From positions 1-36,479 of the forward strand of contig LBTS01000016.1 in assembly GCA_000992165.1 (NCBI GenBank): 36,479 nucleotides of DNA, in the 5' to 3' direction. The position numbers and the translations under genes were made by a program. How positions within the stretch are numbered: the stretch's first letter is position 1; every line of letters begins with the position of its first letter. Below the pieces are notes generated by a model. The model did no database searches, was not told where the DNA came from, and was given only the letters and a program-made list of their open reading frames with translations. The DNA comes from Candidatus Moranbacteria bacterium GW2011_GWC2_37_8 (lineage in GTDB: Bacteria; Patescibacteriota; Minisyncoccia; Moranbacterales; GWC2-37-73). Shown in pieces: positions 1 to 36,479 of this stretch.

Positions 1-5
1 TCATT

Positions 6-33
6 AAAAATCCCAGGAATTTCTGGGATTTTT
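6..33. terminator. Bidirectional hairpin terminator
   Basis: Perfect 11-base inverted repeat AAAAATCCCAG / CTGGGATTTTT around a 6-base loop, with A and T runs on both sides. It could end a gene entering from the left edge as well as minus-strand transcription. Confidence 0.7.
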
Positions 34-376
34 GTTTGAAATATCCACCGTGTCATTCCGGACTTGATCCGGAATCCAGGATTTATTTCACTAATTAATA
101 TTATTTATATTAATTTTATCTGTACTTCTATTGTTATCGTATAGTTAAATTTACTTTTCTTTCTAGAAAGCAAAAGTAACAAAAGAAAGTCCCGCCCTTG
201 CTTGTTGCTGGGGCAAAAGCTTCGTTCCTTGCTAAAATTTTTACTGCGCCTCTCGGGTCGTCTCGCAAAAATTTTTACGCTCGTCTCTTGCTTTTTGCCG
301 GAGTTTATACCCGGAGGGTGCACTATCGCAAACGGGCGGATAGAATGCGAAATTCAGAAAGAGGAATACGGAATAC
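34..376. repeat. Gene-free stretch with dispersed palindromic repeats
   Basis: No believable gene. It holds a palindrome TTCCGGA-CTTGA-TCCGGAA near 57-75, a TTTCTAGAAA palindrome near 160, and a GC-richer block at 195-330 with repeated GCAAAAATTTTTRC-like words. Similar words recur at 4480-4560 next to a tRNA. The overlapping short ORFs in the track look like chance reading of repeats. Confidence 0.5.
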
Positions 377-411
377 AAAAAACGGAGCTAAGATAGCTGA
401 ACTCCGTTTTT
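377..411 (-). terminator. Terminator of the phosphomannomutase gene
   Basis: Inverted repeat AAAAACGGAG / CTCCGTTTTT lies 16 bases past the stop codon of the minus-strand gene. The minus strand reads into a run of six T. Confidence 0.75.
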
Positions 412-426
412 ATTTTTGAATCGATT

Positions 427-1764
427 TTAACCTCGTATTATCGAAAGAAGCTCGTCACGTTTTTCTTCCATTAATTCCTTCGTTTTTGCTTCAAGGTTTA
501 AACGTAATTTTGGTTCAGTATTAGATGCGCGAACATTAAACCACCAATCTGCAAAATCTATTCTAACACCATCTAATTCATCTATATTTCCATCAGCATA
601 TATTTCCTTAAGTTTATTCATCATGCCAATTTTATCTTCTACGTCTGAATTTATTTCTCCACTGTGACTATAGCGCTGAAGTTCATGAGTCAGTTCGGAC
701 ATTTTTTTACCAGATTCATTCATAAGATTCAATAGCGTCATTGCAGCCAATGTTGTCATTTCAGCTTTGGAATTTTCTTCAAAGAAATAATGTCCGGATA
801 GTTCTCCTGCAAAAATAGCACCTTCATTTCTCATTTGTCCCTTGATTAATGAATGACCAACTCTGCAACGATGAACAATTCCACCTGCTTCTTCAATAAC
901 TTCTTTTACAGCATTTGAAGATCTTAGATCCATAAGTATTATTGCTCCTGGAAATTTTTTCAATGCTTCTTTGGCAAGCAATGCTATGCCGAAATCCATG
1001 GGAACAATATCGCCGTTTTCATCTACAAATCCTATTCTGTCAGCATCTCCATCATAAGAAATCCCGAAATCTGCTTTTTCTGAAATAACTTTTTCTTGTA
1101 ATGCTTTTAATGTTTCCAGCTTCAATGGGTTTGCTTCATGATTTGGAAACGTACCATCTAGTTCTTCGAAAAGATAAATAGGTTCAATGTCATTCGGGAA
1201 TTTTTCATAGATGTCTTTATCAAGTGCACCAACTGAGTTGGCAAAATCAATAACTATCTTTTTCTTTCCAAGTCCTTTTTTAAAGAAGCTTGAGATGTAT
1301 TCGAAATATTGCAATTTTATATTGGTATCAATTTCGATATTTCCTGGTTTGTCATTTTTTTCGAAATTACCACTTAGGGCAAGGCTACTAATTTCTTCCA
1401 TACCGTTGCCTTCGCCAATTGGCACAGCATTTTTTCTGCACAATTTAAGGCCATTCCATTCGGATGTATTATGTGACGCTGTTATCATGACTCCAGCATC
1501 TACATCAAGATTCCAAGACGCATAATATACCATTGGAGTACTAACTAGACCGATATTTATCACATCAGATCCTTGTTCAGTAATTCCTCTCATTAGACCC
1601 TCGCTAATTTCCGGCGATGAACTGCGCATATCCATCCCGACAACAATCCTTTTTGCTTTTGTGAATTGAGCAATTGCTTGTCCAATTTTATAGGCATCTT
1701 GTCCATTTAGTTGTTCCGGATAAATTCCACGAATGTCGTAAGCTTTGAATATTCCTTGATCCAT
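427..1764 (-). CDS. manB: Phosphomannomutase/phosphoglucomutase
   Basis: Alpha-D-phosphohexomutase that interconverts hexose 1- and 6-phosphates, supplying sugar nucleotides for envelope glycans. All four family signatures are visible in order: the phosphoserine loop TASHN, the metal loop DGDADR, the sugar-binding loop GELSGH and the phosphate-binding RASNTEP near the C-terminus. Length from the chosen start is 445 residues, normal for the family. The ORF track begins 18 residues earlier, but those residues (MNYESGIMIHNS...) come from an AATTATGAATCAT repeat array. The family begins like MDQGIFKAYDIRG, so I place the start at 1764. A strong promoter lies at 1853-1881, making the repeat array the 5' leader. 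Mannose versus glucose preference cannot be read from sequence. Confidence 0.93.
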   Translation of the reverse strand: MDQGIFKAYDIRGIYPEQLNGQDAYKIGQAIAQFTKAKRIVVGMDMRSSSPEISEGLMRGITEQGSDVINIGLVSTPMVYYASWNLDVDAGVMITASHNTSEWNGLKLCRKNAVPIGEGNGMEEISSLALSGNFEKNDKPGNIEIDTNIKLQYFEYISSFFKKGLGKKKIVIDFANSVGALDKDIYEKFPNDIEPIYLFEELDGTFPNHEANPLKLETLKALQEKVISEKADFGISYDGDADRIGFVDENGDIVPMDFGIALLAKEALKKFPGAIILMDLRSSNAVKEVIEEAGGIVHRCRVGHSLIKGQMRNEGAIFAGELSGHYFFEENSKAEMTTLAAMTLLNLMNESGKKMSELTHELQRYSHSGEINSDVEDKIGMMNKLKEIYADGNIDELDGVRIDFADWWFNVRASNTEPKLRLNLEAKTKELMEEKRDELLSIIRG

Positions 1765-1766
1765 TT

Positions 1767-1832
1767 TTAGAATTATGAATTTAGAATTATGAATCATGAT
1801 TCCTGATTCGTAATTCATGATTCATCATGAAT
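1767..1832. repeat. Heptad-type repeat array, GAATCAT family
   Basis: Alternating GAATTAT/GAATCAT words and their complements (ATTCATGATTC) form an array that can fold on itself. It fills the leader between the promoter at 1853-1881 and the phosphomannomutase start. It produces the spurious N-terminal extension of the tracked ORF. Confidence 0.75.
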
Positions 1833-1852
1833 AATAGTTAAGAAGCATGTCT

Positions 1853-1881
1853 ATTATAGCTGATTTAAATAAGCTGTTCAA
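1853..1881 (-). promoter_or_regulatory. Promoter of phosphomannomutase gene
   Basis: On the minus strand, TTGAAC, 17-base spacer, TATAAT. Predicted start near 1846, about 80 bases upstream of the ATG at 1764. It lies in the gap after recG, so the two minus-strand genes can be transcribed separately. Confidence 0.7.
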
Positions 1882-1895
1882 GTATGGATACGAAA

Positions 1896-3995
1896 TTATT
1901 CAAGATGTATATCTTGCTGGAATTTTTCGAGCTGTTTTTGAAGCAGTGGGTATTTGCTGAGAGTCGGGCTGTCACTGAGAGTTTGCTCGGCGTAGTCACT
2001 GGCAATCTCGATAAGTTTCACATTGGTAATGTGCTGCATGGCGGCATCTGGAATTCCGGATTGGCGGGTGCCGAAAAATTCGCCAGGTCCTCGCAGTTTG
2101 AAATCTTCTTCGGCGATATCAAAGCCGCTGGAATACTGAACTAACGCTCCAAGGCGCTCCTTGGCTTTTAATGTGTTGCTGCCTGTAAAGAGGAAGCAAT
2201 AAGATTGATGCTCGCCGCGTCCAACACGACCTCGGAATTGATGAAGTTGTGCCAGACCGAAACGTTCGGCATCTTCAATGATGATGACACTAGCATTGGG
2301 AATGTCGATACCGACTTCAACCACGGATGTCGCTACTAAAATATCGTACTCTTTGTTTTTGAAAGCTGCCATGACAACCTCTTTTTCATTTGATTTTAAT
2401 TTTCCATGAAGTAGTCCTAATTTTAAATCGGGAAATATTTTTTTGGAAAGACGTTCGTGTTCTTCTGTTGCGGCTTTGAGTTCAGTCAAAACTTTGGACT
2501 GCTCGACCAAGGGGAAAATTATGAATGCTTGTCGGCCTGCTTTGATTTCATTCCTGATAAAATCATAAGTTTTCTCACGGCTTCTAGCTCCGACCATTTC
2601 CGTGATTATCGTTTTACGATTTTTGGGCATTTCATTCAGCACTGATAAATTAAGATTGCCAAAAAATGCCAGCGTCAAGGTTCTAGGAATTGGAGTCGCA
2701 GTCATTGAAAGAAGATGCGGAATTTTATCAGGCAAACCGTCGTTTATTTCTCCAATTCTTTGCTGAAGAAAGGCTCGCTGTCCCACGCCAAATCTGTGTT
2801 GCTCATCCACAATCACGAGTGCTAGATTTTTGAATTTAACAGTTTCTTGAATAAGGGCGTGAGTACCAATGACAATACTCGAATCATGAGTTATGAATTT
2901 TGAATCATGGATTTTCTTGCCTTGATTCTTGATTCTTGATTCTTGATTCGTTTCCTTATAGCTATTTGTTAGAACGCCTATTTTAATGTCGGGATAATTT
3001 TTTAGTAATTTACAGAAACTTATGTAGTGTTGCCTTGCTAAAACTTCAGTCGGAGCCATGATAGCTGTCTGAAATCCTTCATTGGCAGCAGCTAAACTTG
3101 CCATGGCTGCTACTACTGTTTTTCCACTTCCAACGTCGCCATTGAGAAGTCTATTCATCGGCATTGGTTTTTCTAAGTCTTTGAAAATTTGGAAAGCTGC
3201 TTTTCTTTGCGCATCGGTGAGTGAAAAGGGAAGTGAGGAAACGAATTTTTTTATGAAATTTTCATTAAAGGCAATTGTGACTGCGCTTTGTTTGTCCCAG
3301 GCAATCTTAACTCGCTGCGACGCAATTTGAACCAGATACATTTGTTGGAAAGCAAATCTTTTTTGGGCAAGCTCGTAATCTTTTTGCGTTTTGGGAAAAT
3401 GGATGAATTTGATTGCTTGGCTCAAATTAGGAAGATGAAGACCTCTCAAAATATTTTCCGGAATAGGATCCTTCATTTCATCGGCATGCTTGATTAATGA
3501 CTGGAGTTGCCAACGGATGAAGCGAGATGAGACGCCTTCGGTTTCAGGATAAATGGGAACAAGTCTTCCGGTGTTGGTCGGCTCGCGCGAAGAAAGTTCC
3601 CAAGCGGGGTTAGAAAAAAATAAGCCTTTCAAATCTTTGGAAATTTTTCCAGAAAGTCGCACCCCTTTGCCTTTGGTGAGTGAATCGCTGATATATGGCT
3701 GATTGAACCAAACGGCTCTGACAGAGCCTGTTTCATCGCTCACATAGCATTCTGTTATCATCATCTTCTTTTTCCAAGTGCGCACAACTTTGCTTTGAAT
3801 CACTTCGCCCATGACAGTAACAATTTCATTTTGAACTAAATCTGAAATATACGTCCTTTCGGAATAATCTTCGTATCTGAAAGGGAAGTGCATCAAAAGA
3901 TCCTCAATTGTCTTGAGATCAAGTTTGTCCAGAATTGGTCCATATTTATTTCCAATTCTTGGAACTTCGGAAAGTTTTGAATTGAGATTAAGCAT
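1896..3995 (-). CDS. recG: ATP-dependent DNA helicase RecG
   Basis: Branch-migrating helicase that rewinds stalled forks and processes recombination intermediates. The N-terminal wedge/OB region (about residues 1-170) is followed by two RecA-like lobes. Walker A GDVGSGKT lies near residue 286, the DEAH-type box VDEQHRFGVGQR near 395, motif III SMTATPIPRTL and motif VI GRVGRGEHQSY after that. At 699 residues it is near usual length. Odd feature: between Walker A and the DEQH box, about residues 345-373 are encoded by a GATTCTT/GAATCAT repeat array (peptide with ESRIKNQ, IHDSKFITHDSS), where the family has a short linker before IVIGTHALIQ. All motifs stay in frame, so the protein is probably functional. 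The start ATG lies 6 bases from a TATACT box, suggesting a leaderless transcript. Confidence 0.96.
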   Translation of the reverse strand: MLNLNSKLSEVPRIGNKYGPILDKLDLKTIEDLLMHFPFRYEDYSERTYISDLVQNEIVTVMGEVIQSKVVRTWKKKMMITECYVSDETGSVRAVWFNQPYISDSLTKGKGVRLSGKISKDLKGLFFSNPAWELSSREPTNTGRLVPIYPETEGVSSRFIRWQLQSLIKHADEMKDPIPENILRGLHLPNLSQAIKFIHFPKTQKDYELAQKRFAFQQMYLVQIASQRVKIAWDKQSAVTIAFNENFIKKFVSSLPFSLTDAQRKAAFQIFKDLEKPMPMNRLLNGDVGSGKTVVAAMASLAAANEGFQTAIMAPTEVLARQHYISFCKLLKNYPDIKIGVLTNSYKETNQESRIKNQGKKIHDSKFITHDSSIVIGTHALIQETVKFKNLALVIVDEQHRFGVGQRAFLQQRIGEINDGLPDKIPHLLSMTATPIPRTLTLAFFGNLNLSVLNEMPKNRKTIITEMVGARSREKTYDFIRNEIKAGRQAFIIFPLVEQSKVLTELKAATEEHERLSKKIFPDLKLGLLHGKLKSNEKEVVMAAFKNKEYDILVATSVVEVGIDIPNASVIIIEDAERFGLAQLHQFRGRVGRGEHQSYCFLFTGSNTLKAKERLGALVQYSSGFDIAEEDFKLRGPGEFFGTRQSGIPDAAMQHITNVKLIEIASDYAEQTLSDSPTLSKYPLLQKQLEKFQQDIHLE
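2878..2960. repeat. In-frame heptad repeat array inside recG
   Basis: The plus strand shows GAATCATGAGTTATGAATTTTGAATCATG followed, after a short spacer, by four tandem GATTCTT-type heptamers, so the halves are mutually inverted. The length keeps the recG frame and contains no stop in the coding frame. Confidence 0.85.
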
Positions 3996-4001
3996 AGACT
4001 A

Positions 4002-4030
4002 AGTATATATCATCAACTATTTTGCATCTA
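4002..4030 (-). promoter_or_regulatory. Putative recG promoter, leaderless
   Basis: Minus-strand TATACT ends 6 bases before the recG ATG, so transcription would start at or next to the first codon. The -35 (TAGATG at 17 bases) is weak. Confidence 0.45.
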
Positions 4031-4046
4031 GTGATATTTTTGGAAT

Positions 4047-4079
4047 AAAAAACCCCAGCGCCAAATGCGACGCCGGGGT
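4047..4079 (-). terminator. Terminator of small gene 4095-4325
   Basis: GC-rich hairpin (ACCCC-x-GCG ... CGC-x-GGGGT) followed on the minus strand by a T run. It lies just past the stop codon of the small gene. Confidence 0.8.
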
Positions 4080-4094
4080 GAATTGCTGTGCGGA

Positions 4095-4325
4095 CTAGTA
4101 GATTCTCTGCCGTTTTCTTTCGGGAGTGCCCTCTCTCCTAGCCTTCTCAGCCTCCTCTCTGTTGCTCACTTTGATGTGCCTAAACCTTTCAAAGCGCTCA
4201 TCGTGCGCTTCCTTCAGTTCCATTCGCGCTCTTTTGATTGCAGGCGAATCTTTCGGTTCAGGTACAACTCTCGGTGTTTGCCACAACATCAGTGCAGGTG
4301 TAGGGGTCTTCTTTTCATTAGACAT
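4095..4325 (-). CDS. Small charged protein of unknown function
   Basis: A 76-residue, highly charged protein (MSNEKKTPTP...), with a Pro-rich N-terminus and an Arg/Glu-rich, probably helical second half (RARMELKEAHDERFERFR). No membrane segment and no family I recognise. The case for a real gene is its complete expression unit: promoter TTGACT-17-TATAAT at 4406-4434, a leader of about 75 bases, AGGAG seven bases before the ATG, and a GC-rich terminator after the stop. Such strong signals are rare among neighbouring housekeeping genes. Three other small minus-strand genes (6119, 11018, 11610) share this design. Confidence 0.7.
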   Translation of the reverse strand: MSNEKKTPTPALMLWQTPRVVPEPKDSPAIKRARMELKEAHDERFERFRHIKVSNREEAEKARREGTPERKRQRIY

Positions 4326-4405
4326 CCTTATGCTCCTTTAATGCTATGATTTGGGCGCTGGGCCCTGAGAAAATGAGTTTGAAACCTAAAAGAACTTGAT
4401 TATCT

Positions 4406-4434
4406 ATTATACTCTAAATATAACAAAAAGTCAA
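4406..4434 (-). promoter_or_regulatory. Promoter of small gene 4095-4325
   Basis: Minus strand TTGACT, 17 bases, TATAAT: near consensus. The leader between it and the ATG contains a GGGCCCAGCGCCC palindromic stretch. Confidence 0.75.
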
Positions 4435-4456
4435 GTTCTTTCATGGCGGCTATGAT

Positions 4457-4475
4457 GTGTGCTTGGCAGGAATCG
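4457..4475 (-). repeat. Direct repeat of the tRNA-Arg 3' end
   Basis: The 19 bases GTGTGCTTGGCAGGAATCG are identical to 4635-4653, the acceptor and T-arm end of tRNA-Arg, in the same orientation 178 bases away. This is the geometry of an attachment-site duplication, though no integrase is present. Confidence 0.75.
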
Positions 4476-4601
4476 GCCTCGACTAAATTTTTGCCGTCGC
4501 AAAAATTTGTCTGGCCACCGCCTCGCATTTTTGTCTGCTGACAAAAATTGCTCCGGCGTTCAATTCCTGGCGTGAGTGAAATCGTTCACTCACTCCAAGC
4601 G

Positions 4602-4627
4602 CACAAACAAACCCGCCTTTCGGCGAT
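4602..4627 (-). terminator. Possible terminator of tRNA-Arg
   Basis: On the minus strand a short CGCC-GAAA-GGCG hairpin is followed by GGTTTGTTTGT, starting a few bases after the tRNA. The stem is short. A second perfect 9-base hairpin (GTGAGTGAA/TTCACTCAC) lies at 4572-4593. Confidence 0.45.
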
Positions 4628-4632
4628 ATTTT

Positions 4633-4708
4633 TGGTGTGCTTGGCAGGAATCGAACCTGCGACCTTTCGGACCGCAACCGGACGCTCTATCCACTGAGCT
4701 ACAAGCAC
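4633..4708 (-). tRNA. tRNA-Arg, anticodon GCG
   Basis: Cloverleaf read on the minus strand: acceptor GTGCTTG/CAAGCAC, D-arm GCTC...GAGC, anticodon loop TTGCGGT (GCG), T-arm GCAGG-TTCGATT-CCTGC, discriminator A and encoded CCA. The anticodon stem has one C-A mismatch (28-42). Bacteria normally read CGN arginine codons with an inosine-modified ACG tRNA, so GCG is unusual. This is the only tRNA here with an encoded CCA. Confidence 0.93.
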
Positions 4709-4743
4709 TTTTACTGTTGGCGGATATTCAGCTAACAAAAGTC

Positions 4744-4771
4744 AGTATACTATAAATAATAGAAAAAGCAA
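4744..4771 (-). promoter_or_regulatory. Promoter of tRNA-Arg
   Basis: Minus strand TTGCTT, 16 bases, TATACT, with the -10 box 35 bases upstream of the mature tRNA 5' end. Confidence 0.6.
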
Positions 4772-4782
4772 CCCCTGGTGAA

Positions 4783-4870
4783 GACTTGAATTAAGAATCA
4801 TGAATTAAGAATCATGAGAAATTAAATTCCTGCATTCCGTGATTCATGATTCATAATTCTTGATTCATGC
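4783..4870. repeat. Heptad repeat array, GAATCAT family, inverted halves
   Basis: GAATTAA-GAATCAT units repeated with seven-base spacing are followed about 30 bases later by complements (TGATTCATGATTCATAATTCTTGATTC). A hairpin could form. It ends next to the stop of the membrane protein gene at 4872. Confidence 0.8.
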
Positions 4871-4871
4871 A

Positions 4872-5423
4872 TTAGATATGCAGTACTCTTTCCAATGTAT
4901 CAATAAGACTGATGTCTTGTTTTATTTCAGGAATATAGGATATTATGAATTCGCGCAATTTTACTGGATCTTCGCCATGAAGCGGGATGTGAACGTAGGG
5001 AAGCATAGACGCTTTAGTGTGCAAACTTATGATTTTTATATTAGGCTCTTCATAGAAAATCCAAAAGGAATAAATATTTTCGAAGTCATAGAGTTGATTA
5101 TCAGCCAGGATTCCCTTGGTGGTGACGGCAAAGTTAACAATGCGGGGATCTTTTTGGAGATATATGAAGCCAATAATTCCTAATAGGATAAAAGTGATAG
5201 CCATTATGGGGCTATTGGTATAAAGTGCATAAGCTACAATTAGTGAAATAAAGACGGCGCCAATGAGATACCAGCGGGCAGATTTTTCATAAACTTCAAA
5301 CTCCGGGGCTCTCCAAGTGTGCAAAATTTCACCAATATTTTGCTGCGGCTCCTCGATATTTTCTTGGTCGGCTGCTGATTGCTGCTTATGTATTATTTCG
5401 TATGATTTAGGGTTAAATGACAT
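4872..5423 (-). CDS. Two-helix membrane protein of unknown function
   Basis: A 183-residue protein. A hydrophilic N-terminus (about 1-47) is followed by a paired hydrophobic segment (about residues 51-70 and 74-90), then a roughly 90-residue soluble domain starting at QKDPRIVNFAVTTKGI. The beta-rich look and the phrase TTKGI..DNQLYDFENIYSFWI resemble small PH-like domains attached to two helices in many uncharacterised membrane proteins; that is an impression, not a match. No catalytic motif is visible. The stop codon abuts a repeat array. A TATACT box directly touches the ATG, too close to give a normal leader, so the promoter is unclear. Confidence 0.8.
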   Translation of the reverse strand: MSFNPKSYEIIHKQQSAADQENIEEPQQNIGEILHTWRAPEFEVYEKSARWYLIGAVFISLIVAYALYTNSPIMAITFILLGIIGFIYLQKDPRIVNFAVTTKGILADNQLYDFENIYSFWIFYEEPNIKIISLHTKASMLPYVHIPLHGEDPVKLREFIISYIPEIKQDISLIDTLERVLHI

Positions 5424-5470
5424 AGTATAATGATTGTTAACTTTTGCTTAATTTTAGCATATTTACAATA

Positions 5471-5505
5471 AAAAAAGAACTTGCTTTAAAAACAAGTTCT
5501 TTTTT
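5471..5505. terminator. Bidirectional hairpin terminator after the tRNA-Ser pair
   Basis: AAAAAAGAACTTG / CAAGTTCTTTTTT with a 9-base loop. It ends minus-strand tRNA transcription and could insulate the gene at 5423. Confidence 0.8.
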
Positions 5506-5529
5506 AAATTTGAGGAAGCGAAGAGATTC
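5498..5529 (-). repeat. Direct repeat of the tRNA-Ser(TGA) 3' end
   Basis: 32 bases (TCTTTTTTAAATTTGAGG...GAGATTC) match 5611-5642 at 31 positions. The copy covers the tRNA acceptor, part of the T-arm and the T-rich flank, in the same orientation 113 bases away. The sequence between the copies also holds an inverted T-arm fragment (CTTCGAATCTCTC, near 5600). Confidence 0.8.
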
Positions 5530-5625
5530 CTTCTCGCTCCGACTCGAAGTCTGGGCGCTACACACAGAATGCTCGTATTTCTCGCATCCTACTCGCGCCC
5601 TTCGAATCTCTCTTTTTTAATTTTG

Positions 5626-5710
5626 AGGAAGCGAAGAGATTCGAACTCTTGATGGGTCGCCCCATGACAGTTTTCAAGACTGTTGCCTTCAACCACTCGG
5701 CCACGCTTCC
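5626..5710 (-). tRNA. tRNA-Ser, anticodon TGA
   Basis: Minus-strand class II tRNA with acceptor GGAAGCG/CGCTTCC, anticodon stem-loop ACAGT-CTTGAAA-ACTGT (TGA), a long variable arm as expected for serine, and T-arm with TTCGAAT. No CCA is encoded. The discriminator position reads T, not the G usual for serine tRNAs; this position belongs to the duplicated segment. Confidence 0.92.
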
Positions 5711-5719
5711 AGGTATATG

Positions 5720-5806
5720 CGGAGAAGGAGGGATTCGAACCCTCGAGGGGTTTTACCCCCTGCCTCGTTAGCAATGAGGTGCTTTCGGCCTCTCAGCCAC
5801 CTCTCC
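5720..5806 (-). tRNA. tRNA-Ser, anticodon GCT
   Basis: Minus-strand class II tRNA, 87 bases: acceptor GGAGAGG/CTTCTCC with one G-T pair, anticodon loop TTGCTAA (GCT), long variable arm, T-arm GAGGG-TTCGAAT-CCCTC, discriminator G, no encoded CCA. It lies 9 bases upstream of tRNA-Ser(TGA), so the two are probably co-transcribed. Confidence 0.95.
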
Positions 5807-5822
5807 ATAATATACGAATATC

Positions 5823-5851
5823 ATAATAACAAATAAATAAATAAATATCAA
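5823..5851 (-). promoter_or_regulatory. Promoter of the tRNA-Ser pair
   Basis: Minus strand TTGATA, 17 bases, TATTAT, ending 16 bases before the first tRNA. Confidence 0.65.
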
Positions 5852-5873
5852 TAGCTCATATAAAAGGTTATTA

Positions 5874-5963
5874 TCAAGCGAAGTGAGCGAAATGAAAAAT
5901 TAATATTTTTCATTTCCGAGCGCCTGCCCGAAACGCTTCGCGTATCGAAGCGGGCGGGAGCGC
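5874..5963. repeat. Multi-hairpin palindromic element A
   Basis: Outer arms TATC..GCG / CGC..GATA enclose two hairpins: AAATGAAAAAT-TAAT-ATTTTTCATTT, and CCTGCCC around CGCTTCG-CGTAT-CGAAGCG closed by GGGCGGG. No coding potential. It lies in the 312-base gap between tRNA-Ser and gene 6119. Confidence 0.6.
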
Positions 5964-5966
5964 AGA

Positions 5967-6053
5967 TATCAAAAGGTTTAATACCTCGCAGCTCTACTGC
6001 GTGAGCCCAAAGGGTCCAGAGCTCTGCCCTGGGGTATGATACCTTTTATTTAA
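5967..6053. repeat. Multi-hairpin palindromic element B, cloverleaf-like
   Basis: Arms AAAAGGTTTAATACC / GGTATGATACCTTTT pair at 12 of 15 positions. They enclose small hairpins CGCAG-CTCTA-CTGCG, CCC-AAA-GGG and the palindrome CAGAGCTCTG. It directly follows element A. It could be a mobile hairpin element or a structured RNA; the sequence alone does not decide. Confidence 0.6.
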
Positions 6054-6058
6054 AGTTA

Positions 6059-6087
6059 ATAAAAAGGCGCGCTGGTTGCAGCGCGCC
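6059..6087 (-). terminator. Terminator of gene 6119-6511
   Basis: Perfect GGCGCGCT / AGCGCGCC hairpin followed on the minus strand by TTTTT, about 30 bases after the stop. Confidence 0.85.
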
Positions 6088-6118
6088 AATATCAAATTAT
6101 CATCTTTTTAACCCTGGT

Positions 6119-6511
6119 TCATTTTTGCGATCGAGCCTTTCTATTTAGTATTGCATTGCTTAAGGCTATATCTATAGTCTTGAAGTTTGTAATAGGCTTT
6201 TGAACAAATGCAACTCCAAGAGTATTACATAGAAGTTCGTCTAGTGGCTCGCATGATGAAATTATAATTTCATCATCTTTATGTCGTTTTCTTAACCATT
6301 CAATCAGATCTAAAGCATTTGTATTTAAAATTTCAACACTTAATAAAATAGCATCTATTTTATTTCCCTCATTACTCTTAAGGAGCGAAAGCGCTTCCTC
6401 GGTGTTTTCGGCAACAATCGTTTGGAATCCAAGGCATTTGAGAAGTTTTGGTAAAACCTCTCTGTCACACTTTTTGGCTTCAACTAATAAAACTTTGCCT
6501 ATGGTTTCCAT
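6119..6511 (-). CDS. Stand-alone degenerate receiver (pseudo-receiver) protein
   Basis: 130 residues with the layout of a CheY-type receiver: KVLLVEAKKCDR at strand 1, GFQTIVAENTEEALSLL at strand 2/helix 2, DAILLSVEI at strand 3, IIISSCEP at strand 4 and FVQKPI at strand 5. The conserved Lys (K105) and a Ser/Thr (S85/S86) remain. The acidic pair after strand 1 is reduced to E11-A12, and the phospho-accepting Asp is replaced by Ser58. It therefore probably cannot be phosphorylated normally and may act by binding. No output domain or kinase is adjacent. It is a single-gene unit with AGGGAGGG before the ATG and a strong terminator, divergent from the lexA-like gene. Another receiver, with all key residues, sits at 17340. 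Confidence 0.8.
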   Translation of the reverse strand: METIGKVLLVEAKKCDREVLPKLLKCLGFQTIVAENTEEALSLLKSNEGNKIDAILLSVEILNTNALDLIEWLRKRHKDDEIIISSCEPLDELLCNTLGVAFVQKPITNFKTIDIALSNAILNRKARSQK

Positions 6512-6549
6512 GATACCCTCCCTTTTTTTTGATGGTCAAAAGTGCTTGA

Positions 6550-6576
6550 ATTATATTTTCTAATAATTTAAAACAA
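6550..6576 (-). promoter_or_regulatory. Possible promoter of the pseudo-receiver gene
   Basis: Minus strand TTGTTT, 15 bases, TATAAT. The -10 is perfect and the spacing short. About 30 bases of leader would carry the Shine-Dalgarno site. Confidence 0.4.
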
Positions 6577-6784
6577 CTGATTTTTATTCAGAACCTTAAT
6601 AGTCATACTCAAGTCCGTTTAAAATATTTCAGATATTTGTGTATGTTGTATAAATAAGTTATGCACTTGTGTTAATATATTATTATTAAAATAGGTATAG
6701 ATTATGAATCTTTGGCTATAATAAGCCAATAAATGCAATAATATTATTAATTTAGTTGTGTATATTGTGTGCATAACATTTGGC

Positions 6785-6813
6785 TTGATGGGATATTGCA
6801 AAAAATGTATAAT
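6785..6813 (+). promoter_or_regulatory. Promoter of the lexA-like gene, leaderless
   Basis: TTGATG, exactly 17 bases, TATAAT, then GGGCAA and the ATG at 6820. The predicted transcription start falls on the A of the start codon. The promoter lies inside the tracked N-terminal extension, which rules against the ORF-track start at 6769. Confidence 0.75.
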
Positions 6814-6819
6814 GGGCAA

Positions 6820-7491
6820 ATGACGCAAAAAAAATCTCAAAATTTAACATCAAAACAAAAAAAGGTATACGATTTTATCTGTGCTTGTATAGAGAAAAAT
6901 AATATTTCTCCAACTATAACCGAGCTGGCTGAATATCTTAAAGTTTCTTCACTTAGAACAGTTACGCAATATTTGGAAAGCTTGGAAAAAAAGGAATTGA
7001 TCGTGAGACTTCGCGGGGTGGGTCGCGGAATCAGGCTTGCTAAGATTAAAGACTTGGTCACTGAGACGGTGATGCTTCCTGTTGTGAGCGCAGCTGGGTG
7101 CGACAATATGAATGTTTTTGCGCAGCAATCTTTTGATGAATTCATAACCCTGGACCGAGAATTCTTGAAAGGTTGCGACCGCGAAAAAGTTGTAGCTTTT
7201 AGAGCCATGGGAGATTCTATGCTTGACGCCGGTATTGAAACTGGCGATTTGGTTTTGACTGAGATTACAACTGATATCAATCAAAAAGATAAGGTAGTGG
7301 CGATTGTTGATGGAATGGCACTTATCAAGCAAATCAATTTTTCAGCTAATGCTGTGATTCTTGCGCCCATGTCACATGACCCGCAATATCGACCGATTAT
7401 CATGAGGCGCGATTTTCAAGTTTTTGGGAAAGTGATTGAGGTGATAAAAAATTCTTTTGGCGGAGAAGAATTAGTTTATGAAAGTTTATAA
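6820..7491 (+). CDS. lexA: LexA-like self-cleaving repressor (S24 family)
   Basis: Transcriptional repressor with an N-terminal winged helix (about residues 8-75; TSKQKKVYDFI, PTITELAEYLKVSS) ending in LRGVGRGIRL, like the LexA sequence RGIRL. A C-terminal S24 protease domain follows. Catalytic Ser133 in MGDSM and Lys170 in MALIKQI are 37 residues apart, as in E. coli LexA (S119/K156), and an Ala-Gly site for self-cleavage (A92-G93, VVSAAG) is present. It would control DNA-damage genes, but no operator could be assigned. The start is set by the promoter: the track's 17 extra residues are upstream of the transcription start. The MFS gene follows 17 bases later and may be co-transcribed. A phage-type repressor of the same fold is possible, but no phage genes are nearby. 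Confidence 0.88.
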   Translation: MTQKKSQNLTSKQKKVYDFICACIEKNNISPTITELAEYLKVSSLRTVTQYLESLEKKELIVRLRGVGRGIRLAKIKDLVTETVMLPVVSAAGCDNMNVFAQQSFDEFITLDREFLKGCDREKVVAFRAMGDSMLDAGIETGDLVLTEITTDINQKDKVVAIVDGMALIKQINFSANAVILAPMSHDPQYRPIIMRRDFQVFGKVIEVIKNSFGGEELVYESL

Positions 7492-7508
7492 TAAAGAACC
7501 AAACAAAA

Positions 7509-8738
7509 ATGTCAGAAGATATAATAGCAGATAAATGGTACAAAGCTTTCAGTGGGGTTAAAGCCACTATAATGATTACGGTTTTGATTGATGTGATTGG
7601 CATAGGAGTTATAATCCCGGTGCTGCCTTTTTATGTGGAGAGTTTCGGCGCGTCATCTTTTATTGTCACGCTACTCTTTTCTGTTTTTGCTTTCTTTTCG
7701 TTTATCAGTGGTCCATTTTTGGGAGCATTGTCAGACCGCATCGGCAGAAGGCCAGTGCTTATCTTAAGTATTGCCAGCACAGCTCTGGGATGGTTTGTTT
7801 TTGCGGCGGCCAACAGCATCTGGGTTTTATTTATTGGAAGAATTATTGATGGTATGGCTGCTGGTAATTTTCCAATCGCGCAAAGTTATTTGGTGGATAT
7901 TGCTAAAACAGACAAGCAGCGGACAACAAATCTTGGACTCATTGGCGCCGTCTTCGGAATTGGATTCATTATAGGTCCTGTGATTGGCGCGACGCTTGGA
8001 GCTATTTCTCCATCTCTTCCATTTTGGTTTGTAGGAACGCTTGCCACTCTTAACGTGATTGCTGCTTATTTTTTCTTGCCGGAGACGCATAATAACAGAA
8101 GTGTGGGAAAAAAGCTACCAATAAATCCATTGCTTCCAATTTTAGGTGCGGCGAAGGATAAAGTTCTGAGGTCTCGCTATCTGGCATGGTTTCTTTTTGG
8201 AACGGCATTTGCCGGAATGCAAGCAATCTTCGCGCTTTTTGCTAAAGTCGTGTTTGGTTTTTCAGCCACAGCGACAGGATATCTTTTCACTGCGATGGGA
8301 ATAATTTTGGTTATTAACCAAGGCTTTGCGCTTAAAAAAGTTTGGCTGAAATATTTCAAAGAAATTGATTTAGAGATTTGGTTTTTTGTGGTGATGATGT
8401 TGGGATTTGTTTTGCTTGATTTGAAAATTTTTGCATTTTTTGCCATCGGTCTTATTCTGACAACTATTGGACAATCAACTCTGCGAGTGGTGATGTCTAG
8501 CGGAGTGGCTGGAGTTGCGGGAAATCAAAGAAGAGGGGAAGTGCTTGGAATAATGGCTTCGATAATGTCAGTATCAATGATTCTTGGACCGCTGGTCGCT
8601 GGCGCGCTGTTTGAAGTTAATGTTCAACTTCCGTACCTTCTGAATGTTGTACTTTTGTTTGCGGCTTTTTTGATAATGAAAAAATGTTGCAGCCATGAGA
8701 AAATAGTTTTGCATGAAAGTGTGGAAGTGGTAGGGTAG
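7509..8738 (+). CDS. Major facilitator superfamily exporter, TetA-like
   Basis: 409 residues with about twelve hydrophobic segments. The first half carries the drug-proton antiporter signatures: motif A in loop 2-3 (GALSDRIGRRPVL) and the motif C-like GAVFGIGFIIGPVIG in helix 5. VIGIGVIIPVLPFYV in helix 1 resembles tetracycline-type exporters. The substrate cannot be told from sequence; many relatives export drugs or metabolites. It follows the lexA-like gene by 17 bases. The final residues (ESVEVVG) are encoded by a GTAGGAA-type heptad array running past the stop, so the natural C-terminus may have been altered by the repeat. Confidence 0.9.
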   Translation: MSEDIIADKWYKAFSGVKATIMITVLIDVIGIGVIIPVLPFYVESFGASSFIVTLLFSVFAFFSFISGPFLGALSDRIGRRPVLILSIASTALGWFVFAAANSIWVLFIGRIIDGMAAGNFPIAQSYLVDIAKTDKQRTTNLGLIGAVFGIGFIIGPVIGATLGAISPSLPFWFVGTLATLNVIAAYFFLPETHNNRSVGKKLPINPLLPILGAAKDKVLRSRYLAWFLFGTAFAGMQAIFALFAKVVFGFSATATGYLFTAMGIILVINQGFALKKVWLKYFKEIDLEIWFFVVMMLGFVLLDLKIFAFFAIGLILTTIGQSTLRVVMSSGVAGVAGNQRRGEVLGIMASIMSVSMILGPLVAGALFEVNVQLPYLLNVVLLFAAFLIMKKCCSHEKIVLHESVEVVG

Positions 8739-8770
8739 GAATTAGGAGGTATGATGTAGGAAGTAGGGGA
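8719..8770. repeat. Heptad repeat array at the MFS gene 3' end
   Basis: Words AAGTGGT, AGGGTAG, GAATTAG, GAGGTAT, GATGTAG, GAAGTAG follow each other at seven-base spacing, overlapping the last codons of the MFS gene and ending at the MITE-like element. Confidence 0.6.
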
Positions 8771-8993
8771 TCATGCGTAATAAATGGTTCTAAAATTATA
8801 CAGGCATGCGATTTTGAAAACTTTTTTGCTATCCCGTTTTCTTTTTAGGCCAATTGATACGAGAGTATCTCTGAGTTTTTGGATAGTGAGCATTTTATCC
8901 AAAAGCGTGCTCGAAAAAGGAAACGGGATAGCAAAAAAAAAACGATATGCGTGTCACTAACCTTAATTAATTGGAGCTGTGTATTGTGTATGA
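8771..8993 (+). mobile_element. MITE-like element, copy 1
   Basis: About 223 bases with imperfect outer ends (TCATGCGTAATAAATGGTTCT at left, reverse complement of the right end) and strong inner inverted repeats TTTTTTGCTATCCCGTTTTC / GAAACGGGATAGCAAAAAA. The core holds two hairpins: GATAC-GAGA-GTATC and TTTTGGATA...TATCCAAAA. No ORF. Two other copies (10752, 25535) share core and ends. Confidence 0.8.
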
Positions 8994-9043
8994 ACCAAAT
9001 TAGGGAATTATTTATCTTTTAATTTGTTTAGTAAAAAAATATT

Positions 9044-9547
9044 ATGGAAGATTTCTCAAGAAGTATTGAAGTTTCAAAGGCAGATGCAAAAGTGATTCCT
9101 GAAAAAATTGGAGCATGGTGGAAGGGAATTTCGCAGCAGTCAGGCACGGCCGCGACACCAGGAAAATTGTATGCCGTTGGAAACTACTTGATTGAACTAG
9201 TTAAGAATTCTTTGGGTGACGGAAAAAGTGATGGGAAGATAACAGCAAATTTTGACGGAGAAAAAATCAAAATAGTTGTTGAAGATTTCGGCAGTGAAGA
9301 CAAGCAGACTAATTTGAATGTTGGCGGCAACTATGGCTTTAAGGAAATTATTGAATATGCGGATATTTTGGAAATTGAAGCTAATGGAAAATTATTTGAA
9401 AAAAATAGAAAAGGCTTTGTTGAAGAAACTGACGAGAGTGAACTTTTTGTTGGTTCGCGCATGACTTTCATTAAATACAATGTGGCTCCTCCAGCTGAAG
9501 AGGCTGAGGAAACTTACAGGGGACGCGACTTCGGGCAGAGGATGTAG
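9044..9547 (+). CDS. Small protein resembling a degenerate GHKL ATPase
   Basis: 167 residues. The middle shows the order of Bergerat-fold motifs: an N-box-like IELVKNSLGDG (E51, N55), a G1-like VVEDFGS (D81, G83), a glycine-rich GGNYGFKEIIEYADILEIEANG like the G2 lid region, and GSRMTFIKY like the G3 end strand. This pattern is seen in histidine-kinase and RsbW/SpoIIAB-type anti-sigma ATPases. The lid is shortened and lacks a clear GxGLG, so ATP binding is uncertain. No membrane segment and no phosphorylatable histidine domain. It is the first of three genes bracketed by inverted MITE-like copies. The assignment rests on motif spacing only. Confidence 0.65.
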   Translation: MEDFSRSIEVSKADAKVIPEKIGAWWKGISQQSGTAATPGKLYAVGNYLIELVKNSLGDGKSDGKITANFDGEKIKIVVEDFGSEDKQTNLNVGGNYGFKEIIEYADILEIEANGKLFEKNRKGFVEETDESELFVGSRMTFIKYNVAPPAEEAEETYRGRDFGQRM

Positions 9548-9563
9548 CAGGGCTCAAGTCATT

Positions 9564-9626
9564 AGTAATCAGTAACCAGTAACCAGTAACCAGTAACCAG
9601 TAACCAGTAATTAGTAATCAGTCAAC
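9564..9626. repeat. Tandem heptamer array AGTAAYC (nine units)
   Basis: Nine consecutive seven-base units, five of them identical AGTAACC, the others AGTAATC, AGTAATT and AGTCAAC. This is the cleanest example of the heptad family in the window. It lies between the GHKL-like and cupin genes. Confidence 0.95.
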
Positions 9627-9652
9627 ATAATAAATAAAGAATATTTAAATAT

Positions 9653-9976
9653 ATGGAAAATAAACTTGCAGGGCAGGCGCTGAACGTGCTTGAACTTATT
9701 GGATATCAAGAGGGAGCAGTTGTGAGTCGCACAGTGGCTGACAAGCCAGTCGGAACTGTGACGGTTTTTGCGTTTGATGAAGGACAAGGACTCAGTGAGC
9801 ACACTGCGCCATACGATGCAATCGTGCATATCATCGATGGGGAAGTCGACGTGACAATTTCTGGCAATGTCGTGCGCGCAAAAGCTGGGGAGATGGTGAT
9901 TATGCCAGCAAACCAGCCCCACTCATTGAAATCAGTTACGAAATTCAAAATGATTCTAATTATGATACGCGCATAG
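9653..9976 (+). CDS. Small single-domain cupin protein
   Basis: 107 residues forming one cupin barrel. Motif 1 is GQGLSEHTAPYDAIVHIIDG and motif 2 is GEMVIMPANQPHSLK. Histidines H50 and H90 could bind a metal, but the usual second His and the Glu of motif 1 are missing, so metal binding is doubtful. Small cupins of this kind range from sugar isomerases to ligand sensors; no specific role is assigned. It is the middle gene of the MITE-bracketed block, preceded by a heptamer array. Confidence 0.85.
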   Translation: MENKLAGQALNVLELIGYQEGAVVSRTVADKPVGTVTVFAFDEGQGLSEHTAPYDAIVHIIDGEVDVTISGNVVRAKAGEMVIMPANQPHSLKSVTKFKMILIMIRA

Positions 9977-10135
9977 CTCGCATACATTTTTATTTTTGTG
10001 CGGAAAAACAATTGCAATTATCTGAATTTTAACACCAGGGTGACTTGTTTTAATGCAAAAAATAAAAAGCATGCTCGCTTTGATTTGTTTAGCTTAACGC
10101 GATAAGGAATACTGTTTGTATGATTAAATGCTTAA

Positions 10136-10738
10136 ATGACCATGTTTGAAGTTGAAAAAAAATTCATCTTGAATGAAAAACAAAAGGAAGCGCTTTTGGA
10201 CGGAGCTCAGTTTTTAGGTGGGAAGGTTTTCACTGATGCATATTATGACAATGAGCAATTTTCCCTGGGCTTGAGTGACATGTGGCTGAGAAAACGAGAC
10301 GACGAATTCAATCTCAAAATTCCCATGCGTGAGAAGGAAGGAGAGATGATTAATAAATATCATGAAATAGAGGGGGAGATGGCTATTCGCGAAATTTTTG
10401 CGATTCCGATTATTAGTGATTTTGAGCAGGATTTGGAATCATTTGGACATCTGCCATTTTGCAAATTCGAGACCACGCGTAAAAAATATGCAAAGGAAGG
10501 ATTTGTTATTGATTTGGATTTGGCTGACTTTGGCGATTGGAAATATGGATTGGCAGAAATTGAACTTGTTGTCGAATTAAAAGAAGATATGAAAGAAGCT
10601 GAAGAAAAAATTTATGAATTTGCCAGAAGGCATGAACTTGAAATAAAACATGTGAATGGGAAATTAGTGGAATTTTTCAAAAGAAAAATGCCTGAACAAT
10701 ATGAGATCTTGAAAAAGGCTGGAATCATTTTTGATTAA
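10136..10738 (+). CDS. CYTH-domain protein, thiamine triphosphatase/class IV cyclase type
   Basis: 200 residues with the CYTH tunnel-fold hallmarks: the N-terminal ExExK motif (E5, E7, K9 in EVEKKF), YYD and WLRKR strands, KFETTRKKY, DLDLADFGDW, and the paired acidic strand LAEIELVVEL. These charged residues line a tunnel that binds triphosphates with metal ions. Known members hydrolyse thiamine triphosphate or inorganic triphosphate, or make cAMP, and substrate cannot be deduced here. ATG at 10142 (MFEVEKK) is an equally good start. It is the last gene before inverted MITE copy 2. Confidence 0.85.
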   Translation: MTMFEVEKKFILNEKQKEALLDGAQFLGGKVFTDAYYDNEQFSLGLSDMWLRKRDDEFNLKIPMREKEGEMINKYHEIEGEMAIREIFAIPIISDFEQDLESFGHLPFCKFETTRKKYAKEGFVIDLDLADFGDWKYGLAEIELVVELKEDMKEAEEKIYEFARRHELEIKHVNGKLVEFFKRKMPEQYEILKKAGIIFD

Positions 10739-10751
10739 GAATAATTTCGAA

Positions 10752-10947
10752 TTATACGCAATGCATGGTTCCAATTGATTAAAGTTAGTGACGCACATAT
10801 CGTTTTTTTGCTATCCTGTTTCCTTTTTCGAGCACGCTTTTGGATAAAATACTCACTATCCAAAAGCTCAGAGATACTCTCGTATCAATTGGCCGAAAAA
10901 GAAAACAGGAATGCCTATACAATCTTAGAAACATGTATTGCGCATGA
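10752..10947 (-). mobile_element. MITE-like element, copy 2 (inverted)
   Basis: About 196 bases in opposite orientation to copy 1. Outer ends TTATACGCAATGCATGGTTC and the complement of GAAACATGTATTGCGCATGA match at about 18 of 23 positions. The core shares GAGATACTCTCGTATCAATTGGCC and the TTTTGGATA hairpin with copies 1 and 3. The distal inner arm is partly lost (CAGGAATGCC). Confidence 0.8.
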
Positions 10948-10981
10948 TTCGTACTTCCCCAATTTTCTTGATTTAAAATTG

Positions 10982-11017
10982 AAAAGAGACCCCGCTGATG
11001 CTAGGGTCTCTGATTTT
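10982..11017. terminator. Terminator after small gene 11018-11437
   Basis: AGAGACCC / GGGTCTCT hairpin, T runs on both strands, directly after the minus-strand stop codon. It may also stop plus-strand transcription from the CYTH gene. Confidence 0.75.
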
Positions 11018-11437
11018 TTATGGCTGGTCGCGATATGATCCTAGACCAGTCGTGCTTCTTTCCTTGCTGATGCATTTTACATCTTCGCCGAGCAAGCTCA
11101 TCTGAATAAGCTTCTCGGCGACGGGTTTCTTAATTGCTGGAATGCAAAGCATTTCCGCTTTGCCTTTTTTCCTTATTTTCTTTTGCTTTCCGATAAAAAT
11201 CTTTCTCTCTTTGACTACTGCAGCAAGAAATCTTATATAAGTGATAAAATCACGATTTCCACGACACTCAGCGATTGTTTGCCTGGTGGCTTTCGCTGCA
11301 ATTGACATGAAGTGATACTTTTTTCGGGACTCTTTTTCAATATCGAAAAACTTTGTAAGTTTTTCTGCAAGTTTCCTGGTTATTCTGAAGGTTGTTGCTA
11401 ATGCAATTACAATATCATCTAAAGTTTTGATTTCCAT
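11018..11437 (-). CDS. Small basic protein of unknown function
   Basis: 139 residues, rich in Lys and Arg, mostly helical in appearance (TLDDIVIALATTFRITRKLAEKL), with a basic stretch ERKIFIGKQKKIRKKGK around the middle that could touch nucleic acid. No family recognised and no membrane segment. The start is set by GGAGGTG eight bases before ATG at 11437; the track's ATG five codons upstream overlaps that site. The gene has its own promoter TAGACA-17-TATAAT and a hairpin terminator. It forms a pair with the next small gene, each a separate unit on the minus strand. Confidence 0.75.
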   Translation of the reverse strand: MEIKTLDDIVIALATTFRITRKLAEKLTKFFDIEKESRKKYHFMSIAAKATRQTIAECRGNRDFITYIRFLAAVVKERKIFIGKQKKIRKKGKAEMLCIPAIKKPVAEKLIQMSLLGEDVKCISKERSTTGLGSYRDQP

Positions 11438-11481
11438 TGCGCCCACCTCCATGAAATAATGTCAATGTACTCTAATATATT

Positions 11482-11510
11482 ATTATAGCACCTTTTTACT
11501 TTTTTGTCTA
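11482..11510 (-). promoter_or_regulatory. Promoter of small gene 11018-11437
   Basis: Minus strand TAGACA, 17 bases, TATAAT, about 40 bases upstream of the ATG. Confidence 0.7.
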
Positions 11511-11540
11511 GGGGTAGGCGAATTTTGGCTATATATAAAG

Positions 11541-11574
11541 TAAAACAGCCCCAAGGATTTTTCCCAGGGGCTGT
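11541..11574 (-). terminator. Terminator of small gene 11610-11813
   Basis: ACAGCCCC / GGGGCTGT hairpin followed on the minus strand by TTTTACTTTAT, between the two small genes. Confidence 0.8.
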
Positions 11575-11609
11575 TGAGCTGATTGCTAGTTTTTTTTCTA
11601 GCTTGCGGC

Positions 11610-11813
11610 TCATTGCATGGACATGAACGGTCCAAGCTGAGCCATGCAAAGACCGCGACATCCTTTTTTTTGAGGTGCTCCATGCTCCGTTAAAACTGCA
11701 TGGATAGTATCCATGAGTGAAACATCTTGGCATGTTGCAAACCTCCGCTTTATTTCTTGCGCTACATCCTCGGGGTTGCTAAGCATGAAACTCGAATCTT
11801 CGTAGAAGTCCAA
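11610..11813 (-). CDS. Small protein of unknown function, TTG start
   Basis: 67 residues if it begins at TTG 11813, which lies seven bases after a perfect AAGGAGG. The ORF-track ATG at 11849 is upstream of that site and unlikely. The sequence has an acidic N-terminus (DFYEDSSFMLSNPEDVAQEIKRR), a helical centre, and a Gly/Cys-containing tail (KKGCRGLCMAQLG). Two cysteines in CRGLC are noteworthy but too few to call a metal site. It has a consensus promoter TTGACA-17-TAAACT and its own terminator, so it is very likely expressed. Function unknown. Confidence 0.7.
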   Translation of the reverse strand: MDFYEDSSFMLSNPEDVAQEIKRRFATCQDVSLMDTIHAVLTEHGAPQKKGCRGLCMAQLGPFMSMQ

Positions 11814-11855
11814 TTTGATACCTCCTTGATTATTTAATGCGCAGAACAAGTCAAA

Positions 11856-11884
11856 AGTTTATCACCAATGAGTGTTGATGTCAA
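11856..11884 (-). promoter_or_regulatory. Promoter of small gene 11610-11813
   Basis: Minus strand perfect TTGACA, 17 bases, TAAACT, followed by a leader of about 35 bases with AAGGAGG. Confidence 0.7.
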
Positions 11885-11903
11885 TATATCATTATCGTTC
11901 TAG

Positions 11904-11939
11904 TTACTAATTCCTACTCCCTACCTCCCACCTCCTGCC
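11904..11939. repeat. Heptad repeat array at the comF 3' end
   Basis: TTACTAA-TTCCTAC-TCCCTAC-CTCCCAC-CTCCTGC at seven-base spacing. It encodes the last residues of ComF (RQEVGGRE) and runs past its stop, much as the complementary-looking array does at the MFS gene end. Confidence 0.65.
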
Positions 11940-12651
11940 TGGCTATGACGGCGGCGTATACTTCTTTGGCTCCAGCCTTTTTCAAGACTTTGGCGCATTC
12001 AAAAATAGTTGAACCTGTGGTTGCCACATCATCAATTAAAAGGATAATTTTATTTTTCACTGCATTGGCGTCAGAACAGTGAAAGGCGCCAGCGAGGTTT
12101 TGTTTGCGGCTTTGATAATCCTTGATTTCCATTTGCGGGCAAGTATAGCGTTTGCGGATAAGAATGTTTTCTTCCAGTTTTATTTCAATTGCTGGTAGTA
12201 ATTTTTGTGCAACTTGAGAAGCTAAAAGAAAAGATTGATTGAATCCGCGCCAACGAAGTCTTCTTGTGTGGAGTGGAATTGGAATTATGATGTCCGGAAT
12301 GGGCGTATCTGATTTTTGCAGCGCGCTGATGAGTAAACCGCCTAGTTCAACATGAAGATCTGCAATGAAACGATATTTGAAATGGTGAATAGCTTTGGAA
12401 ACAGTGGGATCTTGGTAATTGGTTGCTGGTATTATGCCATCCAGTGCACTTTTCTTTTTACAGTCCAGGCACGTCTTTCCATTTGGTGTGGTGCTTCTCT
12501 CACAAATCGGGCAGACGTGCTCTGTTTGAATATGGATATTGCTGGCGCAAGCGCGGCAAATCCAATTTCCTTCTTTTTTGCATTGCAAACATCTGATTGG
12601 AAACAATGTGTCTAGGATAAAATCTGAAAAAGTTGAAATTATTTCGCGCAT
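11914..12651 (-). CDS. comF: ComF family phosphoribosyltransferase-like competence protein
   Basis: 245 residues. The N-terminal zinc-binding region has four CxxC-type pairs (CLQC, CRAC, CPIC, CLDC). A type I phosphoribosyltransferase fold follows, with the PRPP loop IILLIDDVATTGST near residue 210 and the conserved IIPIPLHTRRLRWRGFNQS. ComF proteins are needed for DNA uptake in competent bacteria, probably acting on incoming single strands. It lies divergently next to the type IV pilus locus, which fits a DNA-import role. The last eight or so residues come from a heptad array. Confidence 0.93.
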   Translation of the reverse strand: MREIISTFSDFILDTLFPIRCLQCKKEGNWICRACASNIHIQTEHVCPICERSTTPNGKTCLDCKKKSALDGIIPATNYQDPTVSKAIHHFKYRFIADLHVELGGLLISALQKSDTPIPDIIIPIPLHTRRLRWRGFNQSFLLASQVAQKLLPAIEIKLEENILIRKRYTCPQMEIKDYQSRKQNLAGAFHCSDANAVKNKIILLIDDVATTGSTIFECAKVLKKAGAKEVYAAVIARQEVGGRE

Positions 12652-12756
12652 GGTTAGTACTGTTGAAGATAAAGCTATTTGTATGTATATATTAATACAT
12701 TTCTATCAAGTTTTGAATCAATATTAGAAAATGACCTGTGGATAATTTTGGCAAGA

Positions 12757-12785
12757 TTGTTTGCTTTTAAAAAATGTGTTATTAT
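12757..12785 (+). promoter_or_regulatory. Promoter of the pilus operon
   Basis: TTGTTT, 17 bases, TATTAT with an extended TGT just upstream of the -10. Transcription would start about 75 bases before pilM. Confidence 0.6.
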
Positions 12786-12865
12786 ATTTATAAATTAGTG
12801 TAGATAATTTTTCGTCCACATTGGATGAATGATTAAACTTCTAAATAAAAAAAACAAAGATAAAA

Positions 12866-13972
12866 ATGTTAGAATTTCTCAAAGGCAAAAAAAACCATTT
12901 CATTGGAATAGATTTTGGAACTTCCTCAATTAAAGTTGTGGAGATTTCTTATCAAAATCAGAAACTTCATTTGGAAAACTATGGAGTTGTTGATTTAAAT
13001 TGGTCAAATCATGGCGATGAAAAGGCCAATATGAAAGCAGCTTCATTTGAACAAAAATTGAACGAGTCTCTTAAGAGCTTGTTATTGAAGATGAATTTAA
13101 GTTCCGGTATGGCATATGTTTCCATCCCTGGATTTAGTGGGTTGATTACAATAATTGAACTTCCAGAAATGGAAAGCGAAGAATTGGCTAAGGCGATTAA
13201 ATTTGAAGCTCATAAATATATTCCAAGTTCATTGGATGAAATTGCCATGAGTTGGGAGATTATTGAACATGCTGAAAAAGATGCAGGAGCAGCTTTGAAT
13301 GCTGGAAAGTCTAGTGCATTTGGAAAGAAGATAAAAGTTTTACTGGTTGCTGCTCCTAAACGTGATATTGAAAGATACGACAGGCTAGTTTCAGGTTCAA
13401 TGCTTGATGTGGGTGCGATAGAATTGGAAACTTTTTCAATTGCAAGGTCTTTGGTTGGTGATGATAACGGAAGTTTTTTCATTATTGATATCGGTTCTCG
13501 CGCAACGAATATAATCTTGGTTGAAAATGGAGTAGTTAAGGTTAATCGCAATATTGATGCCGGTGGAAATGAAATCACGAATGCCATATGTGACAGCATG
13601 AATATATCGCGTCAGCGAGCCGAGATTTTCAAAAAAGGAGACAAAGATTTTCTTAACACTACTGAAACATCAATTGTTATTCCAGTTCTTGAACTCATAG
13701 TTGGCGAATCTTTAAGAATTATGAATGCATATAAAGAAAAGAATAAAGATTCAAAGATAACGTCAGCGATGCTTTCAGGTGGAACTGCGACGATGAAAGG
13801 TCTTGATCAATATTTTTCACGCTCACTTGGAGTTGATGTTACAATCGGAGATCCATGGAAAAAAGTAGCTGTTGAACCAGCTATAAAACCTCTTGCTGAT
13901 GATTTAGGTTGTTCATTTGCGGTTGCGCTTGGTTTAGCTATGAGAGGTGTGGAAGATTATAAGAGAGGATAA
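12866..13972 (+). CDS. pilM: Type IV pilus assembly protein PilM
   Basis: 368-residue actin-like ATPase that binds the cytoplasmic tail of PilN and forms the inner platform of the pilus machine. The fold is shown by the phosphate-1 loop GIDFGTSSIKVVEI at residues 14-27, the phosphate-2 region IIDIGSRATNIILVENG, and the adenosine loop AMLSGGTATMKGL near residue 300. Length is normal. It is first in the cluster, with a promoter at 12757. Confidence 0.95.
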   Translation: MLEFLKGKKNHFIGIDFGTSSIKVVEISYQNQKLHLENYGVVDLNWSNHGDEKANMKAASFEQKLNESLKSLLLKMNLSSGMAYVSIPGFSGLITIIELPEMESEELAKAIKFEAHKYIPSSLDEIAMSWEIIEHAEKDAGAALNAGKSSAFGKKIKVLLVAAPKRDIERYDRLVSGSMLDVGAIELETFSIARSLVGDDNGSFFIIDIGSRATNIILVENGVVKVNRNIDAGGNEITNAICDSMNISRQRAEIFKKGDKDFLNTTETSIVIPVLELIVGESLRIMNAYKEKNKDSKITSAMLSGGTATMKGLDQYFSRSLGVDVTIGDPWKKVAVEPAIKPLADDLGCSFAVALGLAMRGVEDYKRG

Positions 13973-14007
13973 TTTATAAAATAAATAATTTAAATTACAC
14001 TTGTAAA

Positions 14008-14050
14008 TGCTAATTGGCTAATTGCTAATTTGAAAATTAGCATAATGCAT
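14008..14050. repeat. Short GCTAATT repeat and hairpin
   Basis: GCTAATTG-GCTAATT-GCTAATT followed by GAAAATTAGC gives a small inverted array between pilM and pilN. It belongs loosely to the heptad class. Confidence 0.45.
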
Positions 14051-14057
14051 TAAAAAA

Positions 14058-14609
14058 ATGACTACAATAAATTTGCATCAAAACCAAGAAGAAACTCAGC
14101 GAAAAATTTCAGCTCGTACAGCTAATGGAGGTTTCTTCTTTTCATTAGCCATTTTAATTCTTACGGTCGCCGCTCTTTTTGGTATTCGATTTTATATTGC
14201 TTCAGTTGTGAAACAAAATAAAGCGTTAGCTGAAAGCGTAAAGCAGCAAAATGAAAGTCTGGCTGGTGTGAATAGTTTGCAACGTATTTTAGATATGCAA
14301 AGTCGTTTAGCTCAAATAAAAGGTAATTTAGAAATAAAAGACGGAAAGGTCGGTCAATTGAAAATGACTCAAGTTCTTGATGGTTTGGAAAAAGACCTAA
14401 GTTCTGGAGTTGTTGTTTCCTCATATTCTTACGATAGAGAATCAGGCAGTGTTACGGTTACATTTGAATCTAAGAATTTCAATGATACAGCTAGACAAAT
14501 TTTGAATTTCAAGAAATCCACTTATTTCTCCGACGCGCTTTTGGGTAATGTAGCCAGAGCTGAAAAAGGTGTTACGTCTGACATGAGTATGACTGTAAAA
14601 GTAGATTAA
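14058..14609 (+). CDS. pilN: PilN-like pilus assembly membrane protein
   Basis: 183 residues. A short cytoplasmic N-terminus contains INLHQNQ, the PilM-binding INLLP-like peptide. One membrane helix (about 28-48) follows, then a coiled-coil stretch (LAESVKQQNESLAGVNSLQRIL) and a small C-terminal domain. This matches PilN, which with PilO aligns the pilus machine in the envelope. Sequence identity within this family is always low, so the call rests on peptide, topology and position between pilM and pilO. Confidence 0.85.
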   Translation: MTTINLHQNQEETQRKISARTANGGFFFSLAILILTVAALFGIRFYIASVVKQNKALAESVKQQNESLAGVNSLQRILDMQSRLAQIKGNLEIKDGKVGQLKMTQVLDGLEKDLSSGVVVSSYSYDRESGSVTVTFESKNFNDTARQILNFKKSTYFSDALLGNVARAEKGVTSDMSMTVKVD

Positions 14610-14689
14610 TGTAGATAGTTTTGTTAAAATAACTTTTAAATATCTATCCCGGTGTTGTTTATTGAAACATTACTTTGGATGATAAAAAA

Positions 14690-15526
14690 ATGCGATTAAA
14701 ATTTCTTTTCTTTCCACTGATTATTATTATTTCACTCTCAATATTTATTGGGTACATTTGGCCAGAACTCGAAAACTTGAAGAATGCCAACGAAGAAAAA
14801 ATATCAAATCAAGATGCATTAAAAGCTATCAAAGATAAAAAGACAGCTATTCAAACAATTGATGCTCAGATAAATAGTGATAGTGAAGGTGAAACTATCA
14901 TAAATAATTATCTTCCAAATAGGAAAATAGAAGAAAGGATTTTGACCGGAGTTAATTTTTTGGCTACTGATTCCGGTGTTTCTTTGGCTAATATATCCTT
15001 GCAGGAAGGGTCGGACGCTGCAAATAAAAATGATGAAGCACAATCACTTTCATTGATGCCTCTTGCAGCTGTAGTTGGTGCTGCTGCTAATCAATCAAAT
15101 CAGAATTCTAAAGATGCTAAAGATGTTAGTGATATTCAATTTACTCAAACATCCATTACCGTTAGTGGTGACTATGATAAAATAAGATTGTTTCTGGATC
15201 AAGTTCAGCGAATGTCAATATTTAATTCAATTAAATCATTGTCAATTACTTCTCAATATTCAGAAGATGAAACTAAGAAAGACACTACTGTTGAAGCTAA
15301 TGAACAAACTTCACAGGCTGAATCCTCTACAAACTTGTCTGCCAATGTGGTGATTGATTTCGGTTGGATGAATACGGTTAAAATTGATAATCAGAAAATT
15401 GCAAGTTTTAAAGCTGGTCTTGATAATTCCACAATTGCTGCTGTTAAACAATACGTTTCTCAAAAAGCTCCTGGAGCTGATAGAACTGGTGATAGTAATG
15501 GAAAGAAGAACCCATTTCTTCCTTGA
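14690..15526 (+). CDS. pilO: PilO-like pilus assembly membrane protein
   Basis: About 278 residues with one N-terminal membrane helix (FLFFPLIIIISLSIFIGYI), a coiled-coil segment (ELENLKNANEEKISNQDALKAIKDKKTAIQ) and a C-terminal ferredoxin-like domain with the SGDYDKIRLFLDQVQR strand-helix typical of PilO. It is longer than classical PilO (about 200) through a low-complexity Ser/Ala/Asn/Gln-rich centre. The tracked start is TTG at 14675; ATG at 14690 is used here, neither having a ribosome site. No pilP or pilQ follows, fitting a cell without an outer-membrane secretin. Confidence 0.82.
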   Translation: MRLKFLFFPLIIIISLSIFIGYIWPELENLKNANEEKISNQDALKAIKDKKTAIQTIDAQINSDSEGETIINNYLPNRKIEERILTGVNFLATDSGVSLANISLQEGSDAANKNDEAQSLSLMPLAAVVGAAANQSNQNSKDAKDVSDIQFTQTSITVSGDYDKIRLFLDQVQRMSIFNSIKSLSITSQYSEDETKKDTTVEANEQTSQAESSTNLSANVVIDFGWMNTVKIDNQKIASFKAGLDNSTIAAVKQYVSQKAPGADRTGDSNGKKNPFLP

Positions 15527-15589
15527 TAGTGATATTAGAGCAGGCTCTAAGGAAATACTTTTCCGTCTTAAATAGAAATAATTTTTTCC

Positions 15590-17299
15590 ATGAATCAGGA
15601 TAATACTTCGCAAAGCACTGCGGATCAGACTTTGATATTAGATCCAAAAGAAATTGAACTGAAAGCTGTTGAAAAAATGGCGGGCGAATTGAATATGCCT
15701 TTTTTGCAAGAAGTGCCAAAAATAGATGATGGAATTTTGCAAATTATTTCTCAGGATGTAGCATCTGAAAATAAAATCATTGCTTTTGAACGTTCAAATA
15801 GTAACGTTAAAATTGCTATCGTTGATCCTCAAAATATTAATGCTCTTAATATTCTGAGGTTTATTGCTGAAAAGAAAAAGTTGGAATTTGATTTATACCT
15901 AGTTTCCGCTGAGATGTTCAGGGAAATGTCTGAGCAATATTCAGGTGGCGCTGAAAAAGCAATTGAAGAGGCTATGGAATCAATGCAGGATGAGGATGGA
16001 TTGGTTGGAGATGAGGTTTATGATAATGGTGAAGAAGAGAAATCTCCAATTGATAACATGCAGAATGCTCCCGTGACTAAATTGCTTAGTGTTATCATTA
16101 AACATGCGATTGAAGGTAAGGCTAGTGATATTCACATTGAACCACTCGGAAAAGAATATCGAGTTAGATTTAGAGTTGATGGAATTTTGCATTCTTCGCT
16201 TGCTATTCCGAAAGGTGTTGGACGAGCAATTGTTTCGCGCATTAAGATTCTTTCAAATTTGAAGATTGATGAAAAGCGAAAACCACAAGACGGACGTTTT
16301 AAGGTTGTTGAAAGTGGTCGGCGAGTTGATTTTCGAGTTTCTACTTTGCCAATTACGGAAGGTGAAAAAATTGTGCTTCGTATTTTGGATACGGGAAACA
16401 AAGTGATTGACCTTAAGAGCATGGGCTTGATGGGTAGAGGTAATGATATTTTGGTGAAAAATATCATGGAGCCATTCGGAATCATTTTAATGACTGGACC
16501 GACGGGTAGCGGAAAGTCAACAACTCTTTACGCTTGTTTGGATATATTAAACAAAGAAGAACGCAATATCATTACCTTGGAAGATCCAGTGGAATATACG
16601 ATTGCCGGGATTAATCAGAGTCAAATAAACCCAGAAATAGGTTACACTTTTGCTAGTGGGCTTCGCAGTATTCTGCGACAGGACCCAAATGTTATCATGG
16701 TTGGAGAGATTCGAGATAGCGAAACCGCGGAGCTCACAATTCATGCAGCTCTTACGGGACATTTAGTGCTTTCAACTTTACACACAAACAGCTCCATTGG
16801 TGCTATTCCGCGCCTGGTTGATATGGGTATCGAATCTTTTTTGCTTGCATCATCTCTTAGAGTGGTAGGCGCGCAAAGACTTGTGAGAAGAATCTGCAAT
16901 GAGTGCAAAGAAGAGGTTACCATCCAACCAAGAGTGATGGAATTTATTAAGTCTCAAATTGAGAATATTCCGGCAGTCGAGATTAAAAAATATGAATTGG
17001 ATTTATCGGACGGTATCCATATGTTTCAAGGTAAGGGTTGTGACGAATGCAGCAACACGGGATATCGAGGAAGAATCGCGATTTTTGAAGCATTGGAAGT
17101 TGATGATGGTTTGAAAGAAATAATTTCTGAGAGAAATGGAAATGAAGTTGATATTCAAAAATACGCAGAAAAACAGGGAATGATAACTATTAAGCAAGAT
17201 GGTATTTTGAAGGTTTTGCGAGGATTTACAACGTTATCAGAAGTTGAGCGTGTTACGGAAGGAAGCAAGAGTGTTGGAGGTGCAGTCGAAGATGATTAG
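15590..17299 (+). CDS. pilB: Type IV pilus extension ATPase PilB
   Basis: 569-residue GspE/PilB-type hexameric ATPase that powers pilin polymerisation. The N-terminal MshEN-like domain (about 20-130) is followed by an acidic linker, then the N2 domain with ASDIHIEPLGKEYRVRFRVDG. The motor carries Walker A GPTGSGKSTTLYA near residue 303, an Asp box (ITLEDPVEY), Walker B (RQDPNVIMVGEIRD) and the His box (GHLVLSTLHTN). The zinc-binding CNEC...CDEC pairs near 435 and 483, typical of PilB and absent from PilT, identify it as the extension motor. Confidence 0.97.
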   Translation: MNQDNTSQSTADQTLILDPKEIELKAVEKMAGELNMPFLQEVPKIDDGILQIISQDVASENKIIAFERSNSNVKIAIVDPQNINALNILRFIAEKKKLEFDLYLVSAEMFREMSEQYSGGAEKAIEEAMESMQDEDGLVGDEVYDNGEEEKSPIDNMQNAPVTKLLSVIIKHAIEGKASDIHIEPLGKEYRVRFRVDGILHSSLAIPKGVGRAIVSRIKILSNLKIDEKRKPQDGRFKVVESGRRVDFRVSTLPITEGEKIVLRILDTGNKVIDLKSMGLMGRGNDILVKNIMEPFGIILMTGPTGSGKSTTLYACLDILNKEERNIITLEDPVEYTIAGINQSQINPEIGYTFASGLRSILRQDPNVIMVGEIRDSETAELTIHAALTGHLVLSTLHTNSSIGAIPRLVDMGIESFLLASSLRVVGAQRLVRRICNECKEEVTIQPRVMEFIKSQIENIPAVEIKKYELDLSDGIHMFQGKGCDECSNTGYRGRIAIFEALEVDDGLKEIISERNGNEVDIQKYAEKQGMITIKQDGILKVLRGFTTLSEVERVTEGSKSVGGAVEDD

Positions 17300-17339
17300 T
17301 AAATGAATGATTTTATATTTTAATTTCTGAAATAAGTTT

Positions 17340-17720
17340 ATGGAAAATAACAGGAAAATATTAATAGTTGAGGATGATATTTTTATTAGAGATATCTATA
17401 AAGTAAGATTTGAACAAGAAGGTTTCGAAGTAACGGTGGCGGAAAATGGCATTGTTGGCTTGGAAAAGATGCAGCAAGGTGCTAATCCTGAGATTATATT
17501 ATTGGACATTATCATGCCTGGAATGAATGGAATTGAAGTTTTGAAAAAAATAAAGGCTAATGATGAATGGAAAGATATCCCCGTGATTATGTTGACGAAT
17601 ATTTCTGAAAAAGAAAAAGTTACTGAAAGCATGGAACTTGGAATAAAAGAATATTTAATCAAATCGCATTTCACGCCATCCGAGGTTGTGCAAAAAGTCA
17701 ATGCTTTGTTGAATATGTAA
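17340..17720 (+). CDS. CheY-like single-domain response regulator
   Basis: 126 residues, one receiver domain with every active residue: acidic pair E11-D12-D13, phospho-accepting D56 (LLDIIMP), T86 (MLTN) and K108 (LIKS). No output domain. Its place between pilB and pilT suggests it modulates pilus extension or retraction by docking to the motors or another partner. No histidine kinase lies in the window. It contrasts with the pseudo-receiver at 6119, which has lost the phospho-site. Confidence 0.93.
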   Translation: MENNRKILIVEDDIFIRDIYKVRFEQEGFEVTVAENGIVGLEKMQQGANPEIILLDIIMPGMNGIEVLKKIKANDEWKDIPVIMLTNISEKEKVTESMELGIKEYLIKSHFTPSEVVQKVNALLNM

Positions 17721-17734
17721 AAATTTGTTATAAT
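17706..17734 (+). promoter_or_regulatory. Internal promoter upstream of pilT
   Basis: TTGTTG, 17 bases, TATAAT with an extended TGT. It overlaps the last codons of the receiver gene and could express pilT-pilC separately from pilM-pilB. Confidence 0.65.
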
Positions 17735-17746
17735 ATAAAAAACATA

Positions 17747-17802
17747 AAGTTACAAGTTACTAGTTACTAGTTACTAGTTACTGGTTACTAATTATTAGTT
17801 GA
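17747..17802. repeat. Tandem heptamer array TAGTTAC upstream of pilT
   Basis: Eight seven-base units (AAGTTAC, AAGTTAC, TAGTTAC three times, TGGTTAC, TAATTAT, TAGTTGA), the reverse complement of the AGTAAYC family. It ends four bases before the pilT ATG, so it forms the leader. Confidence 0.92.
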
Positions 17803-17805
17803 ATT

Positions 17806-18888
17806 ATGTCTACAGCTCACGGCGAACAAAGAATTAAAAGTTTATTACGTTTGGTTGCTCAACAAAATGCTTCCGACTTACATTTAGTGGTGGGAAGATT
17901 TCCTACTTTGCGTATGGATGGTCGCTTGTATCCATTGACTCAAGAAAGTATTTTGTCTGCTGATGATACGCAAGCGTTGACTGATGCAATCACTACTGAA
18001 GATAATAAAAAACGTCTAGTCGATGAAGGTCAAGTTGATTTTTCTTATAATTTTGAAGATAAGGCGCGTTTCAGAACTAATATTTTTTATCAGCAGGGTA
18101 ATCTTAGTATTGCCATGCGTATGGTTGCTGGGCGCATAAGAACTCTTGAAGAGCTGAATATTCCTCCGGCACTTTATGAATTTACTCGTCAAACACAAGG
18201 ACTTCTTTTGATTACCGGTCCTGTTGGACATGGAAAATCAACCACGCTTTCCGCTTTGATAGATTTCATTAATCATAATGATGATAAGCACATAATAACG
18301 ATTGAAGATCCCATTGAATATGTATATGAGCAGGATAGATGCATAATCAATCAACGAGAAATTGGTAAGGATACGAAATCTTTCCCTGATGGACTTAGAA
18401 GTGTGTTTCGAGAAGATGCTAATGTTGTTTTGATTGGTGAGCTTAGAGATTTGGACACGATAAGTACAGCTATGACTGCAGCTGAAACAGGACATTTGAT
18501 TTTAGCAACCTTGCATACCAATGATACTTCTCAAACAATTGACCGTATCATTGACGTTTTTCCTGCGCATCAACAAAATCAAGTTCGAAGTCAGTTGGCT
18601 AGCGTGCTCTTGGGCGTGGTTTCTCAGCGCTTGGTTCCTCGTGTTGGAGGAGGACGAATCCCAGCTATGGAAATAATGATGAACAATCATGCTGTAGAAA
18701 ATTTGATACGTGAAAATAAATCTTATCAAATAGATTCTGTAATTGAAACTGGCTTGAGAGAAGGAATGGTTTCATTGGATAAATCATTAGCAGATCTGAT
18801 TCAGAGAGGTCTTATTACATTGGATGACGCTATGGTGTATTCCAAAAATCATGATTATTTGCAGATGCTCATTTCTCGAAAAGATTAA
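17806..18888 (+). CDS. pilT: Type IV pilus retraction ATPase PilT
   Basis: 360 residues, the usual PilT length, without the N-terminal extension and zinc fingers of PilB. It shows ASDLHLVVGRFPTLRMDG at the start, Walker A GPVGHGKSTTLSA near residue 138 (His replaces the usual Ser, Val the usual Thr), the Asp box ITIEDPIEY, Walker B FREDANVVLIGELRD and the His box GHLILATLHTND. It depolymerises pili and produces the pulling force for motility or DNA uptake. It has its own promoter and a heptamer-array leader. Confidence 0.96.
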   Translation: MSTAHGEQRIKSLLRLVAQQNASDLHLVVGRFPTLRMDGRLYPLTQESILSADDTQALTDAITTEDNKKRLVDEGQVDFSYNFEDKARFRTNIFYQQGNLSIAMRMVAGRIRTLEELNIPPALYEFTRQTQGLLLITGPVGHGKSTTLSALIDFINHNDDKHIITIEDPIEYVYEQDRCIINQREIGKDTKSFPDGLRSVFREDANVVLIGELRDLDTISTAMTAAETGHLILATLHTNDTSQTIDRIIDVFPAHQQNQVRSQLASVLLGVVSQRLVPRVGGGRIPAMEIMMNNHAVENLIRENKSYQIDSVIETGLREGMVSLDKSLADLIQRGLITLDDAMVYSKNHDYLQMLISRKD

Positions 18889-18951
18889 GTTTAATAATAT
18901 ACAAATGAGGGGTTAATATAAATAATAAATTTGTGTGTATGATAAAAAAGT

Positions 18952-19036
18952 AATCAGTAAACAGTAATCAGTAATCAGCAAATTGATTTTTTCTTTTGCA
19001 TTACCGATTACCAGTTACTTGTTGCTAGTTACTAAT
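18952..19036. repeat. Inverted heptamer array upstream of pilC
   Basis: Five forward units (AGTAATC, AGTAAAC, AGTAATC, AGTAATC, AGCAAAT), a T-rich spacer, then reverse units (GCATTAC, CGATTAC, CAGTTAC, TTGTTGC, TAGTTAC). The two halves can pair into a long hairpin directly in front of the pilC start. Confidence 0.9.
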
Positions 19037-19038
19037 TT

Positions 19039-20250
19039 ATGAAATTTTCATTTCAAGCGAAAAGTGCGGAAGGTGAAATTAGGGAAGGCCGTATTGAGGC
19101 TACTAATAGTGAGGCGGCAGTAGCAATGCTTCAAGAAAGAGGTTTGGTTCCATTGATGCTGGAAAAGGAAACTGAAATTCCGAGTTTGATTAAGGATTTG
19201 CAACACATCTGGGACGGCGTGAATTTGCGTGAGCTCTCGGTTTTCTATCGCCAATTGGCAACTTTGATTGAAGCGAAAGTTTCAATTATTTCAGCGTTGC
19301 GTGCAGTGGGTGATCAGTCTGACAACTTATATCTCAGTACGGTGATAAAGGAGATGGTAAACGATATTGAGGACGGTGTAACTTTTTCAGAATCAATGTC
19401 TAAACATCCGGAAGTTTTCGCAACTTTGGCTGTGAGTATGGTTAAGGCAGGTGAACTTTCCGGTAATTTGCAGCGATCAGTGGTTTTCTTGGCCGATAAT
19501 ACTGAAAAAAATTATGAATTGAATGCTAAGATTAGAGGAGCATTGTTTTATCCCGGATTTGTTTTGTCAGCATCTGTAATAATTGGATTCGTTGTGTTTA
19601 CTGTTGTTTTGCCAAAACTTACCGGAATTTTTAAGGATTTTAATGTGGCGATTCCTTGGTATACTAAGATGTTTATGTTTATTGGGGATTTTATGAGTTC
19701 ATTCTGGTGGGTTGTTGGTATCATTCTTTTGGCTATCGTTGGAGGATTCTTCTATTACATTAAAACAGAAGATGGCCGTAAGGAATGGGACACCATCAAG
19801 ATGAAAATACCGGTTATTGGAAAACTTTTTCAATATGTCTATCTTGCTCGTTTTTCTGAAAATTTAGCAGTACTGTTGGACGGAGGAATCCCGATTGTTA
19901 GAGCTTTGGTTATTGTGAGTGAAGTTGTTGATTCAACAAGTTATGAAAGTGTAATTTTGAGAGCTGCCGATGAAGTTAAAACAGGAGGTTCTATGAGTAC
20001 TGTTTTTGCACGCTCTTCGCAATTTCCACCGATTGTTTCCCAGATGGTGAAAATTGGAGAAGATGCAGGAAAGATCAGCGAAGTGCTTAATAATATGTCG
20101 AGATTTTATAATCAAGAAACTGATCGTGTGACGCGCAATCTTTCAACCATGCTTGAACCGATTCTTATCACAGGTCTTGGTCTAGGTGTTGGAGTTTTGG
20201 TTTTTGCAATTTTGATGCCAATCTATAATATTGCCGGACAAGTGCAATAA
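19039..20250 (+). CDS. pilC: Type IV pilus platform protein PilC
   Basis: 403-residue inner-membrane platform protein of the GspF family. Two homologous cytoplasmic helical domains are visible: one around LRELSVFYRQLATLIEAKVSIISALRAV (residues 60-90), the second around YLARFSENLAVLLDGGIPIVRAL (residues 270-300). Membrane segments lie near 170-195, 212-236 and 375-397 (GLGVGVLVFAILMPIYNI). It couples PilB/PilT rotation to pilin insertion. An inverted heptamer array lies directly before the ATG. Confidence 0.96.
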   Translation: MKFSFQAKSAEGEIREGRIEATNSEAAVAMLQERGLVPLMLEKETEIPSLIKDLQHIWDGVNLRELSVFYRQLATLIEAKVSIISALRAVGDQSDNLYLSTVIKEMVNDIEDGVTFSESMSKHPEVFATLAVSMVKAGELSGNLQRSVVFLADNTEKNYELNAKIRGALFYPGFVLSASVIIGFVVFTVVLPKLTGIFKDFNVAIPWYTKMFMFIGDFMSSFWWVVGIILLAIVGGFFYYIKTEDGRKEWDTIKMKIPVIGKLFQYVYLARFSENLAVLLDGGIPIVRALVIVSEVVDSTSYESVILRAADEVKTGGSMSTVFARSSQFPPIVSQMVKIGEDAGKISEVLNNMSRFYNQETDRVTRNLSTMLEPILITGLGLGVGVLVFAILMPIYNIAGQVQ

Positions 20251-20296
20251 TATAAAATTGTTTCAGTTTAGTTAAATAATATGTTATTATAATGTT

Positions 20297-20761
20297 ATGA
20301 TTAATCGAAAAAAAAGAACCGAAACTAAAGGTTTCACTTTGATTGAACTTTTGATAGTGATTGCGATTATTGGTATTTTGGCAGGTGTGGTTTTGGTTAG
20401 CACGCAAGGAGCTGTAGTGAAGGCCAGGAGAGCATCCGCATTGACTACCGCATCTAGTACTATGACAGAATTGGTAACATGCCAAGATGATGGAGGCGAA
20501 GCAACCAGTAGCGCACCTGTGGCAGGAGAACTTGTTTGCTGTGCGAGCGCTGGTGCTTGCACGGATATTGCAGCCAATAGGGTTGATGGGCATAGTGCAA
20601 CTTGGCCGTCAATGGCAAATAATCAATGGCAATATGCAAGTGGTTCTGCGGCGGGAACAGTGGCAAGTGGAACATATGAATTCACTTTGACAAAAATTGG
20701 TGGAACCGGCGCTGGCGATGATTTGATTACCTGTGACATGGCGACTAATGGTTGCATTTAA
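20297..20761 (+). CDS. Type IV pilin (major-type), first of three
   Basis: 154 residues with a class III leader ending KG, then [22 protein letters not shown]: prepilin cleavage after G12, Glu at +5, and a hydrophobic N-terminal helix. The C-terminal domain holds five Cys, including CC and CDMATNGC, suited to disulfides, and is Ala/Gly/Ser/Thr-rich. Substrate of PilD encoded downstream. A TATAAT box lies only three bases before the ATG, so its use is uncertain. Either this or the next gene may encode the main pilus subunit. Confidence 0.93.
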   Translation: MINRKKRTETKGFTLIELLIVIAIIGILAGVVLVSTQGAVVKARRASALTTASSTMTELVTCQDDGGEATSSAPVAGELVCCASAGACTDIAANRVDGHSATWPSMANNQWQYASGSAAGTVASGTYEFTLTKIGGTGAGDDLITCDMATNGCI

Positions 20762-20795
20762 AAAAATGTAGGTTGAGTGAAAGTTTAAATATTCG

Positions 20796-20824
20796 CTAAA
20801 AAGAACGGGTCGATTTTTTAGCAA
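20796..20824 (+). terminator. Weak hairpin between two pilin genes
   Basis: GCTAAAAA / TTTTTTAGC stem around AAGAACGGGTCG. It could attenuate transcription or protect the upstream pilin mRNA; the stem is AT-rich. Confidence 0.4.
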
Positions 20825-20852
20825 AAGATTAATAATATAAAATTAAAAATAT

Positions 20853-21266
20853 ATGAAAAAATATACAAAAGGTTTCACATTGATTGAACTTTTGATTGTA
20901 ATTGCAATCATCGGTATTTTGGCTGGAGTTATCTTGGTAAGCACAAGTTCAGCAAGAAGCAAAGCTAATGATGCCAAATTTAAATCATACGCCGCAAGTA
21001 TGAAATCTGCTATAGTTATGGCATGTGGAAATGGTGGATCTAACGTAAACCTTTTAACTGGCGCAGGCACCACTGGTTTCACAGTACTTCCACCTATTGA
21101 TGTTGCTATATCTTCAACATCCACTAATGCTAATGGTGGTTATGACTGCGATAATGATACTCCTGGTGTTATTCTGACTCCAGCTGCTGCACTTGGAGTT
21201 AGTGCGGCATGTCGCGCAGCCACAACCGTTACTCAAACGTCAGTTACTACACCTGCTGGTTGCTAG
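20853..21266 (+). CDS. Type IV pilin, second
   Basis: 137 residues. A very short leader MKKYTKG is cleaved before [30 protein letters not shown], so the N-terminal helix is near identical to that of the previous pilin (and of the one at 35248) while the C-terminal domains differ. Cysteines in the head domain (ACG, YDC, ACR, AGC) can form disulfides. It is followed by a strong terminator, and a short leader plus its own terminator would suit a major, highly expressed pilin. Confidence 0.93.
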
Positions 21267-21287
21267 TATTTCAAAGTTTTCTTAAAA

Positions 21288-21315
21288 GATGCGACTTAAT
21301 CGTCGCATCTTTTTT
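21288..21315 (+). terminator. Terminator after the second pilin
   Basis: GATGCGAC / GTCGCATC hairpin with a 6-base loop followed by six T, 22 bases after the stop. Confidence 0.9.
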
Positions 21316-21340
21316 GTTTATCACGAAAAAATGTTATAAT
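21313..21340 (+). promoter_or_regulatory. Promoter of the third pilin-like gene
   Basis: TTTGTT, 16 bases, extended TGT-TATAAT, about 30 bases before the ATG at 21373. It directly follows the terminator, so this gene is a new transcript. Confidence 0.55.
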
Positions 21341-21372
21341 AAAAAAATAAAAGGTATTAAAAATTATCTTCA

Positions 21373-21915
21373 ATGGCTAAAAAAATAAATTTTAGAAAAG
21401 GGTTTACGACTAAAGAAGTTGTAATTGCTACTGGAGCGCTAGTTATTGTCGGAGTCATATCTTTTGCAGTCTTGAGTGGCATGAGCAGTTCAGTTTCTTT
21501 GGCTAAAGAAGCTAAATTTGTCAGTTATGCTTCACAGATGCTAAAAGTGATAGATAGGGCTAATGCCTTGTCTTCTTTTAATAGAATAACAACTCCTGAT
21601 TGGTCATGTTTGGGAACGTATAGCGCGAAACCTGGTGATTTTTGCTGGGGAGACGAAAATTCCAATATCATAAATAATAGCAATGCAGATTTGGCACTTG
21701 CGACAATAGAATCGATTCCAAAAGGCCAAATGTCACCATATAAACTTTTGTATAATCGCGGTGCAGTTTTCAGGATAAATGCGCGAAATATCGAGGTTAA
21801 GATTTATGTAGGAGATACTGCAAGAACTAAAATAGTTTGCAGTCAACTCAACATGATTCAAGATCCTGATGATAATTTATCTTGTATTTTACCTTCACCT
21901 ATTTTGAAAAACTAA
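21373..21915 (+). CDS. Divergent pilin-like protein
   Basis: 180 residues. The leader ends RKG, followed by FTTKEVVIATGALVIVGVISF: the Gly cleavage site, Phe and Glu at +5 are kept, but the usual [15 protein letters not shown] core is replaced by TTKEVVIATGALVIV. A helical stalk (SVSLAKEAKFVSYASQMLKVIDRAN) and a Cys-containing head follow. It is probably processed by PilD and may be a minor pilin or a tip component. A heptamer CATATAA array follows the stop. Confidence 0.82.
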   Translation: MAKKINFRKGFTTKEVVIATGALVIVGVISFAVLSGMSSSVSLAKEAKFVSYASQMLKVIDRANALSSFNRITTPDWSCLGTYSAKPGDFCWGDENSNIINNSNADLALATIESIPKGQMSPYKLLYNRGAVFRINARNIEVKIYVGDTARTKIVCSQLNMIQDPDDNLSCILPSPILKN

Positions 21916-21950
21916 TAACTAAAAAAAACTAAAAAACTAATAACTGCTAA

Positions 21951-21983
21951 CATATAACATATAACATATAACATATAACATAC
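21951..21983. repeat. Tandem heptamer array CATATAA
   Basis: Four perfect CATATAA units plus CATAC. The word differs from the AGTAAYC family, but the seven-base period is the same. It lies just upstream of the pilD promoter. Confidence 0.92.
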
Positions 21984-21995
21984 GGTATACGATTG

Positions 21996-22025
21996 TTGGC
22001 ACATTTTTTCTTTTTGTGGTAAAAT
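21996..22025 (+). promoter_or_regulatory. Promoter of pilD
   Basis: TTGGCA, 18 bases, TAAAAT, about 40 bases before the ATG. Confidence 0.55.
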
Positions 22026-22071
22026 AGTATTAATTAGTCATATATTATTATTTATTGATTATTAGCATATT

Positions 22072-22866
22072 ATGCTTATCATTTTCTTTATCCTTGGTTT
22101 GATTATTGGCAGCTTTCTTAATGCTGTCGTTTATCGTTTGGAAGCAGTCGAATCATTGCTTGAAAGATCGCATTGTCCACATTGCAAGAAAAAGGTCAGA
22201 TGGTTTGATAATGTTCCTGTTATTAGTTTTATTTTGCTTAGCGCGAGATGTCGAGATTGTGGAGAAAAAATTTCTTGGCAATATCCTGTTGTTGAATTTA
22301 TAACTGGAATAGTGTTTGCGCTGATAGGCAATTATTTTTTTAATCTCGTCGATTTTTCTTCTTGGGCATTGACCGCTTATTATTTGGTCGTCTTTTCGAT
22401 CCTGCTTATTATTTTCGTATATGATTTTAAATATATGGAAATCCCTATGCTTATCCTGTGGATTGGTGTGGCTGTGAGTTTGGTATATTTTCTCTATGCT
22501 GATTGGCAAAGTTTTAGCTCACTATCTTCAATCTTGGAATTAAGAACTATTTCTGGTATTCTTGGTGGTTTAGTGGCAGGAGGATTTTTCTTTTTCCTGG
22601 CTGCTTACTCAAAAGAGACTTGGATGGGATACGGCGATGCATATCTTGGTCTTTTGGCGGGATTGGTTGTGGGTTGGCCAAATATTTGGGGCGCCTTAAT
22701 GTTGTCATTTATTATTGGCGCACTTATTAGTGTCGGGCTTATTGCTGTTAGGAAAAAAACTATGAAAAGTCAGGTGCCTTTTGCTCCATTTCTGATTACG
22801 GGAGTTTTTCTGATGGTTATCTTGCCTCAAATGTTCCCAATGCTAGCAGTCTTGTTCGATTTTTAA
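22072..22866 (+). CDS. pilD: Prepilin peptidase/N-methyltransferase PilD
   Basis: 264-residue polytopic membrane aspartyl protease (family A24) that cleaves the KG/RG-F leaders of the neighbouring pilins and methylates the new N-terminus. The N-terminal domain has the zinc tetracysteine C35/C38/C60/C63 of bifunctional enzymes. Catalytic aspartates are D118 (VYDFKYMEIP) and D189 in GYGD, followed by YLGLLAGLVVGW. About seven hydrophobic segments are visible. It sits in the middle of its substrates. Confidence 0.96.
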   Translation: MLIIFFILGLIIGSFLNAVVYRLEAVESLLERSHCPHCKKKVRWFDNVPVISFILLSARCRDCGEKISWQYPVVEFITGIVFALIGNYFFNLVDFSSWALTAYYLVVFSILLIIFVYDFKYMEIPMLILWIGVAVSLVYFLYADWQSFSSLSSILELRTISGILGGLVAGGFFFFLAAYSKETWMGYGDAYLGLLAGLVVGWPNIWGALMLSFIIGALISVGLIAVRKKTMKSQVPFAPFLITGVFLMVILPQMFPMLAVLFDF

Positions 22867-22913
22867 TGCGCTAGTTTCAAAAGTGTTTAAAAGTGAATAT
22901 TATAAAAACAAAC

Positions 22914-23951
22914 ATGAAAAAAAATATCCATAGAAAAATATCCTCTGCTTTTGATTTTACAATTTATTCTTCAATAAAGCGGGGATTTTCTATTATGGAA
23001 TTGTTGGTAGTGATGGCGATTTTGTCTATCATGACTGGGGTTCTTTTTGTTTCAGTTGGTGATAGTTCAAAAAAGGATGCTGAAGTTGCCGCTCAGCAAA
23101 TTTCCGCACAACTCAAGGCCTTACAAAATGAGGCCTTGACTGGAAAAAGAATTGAGGTTCCTGCTAATAGTGGAACATTTATTTCTGCTTGCTATTTTGT
23201 TTTTGATACCACTGCTCTGACTTCGTATAAGGTTTCATATTTGGATTGTTCAGCTGCGCCGCAACCAATCGGAAGCGATTTGATTGTGGATTTGAAAAAG
23301 AAAAAGGTTACTGTGGATGCTCACACTATTGTTTTTACTTCTCCACGCGGAGAAGTTTCTGGTAATGACAGTGATGTTGTAATTTCATCAACCAAGGATC
23401 CAAGCGTGAAGAAATTTGTAAATATGAGTTCAGCTGGCAGCACGGCAACATCTGACACAAATTTGACTGTAACTTGCACTTCTTGGACTTACAGCGATTG
23501 GGGCACTTGCCAAGCGGATAGCACTCAAACAAGAACCATTACAAGTTCCAGTCCTGTTGGTTGCACGGGAGGAAATCCTGCTGCCTTATCTCAAGGTTGC
23601 GTATATGTACCACCGGTTGAAACTTGCACTTCTTGGACTTACAGCGCATGGGGCGCTTGTCAACCAGATAATACTCAAACAAGAACCATTACAAGTTCCA
23701 GTCCTGTTGGTTGTACTGGAGGAACTCCTGAAAGTTTAACTCAAAGTTGCACATATGTTGCGCCTGCTGGAATATGGAATCTCCAGACTAGTTGGTATAT
23801 AGGCGAATATTGTGAGTCTGGCGCGTTTACGCCTTTAGCTGGGACTAGTTGCACTATTGGAGAACCGTCACGAGACGAATATATTAATTGCACCGATCAA
23901 GGGGATGATAGTTATTGCTGTGATCGGATGGGAGGGCACTTGTGTCAGTAG
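22914..23951 (+). CDS. Pilin-like protein with two thrombospondin-type repeats
   Basis: About 345 residues (the track uses GTG at 22893; ATG at 22914 is chosen). A long leader ends KRG, then FSIMELLVVMAILSIMTGVLFVS: a PulG/GspH-like minor pilin N-terminus. After a beta-rich domain come two nearly identical repeats of about 45 residues (CTSWTYSDWGTCQ and CTSWTYSAWGACQ ... SSSPVGCTGG), resembling thrombospondin type 1 modules with spaced Trp and paired Cys. A further Cys-rich tail (SYCCDRMGGHLC) ends the protein. Such modules in other systems bind surface glycans or proteins, so a tip adhesin is a reasonable inference. Confidence 0.85.
   Translation: MKKNIHRKISSAFDFTIYSSIKRGFSIMELLVVMAILSIMTGVLFVSVGDSSKKDAEVAAQQISAQLKALQNEALTGKRIEVPANSGTFISACYFVFDTTALTSYKVSYLDCSAAPQPIGSDLIVDLKKKKVTVDAHTIVFTSPRGEVSGNDSDVVISSTKDPSVKKFVNMSSAGSTATSDTNLTVTCTSWTYSDWGTCQADSTQTRTITSSSPVGCTGGNPAALSQGCVYVPPVETCTSWTYSAWGACQPDNTQTRTITSSSPVGCTGGTPESLTQSCTYVAPAGIWNLQTSWYIGEYCESGAFTPLAGTSCTIGEPSRDEYINCTDQGDDSYCCDRMGGHLCQ
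23472..23760 (+). repeat. Tandem coding duplication (two thrombospondin-like units)
   Basis: Blocks starting at 23472 and 23623, 151 bases apart, share long identical runs, e.g. CTCAAACAAGAACCATTACA and the stretch around TTCCAGTCCTGTTGGTTG. The duplication looks recent at the DNA level. Confidence 0.85.
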
Positions 23952-23977
23952 CTAATTAATATTCTCAATATACAATA

Positions 23978-24565
23978 ATGAAATTAAATAAAAATAAAAA
24001 AAATATTAAAAGCATCTGTGCTTTATCGGATAAGAAAGGTTTTTCTCTGGTTGAAGTTATTATTGCGATTGCCATATTAACATTGGGCATTTCAGCTATT
24101 ACAATTCTTATGGCCAGCAACATAAAGAGTTCCAAGGAATCGAAAAATTTAGTTGTTGCGATGGGACTCGCTCAAGAAGGCATTGAATTAGTTAGAAATT
24201 TTAAGGATACTGAGACAACATTTAAAAGTTCTGGCGGCGTTAAACCTGACGGAGAATATCGTATAGATACCGAAACTTTATTTGCAGATTTTACAAAGGA
24301 TGCTACTTCCGATAAGCGATTATACTTAAACAGTGCGGGAGGTTTTTATACTCATGACAACACGTCAGCTGGAATGCAGTCTACAAAATTTTATCGGAAA
24401 GCAATAATTTCCAATCAGGCAGCTAATAAGCAAGTTGTAACTACTAGCTTTGTAAGTTGGAACTCAACGGCAGCGGGAGGATTTCCTGAGGACGGTGATG
24501 TATCTAAATGCACAATTGGTAATAAATGCATTTCAATAACTTCTGTAATGATGGATATTGAATAA
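23978..24565 (+). CDS. Minor pilin, PilV-like
   Basis: 195 residues. The leader ends KKG, then FSLVEVIIAIAILTLGISAITILMAS, with Glu at +5. The following GLAQEGIELVRNFKD segment is typical of PilV/GspI-type minor pilins in Gram-positive and CPR bacteria. The head domain has two Cys near the C-terminus (SKCTIGNKC). Neighbouring pilin-like genes on both sides suggest a tip complex of minor pilins that primes assembly. Confidence 0.88.
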   Translation: MKLNKNKKNIKSICALSDKKGFSLVEVIIAIAILTLGISAITILMASNIKSSKESKNLVVAMGLAQEGIELVRNFKDTETTFKSSGGVKPDGEYRIDTETLFADFTKDATSDKRLYLNSAGGFYTHDNTSAGMQSTKFYRKAIISNQAANKQVVTTSFVSWNSTAAGGFPEDGDVSKCTIGNKCISITSVMMDIE

Positions 24566-24569
24566 AAAT

Positions 24570-25433
24570 ATGAAACAAAAAATCAAATCATACATCAGTG
24601 GGAAGAAGTTGAATAGGCGCAAGAATTCTATTTTGAAAAGGCGTGGTTTTTCTTTGATTGAAACTTTAATTGCTATTTTTATTTTTTCTTTCGCTATAGC
24701 GATGCTTTCCGGCTCTTTTTCAAGTTTTTTGAAAAATTACGCAACTGAAAAAAGAGAACAGAGAGCGCTTGAGGATGCTCAATATGTATTAAACTTAATG
24801 GAAAAAACTATACGCACAAGTATTGTTTCAACTACTGGCGGCTCAGCTTCACTTTCCTTTCAGGGTGCTGATGGAAATATGATTAAGTTGTTTGATAATT
24901 CACAATCAAAATGTTTGGCTTATTTGTATGAGGATAAAAAGATGAAACTTTTAACCAAGACTGGTTCGGATACAAATATTAATAGTTGTGGTAATTTTAG
25001 CACTGGATACACATCGGCGGATTTAACTGGGGATAATATCGAATCCGTTAAAGTTTCAGGATGGGTTTCAACAGTAGGAAAGCCAGGTCGGGTGAGTATA
25101 TCATTGGCTGTTAGAGAAGTCGGACAAACTTCGCCTATTAATATTGGCATGACTGTTTCACTACGTGATTTTGATCCAGCTCCAACTTGCACTGATGGGC
25201 GTCAGAACGGAACTGAAACAGGAAAAGATTGTGGAGGTTCGTGCCCTACTGCTTGCGCGGCGCCGACATTTTCTTGTACTGGTAGTGTAATAGTTAATGC
25301 AACTTTATGCACAGATGACAATATTGGTTTAACTGCAGATACTGCCTATACTGCGGTTGATAGTTGTGGAGCACCTAAATGTGAATATGATTGCAATGCT
25401 GGATTTGTAAAAAGTGGAAACTCTTGCATATAA
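24570..25433 (+). CDS. Minor pilin with cysteine-rich C-terminal region, PilW-like
   Basis: 287 residues from ATG 24570; the track's TTG at 24558 would overlap the previous gene by eight bases. The leader ends RRG, then FSLIETLIAIFIFSFAIAMLSGSF and a stalk with EDAQYVLNLMEKTIR, as in PilW/GspJ-type minor pilins. After residue about 205 comes a Cys-rich tail containing CTDGRQNGTETGKDCGGSC, a motif seen in many secreted surface proteins, and a second segment CEYDCNAGFVKSGNSC. The tail may be disulfide-stabilised and displayed at the pilus tip. Function inferred from context. Confidence 0.86.
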   Translation: MKQKIKSYISGKKLNRRKNSILKRRGFSLIETLIAIFIFSFAIAMLSGSFSSFLKNYATEKREQRALEDAQYVLNLMEKTIRTSIVSTTGGSASLSFQGADGNMIKLFDNSQSKCLAYLYEDKKMKLLTKTGSDTNINSCGNFSTGYTSADLTGDNIESVKVSGWVSTVGKPGRVSISLAVREVGQTSPINIGMTVSLRDFDPAPTCTDGRQNGTETGKDCGGSCPTACAAPTFSCTGSVIVNATLCTDDNIGLTADTAYTAVDSCGAPKCEYDCNAGFVKSGNSCI

Positions 25434-25534
25434 GTGGAATCCATTTTTACGTATATCATTAGTGTTAATGGTGATACTTTATTTGGGCGGATTTGAAGTC
25501 CGCTCTTTTGTTTGTTTTTGTGAGTTTTAGTGGA

Positions 25535-25722
25535 TCATACGCAATTTATGGTTTTGCAATCAATAACACTAGATCAGTGTTTTGTGCAACTTTTTTGCTA
25601 GCCTATTTTGTTTTTCGGCCAATTGATACGAGAGTATCTCTGAGCTTTTGGATAGTGAGTATTTTATCAAATAGAAACTTATTGCTAATATTAATTTAAG
25701 CAGAACCATGCATTGCGTGTGA
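25535..25722 (+). mobile_element. MITE-like element, copy 3
   Basis: About 188 bases with the best-kept outer ends: TCATACGCAATTTATGGTTT and, at the right, the complement of TCACACGCAATGCATGGTTCT. The core holds CGGCCAATTGATACGAGAGTATCTCTGAGCTTTTGGATAGTGAG in common with copy 1, but the right inner arm has been lost. It fills the gap between the pilus locus and ligA; the tracked ORF at 25493 is not a gene. Confidence 0.8.
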
Positions 25723-25759
25723 CCCGTTTTAGTTTATTTGCAAAAAATTTTCAAGTTTG

Positions 25760-28068
<2,309 letters not shown>

Positions 28069-28082
28069 TATCTAGGGTAATA

Positions 28083-28200
28083 AATCTCAAATCTCAATGA
28101 CAAATGCCAAATAAAATCCAAAATCTTAAATCCTAAATTTTGGGAATTGGGATTTGAGTCATTTATTTGATATTTAGATTTTGACATTGAGATTTGCAAA
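28083..28200. repeat. Large inverted array, AAATCTC family, before gatC
   Basis: CAAATCTCAATG at the left pairs with CATTGAGATTTG at the right, with related words (AAATCTT, AAATCCT, GGGATTTGAG, TTTAGATTTTG) between. It fills the whole ligA-gatC gap and ends four bases before the gatC start. Confidence 0.85.
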
Positions 28201-28203
28201 TTT

Positions 28204-28491
28204 ATGTTAAGTAAAGAGGAAATATTACATATCGCGACACTTGCCAGAATTGGAGTGACTGAAAAGGATGTCGAAAAATATCAACATGATTTGTCTGAAA
28301 TCTTAGACTATTTCAAGAAATTGGAAGAAGTCGATGTTGAAGATGTTGAACCAATTGGTCACATTACTGGTATGTTGAATACTTTTCGTACAGACAAGCA
28401 TGAAGATTTTGGGTTAATTGGAAAAGAGGCTATCATGAAAAATGTGCCTGAAATTAAGGATGGATGCATTAAGGTAAAAAGCGTACTATAG
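28204..28491 (+). CDS. gatC: Asp-tRNA(Asn)/Glu-tRNA(Gln) amidotransferase subunit C
   Basis: 95-residue small subunit that clamps GatA to GatB. The family pattern is present: LSKEEILHIATLARIGVTE at the start, EILDYFKKLEEVDVEDVEPIGH in the middle, and a C-terminal VPEIKDGCIKVKSVL. Normal length. It precedes gatA; gatB is not in the window. The presence of GatCA implies that Gln-tRNA (and/or Asn-tRNA) is made by transamidation. Confidence 0.95.
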   Translation: MLSKEEILHIATLARIGVTEKDVEKYQHDLSEILDYFKKLEEVDVEDVEPIGHITGMLNTFRTDKHEDFGLIGKEAIMKNVPEIKDGCIKVKSVL

Positions 28492-28496
28492 TAATA

Positions 28497-28690
28497 AATA
28501 ACTAGCAACTAGCAACTCGTAACTCGTAACTAGTAAAATATGTATTCTTTATAACTAGCAACTAGTAACTCGTAACTAGTAACTCGTAACTAGTAAAATG
28601 GGTATCCTTTCAATTATTGCTGATTACCAGTTACTGATTACTAGTTATTTTAAGTTAGATTACCAGTTACTGATTACTAGTTATTTTAAA
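28497..28690. repeat. Long heptad array in the gatC-gatA gap
   Basis: About 195 bases consisting almost entirely of heptads. Two forward blocks of AACTAGC/AACTCGT/AACTAGT units each end in AAAATRKGTATYCTTT. Two near-identical reverse blocks follow (GATTACCAGTTACTGATTACTAGTTATTTTAA). The forward and reverse halves can pair. It separates two genes normally close together. Confidence 0.93.
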
Positions 28691-28692
28691 TT

Positions 28693-30165
28693 ATGATTAG
28701 AGATTTACATCAGAAACTTATAAATAAGGAAATTACTTCAGTTGAATTGACGGAGCAATATTTTTCAGTGATCGAAGAAAAGGATAAGGAGATTGGCGCG
28801 TATTTGACGCTAACTAAAGAACTTGCTATGCAGCAAGCCAGATTTGTTGACGAAAAGATTTCAAAAGGTGAAGAAATAGATTTATTGGCCGGAATACCAT
28901 GCGCAATCAAAGACAATCTTTGTGTGGATGGGTATCGAACAACGGCTGGAAGTAAAATTTTGGATAATTATATTGCACCTTATGATGCGACTGTGATTAA
29001 GCGGCTCAAAGAAAGCGCTGCTGTTATTCTTGGCAAGACTAATATGGATGAATTTGCCATGGGCTCATCAACTGAAAACAGCGCCTATCAAATAACAAGA
29101 AATCCAGTCGACACTTCAAGAGTTCCTGGAGGGTCTTCTGGCGGAAGTATTGCTGCTGTGGCGGCAGGTGAAGCTGTTTGGTCATTGGGAACAGACACTG
29201 GCGGCTCTATTCGTCAACCAGCTTCTCTTTGCGGAGTGGTTGGACTCAAACCGACTTATGGACGAGTTTCGCGTAGCGGCGCAATTGCTATGGCCTCGAG
29301 TCTTGATCAAATAGGACCAGTTGCGACAAGTGTAGAAGACGTTGCTATCATTTTGTCTCGCATTTCTGGACAAGACCCTATGGATGCAACTACTGCAAGA
29401 AGCGGAGATAAAAAATACGAAGACTATTTGACTGGTGATATTACTGGTAGCATTATCGGTGTTCCGAAAGAATATGTCGAAAGCTTGGAAGGTGAAATAA
29501 AAGAAGTTTTTGAAAAGTCATTGGAAAAATTCAAAAGTCTTGGCGCAAAAATTGAAACTATAAGTCTTCCGAATGCTCAGTATGCATTGCCTACATATTA
29601 CATAATTATGACAAGTGAGGTTAGTTCGAATCTCGCTCGTTTTGATGGGATTAAATATGGCTTAAAAGTGAATGACTTATCCGAATCAGTATCCGAATTA
29701 AATCCAAATGAAAACTCAAATGCAATTCCAAGAACTTTATTGGAAACATATTTGGACACTAGAAAAATTGGATTCGGCGACGAAGTTAAGAGGAGAATAA
29801 TGCTTGGAACGTACGCTCTAAGTAGCGGCTACTATGACGCATACTATGTTAAGGCTCAAAAGGTTCGAGCTTTGATTCGCAAGGATTTCGAGGAAGCTTT
29901 CAAAAAAGTTGATTTTATTTATTCTCCGACAACTCCTGAAGTTGCATTTAAGATTGGTGAAAAAACCAGTGACCCACTCAAGATGTATCTTGGTGATATT
30001 TATACTGTGACTGCAAACATGGCTGGCGTTCCAGCAATTTCATTTCCTATTGGGTTTCAAACCGTTGAAGACAAAGACCTTCCGATTGGTGGACAGATAA
30101 TGGGAAAATGGTTTGATGAAGAAGGAGTACTTAATGTGGCACATACGTACGAAATAAATAAATAG
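28693..30165 (+). CDS. gatA: Asp-tRNA(Asn)/Glu-tRNA(Gln) amidotransferase subunit A
   Basis: 490-residue amidase-signature enzyme that releases ammonia from glutamine for transfer to mischarged tRNA. The catalytic Ser-cisSer-Lys triad is visible: Lys73 in CAIKDNL, the Gly/Ser-rich GGSSGGS, and TDTGGSIRQPA with the nucleophilic Ser. The glutaminase-type tail MAGVPAISFPIGF is present. Normal length. The start codon directly follows a reverse heptad array. Confidence 0.96.
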   Translation: MIRDLHQKLINKEITSVELTEQYFSVIEEKDKEIGAYLTLTKELAMQQARFVDEKISKGEEIDLLAGIPCAIKDNLCVDGYRTTAGSKILDNYIAPYDATVIKRLKESAAVILGKTNMDEFAMGSSTENSAYQITRNPVDTSRVPGGSSGGSIAAVAAGEAVWSLGTDTGGSIRQPASLCGVVGLKPTYGRVSRSGAIAMASSLDQIGPVATSVEDVAIILSRISGQDPMDATTARSGDKKYEDYLTGDITGSIIGVPKEYVESLEGEIKEVFEKSLEKFKSLGAKIETISLPNAQYALPTYYIIMTSEVSSNLARFDGIKYGLKVNDLSESVSELNPNENSNAIPRTLLETYLDTRKIGFGDEVKRRIMLGTYALSSGYYDAYYVKAQKVRALIRKDFEEAFKKVDFIYSPTTPEVAFKIGEKTSDPLKMYLGDIYTVTANMAGVPAISFPIGFQTVEDKDLPIGGQIMGKWFDEEGVLNVAHTYEINK

Positions 30166-30201
30166 TTTTTATTTATAATGGGGTTTCATGATTTAATTTG
30201 T

Positions 30202-30238
30202 TTTCTAATTTCTAATTTCTAATTTAGAATTTTGAATC
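30202..30238. repeat. Tandem heptamer array TTTCTAA
   Basis: TTTCTAA three times, then TTTAGAA and TTTTGAA, in the 175-base gap after gatA. The rest of that gap is AT-rich with no other clear signal. Confidence 0.8.
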
Positions 30239-30340
30239 AATTTTTAATGAATTAATTTTTAATCATTAAAGCATTGAGATATTCGAATTTTATTCGAAAT
30301 TTTTGCTCCAAGCTTATCCCTTGAGGACAAAATTCATAAT

Positions 30341-30892
30341 TTGAAATTATTTAAATTCGTGGATTACGACCTGCAAAATTTTATAGACATACTCGTTGCG
30401 ATATTAAGTGGTTTTTATTACTCCTCTTTCATGTTGACTGTAAAAATTTTAGCTGGCATATATCTGTTCGTACTATTGGTTGATATTATCTTGATGCTTA
30501 TTCTTCGCGATGTTCCGTCGCATCTTCGTGTTGGATTAAGAGGTACTGACATTCCACTGGTTTCAAAAAGTAAGATGCAAAAACGTTGGGATAAAGTTAA
30601 GAAGCGACTTAAAGATGGAAATCCATCGCAATATAAAGTTGCGATTATTGAAGCTGACGCGATTGTAGAAGAAATTTTGGATGGTATTGGATATAAGGGT
30701 GCCAACATGACAGAGAAACTTGAAAGCGTTGGTGCGGCTCATTTGGATGATCATTTGGAATCCTTGAAGGGTGTGCATTTGATAAGAAATAGGATTGTGC
30801 ACGAGGCAGACTATGAGATTGATGAAACTACTGCAAGTGCTGTAATTGGCGTTTATGAGAACTTCTTGAAATACCTTGAATTTATGGAATAA
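30341..30892 (+). CDS. Membrane-anchored HEPN-like protein of unknown function
   Basis: 183 residues. Two hydrophobic segments (about 13-33 and 35-55) are followed by a basic linker and an all-helical C-terminal domain (about 97-180). That domain contains R149-N-R-I-V-H154, the RxxxxH pattern of HEPN domains, many of which are RNases or toxins; the context LIRNRIVHEADYEI also resembles DUF4145-like HEPN relatives. Whether it is catalytic cannot be told. No antitoxin-like MNT gene is adjacent. The start is TTG at 30341; an ATT at 30332 behind GAGG is a possible alternative. A strong terminator follows. Confidence 0.75.
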   Translation: MKLFKFVDYDLQNFIDILVAILSGFYYSSFMLTVKILAGIYLFVLLVDIILMLILRDVPSHLRVGLRGTDIPLVSKSKMQKRWDKVKKRLKDGNPSQYKVAIIEADAIVEEILDGIGYKGANMTEKLESVGAAHLDDHLESLKGVHLIRNRIVHEADYEIDETTASAVIGVYENFLKYLEFME

Positions 30893-30913
30893 CATATTTT
30901 GCAATTATTTCCG

Positions 30914-30945
30914 AAAAAACAACGTTTTTATTGACGTTGTTTTTT
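30914..30945 (+). terminator. Terminator of gene 30341-30892
   Basis: AAAAAACAACG / CGTTGTTTTTT hairpin, 22 bases after the stop. Confidence 0.85.
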
Positions 30946-30984
30946 ATTACTTACGGGTCGTTTTTTGCTGAAAATTCTCTGGCT

Positions 30985-31175
30985 CGCTTCTGCCGGTTCG
31001 AGTCCTTTCTTTAATCGCTTGCTTAGTTCCGCGTCGCTCGATTGCCGCCGCAATCTCACTCCTTGTCCGCGGCAGCGCCAAATCCTCGCTCGCTCGAATT
31101 TGTCGGCGCACGCTGCGTCGCCATTCTGCTGAATGTCGACTTGCTTGCTTCTGCCGGTTCGAGTCCCTTCGAACT
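30985..31175. repeat. tRNA T-arm-like direct repeats near tRNA-Asp
   Basis: CTTCTGCCGGTTCGAGTCC occurs at about 30988-31006 and again at 31149-31167, 161 bases apart. Its right copy continues as CTTCG and is an inverted match (16 bases) to the T-arm of tRNA-Asp at 31238-31253. The sequence between is GC-richer with many TCGC words. No gene is believable; the tracked minus ORF is read through tRNA and repeat. Confidence 0.7.
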
Positions 31176-31181
31176 CATACA

Positions 31182-31227
31182 ATTTCAAAAAAGTCACACC
31201 CTTTTTGGGGTGTGACTTTTTTGAAAT
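31182..31227 (-). terminator. Terminator of the tRNA(fMet-Met-Asp) operon
   Basis: A 20-base perfect stem ATTTCAAAAAAGTCACACCC / GGGTGTGACTTTTTTGAAAT, five bases past tRNA-Asp on the minus strand. Confidence 0.9.
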
Positions 31228-31231
31228 AATG

Positions 31232-31305
31232 CGGGACCGAAGGGACTCGAACCCTCGACCTATTGCGTGACAGGCAATCGCTCTAACCAGCTGAGCTACG
31301 ATCCC
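31232..31305 (-). tRNA. tRNA-Asp, anticodon GTC
   Basis: Acceptor GGGATCG/CGGTCCC with one G-T pair, D-arm GCTC/GAGC, anticodon stem-loop ATTGC-CTGTCAC-GCAAT (GTC), T-arm GAGGG-TTCGAGT-CCCTT, discriminator G as expected for aspartate. CCA not encoded. Confidence 0.95.
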
Positions 31306-31314
31306 ATAAATTGT

Positions 31315-31380
31315 ATAAAGTATTTTGTATAAAGTATAACGTATGAATACATCATACATAATACCAAATACATCATACTG
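31315..31380. repeat. Heptad array GTATAAA between tRNA-Asp and tRNA-Met
   Basis: GTATAAA-GTATTTT-GTATAAA-GTATAAC-GTATGAA, then complementary words (ATCATAC, AATACATCATAC). It lies within the tRNA transcript and may fold as a spacer hairpin. Confidence 0.8.
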
Positions 31381-31385
31381 CTATG

Positions 31386-31459
31386 TAGCAGGGGCGGGAC
31401 TCGGACCCGCGACCCCAGCCTTATGAAGGCTGTGCTCTAACCAACTGAGCTACCCTGCC
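31386..31459 (-). tRNA. tRNA-Met, anticodon CAT
   Basis: Acceptor GGCAGGG/CCCTGCT with a G-T first pair, anticodon stem-loop CAGCC-TTCATAA-GGCTG, T-arm GCGGG-TCCGAGT-CCCGC. It lacks initiator features, so it is elongator Met; a tRNA-Ile whose CAT is modified to lysidine cannot be excluded. CCA not encoded. Confidence 0.9.
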
Positions 31460-31461
31460 AA

Positions 31462-31545
31462 CTCAACAAATAACTTATAACTAACCACAAACAACCGTGG
31501 GTTTTTGTTATAGGTTATGAGTCATAAGTTGTAGGTCAACTTTGT
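31462..31545. repeat. Inverted heptad array between tRNA-Met and tRNA-fMet
   Basis: AACAAAT-AACTTAT-AACTAAC-CACAAAC on the left, GTTATAG-GTTATGA-GTCATAA-GTTGTAG-GTCAAC on the right; the halves are complementary and form a hairpin spacer between two tRNAs. Confidence 0.82.
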
Positions 31546-31618
31546 TGCGGGAGTAGGATTTGAACCTACGACCTCGTGGTTATGAGCCACGCGAGCTGCC
31601 AGACTGCTCCATCCCGCT
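31545..31618 (-). tRNA. Initiator tRNA-fMet, anticodon CAT
   Basis: Acceptor AGCGGGA/TCCCGCA has an A-A mismatch at positions 1-72, the feature formylase uses to recognise initiators. The body (TGGAGCAGTCTGG..AGCTCG) is initiator-like. The anticodon stem CGTGG/CCACG keeps two of the three conserved G-C pairs at 30-31/39-40, but position 29-41 is T-A. First gene of the tRNA operon. Confidence 0.92.
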
Positions 31619-31634
31619 ATATATAACATTCCTA

Positions 31635-31662
31635 ATTATACGCATTTTTTGAATATTGTCAA
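31635..31662 (-). promoter_or_regulatory. Strong promoter of the fMet-Met-Asp tRNA operon
   Basis: Minus strand TTGACA, 16 bases, TATAAT: both hexamers perfect. The -10 ends 16 bases before tRNA-fMet. Confidence 0.88.
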
Positions 31663-31709
31663 ACATGCTTATTAGTAACCATTGAAATCATAAAAAGTGC
31701 ATAAAAGCC

Positions 31710-31738
31710 TTGCAACTGAGCCAGTCTTCGGCTATAAT
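31710..31738 (+). promoter_or_regulatory. Promoter of gene 31775-32149
   Basis: TTGCAA, 17 bases, TATAAT, about 30 bases before the ATG; divergent from the tRNA promoter. It may also serve gyrB downstream. Confidence 0.7.
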
Positions 31739-31774
31739 AGATAAGTACTACTTTGAGTTAATACAAATAAAAAC

Positions 31775-32149
31775 ATGACATTAAAATCGTACCTTTGGGG
31801 AATGCGCACAGCTGCAATTCTTTCACTCGCGGTCTGGGTTTTGGTTTTAAGGCAAATTGATCCTGATTCCTCTGGGATAGCTGGAAAATTTCTCTTCTTT
31901 GCATCGACATTTCTTTTTTTAGCAGGTTGGCTAATTCTTTTTTTTACTTGGCTAAGAAAGAAAATTGGGGGAGGGGAGGAAGTTGCTTTGACCTATCTCG
32001 GCATTAGTTTCAGGCAAGGCATATTTATAGCATTTTTGGCAATCTTATTGCTGCTGATGCAAAGTTTACGTGTTTTGACTTGGTGGGACAGCATGCTCAC
32101 TGTTGCAGGAATACTACTAGTTGAATTATATTTTCTAACGAGAAGGTAA
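31775..32149 (+). CDS. Small four-helix membrane protein of unknown function
   Basis: 124 residues with four hydrophobic segments (about 10-26, 39-60, 80-99 and 105-121), arranged as two pairs. A short basic loop, RKKIGGGEEVALTYLG, lies between the pairs. Charged residues are few and no enzyme motif is visible. A good promoter lies directly upstream and gyrB follows after an inverted repeat array. I recognise no family; topology is the only safe statement. Confidence 0.8.
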   Translation: MTLKSYLWGMRTAAILSLAVWVLVLRQIDPDSSGIAGKFLFFASTFLFLAGWLILFFTWLRKKIGGGEEVALTYLGISFRQGIFIAFLAILLLLMQSLRVLTWWDSMLTVAGILLVELYFLTRR

Positions 32150-32162
32150 ATATTTGTATTAA

Positions 32163-32250
32163 AACAAGAAATTGTTAAATGGTTAAATTGTTGAATGGCT
32201 GGCTAAGCTATCTTTTAACAATTTAACAATGTAACAGTATGACAATTTAA
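32163..32250. repeat. Inverted array GTTAAAT/TTTAACAA before gyrB
   Basis: GTTAAATG-GTTAAATT-GTTGAATG, then TTTTAACAATTTAACAATGTAACAG; the halves are complementary. Period here is nearer eight bases. It ends three bases before the gyrB ATG. Confidence 0.75.
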
Positions 32251-34326
<2,076 letters not shown>

Positions 34327-34327
34327 A

Positions 34328-34372
34328 AAGCTTATAACTTACAACTCATAACCAATAACAGAATACAAAAAA
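34328..34372. repeat. Heptad array CTTATAA after gyrB
   Basis: CTTATAA-CTTACAA-CTCATAA-CCAATAA-CAGAATA follow the gyrB stop at seven-base spacing, up to the terminator. Confidence 0.75.
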
Positions 34373-34373
34373 C

Positions 34374-34410
34374 AAAACTCACCGTAAAAAGTGGGTTTTA
34401 CTTTTTTTAT
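34374..34410 (+). terminator. Terminator of gyrB
   Basis: AAAACTCAC / GTGGGTTTT stem with an 8-base loop followed by ACTTTTTTT. Confidence 0.8.
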
Positions 34411-34545
34411 AAAAAATATGTTTAATAAATTCAATAAAAATGCTACAATAAATATAAGTAAAATACTAAATAAATTAATTGAAATATTAAGAAGACTTGT
34501 ATTATGTACAAAATACACTCTACTTAATACTTTCTACATGCATTT

Positions 34546-35235
34546 ATGAATCCAGTGCAAACATGGGGAGGAGCAATCGCAAGTTCACTCGTTGGTTTAT
34601 GGGGAAGATTTATTAATTTCATTCCGACATTGGTTGGTGCTCTGCTTGTTTTTTTATTGGGAATGATTGTGGCATCTGTTCTTGGAAAAGTTGTAGAAAG
34701 AATTGTGAGAGCTATGCGCATTGATGGGGCTATTGAGAGGCTGGCAATCAGTGAAAAATTGAAAGAGCATGGCATTGAGATGAGTGTTTCAACTTTACTT
34801 GGCAAATTGGTGCAATGGTTTTTGGTCTTGGTTTTTCTTATGGCAGCAACTGACATTCTTGGACTCGACCAAGTTACAAGTTTTTTGAACAGTGTTATTT
34901 TATATCTGCCAAACGTTGTTGTGGCAACTATAGTTTTGACAATCGCATTCTTGCTCAGTAGTTTGATGTATGCAATCGTTCGCTCAAGCACGAAGGCAGC
35001 CGGTGTTATGAGTGCAACTCTTTTGGCTACACTTATTAAATGGTCGATTATTGTTTTCGGACTTTTGGCTGCACTTATACAATTGGGAATTGCAACGTCT
35101 TTGGTAAATACTCTTTTCATTGGACTTGTGGCTGCACTTTCTTTGGCTATCGGACTTGCTTTTGGTTTGGGTGGCAAAGATGAAGCGGCTTTAATTTTGA
35201 AGAAAATCCGTGAAGAAATAACTGAGAAGAAATAA
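34546..35235 (+). CDS. Membrane protein of the mechanosensitive-channel-associated TM-helix type
   Basis: 229 residues with about five hydrophobic segments (19-44, 82-103, 118-142, 160-180, 190-210). The repeated units (IPTLVGALLVFLLGMIVASVLGKVVERIVR and YLPNVVVATIVLTIAFLLSSLMYAIVR) match the conserved TM-helix repeat that precedes or accompanies MscS-type channels. It ends IGLAFGLGGKDEAALILKKIREE, also typical of that family, with no C-terminal MscS beta domain. Probably a small channel or accessory protein. A pilin gene follows after 12 bases. Confidence 0.82.
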   Translation: MNPVQTWGGAIASSLVGLWGRFINFIPTLVGALLVFLLGMIVASVLGKVVERIVRAMRIDGAIERLAISEKLKEHGIEMSVSTLLGKLVQWFLVLVFLMAATDILGLDQVTSFLNSVILYLPNVVVATIVLTIAFLLSSLMYAIVRSSTKAAGVMSATLLATLIKWSIIVFGLLAALIQLGIATSLVNTLFIGLVAALSLAIGLAFGLGGKDEAALILKKIREEITEKK

Positions 35236-35247
35236 TAATCGTATTAA

Positions 35248-35784
35248 GTGGAAAAGTTTACTCAAAATAAAAGGAAAGGATTCACCCTGATAGAACTTTT
35301 GATTGTCATTGCAATCATCGGTATTTTGGCGAGCGCCATTTTGGTTAATGTGAGTAGCGCAAGAGTGAAAGCAAGGGATGCAAAAAGAAAAACACAACTT
35401 CTTTCCGTCAGAACTGGACTTGAAATGTATTACGCTGCTCATGGCAAATATCCGCCTGCCGGAGGTTGCGCTTATGGAACCAATTGTTACGTTCATAGCA
35501 CATCAGCTTTAAATTGGATTCCAGCTTTGTCGGCTGAAATCGGCAACTTGCCAGCAGACCCTATTAATAACACTGATGGGCCGTGGGTTGCTGGACACTA
35601 CGCGTATTCTTACGGAAATGTTTCGGTGGATGGTCAAAACTATGATCTTACTGCTCAATTAGAAAGTCCTTCGGATCCTGATAGGTGCGAGGTAAGACAT
35701 TATACCTTTTATTTTGATGATCAACCCTGGTGTGATGCGCCAAACGATATGTATTCCAAGCAGATTTATGAAGTTTCACGATGA
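35248..35784 (+). CDS. Type IV pilin, isolated copy
   Basis: 178 residues, GTG start. The leader ends RKG, then [37 protein letters not shown], almost identical to the N-termini at 20297 and 20853. The stalk and head follow the major-pilin pattern (LLSVRTGLEMYYAAHGKYPPAGG), with several Cys pairs. It lies about 10 kb from the main pilus locus, behind the membrane protein gene and probably co-transcribed with it. PilD could process it, and it may be an alternative subunit. Confidence 0.92.
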   Translation: MEKFTQNKRKGFTLIELLIVIAIIGILASAILVNVSSARVKARDAKRKTQLLSVRTGLEMYYAAHGKYPPAGGCAYGTNCYVHSTSALNWIPALSAEIGNLPADPINNTDGPWVAGHYAYSYGNVSVDGQNYDLTAQLESPSDPDRCEVRHYTFYFDDQPWCDAPNDMYSKQIYEVSR

Positions 35785-36011
35785 TTTCAAAAAAGCGGAC
35801 AATAAGAATCTTCATAATTTTTCAAGTATTCCAGGGTGAAAATGATTAAATAAAAACTGCAATAGTGAGGAATAATTTTTTTAGAATTTTTCAGGTAGTT
35901 GAATGTAGAATTTAAGCTACTTTAAAATTTAAATTTATGCTTAAAATTTGCTTTATTTGAAGCAAATTTTTGCGTTTAAGGAAATAATAAAAAAATACTA
36001 CTGCTAAAAGC

Positions 36012-36039
36012 TTGACACATATTTTGTTTCTGTTATCAT
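36012..36039 (+). promoter_or_regulatory. Strong orphan promoter
   Basis: Perfect TTGACA, 16 bases, extended TGT-TATCAT. No conventional gene follows within the window. Confidence 0.75.
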
Positions 36040-36045
36040 GGATTT

Positions 36046-36170
36046 ACGTCCAAAAAAAATGTTCTAAGAAAAAAGCATCTTGAGCAAAAAAATGAGACAA
36101 AAATTTAGTGGGTGAGTTCGGGAGCTCTTTTATGTGTGCCTCGAAATTCACTTCCAAAGTGAGTTTTTTA
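36046..36170 (+). ncRNA. Candidate small RNA of about 125 bases
   Basis: The transcript from the promoter at 36012 would end at a hairpin AAATTCACTT-CCA-AAGTGAGTTT with a T run (36144-36169). The interior is A-rich with a short GC patch (GTGAGTTCGGGAGCTC). It matches no RNA family I know. An ORF of 21 codons starting at ATG 36132, behind GGGAG, overlaps the hairpin, so a leader peptide for a gene beyond the window is an alternative. Confidence 0.45.
36144..36169 (+). terminator. Terminator of the candidate small RNA
   Basis: Ten-base stem with one G-T pair and a 3-base loop, followed by TTTTTT. The remaining stretch to 36479 holds a heptad array and no other recognised signal. Confidence 0.6.
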
Positions 36171-36260
36171 ATTGGCCTTCAAAATTTTGAATTTTGACCG
36201 GACAATATATGCCCGAAGGGCGATTCCTTAAAAATAGTGCTGAAACAACATCATCTAATT

Positions 36261-36296
36261 TTACTAGTTACGAGTTACTAGTTACTGATTACTAGA
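36261..36296. repeat. Tandem heptamer array TAGTTAC
   Basis: TAGTTAC-GAGTTAC-TAGTTAC-TGATTAC-TAG, another copy of the AGTAAYC family in reverse orientation, far from any gene. Confidence 0.88.
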
Positions 36297-36479
36297 AGAA
36301 GTTTCCGCATTATTAGTAGCTTTACAATTTTGGTCTATTGTGAATACGTGTGGTATGTAGTGATTAGCGGAATTGCATACTGGGCGCAGCCATCACAATT
36401 AGTCAATAAGTAGGTCGTGCATATATGCTTGCTGCATATATCACATCAAAAACGATTTCAAAGAGTTTGAAATGTTTGT

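Follow-up and report, generated by a model that had tools for sequence, protein, structure and literature searches.

Word-independent heptanucleotide arrays in a Moranbacteria genome and the probable role of strand slippage in their origin

The genome of Candidatus Moranbacteria bacterium GW2011_GWC2_37_8 (GCA_000992165.1) carries tandem arrays that keep a seven-nucleotide period while their words vary widely, that are often paired as inverted arms, and that lie both between genes and within the linkers of protein-coding genes. The best reading, and in our judgment a probable one, is word-independent strand slippage with a preferred step of 7 (secondarily 8) nt, supplemented by small hairpin elements. 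The stretch analyzed, hereafter the window, is the 36,479-nucleotide contig LBTS01000016.1. It is contig 16 in a 48-contig draft assembly that totals 825,775 bases (~80% complete). Genome-scale statistics rest on 402 kb of stretches sampled from these 826 kb, relatives were sampled at 1–60 kb each (about 340 kb for the relative G016), and gene calls were ORF-based throughout. Arrays with periods of 4 to 12 were scanned at a strict (score of at least 10) and a looser (at least 8) threshold, with shuffled windows as controls. Consensus words were counted after merging rotation and strand, and inverted partners were sought as arrays of the reverse-complement word at most 150 bases away, with shuffled flanks as the control.

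Period, words and placement of the arrays

The original prediction had counted at least fifteen places with a seven-base period in the window; TRF returns ~25, and our own scan finds 15 arrays at the strict threshold and 23 at the looser one, against 0.1 and 0.95 in shuffled windows. The other periods from 4 to 12 yield 0–3 arrays each at the strict threshold and 0–6 at the looser one. In the intergenic DNA of the window, identity at lag 7 is 0.348 versus 0.290 after shuffling (z 10.1), with further peaks at lag 14 (z 7.3) and lag 21 (z 4.8) and no excess self-match at lags 5, 6 and 9. The genome-wide autocorrelation proposed as a check gives the expected lag-7 peak over the sampled half, independent of word: z is 18–20 at lag 7, 14 at lag 14 and 9 at lag 21, with a weaker signal at lag 8 (z 10.5). 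The sample holds 86 period-7 arrays, 62 intergenic and 24 within ORFs; some arrays are thus located in genes and not in the gaps. Against these 62, intergenic arrays of period 8 number 19, and most other periods contribute 1–5. Both the array and the lag spectra thus reach their maximum at 7, followed by 8, with 9–13 near chance; this over-representation of 7-nt tandem units relative to other sizes is the pattern of heptanucleotide simple repeats (LSSRs). Intergenic two-copy duplications follow the same preference, with 49 versus 5 expected at 7 nt and 15 versus 1 at 8 nt.

Across the 86 arrays we counted 39 consensus words, pairs of which differ at up to 4–5 of their 7 bases. All words listed earlier do occur in the window, CTTATAA merely as an imperfect three-unit run at 34331. 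The contention that the words are many and unrelated is borne out in its first half only, as they partly form a connected mutational family: among the stronger arrays, 29 of 32 distinct words are chained by single substitutions, giving 4 components versus 12 for letter-shuffled words. Units also drift within a single array, as at 1770, where GAATTAT, GAATCAT and GATTCCT occur together. The AGTAAYC array (9557–9626, forward strand; TRF, own scan and DNA folding) had been presented as nine perfect units from 9564. In order, these are AGTAATC, AGTAACC five times, AGTAATT, AGTAATC and AGTCAAC; the spacing is thus perfect over all nine units, but identity is limited to five.

Further TRF-detected arrays in the window comprise GTAGGAA (8735–8767), AGTAATC (18945–18982), a perfect fivefold TAACATA (21948–21982), TTACTAG (36261–36295) and AGTTACT, the last lying between the genes for a response regulator and a T2SSE ATPase (17747–17800). 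A type IV pilus operon (12866–22866) encodes PilM, PilN, PilO, two ATPases, a PilC-like protein, pilins and a prepilin peptidase, and several of its intergenic gaps carry heptad arrays. GTATAAA and AATACAT arrays sit among tRNA genes (31311–31378, TRF; their inverted appearance was judged by eye), tRNAs being the only Rfam matches in the window. Separately, a 150-bp direct repeat in two copies, 85% alike (23471–23758), lies within the ORF at 22893–23951.

Inverted arms and dispersed hairpin elements

An inverted partner array was found for 40 of the 86 arrays in the 402 kb sample, versus 3–4.4 expected with shuffled flanks, an arrangement also known from GGGNATC quadruplex repeats; at the stricter score, 28 arrays are paired versus 0.6–0.8 expected. 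Period-8 arrays are paired likewise (9 of 22 versus 0.6 expected), and the window holds such a period-8 counterpart with the inverted arms AAATTGTT / TTTAACAA (32169–32250, TRF). When eight paired elements were folded as DNA (z -3.4 to -6.2), seven did better than every shuffle and one better than every shuffle except one; the 9564 array showed neither a DNA fold nor an inverted partner. Paired elements in the window include a GAATTAT/GAATCAT array that runs on into inverted ATGATTC units (1766–1825, TRF and word analysis), a hairpin with a GAATCAT-type left and a GATTCAT-type right arm (4787–4869, TRF; DNA fold -14.9 kcal/mol, z -3.7), an element with AAATCTC / AAATCCT arms (28082–28195, TRF and copy comparison), and a hairpin of TAACTAG arrays with inverted GATTACCAGTTACT arrays (28499–28699, TRF and DNA folding). 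The AAATCTC / AAATCCT element resembles the superfamily of a hairpin at 30202–30349, which copy comparison assigns to the GAATTTT/TTTCTAA family with its semi-conserved core. The two arms of a hairpin have their word in common but, over 14 hairpins, not the order of its units (mean p 0.56); recent fold-back copying, sought as mirrored unit order, is accordingly not shown and was rejected. Odd-palindromic words were likewise rejected as the cause of the hairpins, since words with 3 bp arms occur at chance frequency (16% vs 16%, 14% vs 14%, 13% vs 13%).

Some inverted pairs are dispersed elements of 110–130 bp. One group shares the core GAATGAAT..AATG..CATT..TCATT..GATTTGATT between GAATTTT- or TTTCTAA-type arms and is present in about nine copies in the 402 kb sample, with more in relatives from several families; the idea of a single core conserved in all hairpins was discarded, as it holds for this family only. 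An AATCCTA-armed element has copies 88–96% identical in three other genomes (G012, G010 and G014). The dispersed-copy behavior of MITEs and Rickettsia palindromic elements (RPEs) is therefore seen in some hairpin families only, and at one locus (L240:12703) the flanks are too diverged to read a target-site duplication or fixed termini.

Several smaller elements were observed alongside these. A dispersed, MITE-like element of ~110 bp (L241:9023–9137 and L241:7144–7254) has the ends AATAATACCRAATTAACT / AGTTAATTCGGTAT, and a related insertion of ~95 bp (L241:8870–8956) corresponds to an empty site in G018. A dispersed palindrome, GTCATCTTGAGC...GGAATGAC (L240:19812–19931), has copies in all five relatives searched, and heptad elements of two near-identical genomes differ in whether they contain a 20-bp palindrome resembling CCTGCCTGCCGGTAGGCAGG (L320, which is G018 C84, and L056 near 3050). 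The module CCCC..GGGGATAAGCTTGAAGCAAAA is common to 30310–30340 of the window, L023 6605–6630 and linker 1 of ligA in L039, adjoining heptad hairpins or lying within the linker.

These hairpins bring up the most serious alternative, namely that the arrays chiefly represent the arms of mobile palindromic (MITE/REP-like) elements moved by a transposase in trans, the period being a structural fossil and slippage secondary. We regard this as unlikely, although the dispersed families with common cores in the source genome and other genera, the near-identical AATCCTA-armed copies, a site at which two relatives carry different elements and the paired fraction itself speak for it. About half of the arrays, including that at 9564, stand without a partner; ends and core are not constant across word families; and hairpins with period 8 occur too. 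The gene counts of Y1 transposase, rejected as a driver, do not parallel array density: G013 has no such gene and 35 arrays per 100 kb.

Arrays inside genes and changes between relatives

The NAD-dependent DNA ligase gene, ligA, is an ORF of 764 aa without an internal stop (25774–28068, forward strand) that contains six arrays. The array of linker 1 (26096–26129, aa 108–119; own scan) forms a 13–16 bp stem with a GTTACCAGTTACTGGTTAC stretch further along the linker. TRF and our own scan together place AGTCACT followed by AAATTCT in linker 2 (26559–26624, aa 262–284), an inverted GTAATCA / ACCAGTT pair in linker 3 (27170–27275, aa 469–501) and a TAGTAAC array in linker 4 (27599–27630, aa 609–619). 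Because the linkers vary, LigA ranges from 693 to 867 aa in this lineage. Across 29 relatives, 73 period-7 arrays fall in the linkers (13.5 kb) and none in the protein core (50 kb); identity at lag 7 in the linkers is 0.395 versus 0.285 (z 26), the rest being near chance except for multiples of 7 and weaker signals at 9 and 18. Stems with a score of at least 10 occur in 26 of 72 linkers versus 1.8 expected. Linker 1 words vary even among species of a single genus, G013 having the AGTAAYC type, G009 the AAATTCC type and G017 the AACAACA type, and G004 and G011 lack the insert. recG repeats the pattern on a smaller scale, with 19 period-7 arrays versus 2, and the recG ORF in the window carries 4.1 copies of CTTGATT in its DEAD domain (2921–2949, aa 349–359; TRF and own scan). 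The linkers of both genes are free of stops, as with the in-frame insertions of MITEs and RPEs.

Linker 4 of nine relatives has a distinctive stem: past the conserved AVLIA codons come a 4-nt loop, the reverse complement of these codons and then GAATTTC-type heptads. The complement is exact over 11–13 nt in seven relatives and imperfect in G007 and G037, and the stem is kept although its arm sequence varies among species (CCGTATTAATCGC, CCGTTTTAATCGC, CCGTTTTGATTGC, GCTTTGCTAATTGC; loci L056, L058, L048, L042 and L038, with the window equivalent near 27570–27640). The kept stem may point to strand-switch copying or correction. In the recG ORF of one relative, G007 (L354), we observed an additional segment of ~140 aa (DLLYEDITYKIRGAVFNVKKQLG...), which may be a GxxExxY-type domain.

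The selected-site explanation, in which arrays are retained as binding or structural sites (for a protein reading 7-nt RNA or DNA units, or as terminators), appears improbable. MacGregor 2015 argues for such a role of TAACTGA upstream of start codons (PMC4679880), and the hairpins do fold better than shuffles; however, the words drift freely, arrays lie within the ligA and recG linkers, and their presence is patchy among relatives. A terminator role in particular was rejected, as convergent gaps show no enrichment (0.10 arrays per gap versus 0.23 in tandem gaps).

Direct signs of slippage come from the genomes G016 and G018, which are ~93% identical over aligned stretches. Indels within their arrays are whole units—14 nt (2 x AACACAT), 8 nt (TACAAATT), 16 nt (2 x TTATAAAG) and, inside a hairpin element, 7 nt (one AAAATTC unit)—whereas those outside arrays are mostly 1–3 nt or large. 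Such variation in unit number among relatives is a hallmark of LSSRs and indicates strand slippage, on about five events in all from this single genome pair. It upholds slippage as the generating mechanism in the original prediction, which had offered a copying enzyme as the other candidate. A dedicated reverse transcriptase or telomerase-like enzyme writing 7-nt units would explain a constant period with many words, but it is very hard to credit when period-8 arrays have the same anatomy, unit variation is gradual and arrays are widespread in unrelated phyla; no candidate enzyme was seen either, in searches that left RT families aside. At three orthologous sites (L240:9278, L240:12703 and ligA linker 1), a complete array is replaced by one of another word, so recombination or element insertion is needed besides slippage; the swap in linker 1 also alters the adjacent coding sequence, which implies a contribution from allele exchange. 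MutS was not found in the source genome (a draft ~80% complete) and was detected in only 1 of 39 genomes scanned. A small genome in which MutS is missing is consistent with the CPR assignment of the original prediction. Mismatch repair is therefore not what hides shorter units, and its filtering was rejected as the cause of their scarcity, since MutS is absent and yet units of 5–6 nt are hardly or not enriched.

Distribution, published counterparts and proposed mechanism

Period-7 arrays number 21 per 100 kb in the source genome. The corresponding densities are 19 for its own family, 8 both for the order's remaining families and for the remaining orders of the class, and 10 for the phylum's other classes, with patchy occurrence among genomes. 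The proposed comparison with related genomes bore out the lag-7 peak in their samples as well; in other families of the order, lag-7 z is not clearly above neighboring lags, while array counts still are. AGTAAYC, considered as a lineage-specific word, was rejected: although common in the family, it turned up in only 11 of the 192 genomes sampled from the phylum, and many other phyla carry it too. Four perfect AGTAACC units were recovered in more than 120 genome stretches from about a dozen phyla, with hosts including Bacteroidota, Omnitrophota, Poribacteria, Clostridium, Acidobacteria and Chloroflexi. Near those arrays, lag 7 reaches z 24 even after AGTAACC-like words are masked, and inverted partners accompany 31 of the 167 arrays versus 0.7 expected; as these loci were selected for carrying an array, they demonstrate co-occurrence of words and not prevalence.

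Part of this picture is already published: heptanucleotide over-abundance, the slippage idea and, in Xanthomonas, inverted heptamer pairs. As quoted in PMC4679880 and PMC4692102, Mrazek 2007 found that heptanucleotides lead the long simple repeats in abundance in most genomes, and proposed a link of slippage to polymerase contact, 7 nt being suggested as the length that the polymerase holds. Heptanucleotide repeats, noted earlier for filamentous cyanobacteria (STRR), are not confined to them; these accounts report the excess for many bacteria. The present arrays share with the LSSRs, as there summarized, the over-representation of 7-nt units against other long units, and differ in being word-independent within one genome, in their inverted arms and in their in-gene linkers. 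Xanthomonas and Nostoc carry G-rich, quadruplex-folding GGGAATC / GGGGATT repeats, which likewise form largely intergenic 7-nt arrays with inverted pairs, 70–75 per genome in Xanthomonas (PMC4692102). In contrast to that single G-rich word, the present words are many, mostly AT-rich and without G-runs; none of the 39 has a tract of three or more G per unit. TAACTGA repeats occur in Beggiatoaceae, Cyanobacteria and Bacteroidetes, mixed heptamers in Microcystis, and Cyanothece strains differ by indels in 7-nt increments (PMC4679880), all of which recalls our intergenic arrays. However, Beggiatoaceae repeat a single main word a short way upstream of start codons and related words rarely, whereas our arrays use 39 words and also lie in genes. 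Tandem repeats of constant size and variable sequence in Bacillus and other bacteria similarly combine a single unit size with many words per genome, but their units are 52 or 20–21 nt (PMC8161180); our lag-21 peak is a multiple of 7. RPEs place palindromic DNA in frame within housekeeping genes (Ogata 2000, as described in PMC10969869); unlike these conserved families of ~150 bp, as so described, the present arms are drifting heptads and the linkers often have no defined element. In the open-licence literature we found no paper on CPR heptanucleotides, in line with the earlier supposition; as a word-independent feature that reaches into genes and extends across CPR, the pattern appears to be undescribed so far. 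The novelty lies in how these traits come together: arrays in CPR that are word-independent, are often hairpin-armed and build linkers in essential genes.

Under the slippage reading, strand slippage during DNA copying would generate the arrays, the lineage's preferred step being 7 and secondarily 8 nt with any word. A short local word would be duplicated, and the resulting array would lengthen or shorten by whole units and gain substitutions, so that its word drifts. Arrays would survive only where additional DNA is tolerated, in gene gaps and surface linkers such as those of LigA and RecG. About half come as two inverted arms of the same word, possibly produced by strand switching or element copying, and the dispersed palindromic elements of 110–130 bp may also spread arrays. 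The 7-nt preference may originate in the replication machinery, in keeping with the polymerase-contact idea credited to Mrazek 2007. Slippage alone leaves the shared-word inverted arms and the rarity of 5–6 and 9–13 nt steps unaccounted for.

We advance, tentatively, a wider possibility: a bacteria-wide, word-independent process may make 7 (8) nt arrays, pair them as hairpins, work without mismatch repair and keep writing new in-frame linkers into LigA and RecG, essential proteins of replication and repair, its step being a physical property of the replisome. With a peak found across words, in genes, without MutS and across phyla, the polymerase-grip account of 7-nt dominance becomes testable. 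Heptad arrays would supply essential genes with new protein linkers, and annotators should be aware that certain peptides in CPR proteins may be slippage products.

Follow-up and report, generated by a model that had tools for sequence, protein, structure and literature searches.

The palindromic element present in three copies in the window (36,479 bp of contig C16 of G000, a Candidatus Moranbacteria-like MAG) is firmly identified as a MITE. We consider a type II MITE very likely, with an ISL3-family (ISAon1-type) transposase acting in trans on its terminal inverted repeats (TIRs). Copy number, TIRs, exact 8-bp target-site duplications, an empty site and an insertion sequence (IS) with the same ends all support the MITE assignment, which the original prediction had offered from the letters alone, with a structured repeat mobilized by an enzyme acting in trans as the alternative. 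That prediction would have been refuted by a genome search yielding just the three copies and no empty sites, or by hairpin arms without compensatory changes; we find more than three copies, an empty site and compensatory changes across the family. The element also carries a conserved structured core, which we lean towards regarding as a passive or weakly selected structure.

The predicted three copies are real, occur in both orientations and measure about 194–229 bp, with 90–95% identity across their common parts (Table 1). The true ends of the element are GGRTCATACGCAATRCATGGTTC. The outer ends originally proposed for the third copy (25535–25722) are present but were placed a few bases short, and the terminal sequences of this copy are GGATCATACGC...GCGTGTGACCC. 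It has a type IV pilin-like gene on one side and ligA on the other, and copy 1 lies about 30 bp downstream of an MFS transporter gene. At copies 1 and 2 the target duplications have eroded. An inner inverted repeat had also been described, and this is intact in copy 1, shorter on the 5′ side in copy 2 and without its 3′ arm in copy 3, where that arm and the second half of hairpin 2 are lost or decayed. The palindrome is non-random, with RNA-folding z scores of −8.6 for copy 1 and −5.4 for copy 3.

Table 1. Positions of the MITE copies and their parts in the window.
Feature	Position	Strand	Details
MITE copy 1, 229 bp	8768..8996	+	TIR pair; duplication 6/8, GAAGTAGG/AAATTAGG
Structured core of copy 1, inner inverted repeat intact	8829..8932	+	Covariance model R2, 88.9 bits
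MITE copy 2, 202 bp, opposite orientation, flanked by two genes	10749..10950	-	TIR pair; flanks 5/8 alike
Structured core of copy 2	10810..10913	-	Covariance model R2, 93.4 bits
Left target-site duplication of copy 3, GTTTTAGT	25524..25531	.	Same letters as 25726-25733
MITE copy 3 (the copy originally reported), 194 bp	25532..25725	+	Ends GGATCA...TGACCC; perfect 8-bp duplication
Left TIR of copy 3	25532..25553	+	Pattern match, 2 mismatches
Structured core of copy 3, 3′ side decayed	25598..25704	+	Covariance model R2, 47 bits, E 1.6e-7
Right TIR of copy 3	25704..25725	-	Pattern match, 1 mismatch
Right target-site duplication of copy 3, GTTTTAGT	25726..25733	.	Same letters as 25524-25531

Two further kinds of repeat occur in the window. 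Heptad repeats, (AGTAACC/AGTTACT)n, are found at many sites (9550–9638, 17748–17806, 26083–26209, 27168–27283, 28490–28693 and 36258–36324). Some of them lie within the ligA reading frame (25774–28068), where they add peptide such as TSNQQPVTS, an in-frame spread of a 7-bp repeat. Inside the pilin-like gene, a 150-bp tandem duplication (23468–23767, 83% identical) encodes a repeated CTSWTYSxWGxCQ stretch.

The element is dispersed well beyond the window. A DNA search finds 20 matching pieces in the window's genome, where the covariance-model search suggested with the original prediction recovers 19–20 core copies and the TIR pattern has 26 matches (none for the reversed control). Covariance models detect 13–41 copies per genome in three genera of the same GTDB family, a single copy in one of the two genomes of a fourth genus and none in four other genera of that family; across the order (131 genomes) they add just one further genome, with a single weaker match. 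Public records among the family genomes carry the names Candidatus Moranbacteria or Parcubacteria. A TIR scan of IMG/VR gave no match, and we found no prior report of this MITE family in the literature searched. The element had been judged to lack coding capacity, and this holds for the dispersed copies: of 61 scored contexts, 60 are flanked by a gene call on either side, and in the remaining one an ORF call is overlapped.

Mapping of the copy ends, likewise proposed at the outset, gives target-site duplications of exactly 8 bp. Across 34 different MITEs and one decayed IS, making 35 TIR-bounded elements, the two 8-bp flanks match at a mean of 5.86 of 8 positions, compared with 3.02 for shuffled pairs (z = 10.6), and the z score at any other length is at most 3.6. 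Nine of these elements have exact 8-bp duplications, and those of older copies are eroded. An empty site was also identified: the sequences flanking an insertion beside smpB in G004 align as a single piece in G011, at 96% identity, with the duplicated word present once. One 110-bp copy (C45:3064–3173) is bounded by the exact duplication TAAAATTG even though it contains no core. Unless this copy lost its core only once it had inserted, transposition itself seems able to proceed without one.

The ends of the element are shared with an IS. The window's own family contains one decayed example of 1,419 bp (G010:C1:17795–19213), with the same TIRs and an exact 8-bp duplication, CAAAAAAG; its DDE_Tnp_ISL3 domain (PF01610) matches over 240 of 240 positions (E = 1.1e-49) and is broken by one in-frame TAG. 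A MITE (L126 1–109; G010:C1:17605–17794) adjoins this IS, with a single copy of the common target word CAAAAAAG between them. Intact 1.42-kb ISs with the same terminal repeats and full ends are present in other Patescibacteria, namely G217 (L255), G421 (L257) and G240 (L258). The G240 copy has the exact duplication GATTTTTA, and the copies in G217 and G421 lack matching 8-bp flanks. At its right end, the G217 IS shares 24 of 24 bp with MITE ends in the window's genome. AT-rich 8-bp duplications and GG-starting TIRs of about 25 bp are marks of ISL3 (ISAon1-type) elements that our element shares, judged against a described ISL3-like element with perfect 25-bp inverted repeats and AT-rich 8-bp duplications (PMC5559704).

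NCBIfam models the upstream and downstream frames of ISAon1 separately, and both are matched by the G217 IS (ISAon1_downstr, 2.4e-132; ISAon1_upstream, 1.1e-22), which also matches Pfam PF01610 (1.4e-49). The same two-frame layout is found in G421 and G010. In all three genomes (L126 101–1519, L255 432–1852 and L257) a +1 overlap, conserved between them, links the two frames and suggests programmed frameshifting or coupled translation. A search for an intact transposase of this kind came up empty in the window's own genome, which is 80% complete, and in its family, where it met just the decayed G010 copy and, in G007, ISL3 fragments with different ends. The G007 IS was rejected as a partner on account of these ends (GGTTCTTCGGGAAATG). 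Five G007 contigs (C27, C30, C32, C44 and C52; L152–L156) begin with the same end of this other ISL3 element, with its different TIRs, which is a multi-copy IS breaking the assembly.

From the matching ends and the duplication length we infer that an ISAon1-type enzyme moves the MITE. The enzyme, an ISL3-family DDE transposase encoded in two reading frames, would recognize the TIRs of about 24 bp in trans and make an 8-bp staggered cut in AT-rich intergenic DNA, generating the 8-bp duplications. Catalysis by this enzyme is the putative step; the TIRs, the duplications, the empty site and the IS ends can be read directly from the DNA. The MITE interior, with its branched three-helix core in the middle, has an origin other than the IS. 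Neither the IS copies nor the genomes that bear them contain the core, which is therefore not leftover IS sequence; this makes the element a type II MITE as PMC10969869 defines the term, and the IS-derived interior of a type I MITE was not found.

The core consists of three helices: a basal stem, P1, a short hairpin with a C-GAMA-G loop and a longer hairpin. Paired substitutions in the arms of the core hairpins had been predicted from the window copies. These copies provide one clear case, in the inner repeat (CCCG/CGGG versus CCTG/CAGG, copies 1 and 2), and their core hairpins hardly vary; it is across relatives that the claim holds, with double changes in 20 of 23 pairs among 103 aligned cores. 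The covariation score of these cores is 0.448, compared with 0.206 for shuffled alignments and at most 0.108 with slid partners, on a structure-fitted alignment that favours the score. For the hairpin 3 arms CTTTTGGATA, CCCTTGACC and GTAGCTAGCC the pairing is plain to the eye. Core arms differ completely between subfamilies, and the neighbouring unpaired positions are near-invariant, with the motifs GGCC, the C-GAMA-G loop, GAG and GYGTGC present in three genera. Averaged over all columns, conservation is equal at paired (1.15 bits) and unpaired (1.18 bits) positions.

Other palindromes are inserted in the core loops and leave the conserved motifs intact. One inserted palindrome, GTCCGACCTCGGCGAACCGAGGCGAGACGG, occupies a fixed hairpin position in three MITE copies of the window's genome (L004, L013 and L017), and hairpins of g5 MITEs (L170–L175 and L187) contain an inserted element of about 60 bp, CTCGCCCCGTCAAATTG...TTTGACGGGG, as well as CCTGCCTGCCGGTAGGCAGG. 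In g5 genomes (for example L157–L162 and L177–L181) the same core is also found within a second, numerous end type, AGAAGTTACGC...GCGTAAGTCC (also given as AGAAGTTACGCATTTCG...AAATGCGTAAGTCCTA), for which no clear single duplication length was seen.

Covariation alone is no proof of function, because template-switch repair of palindromes can also yield paired changes. Palindromes are homogenized by strand switching, and this element is palindromic at each of its layers. The core could thus quite plausibly, at somewhat below an even chance, be the passive centre of a palindrome, its covariation arising without function from arm-to-arm repair by template switching together with descent from a few master copies. 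The orientation of the copies relative to genes (19 co-oriented, 20 anti-oriented, 15 convergent and 6 divergent) is in keeping with such passivity. The tandem contexts, with no bias between them (19 versus 20), gave no support to a cis-regulatory RNA, which was set aside. What passive repair leaves unexplained is the near-invariance of GGCC, C-GAMA-G, GAG and GYGTGC across three genera when the adjacent arms have turned over.

Selection on RNA should make G-T mismatches on one strand outnumber A-C mismatches. On the structure-fitted alignment the ratio is 49:17; a recount with neutral scoring, per cluster, leaves an excess in P1 only (78:30). The hint of G-U pairing is limited to this basal stem, because hairpin 2 (14:19), hairpin 3 (18:12) and the TIR control (48:44) show no such excess. 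The P1 bias relative to the TIRs is a second feature that passive repair does not account for; the lack of bias in hairpins 2 and 3 speaks for passive repair and counts against an RNA.

The P1 bias, the double changes, unpaired positions that are nearly invariant next to arms wholly different from one subfamily to another, and loops that tolerate inserted hairpins while the motifs stay are the observations favouring a functional structured RNA of a new family, with three helices and a GNRA-like tetraloop, for which the MITE would be the vehicle of spread. We regard this as possible but doubtful. Besides the unbiased hairpins, it is opposed by the lack of orientation preference, by the core-free copy with its exact duplication and by Rfam, in which nothing scores above the gathering score; the low-E Rfam matches (Phe_leader and microRNAs) fall below their gathering scores, look like generic long-hairpin matches and were set aside. 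A fuller version, in which a new structured RNA family nearly limited to one Moranbacteria family was captured by the ISL3-type MITE, amplified to 13–41 copies per genome of about 1 Mb and acts in trans or protects transcripts, seems to us slightly less likely again.

The core hairpins, whose loop and foot bases are conserved, also resemble folded single-stranded DNA sites of the IS200/IS605, REP/RAYT or attC style, bound by a Y1 or other recombinase, and Y1 transposases are present in 11 of 19 family genomes, including that of the window. We nevertheless think it improbable that the core is such a site: 8-bp duplications and long TIRs are unlike Y1 or integron recombination, and five of the six g5 genomes, with 15–41 core copies each, have no Y1 match. 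On the grounds of the duplications and these missing Y1 genes, a Y1/REP origin was rejected. Chance or an assembly artefact, which a fragmented MAG might invite, is practically excluded by the unlike contexts of the copies in 14 family genomes, several of them independently named public assemblies.

On balance we lean towards a core that is passive or weakly selected. It may have been retained through palindrome-arm repair and descent, or through weak selection on the fold of the core or its transcript. The conserved core offers a test case for separating, in mobile elements, selection at the RNA level from the repair of palindromes, with the TIRs of the MITE as an internal control. More broadly, the analysis adds to the record for small Patescibacteria genomes a MITE family that was active recently, together with the enzyme that likely moves it.

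Pneumococcal BOX and RUP elements are present in many copies and have a modular palindromic interior. The MITE can be likened to them by layout, in both these respects, in a different host. To the ISL3 family, ISAon1 type, the element is tied by 24-bp identity at one TIR, a GG start and AT-rich 8-bp duplications; the IS carries a DDE_Tnp_ISL3 transposase, whereas the MITE keeps only the ends and has a core that is absent from the IS. Bacterial type II MITEs, such as QMITE2 of Coxiella (reviewed in PMC10969869), are similarly short, AT-rich, non-coding, intergenic and foldable, with TIRs in common with an IS and with direct repeats. The Moranbacteria element differs from them in its host group, which is new among the literature searched, and in an interior that forms a covarying branched structure common to three genera.
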